Origin: Oscillospiraceae bacterium
GTDB lineage: Bacteria > Bacillota > Clostridia > Oscillospirales > Oscillospiraceae
NCBI GenBank assembly: GCA_017545165.1
Contig: JAFWQQ010000014.1
Span: forward strand, 1 to 50,246
Length of the DNA stretch: 50,246 nucleotides
Direction of reading: 5' to 3'
A model generated the notes under the pieces. The model did not search any database, was not told where the DNA came from, and saw nothing but the letters and a program-made list of their open reading frames with translations. Each line of letters starts with the position of its first letter. Position 1 is the stretch's first letter. A program made the position numbers and the translations under genes. Of this stretch, positions 1 to 50,246 are shown one piece after another.

Positions 1-314
1 GGCTCGTCCCACAGCAGCCACTTGAAGTCTATCCGGTAACGGCAGGCTTCTTCCAGCTTCCTTGTTGTATAGATACCGCATTGGTATCCGTATACCAGAA
101 TCTTGAACAGCACTCGCGGATCGGTGACCGATTTCCGTCCTCTGGACGAATACGCTGCATACAGTTTCCTGTAATCCAGTTCCTCAAGCTGGGCGTTGGT
201 CAGCCGTACGGGTGCCTCTTCCGGCAACATGATTTCGCTGTTCAGTGTAAATACCAGTTGACCATTCCGCTCAACTAAGGTACACTGTTCTTGCGGTACT
301 GATTGTTTTTTCAC
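1..314 (-). CDS. IS1182-family-like transposase, N-terminal part (partial)
   Basis: The first about 105 codons of a transposase; the C-terminus lies beyond base 1. Reading from a GTG at 314-312, the protein begins VKKQSVPQEQ and continues through VERNGQLVFTL, LPEEAPVRLTNAQLEELDY, AYSSRGRKSVTDPRVLFK, YGYQCGIYTTRKLEEACR and YRIDFKWLLWDEP. This is the DUF772-type N-terminal helical region that precedes the DDE catalytic core in IS1182/IS5-like transposases. The catalytic residues are not in view. No convincing Shine-Dalgarno site is seen, so the GTG start is chosen by frame and by agreement with the copy at 4534. That copy is near-identical until codon 65, where it is cut. Confidence 0.75.
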   Translation of the reverse strand, partial: MKKQSVPQEQCTLVERNGQLVFTLNSEIMLPEEAPVRLTNAQLEELDYRKLYAAYSSRGRKSVTDPRVLFKILVYGYQCGIYTTRKLEEACRYRIDFKWLLWDE

Positions 315-413
315 ACCTACAACTTTAACGCAAACAGAAGCACCAGCCAAGTCCTTTTTGGACCTAACTGGTGCTTTTGTTTTTCACGCGCTATTTTGCA
401 ACGCGCCCTTTCG
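1..413 (-). mobile_element. IS1182-like insertion sequence, 5' end (runs off the window)
   Basis: The outer part of an insertion sequence on the minus strand, beginning near 413 and leaving the window at base 1. The end is defined by comparison: reading leftwards from 413, the sequence matches the plus strand from 4273 almost perfectly until about 4364. Just inside the end there is a hairpin with arms GCACCAG and CTGGTGC (about 343-377). The transposase start follows. The rest of the element, including its other end, lies outside the window, so its integrity is unknown. Confidence 0.75.
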
Positions 414-441
414 CATGGTTGACAAGGTGGAGCAATATCCT

Positions 442-1215
442 TCAAAAAAGACCGAGTGCGGCGCAGGCATGATAGATCCCGTCTTTGTCAACATCGGAAG
501 TAATAAAATCTGCCTTTGCCTTCAGTTCCGGAGATGCGTTCCCCATGGCAACTTTTGTCCATTCGTCAAGGAACATGGACAAATCATTTTTGGAATCTCC
601 GAATACAACGACATCGCGATAATCCGCATGGAAATAGTCCATCATTGCCTTGATGCCCTCTCCTTTGCAGGCCGGCTCGACGAACAGGAAGTCTTTTTGA
701 TAACGGCACCACGGCAGAGAGGAAAGAGAAGCGAGAGCCTGCTCCTGCGGAAACTGACACGCAATGTAAACTTTATATATATTCTCCGTTCCTTCCGGAC
801 GAAGATCCGGTATTACGACCGTTTTCATATAGTCGTCATGAATCGCGTCCGGAAACCGCTCATCCGGAGCGACCCTTGTATCGCTGTCATCCAGCTGAAG
901 ACTCCATGGCAGCTTTTGCTCATCGCATTCGCGCAGGAGAGGCAGGACTTCTTCTTTGCGGAGCGGCTTGATACCGAGCAACCGGTTCTCAATGGTGATT
1001 CCATGCCCCCCGTCGCTCACCATGTTTTCAAACCCCAGGGCGTGCATGGTTTCTTTCGCCATGGCATGGGACCTGCCGGTCGCGATGGCCAAGAAGTGCC
1101 CTTGATCCCGAAGCCGACACAATGCCTCTTTTGTGGACAATGGAATATAGCTGTTTTCATACCCGCCGGCCAGTAAAGTGCCATCAATGTCAAAGAACAA
1201 ATAGCGTTTTCTCAC
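442..1215 (-). CDS. Cof-type HAD-IIB family hydrolase (sugar-phosphate phosphatase-like)
   Basis: A 257-residue haloacid dehalogenase-superfamily phosphatase, probably cytoplasmic, acting on small phosphorylated metabolites; the substrate cannot be told from sequence. Motif I is FDIDGTLL near residue 8 (nucleophile and acid/base Asp), motif II is ATGRS near residue 46 and motif IV is GDSKND near residue 208. The roughly 100 residues between motifs II and IV form the C2 cap typical of type IIB. Length fits the Cof/YidA group. The start is GTG with AAGGTGATAAAGA just upstream. The gene stands alone between the IS end and the orphan tRNA fragment. Base composition is less GC-rich than the phosphoglucomutase nearby, which fits separate acquisition. 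It looks intact. Confidence 0.85.
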   Translation of the reverse strand: MRKRYLFFDIDGTLLAGGYENSYIPLSTKEALCRLRDQGHFLAIATGRSHAMAKETMHALGFENMVSDGGHGITIENRLLGIKPLRKEEVLPLLRECDEQKLPWSLQLDDSDTRVAPDERFPDAIHDDYMKTVVIPDLRPEGTENIYKVYIACQFPQEQALASLSSLPWCRYQKDFLFVEPACKGEGIKAMMDYFHADYRDVVVFGDSKNDLSMFLDEWTKVAMGNASPELKAKADFITSDVDKDGIYHACAALGLF

Positions 1216-1256
1216 TCTTTATCACCTTACTCATGATGTCTCATACAAGTGAAATC

Positions 1257-1284
1257 ATTATACTACAGGAGACCCGCATTTGAA
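1257..1284 (-). promoter_or_regulatory. Candidate promoter for the HAD hydrolase
   Basis: On the minus strand a TTTCAA box (1284-1279) and a perfect TATAAT box (1262-1257) are separated by 16 bases, about 40 bases before the GTG start. The -35 match is weak, so this is a candidate only. Confidence 0.4.
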
Positions 1285-1465
1285 ATAGCAAAGGGCTTCT
1301 TTTCTCTCGCATGAAAAAGCGGATGTTTCCCATGGCTTTTTCCTCCTGTTTTTGACCCTTTACAGCTTGAAAAACAGTGGAACCATGGATGCGAACAGGT
1401 ACAGAATAACACTGAATTTTGATAAAACGGGACATTTTAACGCGAAAAAAGTGATGATGGACTTT

Positions 1466-1498
1466 GCTTCGCTGGTTCAAATCCAGTCACTCGGACCA
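1466..1498 (+). pseudogene. Orphan tRNA 3' end (tRNA-Pro-like T arm, acceptor strand and CCA)
   Basis: A T arm (1471-1487: stem GCTGG/CCAGT with one G-U pair, loop TTCAAAT) is followed by a 7-nt acceptor strand CACTCGG, discriminator A and an encoded CCA (1496-1498). The sequence resembles clostridial tRNA-Pro 3' halves. Upstream there is no matching 5' acceptor strand (CCGAGTG expected), D arm or anticodon arm, so only the 3' third survives. A strong terminator follows at once, as after a genuine tRNA gene. It is either a leftover attachment-site half from a tRNA-targeting element or the product of a deletion in this scarred region. Confidence 0.6.
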
Positions 1499-1533
1499 AA
1501 ACGCTGAAATCATTGAGATTTCAGCGTTTTTCT
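1498..1533 (+). terminator. Intrinsic terminator after the orphan tRNA end
   Basis: A 13-bp perfect stem (AAAACGCTGAAAT / ATTTCAGCGTTTT) with a 7-nt loop runs into a T-rich tail. It directly abuts the CCA of the tRNA fragment. Confidence 0.85.
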
Positions 1534-1670
1534 TTTCTGTTCGCCGCAGAACAGCACGCTTGATTTTTGAAAAACAAGAATCAGGAGTGGCGCAAATCCA
1601 GCCGCAAAGAATTCAAGAGTTCTATTAGAGGACAGGATGAGTACACGGAAGAAAGGAAAGAACGGGTCAC

Positions 1671-1985
1671 ATGAAGTTTCAGCACTTTAACGACGGCTGG
1701 GTTGTCAAACACCTGGGCGAGACGGAGCCGGGGCTTCCGGTTTCGGTGCCGGACGACGCCATGCTCCGGGAGCCCCGCAGTGCAAGCTCCATGGGCGGGC
1801 TGAACGTCAGCTGGTTCGAGGGACGGGATTATTCCTACACCAAGGCTTTTACGATCTCCGAAAAAGAGCTTGCGGGCTGCCTGGTTCTGGAATTTGAGGG
1901 CGTCTACCGCAAGGCGGAGGTCTGGCTCAACGGCCGGAAGGCCGCCTTCCGACCCTACGGCTACACCAATTTCTATTGTGAGAGT
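1671..1985 (+). pseudogene. Glycoside hydrolase family 2 (beta-galactosidase-like) N-terminal stub
   Basis: Begins MKFQHFNDGWVVKHLGE and runs through VSWFEGRDYSYTKAFTI, LEFEGVYRKAEVWLNG and FRPYGYTNFYCE. This is the sugar-binding jelly-roll domain that opens GH2 enzymes. In intact relatives PYGYTNF is followed by several hundred residues including the TIM barrel with its two catalytic glutamates. Here homology stops near residue 104 (about base 1982). The frame then drifts through a terminator palindrome to a stop at 2120 with unrelated residues. The ATG has GGAAAGAACGGG upstream, so the original start region is kept. The enzyme cannot be functional. The break abuts the 3' side of the phosphoglucomutase locus, so a deletion probably joined the two. 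Confidence 0.75.
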
Positions 1986-2013
1986 GAAGGAAACAATATA
2001 AAAAGACAGACCA

Positions 2014-2043
2014 ACAGCCCCGCCGGGATCCCGGCGGGGCTGT
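2014..2043. terminator. Perfect 30-bp palindrome, probable terminator
   Basis: A fully palindromic GC-rich hairpin with 14-15 bp arms (ACAGCCCCGCCGGG and its complement) followed by TTTG on the plus strand. It lies 190 bases beyond the phosphoglucomutase stop and probably ends transcription coming from that gene on the minus strand. Confidence 0.6.
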
Positions 2044-2046
2044 TTG

Positions 2047-2225
2047 CTATTCGTCGGCGGCTTGCTCCAAAACAGAGAACTCCTCCGGCCGGGCCGTCTG
2101 ACGGGGGAGAAGCTCCCTAAGCTCCTCGCGGGATCCGTCGATGCTAGGGAGCGGTGCGAAGCGTTCTCCGGTCACCGGCAGCCTGGTGTGCTGCACTGGC
2201 AGGCGCTCCTTCAGACAGCGTGCTT
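2047..2225 (-). pseudogene. Unidentified C-terminal coding remnant or short downstream ORF
   Basis: After the phosphoglucomutase stop, another minus-strand frame stays open for about 58 codons to a TAG at 2049-2047. It encodes LREARCLKERLPVQHTRLP, SIDGSREELRELLPRQ and EEFSVLEQAADE, a composition that looks like real protein. I see no start codon with a ribosome-binding site, and the family is not recognised. It may be the tail of a deleted gene or of a longer mutase relative. Chance openness in GC-rich DNA is the main alternative. Confidence 0.25.
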
Positions 2226-2228
2226 CCC

Positions 2229-3911
2229 TCAGGAGAGCAGGGGCTTGCAGGCCTCGGCCAGCTGATCCTTTTTCGCCTGGGCTTCGGCCAGATCCTTGCC
2301 CTTGGTGGTGAAGTAGGTCTTGATCTTGGGCTCGGTGCCGGAGGGGCGCACGATGACGGTGGAGCCGTCGTCCAGCTTGTAGATGAGGACGTTGGCCTTG
2401 GGCAGACCGGTCTTTTCCGGCTCGCTGTAGTCGGTTACGCCGGTGACCGCGACGCCGCCGAAGTCGGCGGGAGGCGCGGTACGCAGGCCCTTCATGATGG
2501 AGGCCATCTTGTCCATGCCGGTCAGGCCGGGGAACTCGAAGGAATCTACCTTGTTCAGGTAGCGGCCGTACTGGGCGTAGATCTCCTCCAGGCGCTGCTT
2601 GATGGAGGAGCCGATGCTGCGGTAGTAGGCGGCCATCTCGCAGATCAGCATGGAGGCGATGACGGCGTCCTTGTCGCGCACATAGGGCCCGGCCAGGTAG
2701 CCGTAGCTCTCCTCAAAGCCGAAGATGAAGCGGTCCACCTCACCGGCGGCCTCCAGGCGGGCGATCTGATCGCCGATCCACTTGAAGCCGGTGAGCACAT
2801 GGCGCAGTTCCACCCCGTAGTGGGCGGCCACGGCGTCGGCCAGCGGCGTGGAGACCAGGGACATGACGGCCACGGGGTTTTCGGGCATGGTGCCCTTTTC
2901 GATGCGTCCCGCGCAGATATAGTCGAGCAGCAGCACGCCCATCTCGTTGCCGGACACCAGCTCATAGCGCCCGTCCGGGCAGCGCATGGCAATGCCCACG
3001 CGGTCGGCGTCGGGGTCGGTGGCGAGCATGAGATCGGCGCCGGTCTCCTCGGCCAGCTTCAGCCCGTACTTCAGCGCCTCGAAGATCTCGGGGTTTGGGT
3101 AGGGGCAGGTGGTGAAGTAGCCGCTGGGATACTCCTGCTCGGGCACAATGGTGATGTCCGTGATCCCGATGTCGTTCAGGACGCGGGTCACGGGGACCAG
3201 GCCGGAGCCGTTGAGCGGCGAGTAGACCAGCTTCAGGCCGGCGCTTGCCGCGAGGCCCGGACGGACCTGGCGCGCTTCGATCGCCTCATAAAAGGCTTTC
3301 TTGCAGTCGTCGCCCACAAAGCGGATCAGACCCTTCTCCACGCCCTCAGCGAAAGAAATGTGCCTGGCGCCGGTGAGGACGTCCGTCTTCTGGATCTCGT
3401 CGTAGACGACGGCCGCAGCGTCGTCGGTCATCTGGCAGCCGTCGGGGCCGTAGGCCTTGTAGCCGTTGTAGCGCGCGGGGTTGTGCGAGGCCGTGACCAT
3501 GATGCCGGCGTTGCAGTGATAGAATCTGGTGGCGAAGGAGAGTGCGGGGACCGGCATCAGCGCGTCGTAGATGCGGACCTTGATGCCGTTGGCCGCGAGG
3601 ACGCCAGCCGCCTCCTTGGCGAAGACCTCGCTTTTGATGCGGCTGTCGAAGGAGATGGCGACCGTCTGTGTCCCGTCCTGGGTCAGCACCCAGTTGGCCA
3701 GACCCTGGGTCGCCTGACGGACTACCCAGATGTTCATGCGGTTCGTGCCCGCGCCCAGCGTGCCTCTCAGACCGGCCGTGCCGAATTGCAGGGAAACGGC
3801 GAAGCGGTCCTTGATCTCATCGTCCCGGTCCTTGACTTTCAGAAGCTCGGGCAGAAGATCCGGATCCTCCAGATCATGCGCGAGCCAGCGCGCGTATTCG
3901 TCTCTGTACAT
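2229..3911 (-). CDS. pgcA: Phosphoglucomutase/phosphomannomutase (alpha-D-phosphohexomutase)
   Basis: Interconverts hexose 1- and 6-phosphates, linking glycolysis to UDP-glucose and cell-envelope glycan synthesis. The 560-residue length and four-domain layout match Bacillus PgcA-type phosphohexomutases. Visible motifs in order: FGTAGLRGTLG near residue 43, the active-site phosphoserine loop TASHNPARYNGYK near 140, the magnesium loop DPDADRVG near 300, the sugar-binding loop GFEESYGY near 400 and the phosphate-binding loop RPSGTEPKIK near 522. The ATG is preceded by AGGAGGGACAAATC. It is transcribed alone on the minus strand. It is the one clearly intact metabolic gene inside the IS-flanked segment. 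The symbol follows the closest family; substrate preference is not decided by sequence. Confidence 0.9.
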   Translation of the reverse strand: MYRDEYARWLAHDLEDPDLLPELLKVKDRDDEIKDRFAVSLQFGTAGLRGTLGAGTNRMNIWVVRQATQGLANWVLTQDGTQTVAISFDSRIKSEVFAKEAAGVLAANGIKVRIYDALMPVPALSFATRFYHCNAGIMVTASHNPARYNGYKAYGPDGCQMTDDAAAVVYDEIQKTDVLTGARHISFAEGVEKGLIRFVGDDCKKAFYEAIEARQVRPGLAASAGLKLVYSPLNGSGLVPVTRVLNDIGITDITIVPEQEYPSGYFTTCPYPNPEIFEALKYGLKLAEETGADLMLATDPDADRVGIAMRCPDGRYELVSGNEMGVLLLDYICAGRIEKGTMPENPVAVMSLVSTPLADAVAAHYGVELRHVLTGFKWIGDQIARLEAAGEVDRFIFGFEESYGYLAGPYVRDKDAVIASMLICEMAAYYRSIGSSIKQRLEEIYAQYGRYLNKVDSFEFPGLTGMDKMASIMKGLRTAPPADFGGVAVTGVTDYSEPEKTGLPKANVLIYKLDDGSTVIVRPSGTEPKIKTYFTTKGKDLAEAQAKKDQLAEACKPLLS

Positions 3912-4021
3912 GATTTGTCCCTCCTAGTTTAGCTTTTCCATCAATACCGCTGCGGATTTGAACACGGGTGTGCTGCTCGCGGCGATCTTGATCGTCTCCG
4001 CGGTTTTCTTGAGATGAGATC

Positions 4022-4027
4022 ATTATA
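4022..4027 (-). promoter_or_regulatory. -10 element for phosphoglucomutase
   Basis: TATAAT on the minus strand, about 110 bases before the ATG. No good -35 hexamer at normal spacing, so the promoter is only partly supported. Confidence 0.35.
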
Positions 4028-4049
4028 ACATAAGGTGCACCAACAATCC

Positions 4050-4272
4050 ATCTAAATTAGAGAAAAAAGCACGGGGGAGCCAGTTCGCTGGATCGAGACT
4101 TGCTGCTGGACCGGATCCGTCGGAGATCCTCCTTCGCAAAGGAGGACGCTGCTTCGATCGCATCCTTTGCGTCCGCAGGGGCCCAGACGCCGCCAAGGCG
4201 GTCCCAGAGCTTCGTGCCCTGCCCGATCAGCGAACCAGGGCCGGATGCTCTCCCCCGGAAACAGAAAGCAAT
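4050..4272. other. Gene-free stretch between the phosphoglucomutase promoter and the second IS
   Basis: No ORF here shows a family resemblance or a ribosome-binding site. A minus-strand reading includes GSLIGQGTKLWDRLGG, which looks protein-like but has no start and is broken by the IS end. It is probably debris left by the IS insertion. Confidence 0.4.
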
Positions 4273-4725
4273 CGAAAGGGCGCGTTGCAAAATAGCGCGT
4301 GAAAAACAAAAGCACCAGTTAGGTCCAAAAAAGACTTGGCTGGTGCTTTCGTTTGCGTTAAGCTTTAGGTAAACGATGATCAAATCGCCTTCGGCATCTT
4401 GCGGACAATTTGTGCTCTGATTTCGTCACTTTTTCTTGCAATACACAAAGTATTCCTGCGAAAAAATGCCTTCATCAGAACCCAAATTCTCTCGCAATCT
4501 GCTCTCGCCGATTTAATCATCGTTTACTTAGGTGTGAAGAAAAACCAAACGCTGGAACAGTGTAATATAGTTGAGCGAAATGGTCAACTGGTATTTACAC
4601 TGGACAGCGAAATTTTCTTACCAGAAGAGGCACCCGTCCGGCTGACCAACGCCCAGCTTGAGGAACTGGATTACAGGAAACTGTATGAAGCGTATTCGTC
4701 CAAAGGACGGAAATCGGTTACCGAT
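4273..4725 (+). mobile_element. IS1182-like insertion sequence, truncated second copy
   Basis: Near-identical, in opposite orientation, to 413-1. The shared end starts CGAAAGGGCGCGTTGC at 4273 and includes the same subterminal hairpin. The copy is interrupted by a 159-bp palindromic insert (4369-4527) before the transposase start. It stops abruptly at about 4725, where the transposase reading RKSVTD passes into unrelated DNA carrying the ribosome-binding site of the next gene. The rest of the element has been deleted, so it cannot move by itself. Confidence 0.8.
4369..4527. mobile_element. MITE-like full-length palindrome inserted in the IS
   Basis: A 159-bp insert absent from the sister IS copy. 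Its ends are 19-bp inverted repeats (GTAAACGATGATCAAATCG at 4369-4387; 18 of 19 match at 4509-4527), flanked by a 4-bp direct repeat TTAG (4365-4368, 4528-4531). The dyad continues inwards: AATAC/GTATT pair around the centre near 4447 and several stretches between also pair imperfectly, so the whole element could fold into one long hairpin. It encodes no transposase and must have been moved in trans. The family is not one I can name. Confidence 0.8.
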
Positions 4726-4755
4726 AAAAGGAGAATCGACCATGAGCTTTTCTGA
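4534..4755 (+). pseudogene. Truncated IS1182-like transposase
   Basis: Starts at GTG 4534 with VKKNQTLEQCNIVERNGQ and matches the first 65 or so codons of the transposase at 314-1. After SKGRKSVTD homology ends; the frame reads KRRIDHELF to a stop inside the next gene. The catalytic domain is missing. The deletion point at about 4725 lies immediately before AAAGGAG, the Shine-Dalgarno site of the gene at 4742. Confidence 0.8.
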
Positions 4756-6013
4756 CATTTTCAAATCGAGCTTTCTGGAAAACGTGACCAGTGTGAGCCT
4801 GCTGGACATGCTGCTGGCGCTGGTGCTGGCCTTCGGCGTCGGCATGGGCATGGGCAGCGGCGACGTGAAGCTGCAGTATGCCGACAACGACCCGGACAGC
4901 TATTCCAACATCTTCGGCAACGCCAAGACCACCGCTACCAAGGCCGATCAGGCGCGGCTGATCCGCAGCCTGAAGGCGCTCAGCGAGGGCGAAGACCTGG
5001 AAGAGGTCCTGGATGTCGACGAACTGCTGCGTTATTTCGTCGTCCACAACTACCTGGTCAACAGTGACAGCTATACCGGCGCGATGGTGCACAACTACTA
5101 TCTGCATGAGGCGGACGGGAAGCTGGGCATGATCCCCTGGGACTATAACCTGGCCTTCGGCAGCTTCCAGGGCGGCGACGCGACCAGCGCCGTCAACGAC
5201 CCGGTCGACTCGCCGCTCTCCGTCAGCGGCGACGGCAGTCGTCCGATGGTCGACTGGATCTTCCGGAACGAGGAATACACGGAGCTGTATCATCAGTATT
5301 TCGCGGAATTCCTGGACAGCGTGGATGTTGCGGCCATGATCGACGAGACTTATGCCCTGATCGCGCCCTATGTCGAAAAAGACCCGACGGCCTTCTGCAG
5401 CTATGAGGAGTTTGAGGCCGGCGTCAAGACGCTGCTCGGTTTCTGCGAAAAGCGAACGGAGAGCGTCCGCGGCCAGCTGGACGGGACGATCCCCTCGACT
5501 GACGCCGGCCAGCAGGCGGATTCCTCCGCCCTGATCGACGCCTCCGCGCTCACCCTCTCCGACATGGGCTCCATGGGCGGCGGCGACAACCCCTTCGGCG
5601 GCGGCCCCGGACAGGGCGCGCCGCAGCAGGGGAGCGCTCCCGGCGGCTCTGAGGACGGCTCCGACGCGGAGAACAGCGAAGCCAGCGGTCCGGGCGGCGG
5701 GCCTGCGCCCGGTGGAAACGAAGCCAGCTCCGCAGGCGGCGGATCGAAACCCGGTGGGAGGGAAGCCAGCTCTGCCTGCGGCGAGGCCGGCCCCTCGGGC
5801 GGCGAGGCGCAGCCCTCCGGGAACGGGACGGCGCCGGAGCAGGAGAGCTCGGAGCGGCCCTCCGCGCCGGGCGGCTTTGATCCGGGCGGGCAGCCGGGCG
5901 CGCCCTTCTCCTCGGAGACGGACGCGAAAATGGTCAACTGGCCGATCGTGTTGATCTGCGCGGCCGTTTTGATCGGCGGCCTGCTGGCAGCCTTCCTGTA
6001 CAAGAGAAAATAA
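4742..6013 (+). CDS. Chimeric protein: DUF4956 N-terminus fused to C-terminal part of a CotH-family kinase
   Basis: A 423-residue product from ATG 4742 behind AAAGGAGAA. Residues 1 to about 36 (MSFSDIFKSSFLENVTS..., then a hydrophobic helix) look like the start of DUF4956 membrane proteins. From about residue 40 the sequence is CotH: DVKLQYADNDPDSYSNIFGN, a YFVVHNYLVNSDSYTGAM segment, and the metal-binding motif PWDYNLAFG near 132-140. A Gly/Ser/Ala/Pro-rich linker (about 270-395) and a C-terminal membrane helix with KRK follow. CotH and DUF4956 genes are commonly neighbours, so an internal deletion between them explains the fusion. The CotH N-lobe, which binds nucleotide, is missing, so kinase activity is unlikely. 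It may be an untranslated relic despite the open frame. Confidence 0.75.
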   Translation: MSFSDIFKSSFLENVTSVSLLDMLLALVLAFGVGMGMGSGDVKLQYADNDPDSYSNIFGNAKTTATKADQARLIRSLKALSEGEDLEEVLDVDELLRYFVVHNYLVNSDSYTGAMVHNYYLHEADGKLGMIPWDYNLAFGSFQGGDATSAVNDPVDSPLSVSGDGSRPMVDWIFRNEEYTELYHQYFAEFLDSVDVAAMIDETYALIAPYVEKDPTAFCSYEEFEAGVKTLLGFCEKRTESVRGQLDGTIPSTDAGQQADSSALIDASALTLSDMGSMGGGDNPFGGGPGQGAPQQGSAPGGSEDGSDAENSEASGPGGGPAPGGNEASSAGGGSKPGGREASSACGEAGPSGGEAQPSGNGTAPEQESSERPSAPGGFDPGGQPGAPFSSETDAKMVNWPIVLICAAVLIGGLLAAFLYKRK

Positions 6014-6016
6014 GCG

Positions 6017-6066
6017 CAAAAAGGCCTGGGCGGTTCACCTGATGGTGGATCGTCCGGGCCTTTTCG
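6017..6066 (+). terminator. Terminator after the CotH chimera
   Basis: AAAAAGGCC and GGCCTTTT arms enclose a further imperfect stem, four bases after the stop codon. Confidence 0.75.
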
Positions 6067-6144
6067 CGCTTCTGTTCACTTTTCGTGCGGCGGAGGGACC
6101 GGCTGCCCTTGCGGCGGGATCTGCCGCGGAGCGGGAAAAAGAGA

Positions 6145-6173
6145 TTGCACGGCCGGGGCGTTCATGATACAAT
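6145..6173 (+). promoter_or_regulatory. Sigma-A promoter of pyk
   Basis: TTGCAC (6145-6150), a 17-base spacer and TACAAT (6168-6173), about 50 bases before the pyruvate kinase start. Confidence 0.75.
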
Positions 6174-6223
6174 CAATCATCAGAATACGCGTGAAATCGC
6201 TGTTATGAAAGGTGGAAACGGCT

Positions 6224-7636
6224 ATGAGAAAAACCAAGATCGTCTGCACCATCGGCCCCTCCAGCGAGAAGCCGGAGGTTTTCCGCAGGATGTGTCTGCA
6301 GGGCCTGAACGTGGCCCGGCTCAACTTTTCCCACGGCACCCACGAGGAGCACCAGAAGAAGATCGACATGATCAAGGCCGTGCGGGAGGAGCTGGGCCTG
6401 CCCATCGCCATTATGCTGGACACCAAGGGACCGGAATACCGCATCCGCACCTTTGAGAACGGGAAAATCAGCCTGAAGGACGGGGACGCCTTCACCTTCA
6501 CCACCCGGGAGGTGGTGGGGGATGAGCACATCGTCTCCGTCAGCTACAAGGGCCTGGCCGAGGACCTGGCGCCGGGGGACCGGATCCTGGTCAACAACGG
6601 CCTGGTGATCTTCGAGGTCACGGAGATCGTGGGCACGGAGATCAACTGCAGAGTGCTCACCGGCGGGGTCCTCTCCGACCGCAAGAGCATGAGTTTCCCC
6701 GGAAAGGTGCTGCGCCAGACCTTCCTCAGCGAGCAGGACAAGTCCGACCTGCTCTTCGGCATCCAAAACGGCGTGGACTATGTGGCCGCCTCCTTCGTCT
6801 CCTGCAGGCAGGATCTGGTGGATCTGAAGAGCTTTCTGGCGGAAAACGGCGGCGGGGACATCGACGTGATCGCCAAGATCGAGAATCAGTCCGGCGTGGA
6901 CAATATCGACGAGATCTGCACCGTCTGCGAGGGCATCATGGTGGCCCGGGGCGACCTGGGCGTGGAAGTGCCCTTCACGGAGCTGCCCGCCATCCAGAAG
7001 CACCTGATCACCAAGTGCCGCATGCTGGGCAAGCGGGTCATCACCGCCACGGAAATGCTGGAGAGCATGATCACCAATCCCCGGCCCACCCGGGCGGAGA
7101 TCAGCGACGTGGCCAACGCGGTCTACGACGGCACCAGCGCCGTGATGCTCTCCGGCGAGTCCGCCGCGGGCAAGTACCCGGTGGAGGCCCTGCGGGTCAT
7201 GGGCGAGATCGCCGAGGAGACGGAAAAGCACATCGACTATATCGAGCAGTTCCGCACCCGGCCCTTTCTCATCCACAACCGGGTGGACGCCATCTCCCAC
7301 GCCGCCTGCACCATGGCCATCGACCTGCAGGCCAAGGCCATCGTGGTCACCTCTCTCAGCGGCCTGACCGTGCGCATGGTCTCCCGCTTCCGGGCGCCCA
7401 TCACGATCCTGGGCCTTGCCACCGGCAAGCGCGCCTGGTACAAGCTGGCCCTGTCCTGGGGCGTGGTGCCCCTGCTGACGGAGCAGTTCCCCAACGTCTC
7501 GGTGCTGTATTACTACGCCCTGAAGACCGCCAGGGACGCGCTGAACCTGAATCCCGGGGACACCGTGGTGGTCACCGGCGGCGACACCAACGGCAAGAGC
7601 GGCAACACCAACGAGATCCGCATCGAGACGGTTTGA
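6224..7636 (+). CDS. pyk: Pyruvate kinase
   Basis: Catalyses phosphoenolpyruvate + ADP to pyruvate + ATP, the last step of glycolysis, in the cytoplasm. It opens MRKTKIVCTIGPSSEKPE, the usual pyruvate kinase start. Active-site features: MLDTKGPEYRI near residue 67, IAKIENQSGVDNIDEI near 219 with the catalytic Lys and metal-binding Glu, MVARGDLGVEVPF near 243, and TATEMLESM then PTRAEISDVANAVYDG near 280. The C-terminal allosteric domain ends at residue 470; the extra PEP-utiliser domain of Bacillus-type enzymes is absent. ATG 6224 is preferred over an in-frame GTG at 6212 because AAAGGTGG sits at correct spacing for it. Own promoter at 6145. Confidence 0.95.
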   Translation: MRKTKIVCTIGPSSEKPEVFRRMCLQGLNVARLNFSHGTHEEHQKKIDMIKAVREELGLPIAIMLDTKGPEYRIRTFENGKISLKDGDAFTFTTREVVGDEHIVSVSYKGLAEDLAPGDRILVNNGLVIFEVTEIVGTEINCRVLTGGVLSDRKSMSFPGKVLRQTFLSEQDKSDLLFGIQNGVDYVAASFVSCRQDLVDLKSFLAENGGGDIDVIAKIENQSGVDNIDEICTVCEGIMVARGDLGVEVPFTELPAIQKHLITKCRMLGKRVITATEMLESMITNPRPTRAEISDVANAVYDGTSAVMLSGESAAGKYPVEALRVMGEIAEETEKHIDYIEQFRTRPFLIHNRVDAISHAACTMAIDLQAKAIVVTSLSGLTVRMVSRFRAPITILGLATGKRAWYKLALSWGVVPLLTEQFPNVSVLYYYALKTARDALNLNPGDTVVVTGGDTNGKSGNTNEIRIETV

Positions 7637-7651
7637 GGCGTCGGGGAGCCT

Positions 7652-8191
7652 ATGCCGATCCATCGTTACGTCGCCTTCGACGTGGAAACGCCGAACCGCT
7701 GGAACAGCCGCATGAGCGCCATCGGCGTCAGCGTGGTGGAGGACGGCCGCATCATAGAGGAGTTCTATTCTCTGGTGGACCCGGAGCAGCCCTTTGACTG
7801 GTTCAATTCCCAGCTCACCGGCATCAACGAGCAGACCGTGCTCGACGCGCCAAGCTTTCCGGAGCTCTGGCCCCGACTGGAGCCGCTGCTGTCCTCGGGG
7901 ATCCTGGTGGCCCACAACGCCAGCTTCGACATCGGGGTGCTGCGCAAGTGCCTGGCCGGCTACGGGATCGCGTGGCGGCCCACGGTCAAGGGCATCTGCA
8001 CCGTGACCATGGGGCGCAGCCTCCTGCCGGGAATCAGTCACAAGCTGAACGACATGTGCGGCTACTTCGGGATCTGCCTCAACCACCACCGCGCCGACAG
8101 CGACAGTCACGCCTGCGCCGAGATCCTGCTGCGCTACCTGGAAAAGGGCGCCGCCCCGGAGAAGTACATCCGCACCTACCGCATGGAATGA
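7652..8191 (+). CDS. DEDDh 3'-5' exonuclease (DnaQ/epsilon-like)
   Basis: A 179-residue stand-alone exonuclease domain of the RNase T/DNA polymerase epsilon superfamily, expected to remove nucleotides from 3' ends with two metal ions. Exo I is AFDVETPN near residue 8 (Asp and Glu), Exo II is AHNASFDIGVL near 90 (Asp) and Exo III is HHRADSDSHACAE near 147 (His and Asp), giving the full DEDDh set. No polymerase or helicase domain is attached. It starts 15 bases after the pyruvate kinase stop behind GGGGAGCCT, so it is probably co-transcribed with pyk. Whether it acts on DNA or RNA cannot be decided here. Confidence 0.85.
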   Translation: MPIHRYVAFDVETPNRWNSRMSAIGVSVVEDGRIIEEFYSLVDPEQPFDWFNSQLTGINEQTVLDAPSFPELWPRLEPLLSSGILVAHNASFDIGVLRKCLAGYGIAWRPTVKGICTVTMGRSLLPGISHKLNDMCGYFGICLNHHRADSDSHACAEILLRYLEKGAAPEKYIRTYRME

Positions 8192-8236
8192 CGCGAAGGG
8201 AAAGCGGAGCCTTCTCAGAGCGACCCGGAATGCCGA

Positions 8237-8290
8237 TGACAGAAAAAGAACAGCGAATTCGCACAAGCTGCAAATTCGCTGTTCTTTTAG
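8237..8290. terminator. Bidirectional terminator between exonuclease and thpR
   Basis: A long dyad with arms AAAGAACAGCGAATT and AATTCGCTGTTCTTTT and T/A tracts on both sides. It serves the convergent genes on either side. Confidence 0.8.
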
Positions 8291-8351
8291 TCCGCCTCCC
8301 GGAACCGAGCGCCGCGGGATGCTCCGCCTTCGGGATCCTTGACGGGGAGGC

Positions 8352-8864
8352 TCATTCCGCCGCCGGCTCCGCTTTTCTTGTGCCGAGCTCGGTGTAGATC
8401 ATGCCGTGCCTGCCCCGGTCGGAGCGCATGAGGGAGAAGCTGCCCACGGTCATGGACGCCGGCGGCAGCTCCGTGCCGGGGAGCTTTCCCGCCGCTCTCC
8501 GGATCAGGGTGACGTGGGGGGAAAAGCGCTTGCGGTCGAAGGGGATCTCCGCCTCCGCCAGGGCCCGCCGGACCCGCCGCGCCAGAGCCTCCAGCGGCGC
8601 CGAGCCCCGGAGCCCGGCCCACCAGAGATCGCCGAAGCAGCCAAGCCCCTCCAGGGTCAGCGCAAAGGGGCGGAAGGCGACCTTCTCCAGCGTGTCCAGT
8701 ACCGGCCCGGCGTCCGGATAGTCCCCGATGAAGGCCAGGGTCAGGTGCAGGTTTTCCTCGGGGGTGAAGTTCCCCCGGACGCCCCGGTCAAACAGCGCGT
8801 TCTGGGCGGAGAGCAGGGCTTCCCTCATCTCGTCGGACAGACGGACGGCAACGAACAGTCTCAT
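8352..8864 (-). CDS. thpR: RNA 2',3'-cyclic phosphodiesterase (2H family)
   Basis: A 170-residue 2H phosphoesterase of the LigT/ThpR family, which opens 2',3'-cyclic phosphates on RNA ends. It opens MRLFVAVRLSDEMREAL, typical of ThpR. Both signature histidine motifs are present: HLTLAFIGD near residue 40 and HVTLIRRA near 124. Length is standard. Its ATG overlaps the stop of the upstream small membrane gene (ATGA), so the two are translationally coupled. The physiological substrate is unclear for the family in general. Confidence 0.9.
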   Translation of the reverse strand: MRLFVAVRLSDEMREALLSAQNALFDRGVRGNFTPEENLHLTLAFIGDYPDAGPVLDTLEKVAFRPFALTLEGLGCFGDLWWAGLRGSAPLEALARRVRRALAEAEIPFDRKRFSPHVTLIRRAAGKLPGTELPPASMTVGSFSLMRSDRGRHGMIYTELGTRKAEPAAE

Positions 8865-9082
8865 TCTTTTTCCCTACAGACCCGAAAGAACTTGACCATC
8901 AGCGGGATGTAGGAGAGCAGGAAAACGCCCAGAGAGCCCAGGAAAACGGGCTTTTTGTGCCGGGGCCGGATGAGCATGCCCAGCATCATCCCCAGGGCGA
9001 TCAGGCAGAACTTCAGCACCGCGATGAGCTTCCAGTCGCTGGTCTCGATATAGCGGTTTGCCGCGTCGAAGAGTTTTTTCAT
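8861..9082 (-). CDS. Small two-helix membrane protein
   Basis: 73 residues: an amphipathic N-terminus (MKKLFDAANRYIETSDWK), a hydrophobic helix at about 20-38, a basic turn RPRHKK and a second helix at about 46-64, then a charged tail. Such proteins are common in Clostridia, usually hypothetical and sometimes labelled as phosphate ABC permease-like without evidence. AAAGGAGGATCTTC precedes the ATG. The stop overlaps thpR. Confidence 0.75.
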   Translation of the reverse strand: MKKLFDAANRYIETSDWKLIAVLKFCLIALGMMLGMLIRPRHKKPVFLGSLGVFLLSYIPLMVKFFRVCREKE

Positions 9083-9212
9083 GAAGATCCTCCTTTGCTG
9101 TCTGTGTCTTTTCCTGTTCTGACGGGACCTGTGCCCGAAAGAGGACAGCGGGCCCGTGCCAGACGGGGAGCGGGGGAGCGCCTGAGCGGGAGACAGCCGC
9201 TTTTCGGGTCGC

Positions 9213-9392
9213 TCAGCCCGTTTCGCCCATTTTCTCGGTCAGATCCCGGAGGCTCTTGTCGTACTGCGCCCGGGTGATGGCGCCCCGCTCCAGAAAGAGC
9301 TCCAGGGTGTGCTTCTGGGACAGATATAGCCGGTGATTCTTCTCCGCATGGGACAGGGCTTCCCACACGGGATCCTTGATGGTGACGTCCAT
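9213..9392 (-). CDS. Small SHOCT-like protein
   Basis: 59 residues from ATG 9392 behind AAGGAGATCGGTTC: MDVTIKDPVWEALSHAEKNH, then a segment LFLERGAITRAQYDKSLRD. That segment has the L-x-G-x-I-x-x-x-x-Y/F-x-x-x-L pattern of SHOCT (short C-terminal) domains, often found at the ends of oligomerising or nucleic-acid-associated proteins. A close relative is encoded at 30244-30429. Function unknown. Confidence 0.65.
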   Translation of the reverse strand: MDVTIKDPVWEALSHAEKNHRLYLSQKHTLELFLERGAITRAQYDKSLRDLTEKMGETG

Positions 9393-9428
9393 GAACCGAT
9401 CTCCTTGCTGTACATACTGACGGGGGAC

Positions 9429-9457
9429 AGTATACTCCAAACCGGGCAAAAAGACAA
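9429..9457 (-). promoter_or_regulatory. Candidate promoter for the SHOCT-like gene
   Basis: On the minus strand TTGTCT (9457-9452), 17 bases, then TATACT (9434-9429), about 37 bases before ATG 9392. Confidence 0.6.
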
Positions 9458-9735
9458 GCCCGGCCGTCCCCCACGCCTGAAGCCATCCTATCCCGTTCCC
9501 TGTCCCATAAACCGGACTTTCATCGGGGAAAAGAAAAACAGCCGCCTCTCGGGCGACTGCTTTTCGCTGACGGGGGGAGAGCTCTTTCGAGAGGCGGGGG
9601 GCCTTTGGCAGACCGGCCCGGCGGCCGGGCAGAACGCTTCTCCAAACGTGGTTCCTTTTCTCCCGCTCCGCCTTTTCCGCATGAAAACACCCTGCAGAGA
9701 AGCATGACGCATCTTGCTGCAGGGCGTTCCGGTTT
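9458..9735. other. Gene-free interval with two hairpins
   Basis: No ORF here has a family resemblance. A long-loop dyad (CCGCCTCTCG at 9542-9551 with CGAGAGGCGG at 9588-9597) and a stem ACGCCCTGCAG/CTGCAGGGTGTTTTC (about 9681-9729 on the minus strand) are present. The second is a plausible terminator for the feo operon. Confidence 0.5.
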
Positions 9736-9954
9736 TCAGGGGTTTTTCCTCGGCGTTTGCGGCGCTTTCACGGAAGGACAGCTGCCGCAGGCGCTGCAGC
9801 CGCCGCAGGCTCCGCAGCTCGCGCAGTTGCCGCCGCAGGAGCTTTTGCCCGCCTTTTTATCCCGGACCAGGCCCCGGATCAGCAGAGCGACGAGCAGCGC
9901 GACGGCCGCGATGAGCGCGATGTTGATGAGATTGGCGGATAACCACGCCAGCAT
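9736..9954 (-). CDS. FeoB-associated cysteine-rich membrane protein
   Basis: 72 residues from ATG 9954 behind GAAGGAAGTGATCCC. One N-terminal membrane helix (about 8-28) is followed by a basic stretch RDKKAGK and a cysteine-rich tail, GGNCASCGACGGCSACGSCP. This is the layout of the short FeoB-associated proteins found directly after feoB. The Cys cluster may bind Fe(II) or an Fe-S centre near the channel; that role is inferred. It is the last gene of the feo operon. Confidence 0.85.
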   Translation of the reverse strand: MLAWLSANLINIALIAAVALLVALLIRGLVRDKKAGKSSCGGNCASCGACGGCSACGSCPSVKAPQTPRKNP

Positions 9955-10035
9955 GGGATCACTTCCTTCAAGAGGGGCGGCACTGTGAGGAGAGAGGGAA
10001 ACCCTCACAGCGCCGCCAAAGAGAGATGAGAGAGA

Positions 10036-12324
10036 TTATTTGACCGTGAGCTTCTGCGCTTCCTTGAAGGGCTTGAAGAGCTGCCACAGGAGCAGGCCCA
10101 GCATGGCAAGCGCCAGGATCAGACCGATGACGTTCATGCCGCCTGCGAACACGCGGCCGACCTGCCAGACGATGAAGGCGATCACCCAGGCAAAGCCGCA
10201 CTGGTAGCCGATGGCGAACAGCGTCCACCTGGCGCTGTTCATCTCGCGCTTGATGGCGCCCATGGCCGCAAAGCAAGGCGCGCACAGGAGGTTGAAGATC
10301 ATGAAGGCAAATGCGGCGAGCTTGCCGTGTCCGCCGGAGAAGGCGTCAAAGTCCTCGGCCACGCGATCCCAGATCTGGTCGCCGTTCTCCTCCAGCTCCT
10401 CCTCGCCGTCGGCGTCGTCGTAGGCGTACATGATGCCGAAGTTGGCGACGACCTCTTCCTTGGCGACAAGGCCGGTGACGGTGGCGGCGGTGGGCTTCCA
10501 GTCGCCGAAGCCCAGAGGCTTGAACACCACGGAGACGGGCTGGGCCACCCGGGCCAGGATCGAGTCGTCCATGGGCTCGACCTCGTCCTCGGGGATGCCC
10601 ATGCGGTCGGCCACGACGGCGATATACTCATCCGTCACAACCGTGTCGTCTTCGTAGAGATCGTCGACCATGCCGAACTTGCCGTTGACGGAGCCGAAGC
10701 TGGTGAGGAACCAGATGACGATGGAGGAGATCACAATGACGGTGCCGGCGCGCTTGATGAAGCTCCAGCCCCGCTCCCAGGTGCCGCGCAGGACGTTGCC
10801 CCAGGCGGGCAGATGGTAGGCGGGCAGCTCCATGACGAAGGGGGCGGGATCGCCCGCAAAGCGCTTGGTCTTTTTCAGCATGACGCCGGAGATGATGATG
10901 GCGGCCACGCCGATGAAATAGGCGGAGGTGGCAACCCAGGTGCTGCCGCCGAAGAGTGCGCCCGCGATCAGGCCGATGATCGGCATTTTAGCGCCGCAGG
11001 GCATGAAGGTGGTCGTGGTGATGGTCATGCGGCGGTCGCGCTCGTTTTCAATGGTGCGGGAGGCCATAACGCCGGGGATGCCGCAGCCTGTGGCCACGAG
11101 CATCGGGATAAAGCTCTTGCCGGAGAGGCCGAAGCGGCGGAAGATCCGGTCCATGATGAAGGCGATACGGGCCATGTAGCCGCAGTCCTCCAGCAGGCAG
11201 AGCATCAGGAACAGGACCAGCATCTGGGGCACGAAGCCCAGCACCGCGCCCACGCCCGCCAGGATACCGTCGGAGATCAGACCGACGAGCCAGGGCGCGA
11301 CGCCCCAGCCTTCCAGGATCGCACGGGAGCCGTCGGTGAGCCATGCGCCGCCCAGCACGTCGTTGGTCCAGTCGGTGAGGAAGGTGCCGATGGCGATGCC
11401 GCCGTCGGCAATGGAGGTGCCCATGGCCAGGGCATAGACCAGGAACATGACCAGCACGAAGATCGGCAGCGCCAGGATCCGGTTGGTCACGATCTTGTCG
11501 ATCTTGTCGGAGGTGGAGAGCTGGCCCTTGCCCTTCTTCTTGTAGATGCCCTTGAGCATGTTGCCGATGTAGACGTAGCGCTCGTTGGTGATGATGCTCT
11601 CGGCGTCGTCGTCCAGTTCCTTCTCGGCAGCCTGGATGTCCTTTTCGATATGGGCCTTGACGTCGGCGGGGATCTTCAGCGCCTCCAGCACCTTCTCGTC
11701 CCGCTCGAAGAGCTTGATGGCGTACCAACGCTGACGCTCCTCGGGCAGATGATGTACCGTGACTTCCTCGATGTGGGCCAGGGCGTGCTCCACCGGGCCG
11801 GAGAAGCTGTGCTGGGGGATGGTCTTGCCGTTCTTCGCGGCCTCGATGGCGGCCTTGGCCGCGTCGGCCACGCCCTCGCCCTTCAGGGCGGAGATCTCCA
11901 CGATCCGGCAGCCCAGCTGACGGCTCAGCTCCTTGATGTTGATGCTGTCGCCGGCCTTTTTCACCAGGTCCATCATGTTCAGGGCGATCACCACGGGGAT
12001 GCCCAGCTCGGTGAGCTGGGTGGTCAGGTAGAGGTTGCGCTCCAGGTTCGTGGCGTCCACGATGTTCAGGATGGCGTCCGGCTTTTCTTCAATGAGATAA
12101 TTCCGGGCCACGACCTCTTCCAAAGTATAGGGGGAGAGGGAATAGATGCCGGGCAGGTCGGTCAGGATGACCTCCTTGTCCACGATCAGCTTGCCTTCCT
12201 TCTTCTCCACCGTGACGCCGGGCCAGTTGCCGACGAACTGGTTGGAGCCTGTCAGCTTGTTGAACAGGGTGGTTTTGCCGCTGTTCGGGTTGCCCGCCAG
12301 GGCAATGCGCAGTTGTTTGTCCAT
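10036..12324 (-). CDS. feoB: Ferrous iron transporter B
   Basis: A 762-residue inner-membrane Fe(II) transporter with an N-terminal GTPase. G1 is GNPNSGKTTLFN near residue 10, G3 is DLPGIYSLSPY near 56, G4 is NMMD near 116 and SALKGEG near 145 is the G5 region. A helical guanine-dissociation-inhibitor region follows (about 170-270), then the permease with repeated Gate domains, including LLEDCGYMARIAFIMDR and TGCGIPGVMASRTIEN. An acidic soluble loop (about 560-680) sits between membrane helices. The gene follows feoA by 12 bases and shares the operon promoter, which carries two DtxR-like operators. Confidence 0.95.
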   Translation of the reverse strand: MDKQLRIALAGNPNSGKTTLFNKLTGSNQFVGNWPGVTVEKKEGKLIVDKEVILTDLPGIYSLSPYTLEEVVARNYLIEEKPDAILNIVDATNLERNLYLTTQLTELGIPVVIALNMMDLVKKAGDSINIKELSRQLGCRIVEISALKGEGVADAAKAAIEAAKNGKTIPQHSFSGPVEHALAHIEEVTVHHLPEERQRWYAIKLFERDEKVLEALKIPADVKAHIEKDIQAAEKELDDDAESIITNERYVYIGNMLKGIYKKKGKGQLSTSDKIDKIVTNRILALPIFVLVMFLVYALAMGTSIADGGIAIGTFLTDWTNDVLGGAWLTDGSRAILEGWGVAPWLVGLISDGILAGVGAVLGFVPQMLVLFLMLCLLEDCGYMARIAFIMDRIFRRFGLSGKSFIPMLVATGCGIPGVMASRTIENERDRRMTITTTTFMPCGAKMPIIGLIAGALFGGSTWVATSAYFIGVAAIIISGVMLKKTKRFAGDPAPFVMELPAYHLPAWGNVLRGTWERGWSFIKRAGTVIVISSIVIWFLTSFGSVNGKFGMVDDLYEDDTVVTDEYIAVVADRMGIPEDEVEPMDDSILARVAQPVSVVFKPLGFGDWKPTAATVTGLVAKEEVVANFGIMYAYDDADGEEELEENGDQIWDRVAEDFDAFSGGHGKLAAFAFMIFNLLCAPCFAAMGAIKREMNSARWTLFAIGYQCGFAWVIAFIVWQVGRVFAGGMNVIGLILALAMLGLLLWQLFKPFKEAQKLTVK

Positions 12325-12336
12325 CTTCCTGCCTCC

Positions 12337-12564
12337 TTACTCGACTTCGATCATCTCGGCGTCCGCCTTGCGGATCGAGAGCTCGTAGTTTCTCACGTTG
12401 ACCTCCACGGGATCGCCCAGCGGGGCCAGCTTGCGGACATAGACCTCCACGCCTCTGGTGATGCCCATGTCCATGATGCGGCGCTTGACCGCGCCCTCGC
12501 CGTGAAGCTTCACGACCTTGACGGTCTCGCCGACCTTTGCGTCTCTGAGTGTTTTCATCCTCAT
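12337..12564 (-). CDS. feoA: FeoA family protein
   Basis: 75 residues with an SH3-like FeoA fold: MRMKTLRDAKVGETVKVVK, GAVKRRIMDMGITRGVEVYV and APLGDPVEVNVRNYELSIRK. FeoA is a small cytoplasmic partner thought to modulate FeoB. It lies directly upstream of feoB. A second FeoA-like gene precedes it at 12682, separated by a palindromic repeat. Confidence 0.92.
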   Translation of the reverse strand: MRMKTLRDAKVGETVKVVKLHGEGAVKRRIMDMGITRGVEVYVRKLAPLGDPVEVNVRNYELSIRKADAEMIEVE

Positions 12565-12600
12565 TTCTCCTTGTTCTTCATTTTGATCAAACCATTTGCC

Positions 12601-12674
12601 CTGTCATTTTGAGCGGAGCGGAGCAAAGTCGAAAGATCCTTCGAATCGGCCTGCGGCCTCGCTCAGGATGACAG
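12601..12674. repeat. 74-bp palindromic dispersed repeat (full copy)
   Basis: Arms CTGTCATTTTGAGCG and CGCTCAGGATGACAG close a 74-bp imperfect palindrome containing AAGATCCTTCG. It is inserted between the two feoA genes. Half-length relatives occur at 22851-22887, 23121-23157, 32313-32351 and about 32558-32591. This is a REP/MITE-type intergenic repeat. Confidence 0.8.
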
Positions 12675-12681
12675 GGGAGAG

Positions 12682-12894
12682 CTACACCATGATTTTTGAG
12701 GCCATTTCCTTGCTGATGGCCACGCGGGATTCCTTGATTTTCACGATCAGATTGCCGCCGATGGTGTTCATCACCGTGACGGCGCCGCCTGCCGTGAAGC
12801 CCATGTCCTCCAGGTGCTTTTTCATCTCGGGGCTTCCCCCCACTCGCTTGATGATGGCCTCCTCGCCGGGGTCTGCCAATGTCAGGGGCATCAT
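12682..12894 (-). CDS. Second FeoA domain protein
   Basis: 70 residues from ATG 12894 (a second ATG follows at 12891) behind GGAGGTGGAGGAAGG: MMPLTLADPGEEAIIKRVGG, EMKKHLEDMGFTAGGAVTVM and GNLIVKIKESRVAISKEMA, a complete FeoA-type SH3-like domain. Clostridial feo operons often carry two FeoA genes. This is the first gene of the operon, with a 118-nt gap to the next that holds the palindromic repeat. Confidence 0.88.
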   Translation of the reverse strand: MMPLTLADPGEEAIIKRVGGSPEMKKHLEDMGFTAGGAVTVMNTIGGNLIVKIKESRVAISKEMASKIMV

Positions 12895-12930
12895 CCTTCC
12901 TCCACCTCCCAAATGAGACCGCATACCAGA

Positions 12931-12948
12931 ATTAAATATATCTAACTG
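12931..12948. promoter_or_regulatory. DtxR-like operator 2 in the feo leader
   Basis: ATTAAATATATCTAACTG fits the pattern GTTAAA-4-TCTAACCG seen at 23464-23482 with two mismatches in the conserved blocks. It lies between the feo promoter and the first gene. Confidence 0.55.
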
Positions 12949-12964
12949 GCGGCCTGTAAAAAGC

Positions 12965-12982
12965 GGTTAAAGCTTTTTAACC
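12965..12982. promoter_or_regulatory. DtxR-like operator 1 at the feo promoter
   Basis: GGTTAAAGCTTTTTAACC is an 18-bp dyad with perfect 7-bp arms, 8 bases downstream of the feo -10 box. The same half-sites and spacing recur before the second DtxR gene and before the MptD/ABC operon. Repression of feo by an iron-loaded DtxR-type protein is the natural inference. Confidence 0.7.
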
Positions 12983-12989
12983 TGCTGGT

Positions 12990-13018
12990 AGTTTAACACC
13001 TTTAATCACAGTTGTCAA
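12990..13018 (-). promoter_or_regulatory. feo operon promoter
   Basis: On the minus strand TTGACA (13018-13013), 17 bases, TAAACT (12995-12990). Operator 1 immediately follows. Confidence 0.75.
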
Positions 13019-13045
13019 TGCCTTACTTGCGTTTATTTCTTTTCC

Positions 13046-13074
13046 TTGCTTTTTTCCGTGGTTCGTGGTATCTT
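13046..13074 (+). promoter_or_regulatory. Candidate promoter for the DtxR-family gene
   Basis: TTGCTT (13046-13051), 17 bases, TATCTT (13069-13074), diverging from the feo promoter. Confidence 0.5.
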
Positions 13075-13152
13075 ATAGGAAAACCAGTTCAGGCGACCGG
13101 AAATGAAGCAAAGACGGTTTGGATCGAATTTGACACGAGTTGGGTGATGACA

Positions 13153-13521
13153 ATGAATATTCATAAATCCGCGGAAGATTATCTGGAAGCCATGCTCATG
13201 CTCAAGGAGGAGCGGGGCTATGTCCGCTCCATCGACGTGGCGGATAAGCTGGGCGTGACCAAGCCCAGCGTCAGCTACGCCACCAAGCGCCTGCGGGAGA
13301 GCGGGTATATTTCCTTCGATCCTGCCGGCATGATCGTGCTGCTGGAGCCGGGGCTGGAGATTGCCGAGCGCATGTACGAGCGGCACAAGCTCTTGTCCGA
13401 ACTGCTGATCGGCCTGGGCGTCAGCCCGGAGACCGCCCGGGAGGACGCCTGCAAGATCGAGCACGATCTGAGCGTGGAGAGCTTTGACGCCATCCGCAAA
13501 CACGCCCAGCGGTATCGCTGA
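13153..13521 (+). CDS. DtxR/MntR-family metal-dependent regulator (short form)
   Basis: About 122 residues: a winged helix (MNIHKSAEDYLEAMLMLKEE, SIDVADKLGVTKPSVSYATK, GYISFDPAGMIVL) followed by the metal-binding dimerisation helices (ERHKLLSELLIGLGVSPETA, EDACKIEHDLS). The ERH and the D-A-C-x-x-E-H cluster hold the expected ligands. The C-terminal SH3-like domain of DtxR proper is absent, as in MntR. ATG 13153 (second of two in-frame ATGs) is favoured because GGGTG lies six bases before it; the signal is weak. Divergent from feo with dyads between them, so it probably controls feo in response to Fe(II) or Mn(II). A paralogue is at 23519. Confidence 0.88.
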   Translation: MNIHKSAEDYLEAMLMLKEERGYVRSIDVADKLGVTKPSVSYATKRLRESGYISFDPAGMIVLLEPGLEIAERMYERHKLLSELLIGLGVSPETAREDACKIEHDLSVESFDAIRKHAQRYR

Positions 13522-13539
13522 GCTTCAAAAAAGAATAGC

Positions 13540-13584
13540 AAAAGGACCTCCGGTCTGCTTTGAACGCAGATCGGAGGTCCTTTT
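13540..13584. terminator. Bidirectional terminator
   Basis: Arms AAAAGGACCTCCG and CGGAGGTCCTTTTG around an inner dyad; ends both the DtxR gene and the 13-gene minus-strand operon. Confidence 0.85.
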
Positions 13585-13592
13585 GTGCTTTT

Positions 13593-14099
13593 TTATCCTG
13601 CCAGTGTGACCAGCCAGCCCACCAGGGCCGCGGGGATCAGCGCGAAGATCAGCCCGGGAAACAGCATCCCCTTTGCGTGGAACCATTTCTGGTGATAGGC
13701 CTTGTCCATGTGCTCGGTCCCCTCCAGCCGGAACATCGGCAGATTGGCGAAGAGCACCCAGTCCAGAAAGCAGGTGTCGTACACGCCGATCCAGACCATC
13801 AGTCCGAAGGCCAGCCAAAAGCCCTTCCAGAACGTGTCCGCCCCCGCGATCCGGGCACAGACAAACAGGATGCCGGTGAATATCAGCACGCCCAGGGATT
13901 TTGTCAGAACCACGTTTTTCGAGCGGTAGCTCACGTCGATCCGCGCATGGGTCTTGAAGTATTCCTCCTGAATGTCCGGCGGATAGTTGTGGATGCTCGC
14001 CGCGCTGTACTTCCGATCGCCGCGAAAATACGCAAAGAGAATGACGGTAAAGAGGCCCGCAAACACCAGCGCCTCGATCAGAATGACCCACCAGATCAT
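13593..14099 (-). CDS. Four-helix membrane protein of unknown function (operon gene 13)
   Basis: 168 residues from ATG 14099 behind AAGGAGGAAGATTCC. Hydrophobic segments lie near residues 3-22, 65-85, 95-115 and 145-165. A loop with NYPPDIQEEYFKTHARIDVS and a segment FWLAFGLMVWIGVYDTCFLD stand out. It resembles the product of 15699-16187, with the same W-x3-F...V..ID/YD...LD layout and a following basic loop, so the two are paralogues in one operon. Not identified as a known transporter. Last gene of the 13-gene operon; the terminator begins just after it. Confidence 0.7.
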   Translation of the reverse strand: MIWWVILIEALVFAGLFTVILFAYFRGDRKYSAASIHNYPPDIQEEYFKTHARIDVSYRSKNVVLTKSLGVLIFTGILFVCARIAGADTFWKGFWLAFGLMVWIGVYDTCFLDWVLFANLPMFRLEGTEHMDKAYHQKWFHAKGMLFPGLIFALIPAALVGWLVTLAG

Positions 14100-14168
14100 G
14101 GAATCTTCCTCCTTCTGCTGTTCTCTGATAGAAAGGTCGAAAGGCAAGGGTTTTCCGGAAGACCGGCA

Positions 14169-14960
14169 TTATTTCTTTCCCAGCAGCAGCGCGGAGCCGG
14201 AGAGGGCCATCCACTTCGCCTCCCGCGGGGAAATAAACTTTCCGTTTGTGGTGTCGATCAGCTCCACCTTTTCGTAGTCCATTTTGCGGAGCTTGTCAAC
14301 AAAAAGCTGCATGTCGCCGTATTTGGCCCTGGAAAAAATGTCGTGCAGGGCGAAGGTCCCGCCTTTTTTCAGCACCCGGAGCGTCTCCAGCAGGATCTCT
14401 TGCCGGTCGCGGCCGGGGATGTTGTGGTAGACGTAGTTGCTGGTGACGGCGTCAAAGCTCTCGTCCGGGAAATCCAGCTTCAGCGCGTCGCCCTGCCGGA
14501 ACTCCGTGTTGGAAACGCCCTCGGCTTTGGCGTTTGCCTCGCACAGGGGCTTGTTGTAGGAGGCGTACTCCTTGCCCCAGCGGTCCAGGCCGATGAAGCG
14601 GGCCTGGGGGTTGCGCTTGGCGCAGGCGATGGTCAGCGCGCCGCTGCCGCAGCCCACGTCCAGCCCGACGCCGCCCTCCGGGAGCATCACCGTGTCCGCG
14701 ATCCCCTCGATGACCTGCCGGGACATCTGCCGCTTCCCGTCGTAGGAAAAGGCGCGGTACAGCAGCGCCATCCACAGCCCCGCGCCGCCTGCCGCCGCGC
14801 CCGCCAGCAGCAGGGCGCCCGTCGTCACCGCTTTCGCGGTCTCGTTTTTGATGAGGTCCGTGCAGCCGCAGAGGGCGGCCAGGCCGAAGCAGCCGACGGC
14901 GCCTGCCAGCGTCCCGAGCACCATGCCCTTGGGCATCCAGTTTTTGCAATCCGGTTTCAT
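14169..14960 (-). CDS. Class I SAM methyltransferase with N-terminal membrane helices (operon gene 12)
   Basis: 263 residues from ATG 14960 behind AAAGGAGGCAAAGCTT. Two hydrophobic helices (about 12-32 and 45-68) precede a Rossmann methyltransferase: motif I LDVGCGSGALT near 100, acidic LDRW near 125, GDALKLDFPDESFDAVTSNY near 165-185 and LRVLKKGGTFALHDIF near 207. It is probably tethered to the inner face of the membrane. A Gly/Ala-rich stretch links helices and enzyme. Target unknown. One of four methyltransferases in the operon. Confidence 0.82.
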   Translation of the reverse strand: MKPDCKNWMPKGMVLGTLAGAVGCFGLAALCGCTDLIKNETAKAVTTGALLLAGAAAGGAGLWMALLYRAFSYDGKRQMSRQVIEGIADTVMLPEGGVGLDVGCGSGALTIACAKRNPQARFIGLDRWGKEYASYNKPLCEANAKAEGVSNTEFRQGDALKLDFPDESFDAVTSNYVYHNIPGRDRQEILLETLRVLKKGGTFALHDIFSRAKYGDMQLFVDKLRKMDYEKVELIDTTNGKFISPREAKWMALSGSALLLGKK

Positions 14961-14974
14961 AAGCTTTGCCTCCT

Positions 14975-15688
14975 TTATTCTTTTTCTATTTCCCGCAGGA
15001 CGAGCTTTCTTCCGCCGAAAAACATCACGATCCAGCCGAAGCTCTCGAAGCCGGAGACGAAGCCCTTGAAGGGCCAGGGGATCAGCAGCTCCAGCACATA
15101 GCCGATCCCGGCGACGATCAGGGGCGCGGCCAGGATCCACGTTTTCTTCAGCGCGAAGGTCCCCCGCAGGATCAGGGCGATCCAGCCAATCAGAACGGAG
15201 AGCTCGAAGGCGAAGAAGGTCGTCCAGTACGGGACAAACTGCACCAGATAGGAGCGGTCCCACAGCGCCGCCGCCAGCTCCGTATCGCCTCCGGCAGCCT
15301 CATAAAGCAGATTGAAGTTGTGGATCAGCGTCCCGCATTCCAGGTGGAAATACAGAAAGCACATGACGCCCAGGAGCAGCCCGGCGATATAGAGCTTCAG
15401 CAGCCGCCGATCCCATTTGTCCCCGCACTGGGGGAGCAGGCTTCTCAGAAAGGCCGCGAAAGGCAGCGCGGCGAGCGTGTAGCACACGGTGCCGAGCAGC
15501 CCGCCGATGTTGGACAGCGCGATCCGCCAGTCGGCGATAGTCAGCCAGCCCGAGGAGATCATCCCGGAAAGGACCGCGCTGTCCTTCGGCTCGATGCCCA
15601 TGCAGTAGTCGCCGAGCATGGCCAGCAGCATGCCGGGGATGACCCAGAGCATCCGGCGGTATACGTTTTTCAGTTCGTTTTTTGTCAT
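14975..15688 (-). CDS. DUF6796-like multi-pass membrane protein (operon gene 11)
   Basis: 237 residues from ATG 15688, with about seven hydrophobic segments. It starts MTKNELKNVYRRMLWVIPGM and has the GDYCMGIEP loop, then GMISSGWLTIADWRIALSNI. This GD-x-x-x-G start and overall layout match the protein at 18523 (GDWLIGYDP), so the operon has two copies. I recall this as DUF6796, a domain of unknown function; that name is from memory. The stop lies 14 bases before the methyltransferase at 14960. Confidence 0.65.
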   Translation of the reverse strand: MTKNELKNVYRRMLWVIPGMLLAMLGDYCMGIEPKDSAVLSGMISSGWLTIADWRIALSNIGGLLGTVCYTLAALPFAAFLRSLLPQCGDKWDRRLLKLYIAGLLLGVMCFLYFHLECGTLIHNFNLLYEAAGGDTELAAALWDRSYLVQFVPYWTTFFAFELSVLIGWIALILRGTFALKKTWILAAPLIVAGIGYVLELLIPWPFKGFVSGFESFGWIVMFFGGRKLVLREIEKE

Positions 15689-15698
15689 AAGCAACACC

Positions 15699-16187
15699 TC
15701 ACAAAACCAGCGCCATGATCCCGGCCAGGATCGCCGAGAGCAGGGCGAAGCCCACCGTGCCGATCAGCCACTTGCCGAGCTTGTCCTTGCGGTCGATATA
15801 GGGCCGCAGATCCTCCGTGCCGGGGATGACCCAGGCCTTCGTGTGTCCGACCCACCAGGCGTCGATCCCCAGCCGGTCGATCAGATTCACGACGGAGAGG
15901 ATGGCGAAGCTCTGCCAAAAGCCGGGAAGAAAGCCCCTTGCGCCGTTGACAACATAGACGCTGACCAGGACGAAAGCGAAGTAGAGCGGGATAGCCAGGC
16001 CCTTGAACAGAAGCCGGTTCCCGTTGATCTGCTCTCTTGTGATGAGGCCGTTTTGGATACAGCGCTCCTGCACGTCCCCATGGTACAGAAAGACCATGTT
16101 GACCGCGCCCCTGCGAATGCCGAGGGCGCAGAAGCCGACCAGCAGCGCCCCGAGCAGCAGGCCTTCTATAACGATTTTGCCGAGCAT
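15699..16187 (-). CDS. Membrane protein, paralogue of the 13593 gene (operon gene 10)
   Basis: 162 residues with about four membrane helices behind GGAAGGAGGCGCGGC. Notable is IPGTEDLRPYIDRKDKLGKW, a basic amphipathic loop between the last helices. It also has LYHGDVQERCIQNGLITREQ after helix 1, the same position as the NYPPDIQEEYFKT loop of 13593. Function unknown; paralogy is inferred by eye. Its stop lies 10 bases before the next ATG. Confidence 0.7.
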   Translation of the reverse strand: MLGKIVIEGLLLGALLVGFCALGIRRGAVNMVFLYHGDVQERCIQNGLITREQINGNRLLFKGLAIPLYFAFVLVSVYVVNGARGFLPGFWQSFAILSVVNLIDRLGIDAWWVGHTKAWVIPGTEDLRPYIDRKDKLGKWLIGTVGFALLSAILAGIMALVL

Positions 16188-16243
16188 GCCGCGCCTCCTT
16201 CCATGTCAAACCTGTCGGGCAGCCCCGTTTCTGGGCTGCTTTT

Positions 16244-16828
16244 TTATTCCTTCCGGAAACAGAAATAGCCCTCCAGCCCCAGGTCGATGGCCTTCTTCAC
16301 GGTGCAAAAGCCGCGGCGCTTGGCCTCCCGCTCCAGCTCCTCAAAGCTGAACAGGGCCTCCTCGGCGTGGTCCCAGCGCAGCAGCGCGTCCACCAGATGG
16401 ATGCAGCGCCGGGAGAGGTCCGCGATATAGATGCAGCCGCCGTCCTTCAGCACCCGGCGGCACTCGTCGAAGAAAGTCCGCCAGCCCTCTACGTGGTGCA
16501 GGATACAGAAGTCCAGCACCGCGTCGAAGCTTCCGTCTGGGAAGGCGGAGAGGTCGTCCGCGCTGCCCTGGACAAAGCGGGCCCTGGGCAGCTGCCTTTC
16601 CAGGGCGAGAGCGAGCTGCTCCGGCATGATGTCCAGCCCCGTGTAGCTGCGCGGGGCCTCCGCCGTAAGGAGCGAGGCGGCGTAGCCCGAGCCGCAGCCC
16701 ACCTCGAGAATATCCCGGTCCTCGATCCGCAGGCCGAACTTTTTGAAGGTCGCAAGCTCGATCTTTCGGATATACCACTTGCGCCAGCCCGACTGCATGG
16801 CCTTGAATTCCCTGGGACAGAGCTTCAT
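16244..16828 (-). CDS. Class I SAM methyltransferase (operon gene 9)
   Basis: 194 residues; motif I ILEVGCGSGYAASLL near 40, acidic GLDIMPEQL near 63, GSADDLSAFPDGSFDAVLDF near 95-110 and CRRVLKDGGCIYIADLS near 130-145. A Methyltransf_11/25-type enzyme. The ATG overlaps the stop of the hydrolase gene upstream (ATGA), and AAGGAGAACACAAG precedes it. The substrate is not evident. Confidence 0.85.
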   Translation of the reverse strand: MKLCPREFKAMQSGWRKWYIRKIELATFKKFGLRIEDRDILEVGCGSGYAASLLTAEAPRSYTGLDIMPEQLALALERQLPRARFVQGSADDLSAFPDGSFDAVLDFCILHHVEGWRTFFDECRRVLKDGGCIYIADLSRRCIHLVDALLRWDHAEEALFSFEELEREAKRRGFCTVKKAIDLGLEGYFCFRKE

Positions 16829-17739
16829 CTTGTGTTCTCCTTCATCTTCCGGATCATCAGGTTCCAGCCCTCTTTTGCTTCCTTGCACAGCGGGAAGACG
16901 GGATAGCAATGGAACATCCCCTCGCCGACGATCATCTCATAGTCCACGCCGTACTGCTTCATGGCCGCCTCGAAGGAGGGCGCGCAGGCGTAGAGCGTCT
17001 CGTCGCTGCCGTAGATAAAAGTGACCTTCGGGCAGTTCGTAAAGTCGCCCCGCTGCAGCCAGAGCATGTAGTCGGGGACGCTGTCGTCCCCGCAGCGCAT
17101 GATCTCCACGGCGGTCTTCATGTACACCGCCGGGATCGCCACGTCCTTTTCCTCCAGCTCCAGCATCCGCCGCCATTCCTCCTCCGTGTCCACGCAGGTG
17201 CCGGGGGAGATGGCCATGATGTACGCGGGCATGGGCGTGTCGCCGTGGCCGTCGTTGATGTAGGGCACCATGCCCAGGGCCAGATTGCCGCCCGACGAGG
17301 TGCCGAGCACGGAGATGTGCGCTGCCGCGTAGTCCCGCAGCATGACCCGATAGGTCTTGTGGATCATCTCATAGGCTCTCGTCAGCGGGTAGTCCGTGCA
17401 AAGCGGATAATAGGGGACGAAGAGGTCGAGCCCCGTCTCCCTGGCAAAGCGCAGCGCCTTTTTGACAGAGCCGGGCCGCGGCGCGCTGATCATGCCGCCG
17501 CCGATCAGAAAGAGATTGGCCCGGTCCGTCTTCTCCCTGTGGATCAGCTTCAGCACCGGGCAGCCCATCACCTCGATGCGGCTGATGGTGAAAGCGTCGT
17601 CTTTCAGCTCCGGGATGCGGTTTTTCGCGTTCTCCCGCCGCCGGTTTTCCAGCAGCGCCTCCGTGCTCATGCCGCTCCAGCGCTTTTTGATGTTCGCAGC
17701 CTTCACGATGCGTTTCAGGAGTTCGTATTTCAGCGTCAT
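16825..17739 (-). CDS. Alpha/beta hydrolase, hormone-sensitive-lipase-like (operon gene 8)
   Basis: 304 residues from ATG 17739. Oxyanion motif LIGGGMI near 98 (the usual H-G-G-G is replaced by IGGG), nucleophile elbow GTSSGGNLAL near 167, acid YGSDETLY near 252 and His in EGMFHCYPVF near 280 give a full catalytic triad. Probably a carboxylesterase or acyl transferase acting on a small ester. Overlaps both neighbours by four bases (ATGA), so three consecutive genes are coupled. Confidence 0.82.
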   Translation of the reverse strand: MTLKYELLKRIVKAANIKKRWSGMSTEALLENRRRENAKNRIPELKDDAFTISRIEVMGCPVLKLIHREKTDRANLFLIGGGMISAPRPGSVKKALRFARETGLDLFVPYYPLCTDYPLTRAYEMIHKTYRVMLRDYAAAHISVLGTSSGGNLALGMVPYINDGHGDTPMPAYIMAISPGTCVDTEEEWRRMLELEEKDVAIPAVYMKTAVEIMRCGDDSVPDYMLWLQRGDFTNCPKVTFIYGSDETLYACAPSFEAAMKQYGVDYEMIVGEGMFHCYPVFPLCKEAKEGWNLMIRKMKENTR

Positions 17740-18518
17740 GCTTTCGCCTCCATGCACGCGTCGATGCTGTCCATCACCGGCTTCCGCCAGGTATCGTCGT
17801 AGAGCCAGATCTCGTGCTTCATGTCGAATTCGTGGATATCCGGGTCCCGGAAGTGCTGACGATAACGCTTCCCGTACTTTTCGCCCATTTGCAGCGCGTA
17901 GATAATGTGCACCGTGGTGCCCTCCACACAGATGTCGTCGTCCAGGGGCGTGATGTAGTCGGAGTAAAACTGACGGCTGATCGTCTTCGGGTTGAGGGTC
18001 TTCATGTTGTCGATGAAATCGTTGGCAAAGGCCAGGGACTTGTCCCCGTCCCCGATGGCGCCCTTCTTCCGCAGCTTCGCCTTGAGCTTTTCGCGCTTCT
18101 TCTCGCTGGTGCAGGCGCCGGAGAGCATGGGGCCGACGATCATGGTCAGCAGCCGCGCGGTCAGCTTTCCGCCCTGGTCCAGATCCGAGGAGCCGATGAA
18201 GCCGTGGTCGATGTGGACGCGCTTTCGCTGGATCAGCAGCCCCACAAAGCTGCCGCCCAGGGAGGAGCCGTAGGCTCCGTCCACCCGGCCGCCGTGCTTT
18301 TCGAGGAGATAGTCCTCGATCTTCTCCGTGACCGTGGGCACGTCGGTGAAAACGACCGCGGGATCTCCCTCGAAGCCGTCGTAATTGACGGCGATGAGAT
18401 GATATTTCTCTGCCAGCTCATCCACGACGTTTTTGAAATTCAGCTGCCAGGTGCAGGCCGTGCCGGGCAGGAGCAGCAGCGTCTTGCCGTCCTGCTTTCC
18501 GAACTCTGTAAATTGCAT
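17736..18518 (-). CDS. Alpha/beta hydrolase (operon gene 7)
   Basis: 260 residues from ATG 18518 behind GAGGTGATTGT. LLLLPGTACTWQLNFKNVV near 15-33 is the oxyanion strand and GSSLGGSFVG near 88 the nucleophile elbow. MKHEIWLYDD near the C-terminus may supply the histidine. Unlike the neighbouring hydrolase it belongs to the classic LPG-type group. It has a lysine-rich insert (KKREKLKAKLRKKG, about 140-155), probably a cap. Substrate unknown. Confidence 0.78.
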   Translation of the reverse strand: MQFTEFGKQDGKTLLLLPGTACTWQLNFKNVVDELAEKYHLIAVNYDGFEGDPAVVFTDVPTVTEKIEDYLLEKHGGRVDGAYGSSLGGSFVGLLIQRKRVHIDHGFIGSSDLDQGGKLTARLLTMIVGPMLSGACTSEKKREKLKAKLRKKGAIGDGDKSLAFANDFIDNMKTLNPKTISRQFYSDYITPLDDDICVEGTTVHIIYALQMGEKYGKRYRQHFRDPDIHEFDMKHEIWLYDDTWRKPVMDSIDACMEAKA

Positions 18519-18522
18519 ACAA

Positions 18523-19224
18523 TCACCTCTTTGTTTTTGACGCGATGTAAAACGCCAAACACAGGAAGGCCCAGCCCCAGGACTCCCCGCAGGCGGTGAG
18601 GAAGGCAAACTTGCTGTCTGCCGCCAGCAGCACCGCGCCGAGGAGCTTTGCCAGCAGGCTCATGCCCAGGGGGCAGCAGACCACCGCCGCCTTCGGGAGC
18701 TTCAGCCGACCCTTCAGCACGAAAACGATATAGCCCACCGTCACCGGAATGTCGCACAGAAAGCACCACAGGAGGAAGGGCAGAAGGGACGCCGCCACCG
18801 GGAGCAGGAACACGCTGTTTGCCGCCTGGACGTCCAGCCCCGCGCGGAGGGCCGCCTGCATCAGCAGCAGCACGATGCAGCAGGCCGCGTGGAAGGAGAC
18901 GAACATCATCGGCGCGGAGGCCAGGCCGAAACGAAAAGCCCGGTACGCCCTGGACGTTTTTGGGACGCCGAGTTCGTCCAGCACCTCGAGCATCGCCGGA
19001 GCGAAGGCCCGGCAGCCGAAGCCGGACAGGATGCCGAAGCCCAGGGAGAGGATATAAAACCAGCTCGGCACCGCGGTGATGGCCGTGTTGCTGATGCCGA
19101 AGACCAGCGGCTCGCCCCCCGGGGGATCATAGCCGATCAGCCAGTCCCCGATCCCGCACAGAAACAGCGCGATAAAGCCGAAAAGCAGGGCCTTTTTTGC
19201 TGTTTTCGCTTTTATTTCACACAT
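18523..19224 (-). CDS. DUF6796-like multi-pass membrane protein (operon gene 6)
   Basis: 233 residues with six or seven hydrophobic segments and the GIGDWLIGYDPPGGEPLVFG loop after helix 1. Further features are a soluble loop (LDELGVPKTSRAYRAFR) and VSFHAACCIVLLLMQAAL. Paralogous in layout to 14975-15688. The start (GTGTTCAGATG region) has GAGGGAGTG upstream. The ATG lies 13 bases inside the end of the preceding gene, so the two overlap. Confidence 0.65.
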   Translation of the reverse strand: MCEIKAKTAKKALLFGFIALFLCGIGDWLIGYDPPGGEPLVFGISNTAITAVPSWFYILSLGFGILSGFGCRAFAPAMLEVLDELGVPKTSRAYRAFRFGLASAPMMFVSFHAACCIVLLLMQAALRAGLDVQAANSVFLLPVAASLLPFLLWCFLCDIPVTVGYIVFVLKGRLKLPKAAVVCCPLGMSLLAKLLGAVLLAADSKFAFLTACGESWGWAFLCLAFYIASKTKR

Positions 19225-19892
19225 CTGAACACTCCCTCGGCACGCACCGTATGCACCTCGACCTCCGTGTACAGACCCCGCAGCCTCTCTTTCAGGCTTT
19301 TCGCCGTCTCAAAGGGCGGCGTGAAGAAGCCCTTGGGGACGTACATGTGCTTGACGAACCAGTCGGTGCGCCCAAACTCCCCGGCGATATAGAAGCAGCC
19401 GCAGAACACGCCGCCCTTTTTGAGTACGCGGCAGGTCTCCCGGAAGGCCGCGTCCTTGTCCGGGAAGGCGTGGAAGCCGTTGAGCGAGAGGACCAGATCA
19501 AAGCTCTCGTCCGCAAAGGGCAGCGCGCCCACGTCGCCCTGCACGAAGGCGACGTTGGGAATCTGCATGGCCGCGGCGCGCTTCTTTGCGTTTTCCATCA
19601 TGTCCGCGGAGTAGTCGAGACAGGTGATTTTGGCTTCCGGCAGCGAGGCGTAGAGCGGCATGGTCAGCACGCCCGTGCCCACCGGCACCTCCAGGAGGCT
19701 GCCCGAATAATCCGCCGGGATCGGGGCCAGGGCGTCCTCGATCCATTTTTCCGAAAGCTCCTTGTCCAGCCCCCAGATCAGGCCGTCCATCAGCTTGCCC
19801 AGAAGGGTGGAGCGGGTGATGATCCCGTCGTAGAGGTTCCCGATCCGGCCGAGCTCTTTGTAGGATCGCCGGATCTCGTCATGCCGCGTCAT
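19212..19892 (-). CDS. Class I SAM methyltransferase (operon gene 5)
   Basis: 226 residues from ATG 19892, two bases after the stop of the upstream gene. Motif I reads LLEVPVGTGVLTMPL near 66, a VPVGTG variant of the usual GxGxG. LDYSADMMENAKKRAAAMQ near 90, GDVGALPFADESFDLVLSLN near 118 and CRVLKKGGVFCGCFYI near 155 follow. This resembles menaquinone/ubiquinone-type (UbiE-like) methyltransferases, but the genomic context is not quinone synthesis. Substrate unknown. Confidence 0.82.
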   Translation of the reverse strand: MTRHDEIRRSYKELGRIGNLYDGIITRSTLLGKLMDGLIWGLDKELSEKWIEDALAPIPADYSGSLLEVPVGTGVLTMPLYASLPEAKITCLDYSADMMENAKKRAAAMQIPNVAFVQGDVGALPFADESFDLVLSLNGFHAFPDKDAAFRETCRVLKKGGVFCGCFYIAGEFGRTDWFVKHMYVPKGFFTPPFETAKSLKERLRGLYTEVEVHTVRAEGVFRCVK

Positions 19893-19894
19893 GT

Positions 19895-20731
19895 TCACGC
19901 CTCCTTGAATTTGATCTTCACGATCTTCATGTTCACCAGGCCGTCGCAGAAGCGGATCATCAGCTTGTGGAAGAGGCCCACGTCTTTGTAGATATCGCGA
20001 TAGCCGCGCATGTAGCTCTTGGCTGTGACCGAGGCAAAGCGCCGGCTCCAGCTCCGCAGCTCCGCCTCGTCCTCCAGCGAGAAAAAGGCGCTCACATCGG
20101 TGATCCCGGCCTCCTTCAGCCAGGTCTTGCGCATCAGCTTCGCGCCGCGCTCGTTGCAGGAATCGAAGGCCAGCACCGCGCCGGGGAAGCGCTCGGCCAT
20201 GGCGGCAAAGAGGGCTCTCACGTCCTCGGTCTTGAAGTAGTAGAACACGCCCGCGGCGAAGAACACTGCGCCGTTTTTCGCGTCGATGGCGTCCATCCAC
20301 GCAAAGTCGTTGAGATCGCAGGCGAGATTCGTCTCCCGCTCGACCGCGGGCAACAGCTCATTCCGCACCGCGATCACGTCCGCAAAATCCAGGTTATAGC
20401 CCCGGCAGAGAGAGTTCTCCACCTTGGAAAAGGTGTCGTCCAGGCCGCAGCCCAGATTGACCACGGCGGCCTGCGGGTTCTCCTTCAGGTACGCCTCCAC
20501 CTCGCAGCAAAGATCGTACTGCCGCTGGGCCACCTCCAGCGCGCCGAAGAGCCCCGCCGGGGACTCCATCTTTTTGCGCTTCTCCGCGAAGTCGTAGTCC
20601 AGGGAATCACAGATCCGTTTGGCCTCGGGATCGGAGAAGAGCTGCGGAAAGCGCTCCGAGCACACCAGCCGCCCAAAGAGCGGGATGATCAGCGTCTCCT
20701 GGACGGTGTTTTTTTCGATGTGATATTTCAC
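19895..20731 (-). CDS. Leucine carboxyl methyltransferase-family (PPM1-like) enzyme (operon gene 4)
   Basis: 278 residues. The N-terminus (TLIIPLFGRLVCSERFPQLF, ...RICDSLDYDF) and AVVNLGCGLDDTFSKVEN near 90 are typical of bacterial LCM/Ppm1-family O-methyltransferases, seen in polyketide clusters and elsewhere. FFAAGVFYYFKTEDVRALF near 175 and LAFDSCNERG follow. It methylates carboxylates or hydroxyls in described members; the target here is open. Its ATG overlaps the stop of the HMA gene. Confidence 0.8.
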   Translation of the reverse strand: MKYHIEKNTVQETLIIPLFGRLVCSERFPQLFSDPEAKRICDSLDYDFAEKRKKMESPAGLFGALEVAQRQYDLCCEVEAYLKENPQAAVVNLGCGLDDTFSKVENSLCRGYNLDFADVIAVRNELLPAVERETNLACDLNDFAWMDAIDAKNGAVFFAAGVFYYFKTEDVRALFAAMAERFPGAVLAFDSCNERGAKLMRKTWLKEAGITDVSAFFSLEDEAELRSWSRRFASVTAKSYMRGYRDIYKDVGLFHKLMIRFCDGLVNMKIVKIKFKEA

Positions 20732-20979
20732 CGCCTGAACCAGCCTTTCTTTTCATAAGGCGCGGATTCTGCGGACAGGCAGGTGTAGCCCGTGGCGGCG
20801 ACGGCATTTTTCAACGCGCTCTCATCTGCCGGCGCTTCCGACAGGAAGGATGCCTCGCCCTTTGTATAGGAGGCGGCGACCTTTTTCGCGCCGGGGACGG
20901 CCTTGCGGATCACGTCGCAGATATGCGCCTCGCACATGGAGCACATCATCCCGTCGATCTTCAATGTGGTTTTGATCAT
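20728..20979 (-). CDS. Heavy-metal-associated (HMA) domain protein (operon gene 3)
   Basis: 83 residues: beta strand TTLKIDGMMCSMCEAHICDV with the metal-binding CSMC (the HMA CxxC motif), then AVPGAKKVAASYTKGEASF and LKNAVAATGYTCLSAE, the full ferredoxin-like fold. An extra C-terminal tail ends KKGWFRR. Such domains bind Cu(I), Zn(II) or similar soft metals. No P-type ATPase is nearby, so its partner is unclear; it may supply metal to an enzyme in this operon. Confidence 0.85.
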   Translation of the reverse strand: MIKTTLKIDGMMCSMCEAHICDVIRKAVPGAKKVAASYTKGEASFLSEAPADESALKNAVAATGYTCLSAESAPYEKKGWFRR

Positions 20980-20983
20980 CGTT

Positions 20984-21619
20984 TTATCTCCTTTTCTTCT
21001 TGTAGCCGCAGTCGCAGTAGGGGCCGCCGGAGGCCAGGGTGTACTCGCGCACGAATTCGTCCGCGCCGCCCGCCTCGCTCATGGTGTAGTCCAGGCGGCA
21101 CATGGCGGGCACCAGATCGCGAAGCCCCAGCTCGCCCATCAGCGCGCAGATGCCGCATCGGGAGAAGCGGGCCTCGTAGCCGCTGCCGTCGGGGTAGGGG
21201 AGGAAGTCCATATTCCAGGAATAGGGGTTGCGGTCCGCCGCGTTGAGGGCGGCGGTTTTCTTCATGCCTTCGACGTCCTTTTCGCTGAACTTCCGCTTCC
21301 CCATCCGGCGGCAGAATGCCCGCATCGGCCCGGTCATCATGGCCGCGGCGTAATAGGCCGTCAGCTCGTCCACGTCCGGCCGCTTCGGCATGCTCAGCAC
21401 AAAGGCCGCCAGCATGGCGCAGCTCACGATATTCATCTGAAAACGGTCGCCCTTTTCAAAATCGGGCAGCTTTCCGATCAGCTCCCGGAATTTGCCGCGG
21501 GCTTTTCTTGTGATCTCCGCCGCCGCGGGGCGGTCATAGCCCAGCACCTCCGTCAGCTTGCTCCGAAAGCTCCCGACGAAGAGCGCCCACATCCCCGCGG
21601 GCATCCCCAGGACCTTCAT
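20984..21619 (-). CDS. L-2-amino-thiazoline-4-carboxylate hydrolase-like protein (operon gene 2)
   Basis: 211 residues. The C-terminal half, with RCGICALMGELGLRDLVPAM and CRLDYTMSEAGG then TLASGGPYCDCGY, is the hallmark of the ATC_hydrolase family, named for a Pseudomonas enzyme that opens 2-aminothiazoline-4-carboxylate to give cysteine derivatives. Conserved Cys and Asp/His positions suggest metal or thiol chemistry. Most family members have no proven role, so only the family is claimed. Its start overlaps the stop of the upstream gene by four bases. Confidence 0.75.
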   Translation of the reverse strand: MKVLGMPAGMWALFVGSFRSKLTEVLGYDRPAAAEITRKARGKFRELIGKLPDFEKGDRFQMNIVSCAMLAAFVLSMPKRPDVDELTAYYAAAMMTGPMRAFCRRMGKRKFSEKDVEGMKKTAALNAADRNPYSWNMDFLPYPDGSGYEARFSRCGICALMGELGLRDLVPAMCRLDYTMSEAGGADEFVREYTLASGGPYCDCGYKKKRR

Positions 21620-22485
21620 GGGCGGAACACCTTCTTTGCCAGGCGGACCGTGCGGGCCTTTTCCTCGGTGTCGTCCGCTTCCTCATAGCCGTCGTAGGGC
21701 GCTTCGGGGTCCGTATACTTCCTCGTGAAGGGCCTGCACAGCTCCGTCCGGTGCCAAAAGGCGGCGTCCAGATCGTCCGTCCAGCCGGTGTGACCGGTGA
21801 TGATCTTGATGGGCCCCTTCCGGGCGCGGAGCAGCATTTCCAGCGCGGCCAGGGACCGGACCGCCAGCTTGTTGTCCTCGGCCAGCGTGGAGAGGAAGCT
21901 GTAGCCGCCGTCCGCGCCGAACCAGATCGTGTCGCCGGTGAAGAGATACGCGTCGTCGATCAGATAGACCATGTGGCCCCAGGTGTGGCCGGGGCAGAGG
22001 ATGCACTCGATCCTGATCCCGTCGATGTCCAGGATCTGTCCGTCCTTGAGCGGGACCCGCCTGTTGTCGGTCTTGACCAGAGGCAGCTTGTAGAGCCCGT
22101 GGATCACCTTGCGGCGCGCCTCTCCGGTCAGATAGCGGTTTTCGATCTCGCTGATGTAGACCGTGGCGTTCCGGAACAGCTGCTCGCTGTCCGTCTCCAG
22201 GGCGCCCACGTGGTCGGTGTCCTGATGGGTGATCAGGATTTGCTCAATGGAGGCGGGGTCGATGCCGAGCCAGCCCATCTTCTCCCGCAGGCGGTCGTAG
22301 TTGTATCCGGCGTCGATCATGATGGTCCTGCCGTTTTTGGTATAGAAGAAGATGTTGGCGACCCATTCCCGCACGCAGGCCACGTGCCCGTCGATCCACC
22401 CGGTGTTCAGGGGCTTGAAGATCGCCCGGCCGCGAAACATCACACTCATGGACTTTTTCTGGTCTTCCGAATCCTTTTTTGACAT
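21616..22485 (-). CDS. Metallo-beta-lactamase-fold hydrolase (operon gene 1)
   Basis: 289 residues. Metal motif ILITHQDTDHVGALE near 85 (H-x-D-x-D-H, so the second His of the usual HxHxDH is Asp), CPGHTWGHMVYLID near 165, FTGDTIWFGADG near 183 and TGHTGW near 230 complete the set of metal ligands. Strands at the N-terminus (TGWIDGHVACVREWVANI, FFYTKNGRTIMIDAG) fit. First gene of the operon, starting behind AAAGGAGAGACCGCC; a palindrome-bearing promoter lies just upstream. Substrate unknown: glyoxalase II, lactonase and arylsulfatase-like roles are all possible. Confidence 0.87.
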   Translation of the reverse strand: MSKKDSEDQKKSMSVMFRGRAIFKPLNTGWIDGHVACVREWVANIFFYTKNGRTIMIDAGYNYDRLREKMGWLGIDPASIEQILITHQDTDHVGALETDSEQLFRNATVYISEIENRYLTGEARRKVIHGLYKLPLVKTDNRRVPLKDGQILDIDGIRIECILCPGHTWGHMVYLIDDAYLFTGDTIWFGADGGYSFLSTLAEDNKLAVRSLAALEMLLRARKGPIKIITGHTGWTDDLDAAFWHRTELCRPFTRKYTDPEAPYDGYEEADDTEEKARTVRLAKKVFRP

Positions 22486-22518
22486 GGCGGTCTCTCCTTT
22501 GTGATTGTATAAACATTG

Positions 22519-22532
22519 CTAACGCATGTTAG
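22519..22532. promoter_or_regulatory. Palindromic operator-like site before the 13-gene operon
   Basis: CTAACGCATGTTAG has perfect 5-bp arms around CGCATGT-type centre bases and sits between the -10 boxes and the first gene. The shape suits a TetR- or MarR-type repressor, but no such gene is in the window. Confidence 0.45.
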
Positions 22533-22533
22533 A

Positions 22534-22577
22534 ATTATATAACTACGAAGTATAGCACATCTCTTTTCGTTTGAAAA
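22534..22577 (-). promoter_or_regulatory. Candidate promoter(s) of the 13-gene operon
   Basis: On the minus strand TTTTCA (22577-22572), 17 bases, TATACT (22554-22549). A second perfect TATAAT lies at 22539-22534 without a good -35. Both precede the palindrome. Confidence 0.5.
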
Positions 22578-22727
22578 TACCCATTTGAAAATTTTCGGAA
22601 AAACTGGAGCGCCGTCCCGCGCCGACGCCCTTGCCGCCCCCACCGGGGGAGGTGTCATCCGCCGATCCCCCGCGAGGCGGATGACGGAAGGGGTCCTCCG
22701 TCTGCGCCTTGCCGTTCGTCCTCCGGC

Positions 22728-22913
22728 GTAGGGGCGCTTCAGGTCGCGCCCGCCGTCTCGACCCGCGCCGACGCCCGTAACGTCGCCGGGCATTGCCCGG
22801 CGACGTTACGCGCAAGGATCGCCGACCGATGGTCGGCGCTACGGGGATAAAGATCCTTCGACTCGCTTCGCTCGCTCAGGATGACAGCGTAGGGGAGGGG
22901 CTTGCCCCCTCCC
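22728..22913 (+). repeat. Direct repeat unit A of the mosaic
   Basis: Starts GTAGGGGCGCTTCAGG, contains a perfect 15-bp-arm hairpin (GTAACGTCGCCGGGC, 22777-22809), the CCGACCGATGGTCGG dyad, the half dispersed repeat (22851-22887) and ends in GTAGGGGAGGGGCTTGCCCC. Unit B repeats it 273 bases on. Confidence 0.8.
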
Positions 22914-23000
22914 GCGTTCCGCGCCGACGTTCGTCCCTCGTCGTAGGGGCCGACGCCCTCGGCGGCTCGCCGACCCGCGACGGCGTCCCGTCCCACGCCC

Positions 23001-23182
23001 GTAGGGGCGCTTCAGGTCGCGCCCGCCGTCTCGACCCGCGCCGACGCCCGTAACGCCGGGCATTGCCCGGCGACGTTACGCGCAAGGATCGCCGACCGAT
23101 GGTCGGCGCTACGGGGATAAAGATCCTTCGACTCGCTTCGCTCGCTCAGGATGACAGCGTAGGGGAGGGGCTTGTGCCCCTC
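23001..23182 (+). repeat. Direct repeat unit B of the mosaic
   Basis: Near-identical to unit A at a period of 273 bases. Four bases are missing from the left arm of the hairpin (GTAACGCCGGGC at 23050), so the arm lengths no longer match. A two-base change near the end gives GGCTTGTGCCCC. Confidence 0.8.
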
Positions 23183-23433
23183 CCGCGACCCGCGCCCACG
23201 TCCGTCCTCCGGCGTAGGGGCGCTTCACGAAGCGCCCGCCGTCTCGCACGAACGTTCGTCGGGGTCTCGCGAACAACTCCCTTCGTCATCCAGCTTGCGT
23301 GAGACGCTGGATGACACCTCCCTCAGAGAGGGAGGCAAGCCTCCGTCACGGCGCTTGCGGCTGACGCGCCGCGCCCCTGGGGCCCTTGTCCAGATCCCTG
23401 CGGCAACTCCGATCCCCCCCCATTTTTCGGGTG

Positions 23434-23461
23434 TTGACAAAAAAGTTAAATGATGTATAAT
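23434..23461 (+). promoter_or_regulatory. Promoter of the second DtxR-family gene
   Basis: TTGACA (23434-23439), 16 bases, perfect TATAAT (23456-23461). Confidence 0.85.
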
Positions 23462-23483
23462 GCGGTTAAAGAAATCTAACCGC
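23462..23483. promoter_or_regulatory. DtxR-like operator at the second DtxR promoter
   Basis: Arms GCGGTTA and TAACCGC separated by 8 bases, abutting the -10 box. The first ten bases, GCGGTTAAAG, are identical to feo operator 1 (12963-12972). Autorepression is likely. Confidence 0.7.
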
Positions 23484-23518
23484 CGGACCCGTCTGAGCAG
23501 AATGGAGGTCGCTGTCAC

Positions 23519-23893
23519 ATGCCTTTGCCCAGAGCCTTGGAGAACTATCTGAAAACGATCCTGATCCTGGAGAGAGAGAAGGGGACGGCTCGCTCTCTGG
23601 ATGTGGCGCAGGCGCTGCACGTGACCAAGCCCAGCGTCAGCCGGGCCATGAAGCACCTGCGCGAGGGCGGCTTTCTGACGATGGAGAAGGACAAGCGGCT
23701 CTGCCTGACGGATACGGGGCGCGCCGCGGCGGAACAGGTTTATCAGAGACATTGCGCGCTGAAAACGCTGCTGGTCTCTCTGGGCGTATCTCCGGAAACC
23801 GCAGAGAAAGACGCCTGCGGGATGGAGCACATCGTCAGCGAGGAGATGCTTGACAGAATCATTCTTTTTATCGGCAAGGAGGTTTCCGTATGA
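23519..23893 (+). CDS. DtxR/MntR-family metal-dependent regulator (short form)
   Basis: 124 residues: winged helix with ALENYLKTILILEREKGTA, SLDVAQALHVTKPSVSRAMK and GGFLTMEKDKRLCLTD, then dimerisation helices with QRHCALKTLLVSLGVSPETA and EKDACGMEHIVSEEM. The E/D-x-C-x-x-E-H ligand cluster is present. No SH3-like domain. It is a paralogue of 13153-13521, with the same PSVS recognition-helix start and GVSPETA turn. It is followed, in an ATGA overlap, by a 33-residue peptide gene and, across a hairpin and another operator, by the MptD/ABC operon. It probably senses Fe(II) or Mn(II) and controls both. Confidence 0.9.
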   Translation: MPLPRALENYLKTILILEREKGTARSLDVAQALHVTKPSVSRAMKHLREGGFLTMEKDKRLCLTDTGRAAAEQVYQRHCALKTLLVSLGVSPETAEKDACGMEHIVSEEMLDRIILFIGKEVSV

Positions 23894-23991
23894 ACAACAA
23901 AGCTGCGTGGAACATGCTCAAACGAAGGCTGCTGAACGTGTGGCTTCCGGCTGCGGTCATGGTGCTGGTGCTGGTCTGCACAGCGCGGTAG
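23890..23991 (+). CDS. 33-residue single-helix membrane peptide
   Basis: Starts at ATG 23890, overlapping the regulator's TGA by four bases, with AAGGAGG nine bases upstream. The product MNNKAAWNMLKRRLL is followed by a hydrophobic helix (VWLPAAVMVLVLVC) and ends TAR. Basic residues before the helix predict an N-in membrane peptide. Coupling and an ideal Shine-Dalgarno favour a real gene; the role is unknown, possibly a transporter or regulator accessory. Confidence 0.6.
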   Translation: MNNKAAWNMLKRRLLNVWLPAAVMVLVLVCTAR

Positions 23992-24018
23992 CGAGAATTC
24001 ATATCATTTTGTTGGTCG

Positions 24019-24044
24019 ATCGCCCCGAAGGCTTGAGGGGCGAT
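24019..24044. other. Hairpin between the DtxR and MptD genes
   Basis: Arms ATCGCCCC and GGGGCGAT with a 10-nt loop, followed by an A tract on the plus strand. No U-run for a plus-strand terminator, so its role (attenuation, RNA stability) is open. Confidence 0.45.
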
Positions 24045-24056
24045 AAAAAAGCCACA

Positions 24057-24077
24057 GAAGTTAAATGTCTCTAACCG
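24057..24077. promoter_or_regulatory. DtxR-like operator before the MptD/ABC operon
   Basis: GTTAAATGTCTCTAACCG aligns with the dyad at 23465-23482 at the same half-site spacing, 20 bases before the ATG at 24097. Confidence 0.6.
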
Positions 24078-24096
24078 AAGAGAAGAGAGGTGTCTC

Positions 24097-24669
24097 ATGA
24101 AAAAACGCCCTGTGTTTCAAATCCTGCTGGCCATGCTGATCTATGCCGCGCTGTTCGTCTTCAGCTCAAGCTTCGGCCTGATCCATCCGGCCTGTTACGC
24201 CTATGCCGGCACCTTTATCCCGATCCTTTTCAGTTTTGTCTATCTCTATGTGGCCGCGAACCTGCAGAGCTTCGGCGCGGCGCTGCTGCTGAACGGCTTT
24301 GTTCTGATCGTCGGCTTGATCGCGGGGGAAGGGAACCTTCCGTTTATCGTCGGCCTTATCGTCCTGGCTTTGCTTGCGGAGTGCATCCGGCGGCTGAACG
24401 GCTGTGATACGCGCAGAGGCGTCCGCTTGAGCTTCATCCCCTCCGCCTTTTCCTTTTACGCCTATTCCGCCCACTGGTGGACGGATACGGAGGGCTCCCT
24501 TGCCGCGGCAGTCGAGGAAATGCCGGAGGGATATGCGGACAAGATGCTGCCCGTGATCCGGAATGTGCCGATGCTTGTTATCATGCTGACCTTGACGAAC
24601 CCCGCGGCGATCCTCGGTATGCGGCTGGCCGAGAGCGTGATGAAAAAGCAGGCCGAAAAGCTTCGTTAA
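24097..24669 (+). CDS. MptD-family (Trep_Strep-type) putative ECF S-component membrane protein
   Basis: 190 residues with five or six helices (about 8-25, 30-65, 70-88, 90-108, 150-172). It starts MKKRPVFQILLAMLIYAAL. The length, hydrophobic pattern, central SFIPSAFSFYAYSAHWWTDT loop and tail EGYADKMLPVIRN match the MptD/Trep_Strep family, annotated as ECF-type substrate-binding components and often found beside iron-regulated ABC pairs. The ATG follows AGAGAGGTGTCTC. The two ABC half-transporters follow at once, and a DtxR-like operator precedes it. Substrate binding is inferred; a metal chelate or cofactor is plausible. Confidence 0.75.
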   Translation: MKKRPVFQILLAMLIYAALFVFSSSFGLIHPACYAYAGTFIPILFSFVYLYVAANLQSFGAALLLNGFVLIVGLIAGEGNLPFIVGLIVLALLAECIRRLNGCDTRRGVRLSFIPSAFSFYAYSAHWWTDTEGSLAAAVEEMPEGYADKMLPVIRNVPMLVIMLTLTNPAAILGMRLAESVMKKQAEKLR

Positions 24670-24685
24670 GAAAGAAGGGATCCCA

Positions 24686-26488
24686 GTGAAAGAAAAGAAA
24701 CAAAGCGATGTGTCCGTCCTCCTGGGCTACGCGGGCAGCTATAAGAAGCTGACCTTTCTGGGTCTTGGCCTCTCCGCGATCGCCATGATCCTGGGGATGG
24801 CGCCTTACATCTGCATCTGGCTCGTGGCCCGGGATCTGATCGCCGTCGCGCCAAACTGGACGCAGGCAACAGGCGTCGGCCGCTACGGATGGATGGCCTT
24901 CGCCTTCGCCGTGGCCGGGATCGCGGTCTATTTCGCCGCGCTGATGTGCACGCATCTGGCCGCCTTCCGCACAGCCGCCAACATCCGCAAGCAGGGCATG
25001 GCCCATCTGATGAAGACGCCCCTGGGCTTTTTCGATTCCAACGCCTCCGGCCTCCTGCGCAACCGCCTGGACGGCGCGGCCTCGGAGACCGAGACCCTGC
25101 TGGCCCACAATCTGGCGGACATCGTGGGCAGCGCCGCCATGGTGCTTGCCATGCTCGCGCTGATGTTTCTCTTCGACTGGCGCATGGGCGCGGCCTGCCT
25201 GCTGGCGGCGGTGGTGTCCGTCGCGGCCATGTTCAGCATGATGGGCGGCAAAAACGCGCATCTCATGGCCGAGTATCAGGCGGCCCAGGATACCATGAGC
25301 AAGGCCGGGACGGAGTATGTGCGCGGCATCCCCGTGGTGAAGGTGTTCCAACAGACCGTGTATTCCTTCCGGGCCTTCAAGCAGGCCATCGAGGACTACA
25401 GCGCCAAGGCGGAGCACTATCAGGGCGATATCTGCCGGGTGCCCCAGGCCATCAACCTGACCGCCACGGAGGGCGCCTTCGTCTTCCTCGTGCCGGTGGC
25501 GCTGCTGCTGGCGCCGGGCGCGCTGCGCAGCGGGAATTTCGCGGGCTTTCTCACGGATTTCGTGTTCTACGCGGTCTTTTCCGCCATCGTCTCCACGGCG
25601 CTGGCGAAGATCATGTTTGCGGCCAGCGGCATGATGCTGGCCAGCACCGCCCTGGGCCGCATCGCCCAGGTCATGAACGCGCCGACGCTCCCAGTCACTG
25701 ACGATCCGCAGACGCCGAAGGACAACAGCGTGGAATTCAAGGACGTGAGCTTTACCTACGACGGAGCCCAGCTCCCCGCGCTGGAGGCCGTGTCCTTCCG
25801 GGTGGAGCCGGGGCAGACTGTGGCGCTGGTGGGCCCCTCCGGCGGCGGCAAAACCACGGCGGCCAGCCTGATCCCCCGCTTCTGGGATGTCAGCTCCGGC
25901 GCGGTGGAGGTCGGCGGCGTGGACGTGCGGCAAACCGATCCCCACGTGCTGATGGATCAGGTGGCCTTTGTGTTCCAGAACACGCATCTGTTCAAGGCCT
26001 CGATCCTCGAAAACGTGCGGGCCGCCCGGCCGGAGGCGAGCAGGGAAGAAGTGCAGGCCGCGCTCTCCGCCGCCCAGTGTGACGACATTCTCGAAAAGCT
26101 CCCGGAGGGGATGGATACGATCATCGGCACCGAGGGCACCTACCTCTCCGGCGGCGAGCAGCAGCGTGTGGCCCTGGCCCGGGCGATCCTGAAGGACGCG
26201 CCCATCGTGGTGCTCGACGAGGCCACGGCCTTCGCCGATCCCGAGAATGAGGCGCTGATCCAGAAGGCCTTCGCCCGGCTCACCGAAGGCCGCACGGTGC
26301 TCATGATCGCCCACCGGCTCTCCACCGTGGTGGGTGCGGACAGGATCATCGTGCTGGACGCCGGCCGGGTCGTCGAGCAGGGCACCCACGACGAGCTGCT
26401 GCAAGCGGGCGGCCTGTACGCCCGCATGTGGGCGGATTACCAGCAGGCTGTGACCTGGCGGATCTCCGCGGACAAGGAGGGAAACTAA
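24686..26488 (+). CDS. ABC half-transporter, exporter fold (permease-ATPase fusion), subunit 1
   Basis: 600 residues from GTG 24686 behind AAGAAGGGATCCCA. Six membrane helices (about 20-310) are followed by a nucleotide-binding domain: Walker A GPSGGGKTT near 383, Q-loop FVFQNTH near 428, signature LSGGEQQR near 487, Walker B IVVLDEATA near 507 and switch His in IAHRLST near 541. The Walker A has GGG where most have GSG. It pairs with the next gene as a heterodimer. In IrtAB-like systems such pairs import metallated siderophores, but they can also export. The DtxR-like operator upstream favours a metal-linked role. Confidence 0.85.
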   Translation: MKEKKQSDVSVLLGYAGSYKKLTFLGLGLSAIAMILGMAPYICIWLVARDLIAVAPNWTQATGVGRYGWMAFAFAVAGIAVYFAALMCTHLAAFRTAANIRKQGMAHLMKTPLGFFDSNASGLLRNRLDGAASETETLLAHNLADIVGSAAMVLAMLALMFLFDWRMGAACLLAAVVSVAAMFSMMGGKNAHLMAEYQAAQDTMSKAGTEYVRGIPVVKVFQQTVYSFRAFKQAIEDYSAKAEHYQGDICRVPQAINLTATEGAFVFLVPVALLLAPGALRSGNFAGFLTDFVFYAVFSAIVSTALAKIMFAASGMMLASTALGRIAQVMNAPTLPVTDDPQTPKDNSVEFKDVSFTYDGAQLPALEAVSFRVEPGQTVALVGPSGGGKTTAASLIPRFWDVSSGAVEVGGVDVRQTDPHVLMDQVAFVFQNTHLFKASILENVRAARPEASREEVQAALSAAQCDDILEKLPEGMDTIIGTEGTYLSGGEQQRVALARAILKDAPIVVLDEATAFADPENEALIQKAFARLTEGRTVLMIAHRLSTVVGADRIIVLDAGRVVEQGTHDELLQAGGLYARMWADYQQAVTWRISADKEGN

Positions 26489-26489
26489 G

Positions 26490-28232
26490 ATGTTCGGAAA
26501 AGCATTTCAGCGCAAGTACGCCCTCAGCGATCAGGGCGTCAAAAACGCCAAGGCGGGCACCTTCTGGACCGTCGTCGTGAACCTAATCGTGATGGGCGGC
26601 ATGGGCATCCTCTACTTCATGATGAAGGGCCTGCTCGCCGCGCTGACCGACGGCGCGCCGCTTCCGAAAGCGCTGCCGATCCTGCTGATGGTCCTGGGCT
26701 TCCTGCTGCTCTCCTTCATCACGCACCTGCAGCAGTACAAGGCAACCTACGGCCTGGTCTACGGCGAGGTGAAGAACATGCGCATCTCCCTGGCCGAGCG
26801 GCTGCGCAAGCTCCCCCTGGGCTACTTCGGCAAGCGGGACCTGGCCGACCTCACCGAGACCATCATGGGCGACGTGAACCGGCTGGAGCACGTCTGGTCC
26901 CACTGCCTGGGCTATCTCTACGGCTCCTACATCTCCACGGCGCTCATCGCCGTCATGCTCTTCGCCTATAACTGGCAGCTGGCGCTGGCCTGCCTCTGGG
27001 GCGTCCCGGTGGCCTTCGCGCTGCTGTTCGGCAGCCGAAAGCTGACGAAACGCCGCTCCGAGATCACCAAGGCCGCGGCCGTCACCGTGTCCGACGGCAT
27101 CCAGGAGACCCTGGAGAACATCCGGGAGATCCGGGCGACGAATCAGGAGGGACGTTTCCTCCAGGCGCTGGGCGACAAGATCGACCGACACGAAAAAACC
27201 ATGCTGCAGGGCGAGCTCGCCGCCGGGATCTTCGTCAACGCCGCCAGCGTCATCATGCGCCTGGGCGTGGCGACCACGATCCTCACCGGGACGAAGCTGA
27301 TCCTCTCCGGGCAGATCGACTTTCTCACGCTCTTCATGTTCCTGCTGGTCATCACCCGCATCTACGCGCCCTTCGATCAGGCTCTCGCGCTGATCGCCGA
27401 GATGTTCATGTCCCAGGTCTCCGCGGGCCGGCTCATGGAGATCTACGACGCCAAGACTGCGGAGGGCAGCGAGAGCTTCACGCCCCAGGGCCACGACATC
27501 GTCTTTGAAAACGTCGGCTTCGCCTATGACGACAAACAGGTGCTGGATGGCGTCAGCTTTACGGCGAAGGAGGGCGAGGTCACGGCGCTGGTCGGTCCCT
27601 CCGGCTCCGGCAAGAGCACCTGCGCCCGCCTGGCCGCCCGGCTCTGGGACATCGACCGGGGCAGCATCCAGGTCGGCGGCGTGGATATCTCCACGGTGGA
27701 CCCCGAGACCCTGCTGACGGACTATTCCATGGTGTTCCAGGACGTGGTGCTCTTTGACGACACCGTGCTGGAGAACATCCGCCTCGGCAGGCGCGGCGCC
27801 ACGGACCAGGAGGTCTTGGCGGCGGCGCAGGCGGCTAACTGCGACGAGTTTGTAGCGAAGCTGCCCCGGGGTTATGCGACCCCGATCGGCGAAAACGGCG
27901 CAAAGCTCTCCGGCGGGGAGCGCCAGCGCATCTCCATCGCCCGGGCGCTGCTGAAAAACGCGCCCATCGTGCTGCTGGACGAGGCCACCGCTTCCCTGGA
28001 CGTGGAGAACGAGACGAAGGTGCAGGGGGCGCTGTCCCGCCTGCTGGCGGGCAAGACCGTGCTGGTCATCGCCCACCGGATGCGCACCGTGGAGGCGGCG
28101 GACAAGATCGTGCTGCTCTCCGAGGGCGCGGTGGCCGAAGAGGGGAAGCCCGAGGCGCTGCTTGCCGACGACGCGAGCATCTTCCGCCGCATGGCGCAGC
28201 TCCAATCCGCCAGCGCCGGATGGAGCATCTGA
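26490..28232 (+). CDS. ABC half-transporter, exporter fold, subunit 2
   Basis: 580 residues; the ATG is one base past the stop of subunit 1, with AAGGAGGGAAACTAAG upstream. Membrane helices lie within about 25-300. Walker A GPSGSGKST near 369, Q-loop MVFQDVVLFDD near 415, signature LSGGERQR near 473, Walker B IVLLDEATASLD near 492 and switch His in IAHRMRTVE near 528. It is a complete half-transporter and the partner of the preceding subunit. A terminator follows, so it closes the operon. Confidence 0.87.
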   Translation: MFGKAFQRKYALSDQGVKNAKAGTFWTVVVNLIVMGGMGILYFMMKGLLAALTDGAPLPKALPILLMVLGFLLLSFITHLQQYKATYGLVYGEVKNMRISLAERLRKLPLGYFGKRDLADLTETIMGDVNRLEHVWSHCLGYLYGSYISTALIAVMLFAYNWQLALACLWGVPVAFALLFGSRKLTKRRSEITKAAAVTVSDGIQETLENIREIRATNQEGRFLQALGDKIDRHEKTMLQGELAAGIFVNAASVIMRLGVATTILTGTKLILSGQIDFLTLFMFLLVITRIYAPFDQALALIAEMFMSQVSAGRLMEIYDAKTAEGSESFTPQGHDIVFENVGFAYDDKQVLDGVSFTAKEGEVTALVGPSGSGKSTCARLAARLWDIDRGSIQVGGVDISTVDPETLLTDYSMVFQDVVLFDDTVLENIRLGRRGATDQEVLAAAQAANCDEFVAKLPRGYATPIGENGAKLSGGERQRISIARALLKNAPIVLLDEATASLDVENETKVQGALSRLLAGKTVLVIAHRMRTVEAADKIVLLSEGAVAEEGKPEALLADDASIFRRMAQLQSASAGWSI

Positions 28233-28245
28233 AGAGCATGACAGA

Positions 28246-28298
28246 GAAAAAAGACCGGGATGCCGCGTACAGAACAGTGCGCAGCATCCCGGTTTTTT
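28246..28298 (+). terminator. Terminator of the MptD/ABC operon
   Basis: Arms ACCGGGATGC and GCATCCCGGT with a loop of about 20 bases, then TTTTTT. Confidence 0.85.
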
Positions 28299-28312
28299 GC
28301 GTTTTTGGCAGA

Positions 28313-28341
28313 TTGATATGGCGTTGAGAGCGTGGTATAAT
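28313..28341 (+). promoter_or_regulatory. Promoter of GNAT gene 1
   Basis: TTGATA (28313-28318), 17 bases, perfect TATAAT (28336-28341). Confidence 0.8.
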
Positions 28342-28383
28342 CGGGGCAACAAAGCGGAATTTGACAAAGAGGGGTTAGCGATT

Positions 28384-28851
28384 ATGGAGATCAGGAAACT
28401 GATAGAGTCTGATTACGATATGGTAGTTGAACTGTACAAGGAACTGGATGAATTTCATGTGAAGGCTCGGCCAGACTACTTTGTACATCGGGAAAAACAA
28501 GAAATATATCCCAAGGATGCTTTTGTTCATAATTTATCCCATCCTGGCGTTTTGCAACTTGGTGCTTTTGAGAACGAACAGCTTGTGGGAGTCGTTAGAG
28601 CTTCACTTTGGGAAGAAAGCGGCATGGTCAAGGATGTAAATACTGTATGCTTGGATAACATCTATGTTTTGCCTGCCTATCGTCGCAAAGGAATTGCGAA
28701 AAGGCTATTTGCAGATGTTGAGTCATGGGCAAAAGAACAGGGAGCTGTTCGTCTGGATTTGCATACCTGGGATTTTAACAAGAATGCCATTGCTATGTAT
28801 CGAGCGATGGGGATGACACCTCAGAGCTATGTATTTGAAAAGAAGCTGTAA
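28384..28851 (+). CDS. GNAT-family N-acetyltransferase 1
   Basis: 155 residues from ATG 28384 behind GAGGGGTTAGCGATT. Acetyl-CoA-dependent acylation of an amine is expected. Conserved elements: MEIRKLIESDYDMVVELYKE at the start, VCLDNIYVLPAYRRKGIAKR near 95-115, where Y-R-R-K-G-I-A is the acetyl-CoA pyrophosphate loop, and NKNAIAMYRAMGMTPQSYV near the end. DNA here is markedly AT-richer than the ABC operon before it. The substrate is unknown; relatives act on drugs, amino acids or protein N-termini. Confidence 0.88.
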   Translation: MEIRKLIESDYDMVVELYKELDEFHVKARPDYFVHREKQEIYPKDAFVHNLSHPGVLQLGAFENEQLVGVVRASLWEESGMVKDVNTVCLDNIYVLPAYRRKGIAKRLFADVESWAKEQGAVRLDLHTWDFNKNAIAMYRAMGMTPQSYVFEKKL

Positions 28852-28897
28852 TATGAAACTATTAGTATAATACCAGCTTGCCGAGGTATACGGAACG

Positions 28898-29353
28898 ATG
28901 TTAGCATATCACAAAACTACAGAAGCGGAGAGATCTGTCATCAGCGATTGGAAATATGAGGGAGAATACACTCTCTACAACAAAGCCTCTTATGAAGAGG
29001 ACAAGAGAACAGGGCGGGGCTTTGCCAACCCGAAAAACAACTTTTTTTCCTTTGTTGACGGGGAGGAGCTGGTCGGCTTCACCAATCTTGTAGAGGAGGA
29101 GAAAGAGGTCTTTGTCGGCATAGGGGCCAATCCGGCGTACTGCAATCAAGGCTACGGACAAAGGATGCTTCGGCTGACATGCGAGCTTTCCAAGTCGCTT
29201 TACCCGGACAAGCCGCTGTATCTGGAAGTGCGAACATGGAACAAGCGGGCTGTCAGGTGCTATGAGAAAGCCGGGTTTCGGATCGACGGAGAGCCGTTCC
29301 AGGAAACAACGCCCATCGGCGAAGGCGTTTTCTATCGGATGGTAAAAGAGTGA
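28898..29353 (+). CDS. GNAT-family N-acetyltransferase 2
   Basis: 151 residues. VDGEELVGFTNLV and VFVGIGANPAYCNQGYGQRM, with the acetyl-CoA loop N-Q-G-Y-G-Q, near 72-92. KPLYLEVRTWNKRAVRCYEK and AGFRIDGEPFQ near 110-135 form the usual C-terminal half. It follows GNAT 1 by 47 bases, behind GAGGTATACGGAACG. A palindromic repeat lies directly after its stop. Substrate unknown. Confidence 0.85.
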   Translation: MLAYHKTTEAERSVISDWKYEGEYTLYNKASYEEDKRTGRGFANPKNNFFSFVDGEELVGFTNLVEEEKEVFVGIGANPAYCNQGYGQRMLRLTCELSKSLYPDKPLYLEVRTWNKRAVRCYEKAGFRIDGEPFQETTPIGEGVFYRMVKE

Positions 29354-29366
29354 GAAAGTCGAAATG

Positions 29367-29396
29367 TGTCTCACGGTGAGACATATTTCCGGGCAA
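29367..29396. repeat. Cassette-end repeat, copy 1 (short)
   Basis: TGTCTCACGGTGAGACA palindrome followed by TTTCCGGGCA, 13 bases after the stop of GNAT 2. Related copies at 30922 and 31764 also carry a terminator hairpin; this one lacks it. Confidence 0.7.
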
Positions 29397-29436
29397 GCAA
29401 AAGCAATGGCGATACAGGATCAAAGGAGAAAAGAAT

Positions 29437-30245
29437 ATGATCCCAACACAAATTATGAACAAAACGAAGGAGAGGGCTTATGAAATTATCAATATCTACA
29501 TCAGTGCAGCTAAAGATTTAGACTTTATAAAATCAATTATCCTGGTTGGCTCTCTTTCAGATGACACCTACACTGGAAATGCTGGAAGTGACATTGATTT
29601 AGTTCATATTGTTTCTGATGAAATAGATTACCAATTAGAGAAAAAGGCCATTGTTCATCTAATTGAGCGGATTGAAAACCAGACCAATCATGATATTCCT
29701 ATTTCAAAGGTTGTGTTTCAAGAGCAGCATTTAAAGCATCCATACAAATATGACTTTGAAGTAAATCCACAAAACAAAGATTTAGTGGAGCGTCCGATTG
29801 AGATTTTCAGGATCATAGACAGTGGTATTACACTGATGGGTGATGCAAGTATCAAGGATTCTATCGAACGGCCAACACGAGAGGATGTTCTTGAGACCAA
29901 AAGGCTTGGGAAAAAGCAACTTGAGATCTTAGGTCAAGAAGACCCGGATTTTTATAGGGAATATACAAATACATCTCAGAACCCGTCTATTCGAATGATG
30001 ACTCAGATTGTTCTCACAACAGCCCTTTCGGACTATTTTTCTACACGAACAAATCCTGTTCCAGCAAATACTATATTTTACAAAATATAGAGAATGATTT
30101 ACCCGACCTGCCGTATTTGAATCTACTTAGATTATGTCATAAAAATCGGTTTACGCCTGAACAGATTACAGAGACAGATATAGCAGCAATGGAAGAAGAA
30201 TATCAAAGCATTTTCCTGAAGCGGCCAAAAACTTGGACGTGTTGA
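29437..30245 (+). pseudogene. Nucleotidyltransferase-domain protein, frameshifted
   Basis: Reads MIPTQIMNKTKERAYEII and has the polymerase-beta-type nucleotidyltransferase motif LVGSLSDDTYTGNAGSDIDL near residues 36-55, with the metal-binding D-x-D. The frame stops at 30090 after TNPVPANTIFYKI. One base beyond, another frame continues with ENDLPDLPYLNLLRLCHKN and FTPEQITETDIAAMEEEYQS to a TGA at 30243-30245. A one-base loss near 30088 explains both halves. If intact it would be about 268 residues, similar to streptomycin/kanamycin-type or toxin-type nucleotidyltransferases; which one is not clear. Confidence 0.75.
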
Positions 30246-30429
30246 GATCAGCGGCCACTATATAGAAAACTCCGCATGGGACAAGCTGACCTATGCGGAG
30301 AAGAACAAGCAGTTATTCTTAAAGCAGAAACAGACTCTTGAAATGTTTCTGGAGCGCGGGGCAATCAGCCAAGCCCAGCACGATAAGAGCCTCCATGATC
30401 TGATAGAGAAGATGGGAATTGAGGTGTAG
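30244..30429 (+). pseudogene. SHOCT-like small protein, start missing
   Basis: About 61 codons to the TAG at 30427: EISGHYIENSAWDKLTYAEK then LEMFLERGAISQAQHDKSLH and DLIEKMGIEV. It is clearly related to the protein at 9213-9392. No start codon with a ribosome-binding site is in frame; the upstream frame runs back into the tail of the nucleotidyltransferase. It looks like a deletion joined the two, though a non-standard start is possible. Confidence 0.6.
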
Positions 30430-30918
30430 ATGATGGATATAAAAATCAAGAAAATGGAGACTGACGAGGAAATCCGGGGAAAAGCCTATGTCCATTGGAA
30501 ATCCTGGCATGAGGCGTTTACAGGACTGATTGAGAACAAATACATAGATGGTCTGACAATAGAGAAATGTGAGGAATGGGCGTTCCGCTGGCCGAAGAAT
30601 ACCCTGGTGGCCAAAGACGGTGAGCGGGTGGTAGGCTTTGTGTGCTACGGAGATCGTGGAGATGAAGCGCCCAGATATGGGGAAATATTCGCGCTGTATG
30701 TTCTATCCGAGTATTATGGCAAAGGCGTTAGTAGCAAATTGATGCAGGCAGGTCTGGAGCATATCAAGGATTATCCGATTAAGTGTCTGTGGGTTTTGAA
30801 AAATAATGCTCGTGCGATTCGCTTCTATCAGAAATGTGGCTTCCATTTTGATGGGGTGGAGATCGTCAGCTCCAATATTTCCCCGGCCGTTGAGGTAAGG
30901 ATGGTGCTGGCTGAATAA
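30430..30918 (+). CDS. GNAT-family N-acetyltransferase 3
   Basis: 162 residues; the first of two ATGs abuts the stop of the SHOCT-like fragment, with GAATTGAGGTGTAG upstream. Features: MDIKIKKMETDEEIRGKAYV, VAKDGERVVGFVCYGDRGDE, EIFALYVLSEYYGKGVSSKL (acetyl-CoA loop Y-Y-G-K-G-V) near 75-95, and NNARAIRFYQKCGFHFDG near 120-138. It is full length for the family. The gene ends four bases before the palindromic repeat at 30922. Confidence 0.87.
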   Translation: MMDIKIKKMETDEEIRGKAYVHWKSWHEAFTGLIENKYIDGLTIEKCEEWAFRWPKNTLVAKDGERVVGFVCYGDRGDEAPRYGEIFALYVLSEYYGKGVSSKLMQAGLEHIKDYPIKCLWVLKNNARAIRFYQKCGFHFDGVEIVSSNISPAVEVRMVLAE

Positions 30919-30921
30919 ACT

Positions 30922-30999
30922 TGTCTCACCGTGAGACGCATTTCCGGGCATCAAAAAAGGCCGCTTTCACGATCAGTTGAACGTGGAAACGGCCTTTTC
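30922..30999 (+). terminator. Cassette-end repeat, copy 2, with terminator
   Basis: TGTCTCACCGTGAGAC palindrome, TTTCCGGGCA, then a hairpin with AAAAGGCCGCTTTCACG and CGTGGAAACGGCCTTTT arms and a T tail. The same composite follows the gene ending at 31761. Confidence 0.85.
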
Positions 31000-31042
31000 T
31001 TATGCGCGGAAGCAATTTATATAATTGATATGCAAAATATAC

Positions 31043-31071
31043 TTGACAATTCGAGAGATGCAATATATAAT
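31043..31071 (+). promoter_or_regulatory. Promoter of the HTH gene
   Basis: TTGACA (31043-31048), 17 bases, TATAAT (31066-31071). Confidence 0.85.
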
Positions 31072-31077
31072 TTGCAT
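31058..31077. promoter_or_regulatory. Operator-like dyad over the HTH promoter
   Basis: ATGCAA at 31058-31063 and TTGCAT at 31072-31077 form a perfect dyad enclosing the -10 box; a third related half-site (ATGCAAA) is at 31030-31036. It suits autorepression by the HTH protein. Confidence 0.55.
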
Positions 31078-31094
31078 TGTAAGGAGGGAAGCTC

Positions 31095-31313
31095 TTGAGA
31101 AACTTGAAAATGAAGTTTAGGCGTATTGAACTGAACATCTCACAGACTGAGCTGGCGAGACGCGCAGGAGTAACAAGGCAGACGATCGGCTTGATCGAAT
31201 CCGGGGAGTTTAATCCATCTATTAAGTTGTGCGTCGCCATCTGCAAAGCGTTGGGAGTAACACTGAATGATCTGTTTTGGGAGGAAGAAGAAAATGAAGC
31301 TGAGGAAAAGTAA
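31095..31313 (+). CDS. XRE/YozG-like HTH transcriptional regulator
   Basis: 72 residues from a TTG start chosen because AAGGAGGG ends seven bases before it; an internal ATG at 31110 has no such site. The protein is a single Cro/C1-type helix-turn-helix (FRRIELNISQTELARRAG, VTRQTIGLIESGEFNPS, CKALGVTLNDLFWEEEE). It overlaps the following membrane protein gene by 20 bases. Pairing of this short HTH type with a DUF6773-like membrane protein is common in Firmicutes. It probably represses itself and its partner. Confidence 0.85.
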   Translation: MRNLKMKFRRIELNISQTELARRAGVTRQTIGLIESGEFNPSIKLCVAICKALGVTLNDLFWEEEENEAEEK

Positions 31314-31761
31314 TCTCGATGAACAGCAGGAGCGCAGGTTGTTGGAAATTGAAAGCAGAGGTTGCTGGCTGGCCTTTTGGGGACTTCTGCTCGCATTGAT
31401 TGTAGAATCTGTGGTGATAAAGGATCTGCGCGCGATTATCGGTGAATGGGTCCTGTTCATGGGGCTTGCGCTGTATCTGGCCATCTCGTGCATGCGGGCG
31501 GGCATTTGGGACAGACGAGCGGATATGAGCCGCAGGACCTGCCTGCTTTTCTCTCTGGCAGCAGGGATCTGTGCAGGCCTGTTCTTGTTTGCCTTTACCT
31601 TTGCACGCTATCAAAAACCCATCGGATCGCTCTGTGCTGGCGCGATCGGGGTAGTTTTTACCGTTGCGCTCACCTATCTCATTCTGCGCCTCACGGCACG
31701 AGCCACAAAAAAGCGCCAGGACGAACTCAATGCCGAGCCGGAGGACGAGGATTCTCTGTAA
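31294..31761 (+). CDS. DUF6773-like four-helix membrane protein
   Basis: 155 residues from ATG 31294 behind GGGAGGAAGAAGAAA. A charged N-terminus (MKLRKSNLDEQQERRLLEIE) is followed by helices near 30-45, 55-72, 88-108 and 115-138, and an acidic tail (ELNAEPEDEDSL). The layout matches proteins of unknown function encoded next to YozG-type HTH regulators; the DUF number is from memory. Translational overlap suggests fixed stoichiometry with the regulator. Confidence 0.65.
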   Translation: MKLRKSNLDEQQERRLLEIESRGCWLAFWGLLLALIVESVVIKDLRAIIGEWVLFMGLALYLAISCMRAGIWDRRADMSRRTCLLFSLAAGICAGLFLFAFTFARYQKPIGSLCAGAIGVVFTVALTYLILRLTARATKKRQDELNAEPEDEDSL

Positions 31762-31763
31762 TA

Positions 31764-31840
31764 TGTCTCACGATGAAACTCATTTCCGGGCAACAAAAAA
31801 AGGCCGCTTTCACGATCTTTTGAACGTGGAAACGGCCTTT
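31764..31840 (+). terminator. Cassette-end repeat, copy 3, with terminator
   Basis: TGTCTCACGATGAAACTC, TTTCCGGGCA and the AAAGGCCGCTTTCACG/CGTGGAAACGGCCTTT hairpin, three bases after the stop codon. The first palindrome is degraded compared with copies 1 and 2. Confidence 0.85.
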
Positions 31841-31915
31841 GTCAGCAGGAGAGAGGATGCTTGAACGGCGGTGGAAGTAGCCAGCATCATCCCGATATTC
31901 ATTTTTGAGGGAAAC

Positions 31916-31949
31916 AAAAAGGCTTGATCTCCGAAGAAATCAAGCCTTT
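31916..31949 (-). terminator. Terminator of tRNA-Ala
   Basis: Arms AAAGGCTTGAT and ATCAAGCCTTTTT on the minus strand, 10 bases after the tRNA 3' end, with T tail. Confidence 0.85.
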
Positions 31950-31958
31950 CAAAGTATC

Positions 31959-32034
<76 letters not shown>

Positions 32035-32199
32035 AAATGAAAGTGGAATGCTATTTATTTGGAATGGCGGTTTTCCGGATTCTGCTTTGAAAACCATCCA
32101 TGAAAAAAGGGAGGAAGTCGAGGGAAAAGGCTTTTCGAGCTGTGCCCGCCTGAGCCTTAGCCCCGATGCTTTGGGGCCGGAGCCCCGCGCGCAAGAGGT

Positions 32200-32228
32200 A
32201 TATTAACAGAAGCAATACCAATTGTCAA
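32200..32228 (-). promoter_or_regulatory. Promoter upstream of tRNA-Ala
   Basis: On the minus strand TTGACA (32228-32223), 17 bases, TAATAT (32205-32200). It is 166 bases before the mature tRNA, implying a long 5' leader with a GC-rich hairpin. Confidence 0.7.
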
Positions 32229-32619
32229 GCATAATTTTTTCTTTTTTCAAAGTTTTTTTCGGGAAGCTTTTCGAGGAGCGGGGGAGAAGGCTGGAAAATG
32301 AAAAATGAAAAAAGATCCTTCGACTCCGCTGCGCTGCGCTCAGGATGACAGCGGGGGCCCCGAGCGATGCTCGGCGCTACGGGAGGTTGAGCGAGGACGA
32401 CGCCGATCAATGGCCGGTGTACGCTTCCTGGTGCTGAGGAGGCCGGGATGGCAGCGGAGGACGATATCCCCCAGTCGCGCTCACAGGCTCGCGCGACAGC
32501 CCCCTTTAGGCAAGGGGGTCCTTTTGCCGAGCGATGCTCAGCGCTGCGGGAACAGTTCCCTCGACTCGCTGCGCTGCGCTCGGGATGACAGAGCGCAGGA
32601 TGACAGCGAAGGGGGCAGC
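32229..32619. other. Gene-free repeat region
   Basis: Holds two partial copies of the dispersed repeat (32313-32351 and about 32558-32591) and two CGAGCGATGCTCGGCG-like dyads (near 32354 and 32529) related to those in the 22.7-23.2 kb mosaic. A plus-strand frame runs across it without a start signal and I do not call it a gene. Confidence 0.7.
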
Positions 32620-33342
32620 TTACTCTTCCCGCGGGATGGCGCTCTCCGCTCCGGGGGCCTTGCCGGAGGCGTGGCGCTTGCGGTACCAGGCGTAGAAGAG
32701 CGTGGAGCCGCCGGCCACCAGGAGGTTCACCGCGATGGCGCCCCAGAACCAGGGGGAACTGCGGTCGTCCGCCTTCATGCCCACCACGGCGGCGGTGACG
32801 ATATCCGGCAGAAAGCCCAGGACGCCGCCCAGCAGGTATTTCCCGAAGGGCATGCGGGTGTTGCCCAGATAAAGGCTGACCACGTCGCAGGGGAGGATGC
32901 CGATGATGCGGATCAGGAAGGCCAGAAAGAGCTCGTTGCGGCTGCGCATCTCGCGCAGCTCCCGCAGGCGCTCGTGCTTTTGCTGGAGCTTCTTCGTCAT
33001 GTCGGGACCGGCGCCCCGGCCGATGAAATAGGGGATGGTCAGGGTGATCGCCGTGCCCAGAGTCGCCACCAGGATGGCCGCGGGCAGGGGGAAGAGCACG
33101 CCGCAGGCAGTGTCCAGCAGCAGGACCGGCAGCATCAGAGAGATGCTTTTGAGCCCATAGAGCAGCAGAAGGAACAAGGCCGCCAGCAGCGGGAGCTTCG
33201 GCGTATAGCTCAGCACCGTGCCCACGGACAGATCTCGGCCGCTGAGCCAAAGCCAGAGAGCCGCTCCGGCCAGGCCCATCAGGGGCAGGGCACGCAGAAA
33301 CAGGCGGCCGAAACGCTTCCAGCGGGATTCTTGTACAGGCAT
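32620..33342 (-). CDS. VTT-domain (TVP38/TMEM64, DedA-like) membrane protein
   Basis: 240 residues from ATG 33342 behind GAAAGGAGTATTCCG. About six hydrophobic segments. The core LPAAILVATLGTAITLTIPY then FIGRGAG near 95-120, and FLIRIIGILPCDVVSLYLGN then MPFGKYLLGGVLGFLPD near 150-185, are the two re-entrant VTT/SNARE-associated motifs. Bacterial family members are linked to lipid scrambling or undecaprenyl-phosphate recycling; which applies is unknown. It ends in a polar tail. Confidence 0.85.
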   Translation of the reverse strand: MPVQESRWKRFGRLFLRALPLMGLAGAALWLWLSGRDLSVGTVLSYTPKLPLLAALFLLLLYGLKSISLMLPVLLLDTACGVLFPLPAAILVATLGTAITLTIPYFIGRGAGPDMTKKLQQKHERLRELREMRSRNELFLAFLIRIIGILPCDVVSLYLGNTRMPFGKYLLGGVLGFLPDIVTAAVVGMKADDRSSPWFWGAIAVNLLVAGGSTLFYAWYRKRHASGKAPGAESAIPREE

Positions 33343-33459
33343 CGGAATACTCCTTTCATGTGCGGGGGATGGTCCTGCTCCTTCGAGCAAGGGCAGGCCC
33401 GGCATGGCGCCGACACCGCTATTCTACACGAGAACGAAAAAATGTCCAGTTCTTTTGCG

Positions 33460-33488
33460 TTGAAAAAGACGTTGGGCTGTGGTATAAT
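33460..33488 (+). promoter_or_regulatory. Promoter of the XRE membrane regulator
   Basis: TTGAAA (33460-33465), 17 bases, TATAAT (33483-33488). Confidence 0.8.
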
Positions 33489-33552
33489 GTTCCCAATTCT
33501 TAGCAGGAAAACAGTTTACCATCCTGTCCCCGAGCATCAAGGGAGATCCAAT

Positions 33553-34194
33553 ATGCAGCTGGAAGAACTGAAGCTGGTGGCTGCCGGCAACATCATCAAC
33601 CTTCGCACTGCCGCGGGCATGACCCAGGCGGAGCTGGGCACAAAACTGAATTATTCGGACAAGAGCATCTCCAAGTGGGAGCGGGGCGAGGCCATCCCGG
33701 ACGCCTTTGTGCTGACCCAAATGGCGCAGCTCTTCGGCGTGACGGTGGATTATATCCTTTCGTCCCATACGGACTGGGAACCCCCGGTGACGAAGGAGGA
33801 TCCAAAGACGGACGTGGTGTACAGCACGACGGTGATCATCGCCATCTCGGTCCTTGGCGTGTGGACTCTGGCATTGACGGCTTTTGTGGCTCTGTGGCTG
33901 GCAGATCTGGTCCAATGGAAGATCTTCGTGGCGGCGCTGCCTGTTTCCGTCCTGACTTGGATGGTGCTGCTGTGCGTGTTCAAGAGGACCCACTATCTGA
34001 AGTACGTCGTGGCCGTGTTCGTGCTGAGCCTGTTCGTCGCCGCTTATCTGCTGTTTATCAACCACAACCCCTGGCAGATCTTCCTGATCCTGGTTCTGGC
34101 GGAGGTGCTGGTGTTCCTCAGTTTCCACGTGCAGAAGCGTCCGAAGCGGAACAAAAAGACCGAGCAAATGATGGAACAGACATTGGATGGCTGA
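33553..34194 (+). CDS. XRE-family HTH protein with C-terminal membrane domain
   Basis: 213 residues from ATG 33553 behind GGGAGATCCAAT. HTH_3 domain at residues 5-65 (AAGNIINLRTAAGMTQAELG, TKLNYSDKSISKWERGEAIP, FGVTVDYILSS). A short linker leads to four hydrophobic helices (about 90-205) and a basic tail. This class of membrane-tethered regulator is common in Clostridia and may respond to membrane or envelope state. Target genes unknown. A similar but longer protein is at 44458. Confidence 0.82.
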   Translation: MQLEELKLVAAGNIINLRTAAGMTQAELGTKLNYSDKSISKWERGEAIPDAFVLTQMAQLFGVTVDYILSSHTDWEPPVTKEDPKTDVVYSTTVIIAISVLGVWTLALTAFVALWLADLVQWKIFVAALPVSVLTWMVLLCVFKRTHYLKYVVAVFVLSLFVAAYLLFINHNPWQIFLILVLAEVLVFLSFHVQKRPKRNKKTEQMMEQTLDG

Positions 34195-34256
34195 CGAGGA
34201 AAGAAACCAGAAAAACCTTGATTATTCCGATATTCTACGATTCGTAGAGAGCGAAG

Positions 34257-34290
34257 AGCGCCCCCGGTAGAGAAAAAACCGGGGGCGCTC
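34257..34290 (+). terminator. Terminator after the XRE membrane gene
   Basis: Arms AGCGCCCCCGGT and ACCGGGGGCGCT with a 10-nt A-rich loop, followed by TCTCAAT. Confidence 0.75.
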
Positions 34291-34330
34291 TCAATCGTAG
34301 AGAGAGGGAGGAAGAGAAGTATCTTGCCCC

Positions 34331-34360
34331 TTGACGGGCGGCGGGAGTATTCTCTACCAT
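34331..34360 (+). promoter_or_regulatory. Possible promoter for degV-like gene
   Basis: TTGACG (34331-34336), 18 bases, TACCAT (34355-34360). Weak -10. Confidence 0.35.
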
Positions 34361-34386
34361 GGAAAAACGTGAAAGGAGCCGATCCG

Positions 34387-35271
34387 ATGAGCTATGTCCT
34401 CAGTTGCTGCTCTACTGCCGATCTGAGCAAGGAGCATTTTGAATCCATCAAGGTAAACTTCGTCTGTTTCCATTACTCCCTGGACGGGGTGGAGTATCCG
34501 GACGATCTGGGTCAAAGCATCCCCTTCGAGGAGTTTTACGACCGCATGGCCAAGGGCGCTGACACCAAGACCTCCCAGGTCAGCGTTTCCGAGTATATGG
34601 ACGCCTTCACTCCCTTCCTGGAGCAGGGGAAGGATATTGTGCATGTGTGCCTGTCCTCAGGCATTTCCGGCACCATCAACTCCGCCCGCAACGCCGCCAA
34701 CATCCTCTCCGAGCGCTATCCCGAGCGGAAGATCTACATCATCGACTCCCTGGGCGCCTCCTCGGGCTACGGCCTGCTGATGGACACCGCCGCCGCCAAG
34801 CGGGATGAGGGCTTGAGTGTGGACGAGATGGCCGCCTGGATCGAGGAAAACCGGCTGAAGTTGCACCACTGGTTCTTCTCCACCGACCTGAGCTTCTACG
34901 TCAAGGGCGGGCGTATTTCCAAGACAGCCGGCTTTTTCGGCAGCGTCCTGGAGATCTGCCCTCTGCTGAACATGGACAACCTGGGGCGGCTGATCCCCCG
35001 CTTCAAGATTCGCACAAAAAAGCGCGTTATCCGAGAGATCGTGAAGAAGATGGAGGAGTGTGCCAGGGACGGCCTGGACTATGACGGCAAGTGCTATATT
35101 TCACAGTCCGGCTGCATCCCCGACGCCAAGGCCGTGGCCGCGCTGGTGGAGGAACGCTTCCCCAAGCTCAACGGCAAGGTGCTCATCAACTACGTGGGCA
35201 CCACCATCGGCTCCCACACCGGCCCCGGCACGGTGGCCCTGTTCTTCTGGGGCAGCGAGCGGGTGGACTGA
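34387..35271 (+). CDS. DegV family fatty-acid-binding protein
   Basis: 294 residues from ATG 34387 behind GAAAGGAGCCGATCCG. DegV/FakB-like proteins bind a fatty acid and present it to a kinase (FakA) for acyl-phosphate formation. Here SCCSTADLSKEHF at the start, IVHVCLSSGISGTINSARNA near 95-115, IDSLGASSGYGLLMDTAA near 130-147 and FYVKGGRISKTAGFFGSVLE near 183-202 are the conserved DegV blocks. The C-terminal domain ends HTGPGTVALFFWG, the usual HxGPG lipid-head-group motif. FakA is not in the window. Confidence 0.9.
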   Translation: MSYVLSCCSTADLSKEHFESIKVNFVCFHYSLDGVEYPDDLGQSIPFEEFYDRMAKGADTKTSQVSVSEYMDAFTPFLEQGKDIVHVCLSSGISGTINSARNAANILSERYPERKIYIIDSLGASSGYGLLMDTAAAKRDEGLSVDEMAAWIEENRLKLHHWFFSTDLSFYVKGGRISKTAGFFGSVLEICPLLNMDNLGRLIPRFKIRTKKRVIREIVKKMEECARDGLDYDGKCYISQSGCIPDAKAVAALVEERFPKLNGKVLINYVGTTIGSHTGPGTVALFFWGSERVD

Positions 35272-35382
35272 GCAGCGGAGCGGAGCCGGCAAAAGCAGAC
35301 TCCGGCACGGGTTCTAAGCCCGTCAGCCAAAGGCTTCCCCCGTCGAAGACATAGGGGAAAGCGATCCTTTCAGAATGAATAT

Positions 35383-35424
35383 TGATAAAACCGCCTCTCC
35401 CAACAGGGAGAGGCGGTTTTATCA
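35383..35424. terminator. Bidirectional terminator with 19-bp perfect stem
   Basis: TGATAAAACCGCCTCTCCC and its exact complement around an AACA loop, with A and T tracts on both sides. Shared by the convergent degV-like and lipoprotein genes. Confidence 0.9.
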
Positions 35425-35445
35425 GGATCGGCGAGCTTCTGCGGC

Positions 35446-36201
35446 TCAGGGATTTCCGGTGATGATGACCTCGGCAGATTCGCCGGAGGCGGGAGCCGGA
35501 GCCACAGCGGAAGCGGGAGGTGCGGCGTAGGTGATGAAGTCTTTAAACACATAGCCAAGGATATGCCCGTCGTACCAGACCTTGGCCCAGTCGCCATCGA
35601 CGGCGAGGACTTTGAGCTCAGCGTCCTTGCGCAGACTCTCATAGATCTTGTACTGCTTGCCGGGGCCGACGCGGAGGTTGGCAAGCTCCACATTGGTATA
35701 GCCGATCTTACCGTTGTTCTTCTCTGCGTCGGTAGCAGTGGGATAGTACATCTCGCCGCTGTCGTCAGCAAAGGTGATCTGATAATTGTCCTCATTGTTC
35801 CCGGTAGGCTGGGTCGTGCCGGTCTGAGTACCGGTCTGGGTCGTGCCGGTCTGGGTGCCGCCGGCGGCGGGGGTGCTGACCGGGATTTCAACGCTGACAG
35901 CGGTGCCGGTGTTGGGGACAGTGGTCGTGCCGGAGGCGCCGGGCGTGCCGGAAGAGGGGCTGGCAGAGGCGGTCCCGGAGCTGGGGGGCGAGGTGGGGGA
36001 GGCGGAGGGCAGATAATTCACATTCTGATACTCCGGTGCCGGCGAAGTGGTGACCTCGACAATGGGCTGAGGAGGCGGGGTCTCAATCGCCGTATCCTTT
36101 GCGCTGGAATCCGCGACCACTTCGGCCGGCTTTGTTTCGCCGCAGGCGGCCAGAGCGAGGACCATGACCAGAACCAACAGGAAAGAACAAATCTTTTTCA
36201 C
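35446..36201 (-). CDS. Secreted lipoprotein with Thr/Ser/Pro-rich linker and SH3b domain
   Basis: 251 residues. Signal peptide MKKICSFLLVLVMVLALAAC with a lipobox ending at Cys20, so membrane-anchored on the outside. A low-complexity Pro/Ser/Thr/Gly region (about 40-135) with a repeated TQTGT motif spans the cell wall. The C-terminal bacterial SH3 domain (about 165-220: VELANLRVGPGKQYKIYESL, LGYVFKDFITYA) often binds peptidoglycan peptides. It lies 150 bases downstream of the C11 peptidase gene on the same strand and may be expressed with it. Confidence 0.85.
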   Translation of the reverse strand: MKKICSFLLVLVMVLALAACGETKPAEVVADSSAKDTAIETPPPQPIVEVTTSPAPEYQNVNYLPSASPTSPPSSGTASASPSSGTPGASGTTTVPNTGTAVSVEIPVSTPAAGGTQTGTTQTGTQTGTTQPTGNNEDNYQITFADDSGEMYYPTATDAEKNNGKIGYTNVELANLRVGPGKQYKIYESLRKDAELKVLAVDGDWAKVWYDGHILGYVFKDFITYAAPPASAVAPAPASGESAEVIITGNP

Positions 36202-36352
36202 AAGTATGACCTCCTATACAGAATATGCAAAAGATCTTGCGACAAAGGCTTTATGGTAATTCTTATACTAACACAGCCCGCGTGAAAAGAAAACATAATT
36301 TTTCTTAACATCCGGACCAATTTCAGGGGGAAAACAGGGGAAAAATGGAGAA

Positions 36353-38860
36353 TCAGCCCAGATTGATGGTCTGGCTCCAATAGTGCTGCTGATAGAGATC
36401 CGTGAAGCGATAGGTGACGGCCAGGCGCTCGCCGTCCAGAGGGACGTTCGCGACCCGGACCCCTTCGCTGCCGATGATGAGCTGCGCACCCAGCTTATAA
36501 CTGTTTTCGTAGCTGCCGTCGTAGTGATAGCAGTCGCAGAGGAAGTCCAGCACGTCGCCGGGCTGGAGCAGGCGGACGCGGGTCTCGGCGTCGGCGTCGG
36601 TGGTGTTCTTCAGATCCACCTTGGCCCCGGGCTCCGTCTGGGTCTTGGGCAGCTCCTGCAGATCCTGAAGCTCCTCGCCCTCGTAGACCGAGCGGATGCC
36701 CACGACCTCGCCGTTGCCGTCCGGGTCAAAGCGGATCTGCAGCTCCACCCGCTCGCCGTTGAGCAGGGCGGGGGTATAGCCAAACCAGTAGTTATCCACC
36801 ATGTATTCGTGGTAGTAGGCCACGGGATGGTCGTTGATGGCGACCCAAGAGGCCGCCGGCGCCAGAAGGTCGCCGTTCTCGTCAAATTCGAAGACCGCGT
36901 CCAGCCCCAGGTCGATATAGCCCTTGCCGTCATCCACGAAGATGTTCAGCGCCAGACCCTCCACCATGGCCCACTGCTCCTCGGGCAGATGGATCACATA
37001 GCTTCCGCCGCTCTTGGTCCAGGTGAGGAGCGAGGGGTCAAAGTGCGTGGCGGCGATGTACTGGGCCATGTCCTCGGTGTTCATGCCGCGCTCGGAAAGG
37101 AATTCGCCTTCGGAATCACCCATGCCGGGAATGGAGCTGAAGTCCCGCCCGCCCAGGAAGGCGCCCAGGAGGTCCGTGATGTCATATCCGCTGGAGGAAG
37201 CGCCGCTGTAACCTCCGCCCATGAGGCTGGAATAGGGGCTGTTGGAACCGCCGGAGGCATACTGGCCGCTGACCTCCATGCTGGCAAAGGCGCGGATGCA
37301 CTGGGAGTAGCTGGGATCCATCCCGATGGCCTCATAGGTCCGCACGGCCTTGTCCACATTGGAGGTCTTCCGGTAGGGGAAGTAGATGGACAGACCGTAG
37401 GAGTTGGCCATGTTGGAGGAAGTGCGGTTGTATTTGATCGCGCCCTTCAGAGCGGCGGCCAGATCCTTGCCCTCCTGGTTGCCCAAATTCATGGCAAAGT
37501 GCACCAGGTCGATCTGGTCGATGGCGGTGCTGCGGGCAAATTCCCGGGTGTTGTTGCGGGCGTTGGAGACCTGCTGGTAGCCGTTGCTCTTGATGAGGGT
37601 GGTCATGGAATCGGAGAAGTCCTTCATGGCTTCGGGCGCAGTGGCGGACAGCTCCGCAAGGTCCACCACGGAGAGGGTGGCGGACTGGCCGGGGCACTGG
37701 CTGGAGCAGGTGCGCACAAAGTCGTCCACGATGTTCTTGCCGATATCCACGGATTTCATGGAGGTGTTGTTGGAGAGCTTGGTGAGCCAGTCGGTGTAAT
37801 ACCAGCCGATGCCCGGCTCCGTCTCCTCCGAGGCGATCATATAGTCGGCGTAGGGGTCCAGCATCAGGCCGGTTTCCAGCGTGGCCATCAGGCAGGCGTC
37901 GAAGCCCACGATATCGAACTTCACCTTCCCGTTTTTCAGGGCGGTGCTGATCCCGGCCAGATTCATGGAGCCGCTGCGCTGGTTCTTCTCGTCATAGCCG
38001 TAGCCGCTGACGGAGCCGCCGCCGTGATCCCAGAGAATGAGCATCTTGCGGTTGGCGGAGTAGTTTTTATCGCACCACTTGATGAAGTCCGTCAGATTGG
38101 TGGGATCGGTCATGGCGGAATTGCCGAAGTTGTCCACCACGCACTTGAGACCGCCGCTGTGGACCTCGTAGATCTGATTCTGCCTGCTGCTGATGATATT
38201 GTTGTTCCATTTGCTGCAGCCGCCGGTGCAGACCAGCACATTGACGTTGGGGCCGATGGTGGCCCGGGTCATCTCCACCAGATCCTTGGTGGCCATGCCG
38301 CTGCGGGACTCCAGGTCCGTGCCGCACATGTAAATCATGATAGTGACTTCGTCCTGGCCGTTGCCGAGGATCTTGGTGCGTTTGTCCCTGGCGTCGGCGG
38401 CCACGCTGGTATCCACCGCGCTGGAGTTCACTAGGGCGGCGCTGCCGGAGTTGGCGGCGCTGCCGGAGCTCGCGGTGCTGCCGGCGGAGCCGGTGCTGCC
38501 GAGGGACATGTCGGTGCCGAACAGATTAGCAAAGGAGCTGACGTTCGTGCCGGAAAGATGGCTCAACAGGCTGCCGGAGCTGCCTGAACTCCCGGCGGTC
38601 TCGCCAAGCAATCCTCCCAAGCCGCCGCCGCGGAGGAGGAAGAAGAGAACGGCGATGACGATGATCAGAAGACCGCCCCCGCCGCCGGCCTTCGTTGCGC
38701 GGCTCATGCCCGGGCGGCGCTGACCGCTGCCGGACTGGCTGAAGGGATTGCTGTTGCCGCTGCCCACCGGCCCGGTGTTCAGGCCGGAGCCGCGGCGGTA
38801 GGCGCCGGTGCTCTGCCCGGTGACCTTGGTTTTACGACCCTGAGGTCTGTTTTCTGGCAT
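36353..38860 (-). CDS. Membrane-anchored clostripain-family peptidase (C11)
   Basis: 835 residues. A polar Gly/Arg-rich N-terminus (about 1-60) is cytoplasmic; one membrane helix (LLIIVIAVLFFLLRGGG, about 64-80) and a Ser/Gly-rich spacer lead to a peptidase C11 domain outside the cell. IMIYMCGTDLESRSGMATKD starts it near 174. LILWDHGGGSVSGYGYDEK holds the catalytic His (about 279) and VGFDACLMATLETG the nucleophile Cys (about 323), the His-Cys dyad of clan CD, normally specific for Arg/Lys. A 400-residue C-terminal region of beta-rich appearance follows. No signal cleavage site. Likely a surface protease. Confidence 0.9.
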   Translation of the reverse strand: MPENRPQGRKTKVTGQSTGAYRRGSGLNTGPVGSGNSNPFSQSGSGQRRPGMSRATKAGGGGGLLIIVIAVLFFLLRGGGLGGLLGETAGSSGSSGSLLSHLSGTNVSSFANLFGTDMSLGSTGSAGSTASSGSAANSGSAALVNSSAVDTSVAADARDKRTKILGNGQDEVTIMIYMCGTDLESRSGMATKDLVEMTRATIGPNVNVLVCTGGCSKWNNNIISSRQNQIYEVHSGGLKCVVDNFGNSAMTDPTNLTDFIKWCDKNYSANRKMLILWDHGGGSVSGYGYDEKNQRSGSMNLAGISTALKNGKVKFDIVGFDACLMATLETGLMLDPYADYMIASEETEPGIGWYYTDWLTKLSNNTSMKSVDIGKNIVDDFVRTCSSQCPGQSATLSVVDLAELSATAPEAMKDFSDSMTTLIKSNGYQQVSNARNNTREFARSTAIDQIDLVHFAMNLGNQEGKDLAAALKGAIKYNRTSSNMANSYGLSIYFPYRKTSNVDKAVRTYEAIGMDPSYSQCIRAFASMEVSGQYASGGSNSPYSSLMGGGYSGASSSGYDITDLLGAFLGGRDFSSIPGMGDSEGEFLSERGMNTEDMAQYIAATHFDPSLLTWTKSGGSYVIHLPEEQWAMVEGLALNIFVDDGKGYIDLGLDAVFEFDENGDLLAPAASWVAINDHPVAYYHEYMVDNYWFGYTPALLNGERVELQIRFDPDGNGEVVGIRSVYEGEELQDLQELPKTQTEPGAKVDLKNTTDADAETRVRLLQPGDVLDFLCDCYHYDGSYENSYKLGAQLIIGSEGVRVANVPLDGERLAVTYRFTDLYQQHYWSQTINLG

Positions 38861-39011
38861 GATGGATTCCTCACTTTCCCGGAAGAATTACCGAATATTT
38901 CCACAACTACTATTATACCATGTGTTTTTCCCCCACGCCAGTCCCTAAGCCAAGTTTTTTTCCGCGCTTTTCCGAGCGCTTTCCCCGACTGCGGAAAAAA
39001 GCTGGCGGGTC

Positions 39012-39040
39012 TTGCGCGCTCCGGAGAAGTATGATAAAAT
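39012..39040 (+). promoter_or_regulatory. Promoter of rex
   Basis: TTGCGC (39012-39017), 17 bases, TAAAAT (39035-39040). Confidence 0.6.
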
Positions 39041-39074
39041 AAAAAAACTGAAAAACGAGAGGAAGCGATAGAAC

Positions 39075-39752
39075 TTGAAACGTCTCAAGGTCTCCAACAA
39101 CGTCATTCGCCGTCTGCCCCGCTATCTGCGGAAGCTGGACGAGTTGAACGCCCAGGGGATCAGCAGGGTTTCCTCCTCAGAGCTGGGGCAGCAGCTTGGC
39201 CTGACCCCCTCCCAGATCCGGCAGGATTTCAGCTGCTTCGGAGAGTTTGGTCAGCAGGGCTATGGCTATCATGTACCGACCCTCCGGGAGCAGATCGGCT
39301 CCATTCTGGGCATGGATCGGAGTTATCAGGCCGTTCTCATCGGCGTTGGCAATATCGGCCACGCCCTGATCGACAATTTCTGCTTTTCCGATTGGGGATT
39401 CCGGCTCACCGCCGCCTTTGACGTGAAGCCGGAGGTCATCGGCTCCACCTTCAACAAGGTCCCGGTGCTGTCCATGGAGGAACTGCCCCGCTATCTGGAC
39501 GAGAATCCGGTGAACATCGCGGTGCTGACCGTGCCCAAGGACGCGGCCATCCCCGTCACCCGGATCCTGACGGCCCACGGCGTGGAGGCCATCTGGAACT
39601 TCACCAATGTGGAGCTCACCGAGCCCAACAGCAGCACCATCGTGGAGAACGTCCATTTTTCGGACAGTCTCCTGTCGCTGAGCTATTACATCTCCGAGCG
39701 GATCGATGAGAGATCTGCCCGCGCCGCCCGGGAAGCACGCCGGGAGAAATAG
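39075..39752 (+). CDS. rex: Redox-sensing transcriptional repressor Rex
   Basis: 225 residues from TTG 39075 behind GAGGAAGCGATAGAAC. Rex represses fermentation and respiration genes and is released when NADH rises. A winged helix (about 1-80: IRRLPRYLRKLDELNAQGIS, VSSSELGQQLGLTPSQIRQD and FGEFGQQGYGYHV) is followed by a Rossmann NAD(H)-binding domain (AVLIGVGNIGHALIDNF near 86, AAFDVKPEVIG near 113). A C-terminal helix near LSLSYYISER completes the domain-swapped dimer. Full length. No classical Rex site recognised in the window. Confidence 0.95.
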   Translation: MKRLKVSNNVIRRLPRYLRKLDELNAQGISRVSSSELGQQLGLTPSQIRQDFSCFGEFGQQGYGYHVPTLREQIGSILGMDRSYQAVLIGVGNIGHALIDNFCFSDWGFRLTAAFDVKPEVIGSTFNKVPVLSMEELPRYLDENPVNIAVLTVPKDAAIPVTRILTAHGVEAIWNFTNVELTEPNSSTIVENVHFSDSLLSLSYYISERIDERSARAAREARREK

Positions 39753-39840
39753 GTTTTAGGTTTTTAGTTTTACATTTTTCATTTTTGTTTTTCCTTTTTT
39801 ACGAGGGGGCTTGTCCCTCCGTGTCCGTATACACCGCCCG

Positions 39841-39877
39841 CAGCAGGGGAGGGGCTTGCCCCTCCCGCTGTTTTTTT
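39841..39877 (+). terminator. Repeat-derived hairpin before mnmE
   Basis: CAGCAGGGGAGGGGC and GCCCCTCCCGCTG arms followed by seven T. The same GGGGAGGGGCTTG phrase is found in the repeat mosaic near 22.9 and 23.2 kb. It would stop transcripts coming from rex; the T run is directly followed by the mnmE ribosome-binding site. Confidence 0.7.
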
Positions 39878-39889
39878 GGAGGTCTTTTC

Positions 39890-41248
39890 ATGTCTGAACC
39901 CATTGCCGCCATCGCCACCGGCGCCCAGGTGGCCGCCATCGGCATCGTCCGCCTCTCCGGCGAGGGCGTGATCCCCATGGCCCAGCGCCTCTTTACCCCT
40001 GCCAGGGGACCGGCTGTCTCCGAGCAGCCGGACCGGAAGCTCTGCTATGGCCGCCTCTGCCGCAGGGACGGGAGCCTGCTGGACCTGTGCCTGGTCACGG
40101 TGAGCCGCGGTCCGGACAGCTATACCGGCGAGGACACCGTGGAGTTTCAGTGTCACGGCTCGCCGTTGCTGCTGCGCACGCTCCTGGAGGAGCTCTTCGC
40201 CCTGGGCGCCCGCCAGGCGGGGCCGGGGGAGTTCACCAAGCGGGCCTTTCTCAACGGGCGGCTGGGCCTGTCCGAGGCGGAGGCCGTGGCCGACCTCATC
40301 GACGCCGAGAGCGACGAGGCCCTGCGCAACGCCGCCGGCCAGCTCTCCGGCGCCATCCACCGGCGGGCGGAGCGGATCTACCGGGCCCTGTCGGACATCA
40401 GCGCCCACTATCACGCGGTGCTGGACTACCCGGACGAGGACATCGAGGACTTTGAGCTGCGCACCTATGAGGACACGCTGCGCGGGGCCTTGGAGGAGCT
40501 GGAGAAGCTTCTTGGGACCTTCCGGCGCGGCAGGCTTCTGAACGCCGGCATCCCCACCGCCATCGTGGGCCGGCCCAACGCGGGCAAGAGTTCCCTGCTG
40601 AACGCCCTGCTGGGCTATGAGCGGGCCATCGTCACCGCCGTCCCCGGCACCACCCGGGACACCATTGAGGAGCGGCTGCATCTGGGCGGGCTCTGCCTGC
40701 GCCTCATCGACACCGCCGGCATCCGGGAGACCGAGGACGAGGTGGAGCGCCTGGGCGTCCAGCGCAGCCGGGCCGCCCTGGAGGGGGCGGAGCTGGTGAT
40801 CGCCGTGGTGGACGGCAGCCGGGCTTATACCCAGGAGGACGCCGCCATCCTCCGCGCCGCGGAGCAGGCCAGGCGGGGCCTGGTGGTCCTGTCCAAGCAG
40901 GACCTGAGCGCTGCCGTGGAGCGCGTCGACACCAGTCTGCCGGTGATCCCGGTGAGCAGCGTCACCGGCGAGGGCCTGGACGCGCTGGAGCGGGCCATCG
41001 CGGCGCTGTTCCCGCTGCCGGAGGCCCCGGCGGGGGAGATCCTGACCAACGCCCGCCAGGCCGAGGCCCTGGGCCGGGCGGCGGAATCCCTGCGGGCTGC
41101 CCTGAGCGCCATGGAGCAGGGGCTGACCCCGGACCTGGTGCTCACCGAGTCCGAGACCGCCATGAGCGCCATCGGGGAGCTCACCGGCCGCAGCGTCCGG
41201 GAGGACGTGACGGACCGCATCTTCCAGCGCTTCTGCGTGGGGAAATAG
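39890..41248 (+). CDS. mnmE: tRNA uridine-5-carboxymethylaminomethyl synthesis GTPase
   Basis: 452 residues from ATG 39890 behind TTGGAGGTCTTTTC. With MnmG it modifies the wobble uridine of several tRNAs. N-terminal folate-binding domain (IAAIATGAQVAAIGIVRLSG, PDSYTGEDTVEFQCHGSPLL, GPGEFTKRAFLNGRL), helical domain, then a Ras-like G domain: G1 GRPNAGKSSLLN near 227, VPGTTRDTIEE (K-loop/G2) near 250, G3 DTAGIRET near 272 and G4 SKQD near 337. The C-terminal FCVGK carries the catalytic cysteine of the C-[ILV]-G-K motif. First gene of a plus-strand run through 44310. Confidence 0.95.
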   Translation: MSEPIAAIATGAQVAAIGIVRLSGEGVIPMAQRLFTPARGPAVSEQPDRKLCYGRLCRRDGSLLDLCLVTVSRGPDSYTGEDTVEFQCHGSPLLLRTLLEELFALGARQAGPGEFTKRAFLNGRLGLSEAEAVADLIDAESDEALRNAAGQLSGAIHRRAERIYRALSDISAHYHAVLDYPDEDIEDFELRTYEDTLRGALEELEKLLGTFRRGRLLNAGIPTAIVGRPNAGKSSLLNALLGYERAIVTAVPGTTRDTIEERLHLGGLCLRLIDTAGIRETEDEVERLGVQRSRAALEGAELVIAVVDGSRAYTQEDAAILRAAEQARRGLVVLSKQDLSAAVERVDTSLPVIPVSSVTGEGLDALERAIAALFPLPEAPAGEILTNARQAEALGRAAESLRAALSAMEQGLTPDLVLTESETAMSAIGELTGRSVREDVTDRIFQRFCVGK

Positions 41249-41270
41249 AATCGAGGATCGAAGGATCATC

Positions 41271-42194
41271 ATGGAATACACCGTCAATCTTATTCTGCTG
41301 TTTTTTGCCTTTTCCGTCCTGGGCTGGTGCATCGAGGTGACGCTGAAATACTTCGAGTTTCACCGCTTCATCAACCGGGGCTTTCTCACAGGACCCTGGC
41401 TGCCCATCTACGGCAGCGGCGCGGTGCTCATCACCCTGGTGGTGGGGGGCCTTGCCCCGCTGGATTCCTCTGTGGGCACCACCTTTCTGGCCAGCTTTGT
41501 GCTCTGCGGTCTGGTGGAGTACTTGACCAGCTGGTTCATGGAGAAGCGCTTTCACGCCCGCTGGTGGGACTACAGCCAAAAGCCCATGAACCTCCACGGC
41601 CGGGTCTGGATCGGGAATCTGATCCTCTTCGGCCTGGGGGGCGTGCTGATCATCAAGCTGCTGGACCCGCTGCTGCTGGGCCTCTTCGGACGCATGAGCC
41701 TGCTGTCCCGGGAGATCCTGGCCGGGGGCCTCAGCGCGATCTTCCTGGCGGACTATATCGTTTCCCACTTTGTGCTGAAGCTGGTGAAGACCGGCGTGGA
41801 AAACAGCCGGGCGGACAGCACCGAGCAGATCAGCAAAGAGGTCCATCTGCTGCTGCACGACCGCTCCTACTTCTACCGCCGCTTTGTGGACGCCTATCCG
41901 GAGGTCATCTATAAGACCGAGCGGATCGCCGCCCGGATGGAGGCCGTCCGGGCCGAGACCGAGCGCCTGCGCCGCCAGGCGGAGCAGCGCCTGGGGGACG
42001 CCAGAGAGCAGCTGGCCCGGGAGCTGGAGCCCACCGCCTCCATCAAGAGCGGCATTATCGACCGGCAGGAGCAGCTGATCCGCCGGCTCTACGACGAGAG
42101 CCGCGCCGACGAGGAGAGCCGGGCCCTCAAGCGGGAGATCGACAAGGAGCTGCAGCGCCTGCAGAAACGCCGGAGCAGACTGCCCCGGCCCTGA
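41271..42194 (+). CDS. Putative ABC transporter permease, CmpB family
   Basis: 307 residues. Five or six helices in the first 170 residues, with LILLFFAFSVLGWCIEV, FINRGFLTGPWLPIYGSG and RWWDYSQKPMNLHGRVW, all typical of the ABC_trans_CmpB family; no transport function has been shown for it. The last 100 residues form a charged coiled coil (ERLRRQAEQRLGDAREQLAR; ALKREIDKELQRLQKRRSRL). It begins 22 bases after mnmE. Confidence 0.8.
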   Translation: MEYTVNLILLFFAFSVLGWCIEVTLKYFEFHRFINRGFLTGPWLPIYGSGAVLITLVVGGLAPLDSSVGTTFLASFVLCGLVEYLTSWFMEKRFHARWWDYSQKPMNLHGRVWIGNLILFGLGGVLIIKLLDPLLLGLFGRMSLLSREILAGGLSAIFLADYIVSHFVLKLVKTGVENSRADSTEQISKEVHLLLHDRSYFYRRFVDAYPEVIYKTERIAARMEAVRAETERLRRQAEQRLGDAREQLARELEPTASIKSGIIDRQEQLIRRLYDESRADEESRALKREIDKELQRLQKRRSRLPRP

Positions 42195-42217
42195 GCCTGT
42201 CCGGGAAGGAGAACAGC

Positions 42218-42757
42218 ATGGACGCAAACAGCATCTGCCCTGTCAACGGCACGCCCTGCCGCATCCTCTCCCTGCTGGGCCGCGGCAAGGGGGGCTACTC
42301 CTACCTGGCGGAGCGGGAGGGGCGGCAGGTGGTACTCAAGCAGATCCACCACGAGCCCTGCGATTACTACAGCTTCGGCAACAAGATCGAGGCCGAGCGG
42401 CACGACTAAGAGCGCCTCTGCCGGGCGGGCATCCGCATCCCCCGGATGCTGGACCTGGACGCGGAGCGCGAGCGCATCGTGAAGGAGTATATCGAAGGCC
42501 CCACGGTGATGGAGCTGCTGCGCCGGGGGGACGGCGCCGAAAAATACCTGCCCCAGGTCCGGGCCATGGCGGAGCAGGCCAGGGCCGCCGGGCTGAATAT
42601 CGACTATTACCCAACGAATTTCGTGGTACAGGACGGGCTGCTGTACTACATCGACTACGAGTGCAACGCATACATGGAGCAGTGGAGCTTCGACAGTTGG
42701 GGCGTGAAGTATTGGACGAGGACCCCGGAGCTGCAGGCGGCCCTGGAGCGGGACTGA
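42218..42757 (+). pseudogene. Protein-kinase-like gene with an in-frame TAA
   Basis: The frame from ATG 42218 (GGAAGGAGAACAGC upstream) reads through ILSLLGRGKGGYSYLA (G-loop), VVLKQIHHE (ATP-binding Lys) and KIEAERHD, meets TAA at 42407-42409, and continues in the same frame with ERLCRAGIRIPRMLDLD, VKEYIEGPTVMELLRRG, GLNIDYYPTNFVVQDG (catalytic-loop-like D/N) and LYYIDYECN (DFG-like Asp). One base change (TAC or TAT to TAA) explains it. The full product would be 179 residues of a short Bud32/RIO-like kinase fold. A recent nonsense mutation, a sequencing error or read-through are possible. Confidence 0.8.
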
Positions 42758-42831
42758 GGAGCTCGTTGGCCGCCCCGGACCGCGGTTTCTGCGGCCTGGA
42801 CACCATACGAAAAAGAGAGGAGATGCCGCCG

Positions 42832-43515
42832 ATGAAAGAGAACAAGCCCTGGCAGATCCTGAACGGAACCGCCCTGAAGCTCATCGCCATGGTGAGCATG
42901 GTCTTCGACCACGTGGGGGACAATTTCTTTCCCGAGGCTGTCTGGATGCGGGTCATCGGGCGCATAGCCCTGCCCATCTTCGCCTTTTGTGTGGCGGAGG
43001 GCTATCTCCACACCCGGGACAGGAAAAAATACCTGCTGCGCCTGGGCATCTTCGCCCTGGTCAGCGAGATCCCCTTCGATCTGGTGACCGCCGGGAAGCT
43101 GCTGGAATTCGGCCACCAGAACATCATGCTCACCTTTTTCTGGGCGATCCTGGGCCTGCTGTGCTATGATGCTCTCCGGGAAAAGCTCAAAAAGGGCGGC
43201 ACGGTGCTGGGCCTCCTGACGCTGCTGGCCTTCGCGGCGGGCTCCCTTTTCCTTGGCATGGACTACGGGATCCTGGCCGTGGGCATCATCTTCATCTATG
43301 TGCTGCTGCGGGACAAGGCTCTTCCCTGGCGCAACGCCGCAGCCATGGCCTATCACATCCTGCTGCGCAACGTGGGCATCTACTGGTTCGGCCTGCTGGG
43401 CTTTCTCCCCCTTTTCCTGTACAACGGGAAAAAGGGCCGGGGGCTCAAGTGGCTGTTCTATCTTTTCTATCCCGGACACCTGCTGCTGATCTGGGGGATC
43501 CGGCTGCTGCTATAA
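42832..43515 (+). CDS. TraX family membrane protein
   Basis: 227 residues. ATG 42832 is chosen over 42823 because GAGAGGAG has proper spacing only for it. LNGTALKLIAMVSMVFDHVG at the start is the TraX signature; WMRVIGRIALPIFAFCVAEG, KYLLRLGIFALVSEIPFDLV and six to seven further helices follow. TraX acetylates F-pilin in plasmids; chromosomal relatives in Firmicutes are probably membrane acyltransferases of unknown target. There are no conjugation genes here. Confidence 0.88.
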   Translation: MKENKPWQILNGTALKLIAMVSMVFDHVGDNFFPEAVWMRVIGRIALPIFAFCVAEGYLHTRDRKKYLLRLGIFALVSEIPFDLVTAGKLLEFGHQNIMLTFFWAILGLLCYDALREKLKKGGTVLGLLTLLAFAAGSLFLGMDYGILAVGIIFIYVLLRDKALPWRNAAAMAYHILLRNVGIYWFGLLGFLPLFLYNGKKGRGLKWLFYLFYPGHLLLIWGIRLLL

Positions 43516-43527
43516 GGAGGGTGCACT

Positions 43528-44310
43528 ATGACGATTCTGGAAGACTACTACAGCAACTATAACGAGGAGGGGCGGCTCCTCTCCCAGCACGGCCAGGTGG
43601 AGTACCGCACCACCATGAAATACATCCGCGAGGCCCTGGCCGGGGACAAGACCAGGCGGATCCTGGAGGTCGGGGCCGGCACCGGGCGCTACAGCGTGAC
43701 CCTGGCCAAGGAGGGCTTCCCCGTCACCGCGGTGGAGCTGGTGGCGCACAACCTGGAGATCCTGAAAAGCAAGCTGGACGGCACGGAGGAGATCACGGCT
43801 CTGCAGGGGAACGCCCTGGATCTCTCCCGCTTTCCCGATGAGAGCTTTGACATGACGCTGGTGCTGGGGCCTCTGTACCACCTCTACACAAAAGAAGATA
43901 AGCTGCAGGCCCTGTCTGAGGCTGTGCGGGTGACGAAGCCCGGCGGCATCCTCATGGTGGCCTACTGCATGAACGAGGCCTCGGTGATCCAGTACGTCTT
44001 CGGCCTCAACAAGCTCCGGGAAGTGATGGAGGGCATGATGCTCACCGAGGACTGGCACGCCATCAGCCGGCCGGAGGACCTGTTCGAGATGGTCCGGCCG
44101 GAGGAGATCGCGGCCCTGGACGCGGCCCTTCCCGTGGAGCGGCTGAAGCTGGTGGCCACCGACGGGGCGACCAACTATTTTCGCCCCATGATCGACGGCA
44201 TGGACGCCGAGACCTTTGAGAAGTGGATGGAGTTTCACCTGATCACCTGCGAGCGGCAGGACCTGATCGGCGCCTCCAACCACACCCTGGACATTTTGCG
44301 GAAAAAGTGA
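43528..44310 (+). CDS. Class I SAM-dependent methyltransferase
   Basis: 260 residues behind AAGGAGGGTGCACT, 12 bases after the TraX-like gene. Motif I RILEVGAGTGRYSVTLAKEG near 44-62, VELVAHNLEILKSKLDG near 70, GNALDLSRFPDESFDMTLVL near 95-113 and VRVTKPGGILMVAYC near 136-150. The C-terminal half has an insertion typical of small-molecule methyltransferases. The same ORF family is common downstream of TraX-type genes in Clostridia; substrate unknown. Confidence 0.88.
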   Translation: MTILEDYYSNYNEEGRLLSQHGQVEYRTTMKYIREALAGDKTRRILEVGAGTGRYSVTLAKEGFPVTAVELVAHNLEILKSKLDGTEEITALQGNALDLSRFPDESFDMTLVLGPLYHLYTKEDKLQALSEAVRVTKPGGILMVAYCMNEASVIQYVFGLNKLREVMEGMMLTEDWHAISRPEDLFEMVRPEEIAALDAALPVERLKLVATDGATNYFRPMIDGMDAETFEKWMEFHLITCERQDLIGASNHTLDILRKK

Positions 44311-44457
44311 GCAAAACCGGCCTCCGCACCCGAAAATCCGGCAGATGCAACCGACGGTTGCGGAAGTTCCAGGCCCGCTTTCTTCCCTGCAAGCGCCTTT
44401 TCGCTTATGCTGGGCCTGCCCGATGCGGGAGAAAAACGAGAAAAGGAGTGCAGCATC

Positions 44458-45447
44458 ATGATCCTTGCCGATAAGATCATTGACCTGAGAAAGAAGAACG
44501 GCTGGTCCCAGGAGGAGCTGGCCGAGAAGCTGGGGGTGAGCCGCCAGAGCGTGTCTAAGTGGGAGGGCGCCCAGTCCGTGCCCGATATGGGCCGGGTGGT
44601 GCAGCTGTCGGAGCTCTTCGGCGTCAGCACCGATTACTTATTGAAAGATTCTCTGGAAAAGGAGGAACCCGGCCGGGAGGGTTCCGACGATGGGCCCATT
44701 CGTACCCTGGGCATGGAGGAAGCCAACGACTTCCTGCGCGTCAAGGAGACCAATGCCCGGCAGGTGGCCATGGGGGTGCTGCTGTGCATCCTGTCCCCGA
44801 TCTGCATCATCCTGCTGAGCGGGGCGCAGGAGCTGGGCCTGCTCGCCCTGAGCGAGGGCCAGGCGGTGGGCCTGGGCGTGGCGGTGCTGCTGCTGATGGT
44901 GGGCGCCGCGGTGGCCCTGTTCGTGCTGAGCAATCTGCGCGTCAGCCGCTATGAGTGGCTGGAGCGGGAGGCGGTGGACACCCTCTACGGCGTGGACGGC
45001 ATGGCGAAGGAGCGGCGGGAACAGTTCCGCCCCACCCGGAACCTGCAGCTCACGGTGGGTATTGTGCTGTGCGTGCTGGCCGCCCTGCCGATCTTCCTGA
45101 GCATCCTCTTCTTCGGAGAGAAAGAGAGCTTCTCCCATCTGCTGGCAGTGAGCGCCACCCTGGTGATCGTGGGCGTGGGCGTGCTGCTGATCGTCCGCAG
45201 CTCCATCCTCTGGGGCGCCTTCCAGCTGCTGCTGGAGGAGGGAGATTACAGCCGGGAGAGCAAGGAGGCCGCCCGTCGGGCCGCTCCCTTTGCCGCCATC
45301 TACTGGAGCCTGGTGACGGCGGGTTTCCTGGCCTGGGGCTTCCTCGGCAATGCCTGGGACCGCTGCTGGATCGTCTGGCCGGTGGCCGGAGTGGCCTTCG
45401 GCGCGATCTACGGCATCACCTGCGCCCTGCACAAAAAAACCGACTGA
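44458..45447 (+). CDS. XRE-family HTH protein with multi-pass membrane domain
   Basis: 329 residues from ATG 44458 behind AAAAGGAGTGCAGCATC. HTH_3 at about 3-62 (KIIDLRKKNGWSQEELAEKL, GVSRQSVSKWEGAQSVPD, FGVSTDYLLKD). After a charged linker there are about six hydrophobic helices (125-145, 150-170, 205-225, 235-260, 285-305, 308-325). It belongs to the same broad class as the protein at 33553 but is larger. Targets unknown. Confidence 0.85.
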   Translation: MILADKIIDLRKKNGWSQEELAEKLGVSRQSVSKWEGAQSVPDMGRVVQLSELFGVSTDYLLKDSLEKEEPGREGSDDGPIRTLGMEEANDFLRVKETNARQVAMGVLLCILSPICIILLSGAQELGLLALSEGQAVGLGVAVLLLMVGAAVALFVLSNLRVSRYEWLEREAVDTLYGVDGMAKERREQFRPTRNLQLTVGIVLCVLAALPIFLSILFFGEKESFSHLLAVSATLVIVGVGVLLIVRSSILWGAFQLLLEEGDYSRESKEAARRAAPFAAIYWSLVTAGFLAWGFLGNAWDRCWIVWPVAGVAFGAIYGITCALHKKTD

Positions 45448-45466
45448 TCGGCTGCGTTCCCCAATC

Positions 45467-45517
45467 AAAGAAACGCGTCAGGCAGAGAAGCATTTTCCTG
45501 CCTGACGCGTTTCTTTT
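45467..45517. terminator. Bidirectional terminator
   Basis: Arms AAAGAAACGCGTCAGGCAG and CTGCCTGACGCGTTTCTTT-like complement, ending both convergent HTH genes. Confidence 0.88.
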
Positions 45518-45530
45518 GTTTTTCTTCGGA

Positions 45531-45770
45531 TTATCGCTTCGACATCCGCTCGATCTCTTTTTCAATCGTTGCAAGAATCGTAGAGGGAGGGATCTGGAGG
45601 GCTTCTCCTATCCTGTAAAACGTCTCCAGCGTGGGTTTTCGTACACCGCGCTCAATTGCGCTGAGGTGGGTACGGCCCAGATCTGCCAGGCCGCTGAGCA
45701 CCTCCTGAGACAGCCCCTTTTCTTCCCGAAAGCGCTGAATGACCTTTCCGACAACGACTGGGTCCAACAT
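45531..45770 (-). CDS. Small XRE-family HTH regulator
   Basis: 79 residues forming a single Cro/C1 helix-turn-helix: VVVGKVIQRFREEKGLSQEV, LSGLADLGRTHLSAIERGVR and KPTLETFYRIGEALQIPPST. It is divergent from the zinc-ribbon/DUF4352 gene, with 20-bp-period repeats between them, so it probably controls one or both. AAGGAAGGTGCAATG upstream supplies the ribosome-binding site. Confidence 0.87.
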   Translation of the reverse strand: MLDPVVVGKVIQRFREEKGLSQEVLSGLADLGRTHLSAIERGVRKPTLETFYRIGEALQIPPSTILATIEKEIERMSKR

Positions 45771-45823
45771 CGCATTGCACCTTCCTTTTCAGCTATAGTT
45801 TACGGAAAGTGAACGGAATTCTT

Positions 45824-45863
45824 GAACACATATGTTGTCAAATGAACACAAATGTGGTAAATT
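45824..45863 (+). promoter_or_regulatory. Promoter with tandem operator-like repeats
   Basis: TTGTCA (45835-45840), 17 bases, TAAATT (45858-45863). Two 20-bp-period repeats, GAACACATATGTTGTCAA (45824) and GAACACAAATGTGGTAAA (45844), each with an imperfect dyad, cover it. Candidate sites for the adjacent XRE protein. Confidence 0.5.
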
Positions 45864-45915
45864 GAAAATAGAAGCCCTCCATAGGGAAGGGACTTTTTTC
45901 GAGGAGGAAAGATGC

Positions 45916-47022
45916 ATGGCAAGCAACAAGTTGATTTCCTGCAAGCATTGCGGCGCTCAGATCTCAAGAAGTGCAAAGACTTGTCCCAAGTGTGGAGGTA
46001 AAAACAAAAAACCAATCTTCTTCCGGCCATGGTTCATTGTGCTGCTTATTCTCGTAGTTGTTGCTGCGATTGGAACAAGCGGGAGAAAGGGAGAGGAAAC
46101 CCAGAAGATTGGAACGGTAAATACGAGTACCGATCAGCCCTCTGCCGAGAAGACTCCAGATCAGAAAGAAAGTGCGAAAGAGCAAGGGGATGCGGGGGAG
46201 GAAAAGGCAGCCGAAGAAGTCAAATCCGCTTATGAGGTTGGGGATATCCTGCTGGATGGCAATGTCCGTATTATCTATGCCGCAAGCGGTGAGTTCCGAT
46301 CCGACAACCAGTTTTTACAGCCGAAGGATGGGCATCATTATATTTTTCTGGAGTTTGCATTTATCAATGAAGGAAAGCGTGACGAGTCTGTCTCTGCATA
46401 TAGTTTTAAAGCCTATGCCAATGGTTACAATGTCGACATGTTCTATGGAGCGGACGATATGCTGTCTGCTACGCTGTCTCCCGGACGTTCTACCATGGGC
46501 AGAATCTATTTTGAGGTGCCTATAGACGCGGAAGAAGTCGAAATCGAGTATACGCCCAATGCTTTCCGGAATAGAAAGATCAATTTCCTGTACGCAGGAG
46601 AGAAAGATTCCGGCTATTCTTTGGAAGCAAATTCCACACGAAGCGACGGTGCATTATCAGTTGGGGAGCAATATGAAGACAAAAACCTCAGAATCACATA
46701 CCTGTCTTGTGAGGACTATGAGAGCGACAATATGTTCGTCAAGCCGAAGGAAGGATATCACTTTGTCTCTTTGATGCTGGAATTCGAGAATTTGGGGTCA
46801 TCAGACCGCAGCATCAGTTCGTTTTCCTTCGATTGCTATGCCGATGGCATGGCCTGTGATCCGAACCATTACAGAGATGACGATTTGTCTGCCACGATCT
46901 CTGCCGGCAGAAAGGCAAAGGGGACCGTCAGCTTTGAAGTGCCCGACACAGCGGAAGTCATCGAAGCAGAATTCAACAGCAATGTATGGACTTCGAAGAG
47001 AATCGTGTTTACCGTGAAATAG
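45916..47022 (+). CDS. Zinc-ribbon membrane protein with two DUF4352-type domains
   Basis: 368 residues from ATG 45916 behind GAGGAGGAAAGATGC. The N-terminal zinc ribbon (CKHCGAQISRSAKTCPKCGG) is cytoplasmic; one membrane helix (FIVLLILVVVAAIGT, about 40-55) and a charged Lys/Glu-rich spacer lead to two tandem immunoglobulin-like DUF4352 domains (about 105-220 and 245-365). They share the pattern SDN-Q/M-F-x-P-K-D/E-G-H/Y-x-F followed by YSFKAYANG / FSFDCYADG and LSATLSPGRSTMG / LSATISAGRKAKG. Function unknown; DUF4352 domains are usually extracellular adaptors. The neighbouring XRE gene is divergent. Confidence 0.82.
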   Translation: MASNKLISCKHCGAQISRSAKTCPKCGGKNKKPIFFRPWFIVLLILVVVAAIGTSGRKGEETQKIGTVNTSTDQPSAEKTPDQKESAKEQGDAGEEKAAEEVKSAYEVGDILLDGNVRIIYAASGEFRSDNQFLQPKDGHHYIFLEFAFINEGKRDESVSAYSFKAYANGYNVDMFYGADDMLSATLSPGRSTMGRIYFEVPIDAEEVEIEYTPNAFRNRKINFLYAGEKDSGYSLEANSTRSDGALSVGEQYEDKNLRITYLSCEDYESDNMFVKPKEGYHFVSLMLEFENLGSSDRSISSFSFDCYADGMACDPNHYRDDDLSATISAGRKAKGTVSFEVPDTAEVIEAEFNSNVWTSKRIVFTVK

Positions 47023-47091
47023 TCCCGGCGTTTTCTGGGGGCAGGGGAGCATAAACTTGGAACTGATCCACACGCCAGACAGAAAGAGGGC

Positions 47092-47130
47092 AGGGCCGCT
47101 GCAAATGAGACAATTTGCAGCGGCCCTTTT
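47092..47130 (+). terminator. Terminator after the zinc-ribbon gene
   Basis: AGGGCCGCTGCAAAT and ATTTGCAGCGGCCCT arms with a GAGACA-type loop, then TTTT. Confidence 0.85.
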
Positions 47131-47181
47131 GTCACAAGGAACCGGAGGAATAGCTCCTTGTCCTTTTTCTGCCCGCCGGGC

Positions 47182-47210
47182 TTGCCCCGGGCTCTTTGCC
47201 ATGGTATACT
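47182..47210 (+). promoter_or_regulatory. Promoter of the secreted-paralogue pair
   Basis: TTGCCC (47182-47187), 17 bases, TATACT (47205-47210). Confidence 0.65.
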
Positions 47211-47247
47211 ATTATTGAGTTGAAATAAAACAAAAGGGGGATCCGTT

Positions 47248-48612
47248 ATGAAAAAGCTGATTCATCCCGCGCACCGCAGCCTGGCGCTGCTGCTGTGTCT
47301 GATGCTCTGCGCGTCTTTGCTGCTGGGCCTGGGCGTCGGGAGCGCTGCGGCGGACACGGCTGGCGCGGCGGGACATGCATCCGCCCTGCCGGAAGACGAG
47401 AGCGTCGGGGGAGAACTGCCAACCCTCTGGGATCGGAATGTGACCGTTGAGGCGGTGCAGCTGCCGGCGTCGGCCTTCATCGAGCCGGATGCGCGGCTCT
47501 CAGGCCTGTCCGCCGATGGGAAAAAGGCTCTGATCTCCTTCTGCAGCGAGAGCTATCTCTATGACCTGGAGACGGGCAAGAAGACCTATCTGGTCCCCGG
47601 AGATGAGCAGACCGAGGAGGCCCTGCGCCTTCTCCTCACCGCGTCCTTCCGGAACCTGCCCGCCGAGGAGGCTGCCAAGCGGGCCGAGGACGTGGAGAAG
47701 CTGAAGGGCCGGGAGCTGGCAAAACAGGGACTCAGCGTCGGGGTGCCGGGCCGGATCGGGGTGCGGGCCATGGATCTCCCGGGCAGCGACGGGAGCTGGA
47801 TGCTGGTGAATGACCCCGGCAGCGGCATGATGATGCTGCTGGACACCCGGAGCGGAGAGTTCTACAGCCGCGTAGAGGGCGGGTATCTGGACGCCCGGGG
47901 CGATCAGCTGATGGCTGTGGGGCCCAGACCCGAGAGCAAGCTGCTCCTGGTGGACCGGAACACCGGGAAGGAGACCCCTGCCTTTGCCATGCAGAAAGGC
48001 TATGGCGTGGTCACCGCCGCCTTTCTGCCGGATGGGGGCGCCGCTGCGGTCCTGCGGGATCTGAAGATGGATGCTGAACACGGGGAGGACTGCCTGGTGC
48101 TCCTGCGCGGGGCGGATGGGATGACACAGAGCATCGAGCTGGGGAAGATCCGCTTTGGCATGGAGCCCGACGAGATCATGTGCCTCGGCGAGGACAGACT
48201 GCTGCTGAGGAGTCGGCAGTACGAGTCTCTCGCCAGCTGCATGGTAGACCGTAGAAGCGGCGAGGTTTCGCTGCTGACGCTGCAGAAGGGCTCAGTCACC
48301 CCGATCCCGGCGTCCTTTGACGACACAGGCCGGCCTGAGCCGCTCCCCGATGGAATGGATCGGCTTTTCCTGATCGCCGCGCTCCGGGACGGAAAGACCG
48401 TGCTTCTGCAGGGGAAGGACAGCATCTGCTATCTCTACCGCCCCGAAACCGGGGAGACCCGCATGCTGCTCCTGGGCCTGGGCTGGAACCGGCTGCCGCT
48501 GATCGTGCTTTCAAACTATACGTATAACGGCTTCGATCAGCTGTGGATGAACGCAGCTCCCAGGAACGAGGACTGGAGCAATCTGTATTTCCAGCTCCAT
48601 GTGACGGGCTGA
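47248..48612 (+). CDS. Secreted repeat protein of unknown function, paralogue 1
   Basis: 454 residues behind AAAGGGGGATCCGTT. Signal peptide with a long hydrophobic core (LALLLCLMLCASLLLGLG) and AAA-type cleavage region near 35. The mature part is rich in short strand-turn blocks such as KKALISFCSESYLYDLETG, LLLVDRNTGKETPAF and SICYLYRPETGETRMLLL, consistent with a beta-propeller. No catalytic motif is seen. The next gene encodes a protein aligned along its whole length, so the pair arose by tandem duplication. Family not recognised. Confidence 0.7.
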   Translation: MKKLIHPAHRSLALLLCLMLCASLLLGLGVGSAAADTAGAAGHASALPEDESVGGELPTLWDRNVTVEAVQLPASAFIEPDARLSGLSADGKKALISFCSESYLYDLETGKKTYLVPGDEQTEEALRLLLTASFRNLPAEEAAKRAEDVEKLKGRELAKQGLSVGVPGRIGVRAMDLPGSDGSWMLVNDPGSGMMMLLDTRSGEFYSRVEGGYLDARGDQLMAVGPRPESKLLLVDRNTGKETPAFAMQKGYGVVTAAFLPDGGAAAVLRDLKMDAEHGEDCLVLLRGADGMTQSIELGKIRFGMEPDEIMCLGEDRLLLRSRQYESLASCMVDRRSGEVSLLTLQKGSVTPIPASFDDTGRPEPLPDGMDRLFLIAALRDGKTVLLQGKDSICYLYRPETGETRMLLLGLGWNRLPLIVLSNYTYNGFDQLWMNAAPRNEDWSNLYFQLHVTG

Positions 48613-48653
48613 CAGGCTCACTGCATGAAAGGATAAAGGAGAGGGAGAACGAT

Positions 48654-49997
48654 ATGAGGCGACATTACCGCTCTGCACAGAGACTCGGGGCTCTGTGCCT
48701 GTGCCTGGCCTTATGTGTCGGCATGCTGTATCTCTGTGAGAGAACAATAGCTTTCGCGGAGAGTCCCGTGGAGGAGGGAGAACAGGCGCCTGACGAAGGG
48801 GTGTTCGATCTGTGGGATCCTTCGATCACCGCGGAACTGACGGCCATGCCGCCCGAAGCCTTTGACGAGCCGACGGCCCGGCTCGCCGGTTTCTCCCCGG
48901 ATGGACGAAAGGCGCTGATTTCCTATTGCAGCGAGAGCTATCTCTATGATTTGGAGACCGGAGAACGGACTGCGCTGCGTATCGGCGATGACATGACGGT
49001 GGAAGCGCTGCGTGCCGAAGCGCAGTATCAGCTATACGGTCTGTCCGAGGAGAAGGCGGCAGAGAAAAAGGCGGAGTTCGACGCCATGGACGGACCGGAG
49101 CTTCTGCGCGCGGTGGCGAACATCGGCAGCTCGGGCAGCTCCACGATCCGGGCAGAGAGCGGTCCGGGCTTCTCCGAAAAATGGATGAGTGTGCGGCCGC
49201 AGGGCACCAGTATTTTCTTCGCGCTGGACACCGACAGCGGAGAGCTTTACAGCTGGCCGCAGGGCCAATACCTCGCGGCTCGCGAGGGCAAGCTGCTCCT
49301 TGCCCCGAAAGGGCGCTTCTCGGAAGAATTGCTTCTGCGGGATGAAATTTCCGGGGAATGCACAACGCTCCCGCCTTACGAGAGCGGGTATCAGATTGCG
49401 GCGGCTTCTTTCCTGCCGGAGGGCGGCGTAGCCGCGCTGCTGCGCAGTGCGGAGCTGGATCTGGACCGGGGACAGCACTGCCAGCTGGTTTTACGCCCGG
49501 CGGAGGGACAGGAGCAGAGTATCGACCTGGGCAGGATCCAGTGGGCCTTATGTCCTGACGTGCTCCTCTGCCCGGACGGAGAAAACTTTCTGCTGAGCTG
49601 CAGCCAGAAGGTGCCGCTGGGCTGCTGCCTGGTGCGTCGCAGCAGCGGGCAGCTCTCCTGCCTGGGGGTCCTGGGCGCTGAGATCACGGAGGTCCCTGTG
49701 ACCTTCGGGGAAGACGGAGTTCCCGCAGCCTCTGCCGATGCGGCGGGCTGCTGGGCCCTGGCGACCCTGGAGGACGGGAAAACCGTTCTCTTCCAGGGGA
49801 CAGACATGGCGCTCTATCTCTACCGGCCGGAGACGGGCGAGAGCCGCGTCCTGTTGGAGGATCTGAACGGCGAAACGCTTCCGCCCCTGATGTCCGGCGA
49901 CTTTACCTTCAGCGGCAAGGATCGTCTGTGGTGCTTCGCTGCTCCGCGCGGCCAGGATTGGAGAGATCTGTACATCCGGTTCTGGAGGGCGGCTTGA
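48654..49997 (+). CDS. Secreted repeat protein of unknown function, paralogue 2
   Basis: 447 residues from ATG 48654 behind AAGGAGAGGGAGAACGAT. Signal or anchor helix LCLCLALCVGMLYLC. Shared blocks with paralogue 1: LWDPSITAELTAMPPEAF, KALISYCSESYLYDLETGE, YRPETGESRVLLEDLNG and WCFAAPRGQDWRDLYIRF. Cysteines near 300-340 differ between the pair. The gap to paralogue 1 is 41 bases, so they are co-transcribed. Likely surface-exposed; role unknown. Confidence 0.7.
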   Translation: MRRHYRSAQRLGALCLCLALCVGMLYLCERTIAFAESPVEEGEQAPDEGVFDLWDPSITAELTAMPPEAFDEPTARLAGFSPDGRKALISYCSESYLYDLETGERTALRIGDDMTVEALRAEAQYQLYGLSEEKAAEKKAEFDAMDGPELLRAVANIGSSGSSTIRAESGPGFSEKWMSVRPQGTSIFFALDTDSGELYSWPQGQYLAAREGKLLLAPKGRFSEELLLRDEISGECTTLPPYESGYQIAAASFLPEGGVAALLRSAELDLDRGQHCQLVLRPAEGQEQSIDLGRIQWALCPDVLLCPDGENFLLSCSQKVPLGCCLVRRSSGQLSCLGVLGAEITEVPVTFGEDGVPAASADAAGCWALATLEDGKTVLFQGTDMALYLYRPETGESRVLLEDLNGETLPPLMSGDFTFSGKDRLWCFAAPRGQDWRDLYIRFWRAA

Positions 49998-50030
49998 GCA
50001 CGAGTGCCGGCAACGGACGAACACACAAAG

Positions 50031-50076
50031 AAAAACCGCGTCAGCAGGGAATGTGCGCCCTGCCGACGCGGTTTTT
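50031..50076 (+). terminator. Terminator after the secreted pair
   Basis: AAAAACCGCGTC and GACGCGGTTTTT arms around an inner GCAGGG/CCCTGC stem. Confidence 0.87.
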
Positions 50077-50077
50077 C

Positions 50078-50106
50078 TTGCGCGGCGCGGCGCTCTGTGG
50101 TACACT
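50078..50106 (+). promoter_or_regulatory. Candidate promoter at the window end
   Basis: TTGCGC (50078-50083), 17 bases, TACACT (50101-50106). Confidence 0.5.
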
Positions 50107-50218
50107 AATACTAATTTCTGATAAGAAGCTTTAAAAAGATTCCGAGGCAGAATTGTGCCAGACGAGGCGCCTTCCGCAGAGCATAATGGAGATATATGGT
50201 CAAGGAAGGCAACGAAGT

Positions 50219-50246
50219 ATGACACAATTCTGGCCGGAAGACTTTA
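50219..50246 (+). CDS. Start of an unidentified gene (partial)
   Basis: ATG 50219 behind AAGGAAGG opens MTQFWPEDF before the window ends. Too short to identify; the promoter at 50078 would serve it. Confidence 0.35.

Follow-up and report, generated by a model that had tools for sequence, protein, structure and literature searches.

What a 13-gene operon with four predicted methyltransferases and no recognised pathway contributes to its host is the question raised by contig JAFWQQ010000014.1 of Oscillospiraceae bacterium (GCA_017545165.1), of which positions 1 to 50,246 were analysed (hereafter the window, 50,246 nucleotides). The preliminary description placed 13 coupled genes on the minus strand from 22485 to 13593. 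All were present there, and they are predicted to form a single, tightly coupled transcription unit, since they overlap or are separated by short gaps. Overlaps of 4 bp were found at MBL/ATC (ATGA), HMA/LCM, AB7/AB8 and AB8/MT9, and one of 13 bp at MT5/DUF6796 a. The gaps measure 2 bp (LCM/MT5), 4 bp (ATC/HMA and DUF6796 a/AB7), 10 bp (TM10/TM11), 14 bp (TM11/MT12), 56 bp (MT9/TM10) and, as the largest, 69 bp (MT12/TM13). Both claimed boundaries were also located. The promoter-like site has 9/12 matches and is accompanied by a palindrome best read as a repressor site, and the stem of a strong terminator lies at the other end (Table 1).

Table 1. Features of the operon and of the adjoining genes, ordered by position in the window
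Feature	Position	Strand	Evidence or remark
feoB, ferrous iron transporter, 762 aa	10036..12324	-	PF02421 221.5 bits, FeoB_Cyto, FeoB_C
feoA2	12337..12564	-	PF04023 77.6 bits
feoA1	12682..12924	-	PF04023
Operator before feoA1	12966..12981	-	pattern match; second, weaker at 12931-12946
dtxR1, second DtxR/MntR-type repressor	13135..13521 (start codon approximate)	+	Pfam; convergent with operon
Terminator, operon vs dtxR1	13539..13585		20-pair stem, then T-rich sequence on both strands
TM13, small hydrophobic (membrane) protein, last gene	13593..14099	-	TM10 paralogue; start with ribosome-binding site
MT12, class I SAM methyltransferase	14169..14960	-	PF08241 73.1 bits; hydrophobic N-terminal part by eye
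TM11, DUF6796 membrane protein b	14975..15688	-	PF20599 89.1 bits; paralogue of DUF6796 a
TM10, small hydrophobic (membrane) protein	15699..16187	-	TM13 paralogue; Pfam none
MT9, class I SAM methyltransferase	16244..16828	-	PF08241 83.9 bits
AB8, alpha/beta hydrolase, hormone-sensitive-lipase-like	16825..17739	-	PF07859 63.8 bits
AB7, alpha/beta-hydrolase-like, 260 aa	17736..18518	-	GSSLGG by eye; Pfam none
DUF6796 membrane protein a	18523..19224	-	PF20599 80.4 bits
MT5, class I SAM methyltransferase	19212..19892	-	PF13649 85.4 bits
LCM-type methyltransferase, 278 aa, GTG start	19895..20731	-	PF04072 36.3 bits, cut-off 22.3
HMA, small metal-binding-type protein, 83 aa	20728..20979	-	PF00403 32.1 bits, cut-off 24.8
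ATC, ATC-hydrolase-family protein, 211 aa	20984..21619	-	PF14196 83.8 bits, cut-off 28.1
MBL, metallo-beta-lactamase-fold hydrolase, 289 aa, first gene	21616..22485	-	PF00753 62.6 bits, cut-off 22.7
Operator GTTATATAATTCTAAC of the operon	22528..22543	-	5 bp after -10 of promoter 22577-22549
Operator GTTAAAGAAATCTAAC of dtxR2	23465..23480	+	3 bp after 12-of-12 consensus promoter
dtxR2, short DtxR/MntR-type repressor, 124 aa	23519..23893	+	PF02742, PF01325; divergent from operon
Operator before Trep_Strep/ABC operon	24060..24075	+	pattern match
Trep_Strep, MptD-type putative ECF S component, membrane	24097..24669	+	PF09605 102.3 bits
ABC half-transporter 1, exporter fold	24686..26488	+	PF00005, PF00664
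ABC half-transporter 2, exporter fold	26490..28232	+	PF00005, PF00664

Matches above the curated Pfam cut-off were obtained for Lactamase_B, ATC_hydrolase, HMA, LCM, Methyltransf_11/25 (3 genes), Abhydrolase_3 and DUF6796 (2 genes), which supports the previously assigned MBL, ATC, HMA, LCM and three other methyltransferases. Of the two alpha/beta hydrolases, AB8 was upheld by Pfam, while AB7, like TM10 and TM13, has no Pfam family and gave very weak NCBIfam matches (E 0.0026 and 0.0059) besides its motif. The two membrane pairs are paralogous as described, with 25% identity each (DUF6796 pair, E 5e-11; TM10/TM13, E 4e-07). Five of the 13 genes encode membrane proteins or proteins with a hydrophobic part. 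Neither a P-type ATPase nor, with Pfam profiles, a condensation/adenylation assembly line was found in the operon, in agreement with the preliminary description; the P-type ATPase family occurs in 17/117 loci, with one representative confirmed. The absence of a recognised pathway, the link to metal and the membrane proteins were likewise supported.

LCM is a putative LCM-type carboxyl methyltransferase. Its predicted fold (pLDDT 92.6) is nearest to PPM1, LCMT1 and TYW4, and matches the PPM1/LCMT1 type, although identity to these leucine carboxyl methyltransferases and to TYW4 is only 14-16%. The residues Cys155, Cys174, Asp177, Arg191 and Cys202 of ATC are invariant in an alignment of 57 relatives and paralogues, ATC itself included, and diverged paralogues with 18-24% identity are present in the same islands. 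A PDB sequence search matched nothing for ATC itself and gave a single hit at chance level (E 0.18) for its profile. The reaction expected of an ATC hydrolase is the opening of 2-aminothiazoline-4-carboxylate. The enzyme breaks the C-S bond of a thiazoline, and its family PF14196 is similar to V4R and HNOB domains (PMC5847659, excerpts). ATC shares the family match and the conserved Cys/Asp/Arg with that family, but its genomic context is different. HMA carries the motif GMMCSMCE (alignment of 17).

The operon is best explained by the regulators and transporters that flank it. Two DtxR/MntR-type repressors are encoded alongside, and dtxR2 has Cys at the position where MntR has Glu. Mn or Zn are possible as the metal, because the nearest models for the two repressors are those of MntR, with scores below cut-off. 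The Trep_Strep protein scored 54.6 bits against TIGR02185, under the cut-off of 76.45. The best single-chain PDB matches of ABC half-transporter 1 were 6p6i, a YbtPQ structure (305 bits), and IrtA (294); MsbA scored 265. An exporter-fold pair adjoining the operon resembles the IrtAB/YbtPQ siderophore importers; this likeness is by sequence alone, MsbA scores close, and MsbA was the top-scoring NCBIfam model, below cut-off. Such a pair was found near LCM in 14/26 distant loci. Related loci also hold ZIP, DUF3793-flavodoxin, FeoB and a NEAT protein.

Palindromes of the GTTAG-N6-CTAAC type are common to the promoter of the operon, the divergent dtxR2, the Trep_Strep/ABC-pair operon and feoAB, and the second feoAB (contig 72) also has an operator-type site. 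The operator of the operon, GTTATATAATTCTAAC, is degenerate, with one mismatch to the relaxed GTTAR-N6-YTAAC. The same GTTAG-N6-CTAAC core is contained in the gel-shift-tested EqbA operator of the equibactin siderophore locus (PMC3672683, excerpts). Exact copies numbered 174 in the window and 116 related loci, against 0.2 expected. The own genome held one exact strict site, as did the reversed control, and the relaxed pattern with one mismatch allowed gave 18 matches against 103 for the reversed control. With in-run sites counted, 66 of the 106 untruncated LCM runs had an exact site, 19 a site with one mismatch and 21 none; for the 18 truncated runs these numbers were 4, 1 and 13. By the strictest count, an exact site at most 300 bp before the run start, sites were found for 32/98 LCM runs, 21/310 other runs and 16/80 runs with another listed family. 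Sites downstream of genes were present at 30/145 controls, and 9/48 and 10/32 for LCM; the whole island is thus rich in sites, given their frequency downstream of control genes. Operator control was absent from the preliminary description, which stopped at the edges of the operon.

Since these palindromes are common to feoAB and the other promoters, and the core is found in the EqbA operator, the locus is read as an iron-starvation operon. Iron acquisition under starvation is indicated by the operator, the neighbours (two feoA, feoB, two dtxR, Trep_Strep/ABC) and the genes of related loci. Judging from these sequences, iron starvation is most likely its role, rather than the detoxification suggested in the preliminary description. 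Detoxification by methylation, in which HMA and the methyltransferases would handle Hg, As or a similar metal or metalloid, draws on the nearest models of HMA (mercury reductase and CopZ, below cut-off) and on weak ArsM matches of MT5 and MT12. However, the ArsM scores lie far below the NCBIfam cut-offs (MT5, 59 against 510 and 57 against 263 bits; MT12, 54 against 510 and 55 against 263; MT9, 36.5 against 510), feoAB has the same type of operator, and the 13 genes include neither an efflux pump nor an ArsR/MerR regulator. Detoxification is highly improbable and was rejected on operator, neighbours and ArsM scores; operator, neighbours and related-locus genes point to iron acquisition.

We give about an even chance to an iron-starvation operon that makes or remodels a small lipophilic iron-mobilising compound, is repressed by an EqbA-like DtxR protein and has its compound moved by the ABC pair. 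Observed are the gene set with its tight coupling, the common operator, the neighbours, the recurrence, the modelled LCM fold and, in most carriers searched, the absence of the usual siderophore synthases. Repression by Fe(II), the compound itself and its nature, the function of the individual enzymes and the direction of transport are inferred. When iron is plentiful, the Fe(II)-loaded repressor (dtxR2 and/or dtxR1) would sit just after the -10 and block the operon; iron shortage would jointly release the operon, dtxR2, the Trep_Strep/ABC-pair operon and feoAB. The methyltransferases, hydrolases and small membrane proteins would then make or remodel the compound. LCM would be the constant part of the pathway, frequently joined by the ATC-family protein and by HMA as a metal carrier, and MT5, MT9, MT12, AB7, AB8 and MBL may tailor the compound. 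Its transport may fall to the small membrane proteins and the IrtAB/YbtPQ-like pair, and Feo, plus ZIP in relatives, would serve metal entry.

Synthases of known metallophores were searched in 20 genomes chosen from 38 with an LCM homologue (LCM identity 41-100%); 19/20 were at least 90% complete, and the own genome (75% complete) was included. The condensation domain PF00668 was absent from 18/20, being present in G174 and G181, while NIS synthetase (IucA/IucC) and the nicotianamine synthase (NAS) family were found in 0/20 each. NRPS, NIS and NAS metallophores were rejected as readings with 2, 0 and 0 of 20 carrier genomes. Pfam recognised no scaffold-building enzyme among the 13 genes, and among the papers listed in searches of open-licence PMC literature, none described this operon in its title or the start of its abstract. 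Iron may be gained here in an undescribed way, without the usual siderophore-building enzymes, as these results suggest.

The missing synthases, in an operon with transferases, hydrolases, metal-binding and membrane proteins yet no recognised scaffold builder, would also suit a catabolic role under the same iron-starvation control. An imported iron carrier (foreign siderophore, haem or other organic iron complex) would be dismantled, with esterases and the ATC-type enzyme cutting the carrier and methylation blocking its iron-binding groups, so that iron is freed. The match of ABC half-transporter 1 to the mycobactin importer IrtA, the thiazoline C-S cleavage of ATC hydrolase (PMC5847659, excerpts) and the operator at a NEAT-domain gene in relative L147 are consistent with this. 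However, a catabolic pathway with four SAM methyltransferases would be unusual, LCM persists in 13/80 loci that have none of the other operon genes, and neither a receptor nor a siderophore-binding lipoprotein could be recognised among the 13 genes; we consider the catabolic role, including this chemistry, rather unlikely.

A membrane lipid or quinone could instead be remodelled in iron shortage, for example as a diffusible shuttle reducing Fe(III) for FeoB. UbiE/MenG were the best NCBIfam models, far below cut-off (MT5, 75 vs 158; MT12, 55 vs 216 bits), but UbiE models commonly pick up class I methyltransferases, which counts against this explanation. The membrane or hydrophobic character of 5/13 genes would agree with it, as would flavodoxin, an iron-sparing protein, in 13/117 loci. 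The operon has no recognised gene for quinone biosynthesis, however, and the HMA, ZIP and ABC partners are left unexplained, making such remodelling distinctly improbable. In Faecalibacterium, flavodoxin rises with feoAABC (PMC10781979, excerpts); the word methyltransferase does not occur in the main text of that paper.

Returning to the compound made or remodelled under iron starvation, one of the closest described systems is equibactin, encoded by eqbA-N on ICESe2 of Streptococcus equi (PMC3672683, excerpts). Similar to the window, it has a short DtxR-like repressor (EqbA, without SH3 domain), the operator core, a role in iron acquisition, a YbtPQ-like ABC pair (EqbK/EqbL, 29% identity to YbtP/YbtQ) and a putative alpha/beta hydrolase. 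However, equibactin is built by NRPS, and the operon here lacks NRPS, salicylate ligase and thiazoline reductase; as far as the excerpts go, equibactin has no counterpart of LCM, ATC, HMA, DUF6796 or the three further methyltransferases. The equibactin-like element 023_CTn1 of C. difficile RT023 also combines a DtxR/MntR-type regulator, in an anaerobic member of the Clostridia, with a predicted siderophore cluster, but that cluster is NRPS-based and has a salicylate synthase (PMC6814731, excerpts).

A further comparison is offered by opine metallophores of the staphylopine type, which involve SAM-fold enzymes and a ketopantoate-reductase-like gene. Both features have parallels here, the latter in some relatives (15/117 loci), whereas the NAS family is absent from the 20 genomes searched. 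Tentatively, and with less than even probability, the locus may represent a new class of iron-mobilising natural products, from an LCM-centred SAM-methyltransferase pathway, frequently including ATC-family and HMA proteins, without NRPS, NIS or nicotianamine synthase. It would be common to Bacillota, perhaps also Spirochaetota, of the ruminant gut and varied through exchangeable cassettes of methyltransferase, hydrolase and small-membrane-protein genes. Rumen iron competition would then be a chemical arms race. Should an iron carrier be made or broken down by this island, genome mining for NRPS/NIS/NAS would miss the iron economy of dozens of ruminant-gut species, and searching any genome for GTTAG-N6-CTAAC would yield a candidate regulon.

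Conservation of the gene set, proposed as a check in the preliminary description, held in the nearest relative L003, where 12/13 genes are in the same order with 89-95% identity, and only partly across 80 LCM loci, 69 of them ruminant-labelled. The gene not found in L003 is TM13. LCM, the most conserved operon member, is the constant part; ATC (46 loci), HMA (42), MT5 (36) and MBL (26) stay with it in part, the first two as frequent companions, and the remaining genes are variable. LCM occurs without any of the other 12 genes in 13 loci, some on short contigs. This widely varying content, with one locus of 12 genes, one of 10 and none of 13, could speak for a chance assembly of unrelated genes under one promoter. 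Against it, ATC, HMA, MT5 and MBL are always on the LCM strand (46/46, 42/42, 36/36, 26/26), the operator recurs, and purifying selection acts on all 12 genes shared with L003 (dN/dS 0.09-0.27). Chance assembly is hardly credible, already unlikely because of operator recurrence, locus gene counts and selection.

LCM has likely spread horizontally, given its patchy occurrence and an identity of 79-92% across families in the 80 loci retained. No close carrier was found among plasmids (77 records, all below 60% identity, 10 covering at least 80% of the query) or phages (1 record, 28% identity). In an LCM tree of 42 rows (the window and 41 of the 80 loci), families needed 9 label changes, against a minimum of 4 and a shuffled mean of 13.6 (as low in 0/200), and are clustered but not clean, with none separated by the starred branches. 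Both spirochaete rows stood together. One LCM carrier, Erysipelotrichaceae bacterium NK3D112 (L055), has no MAG label in its record title and is probably a cultured rumen isolate.

The operon comprises 13 minus-strand genes, with junctions ranging from a 13-bp overlap to a 69-bp gap, behind a sigma-70-like promoter (9/12 matches). By Pfam, these genes encode, in order, an MBL hydrolase, ATC_hydrolase, HMA, the leucine-carboxyl-methyltransferase-type enzyme LCM, MT5, DUF6796, AB7, Abhydrolase_3, MT9, TM10, DUF6796, MT12, and TM13; AB7, TM10, and TM13 were without a Pfam family in this search. The four methyltransferases of the preliminary description were confirmed by Pfam, and its two pairs of paralogous membrane proteins by pairwise sequence comparison. 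Its two alpha/beta hydrolases were likewise present, one of them recognised by eye.

Coordinates of the operon, its surroundings and related features in other loci (L-numbers) and in the own genome (G000)
Feature	Location	Strand	Observation
Operon, 13 genes	window 22485 -> 13593	minus	
Operon promoter	window 22577-22549		
Operon operator	window 22528-22543		
Operon end	window 13539-13585		20-pair stem, then T-rich sequence on both strands
Repeats	window 22600-23340		dispersed noncoding repeats over about 0.75 kb, separating the two divergent promoters; include a 126-nt direct repeat (98%)
Low-G+C stretch	window 28000-32000		G+C about 0.46 against about 0.60-0.66 alongside; two GNAT acetyltransferases and a DUF6773 protein
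Clostripain-family (C11) peptidase	window 36353-38860	minus	835 aa
Second feoA-feoB set (L152)	G000 contig 72, 31332		40-52% identity to the first; exact operator
MMPL-family exporter gene	L078:11220-13577		
MMPL-family exporter gene	L082:4910-7270		
NEAT/FIVAR protein	L147:324-2915		863 aa; exact operator about 45 bp upstream
AhpC-type peroxiredoxin gene	L131:2471-3034		exact operator starts 41 bp upstream
AhpC-type peroxiredoxin gene	L145:11156-11719		exact operator starts 46 bp upstream

A pattern-based scan for LCM in 84,980 species genomes gave 197 places, and the 80 best matches (79-92% identity) were retained. By NCBI names, 78 of these belong to Bacillota and two to Spirochaetota, with Oscillospiraceae (27), Lachnospiraceae (20), Erysipelotrichaceae (7), Christensenellaceae (1), and Sphaerochaetaceae (1) as families and no family assigned in 24. 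Some bins may include contigs that do not belong to them. Record titles carry ruminant or rumen-project labels for 69/80 loci and are silent on source for the remaining 11. LCM homologues were found in 38 of 200 genomes of the window's family (E 0.001) and in 9 of 391 genomes of its class (E 1e-60; those other than the own genome at 44-54% identity), the own genome counted in both. Given these counts and labels, the 79-92% LCM group is tight, patchy, and mostly ruminant-linked.

At a threshold of 50% identity over 60% of length, LCM (80) is accompanied in the 80 loci by ATC (46), HMA (42), MT5 (36), MBL (26), AB7 (22), and MT12 (20), and more rarely by AB8 (13), TM10 (9), DUF6796b (7), TM13 (6), MT9 (4), and DUF6796a (3). 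Thirteen loci hold LCM without the other 12 genes; 8 kb are present on both sides of LCM in only 32/80. The sole further operon gene found in the spirochaete loci was HMA in L078 and MT12 in L082. The nearest relative, L003, retains 12 of the 13 genes in the same order, with 89-95% identity and dN/dS of 0.09-0.27.

Upstream regions of the relatives share a palindrome. Its exact strict form, GTTAG-N6-CTAAC, has 174 copies in the window and 116 loci (together 117 sequences, 1.81 Mb), where dinucleotide shuffles give 0.2; sites with exactly one mismatch number 97 against 16.8, and with two mismatches 156 against 300. Going by the length and content of the contigs, three of the 117 loci are duplicates (L113 of L004, L115 of L039, L122 of L054) and L038 and L033, identical in LCM DNA, were counted as a fourth repeat; 167 exact sites are left after removal of the four. 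The 20 carrier genomes contain 177 exact sites, against 16 for the pattern read backwards.

The exact strict form is absent from the window itself. For the relaxed form, GTTAR-N6-YTAAC, the own genome assembly (2.4 Mb, 75% complete) has four exact sites, three of them in the window, upstream of feoA1, dtxR2, and the Trep_Strep membrane protein and ABC genes, and the fourth upstream of a second feoAB. The operon's own site departs from this form at one position and is located 5 bp past the -10; the dtxR2 and feoA1 sites lie 3 and 8 bp past theirs. With up to one mismatch, 18 relaxed sites were found in the own genome, five of them inside 11.1 kb of the window, a clustering far above chance by a post-hoc estimate. 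However, the reversed control is commoner at this stringency (103 vs 18), and therefore weak sites alone mean little.

The share of LCM runs with an operator varies with the counting rule. The most lenient of three, counting sites inside the run, gave 66 runs with an exact site and 19 with a one-mismatch site among 106 untruncated LCM runs. Exact sites within 300 bp before the run start, a count affected by false short ORFs in the gene calls, were present for 32/98 LCM runs vs 21/310 unrelated runs. Within 3 kb upstream the values were 26/48 and 15/32 for LCM vs 16/145 for distant unlisted genes, and downstream 9/48 and 10/32 vs 30/145.

On its 3' side, the operon is followed by the convergent repressor gene dtxR1 and feoA1-feoA2-feoB. 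On its 5' side lie the divergent dtxR2, the Trep_Strep membrane protein, and two ABC half-transporters. The operators of the operon and dtxR2 are about 940 bp apart in the window and 683 in L003, and only 118-137 bp apart in L004, L020, L028, L034, and L036. The low-G+C stretch was perhaps acquired.

EqbA, as described in PMC3672683, is a DtxR-like repressor without SH3 domain, with Cys104 (iron type) and Asn13, which binds a 36-bp palindrome upstream of the equibactin genes in response to Fe2+, Zn2+, and Mn2+. This palindrome includes GTTAGATGTATCTAAC (PMC3672683), an exact fit to GTTAG-N6-CTAAC. Control of the operon would be of an already known kind, an EqbA-like iron box. The dtxR2 product is likewise short (124 aa), and its DACGMEH motif has Cys at the position of the MntR Glu. 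It has Asn at the first ligand position, where the compared MntR sequences have an acidic residue. The nearest NCBIfam model for both repressors is MntR, under its cut-off (dtxR2 98 vs 153 bits). Since feoAB has the same operator, iron is favoured as the metal, with Mn or Zn possible. Taken alone, control by iron starvation is very likely.

The gene set combines methyl transfer, hydrolysis, and small membrane proteins with an iron-box-type operator and an adjoining ABC pair. Among the best 60 of 462 PDB matches, half-transporter 1 scored 305 bits with 6p6i, 294 with the mycobactin importer IrtA, and 265 with MsbA, and two-domain transporters such as P-glycoprotein had a higher total score. MsbA was the top NCBIfam model for the ABC protein, yet under its cut-off. 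The apparent likeness to IrtA/YbtPQ is a lead, not a proof. We hold with moderate confidence that the operon may synthesise or remodel an iron-mobilising lipophilic molecule under iron-starvation control; that it breaks down an imported iron carrier is less favoured and rather unlikely. Siderophore synthases were sought in 20 carrier genomes chosen from 38, the incomplete own genome among them: condensation domains were absent from 18/20, and IucA/IucC and NAS from all 20. In most carriers, therefore, the compound is probably something other than a standard siderophore that the carrier itself produces. The pathway under the operator fits none of the three siderophore classes searched (NRPS, NIS, NAS); a categorically new product would be the bold case. 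ATC hydrolase has been related to the V4R and HNOB domains (PMC5847659), and a tetrapyrrole cluster is reported to include a protein of the ATC type (PMC8401325). A tetrapyrrole ligand is a possibility.

Neighbourhood families of the 117 loci, own included, were built as single-linkage clusters, in which small proteins are undercounted. ATC was present in 63 loci, one methyltransferase cluster in 62, HMA and AB7 in 36 each, ZIP in 35, ABC in 30, MBL in 29, TM10 in 27, DUF3793 and DtxR in 18 each, P-type ATPase in 17, KPR in 15, and flavodoxin and FeoB in 13 each. Pfam searches on a single member of each cluster confirmed the identities of ZIP, KPR, DUF3793, flavodoxin, P-type ATPase, FeoB, and ABC. 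The islands also harbour many diverged ATC-family paralogues (18-24% identity to ATC). In two spirochaete bins, MMPL-family exporter genes with exact operators upstream lie near LCM, which may point to export where the host is diderm. Haem uptake may be part of the same regulon, as the NEAT/FIVAR protein gene has an operator. The AhpC-type assignment of the two peroxiredoxins comes from a Pfam run on the L131 copy.
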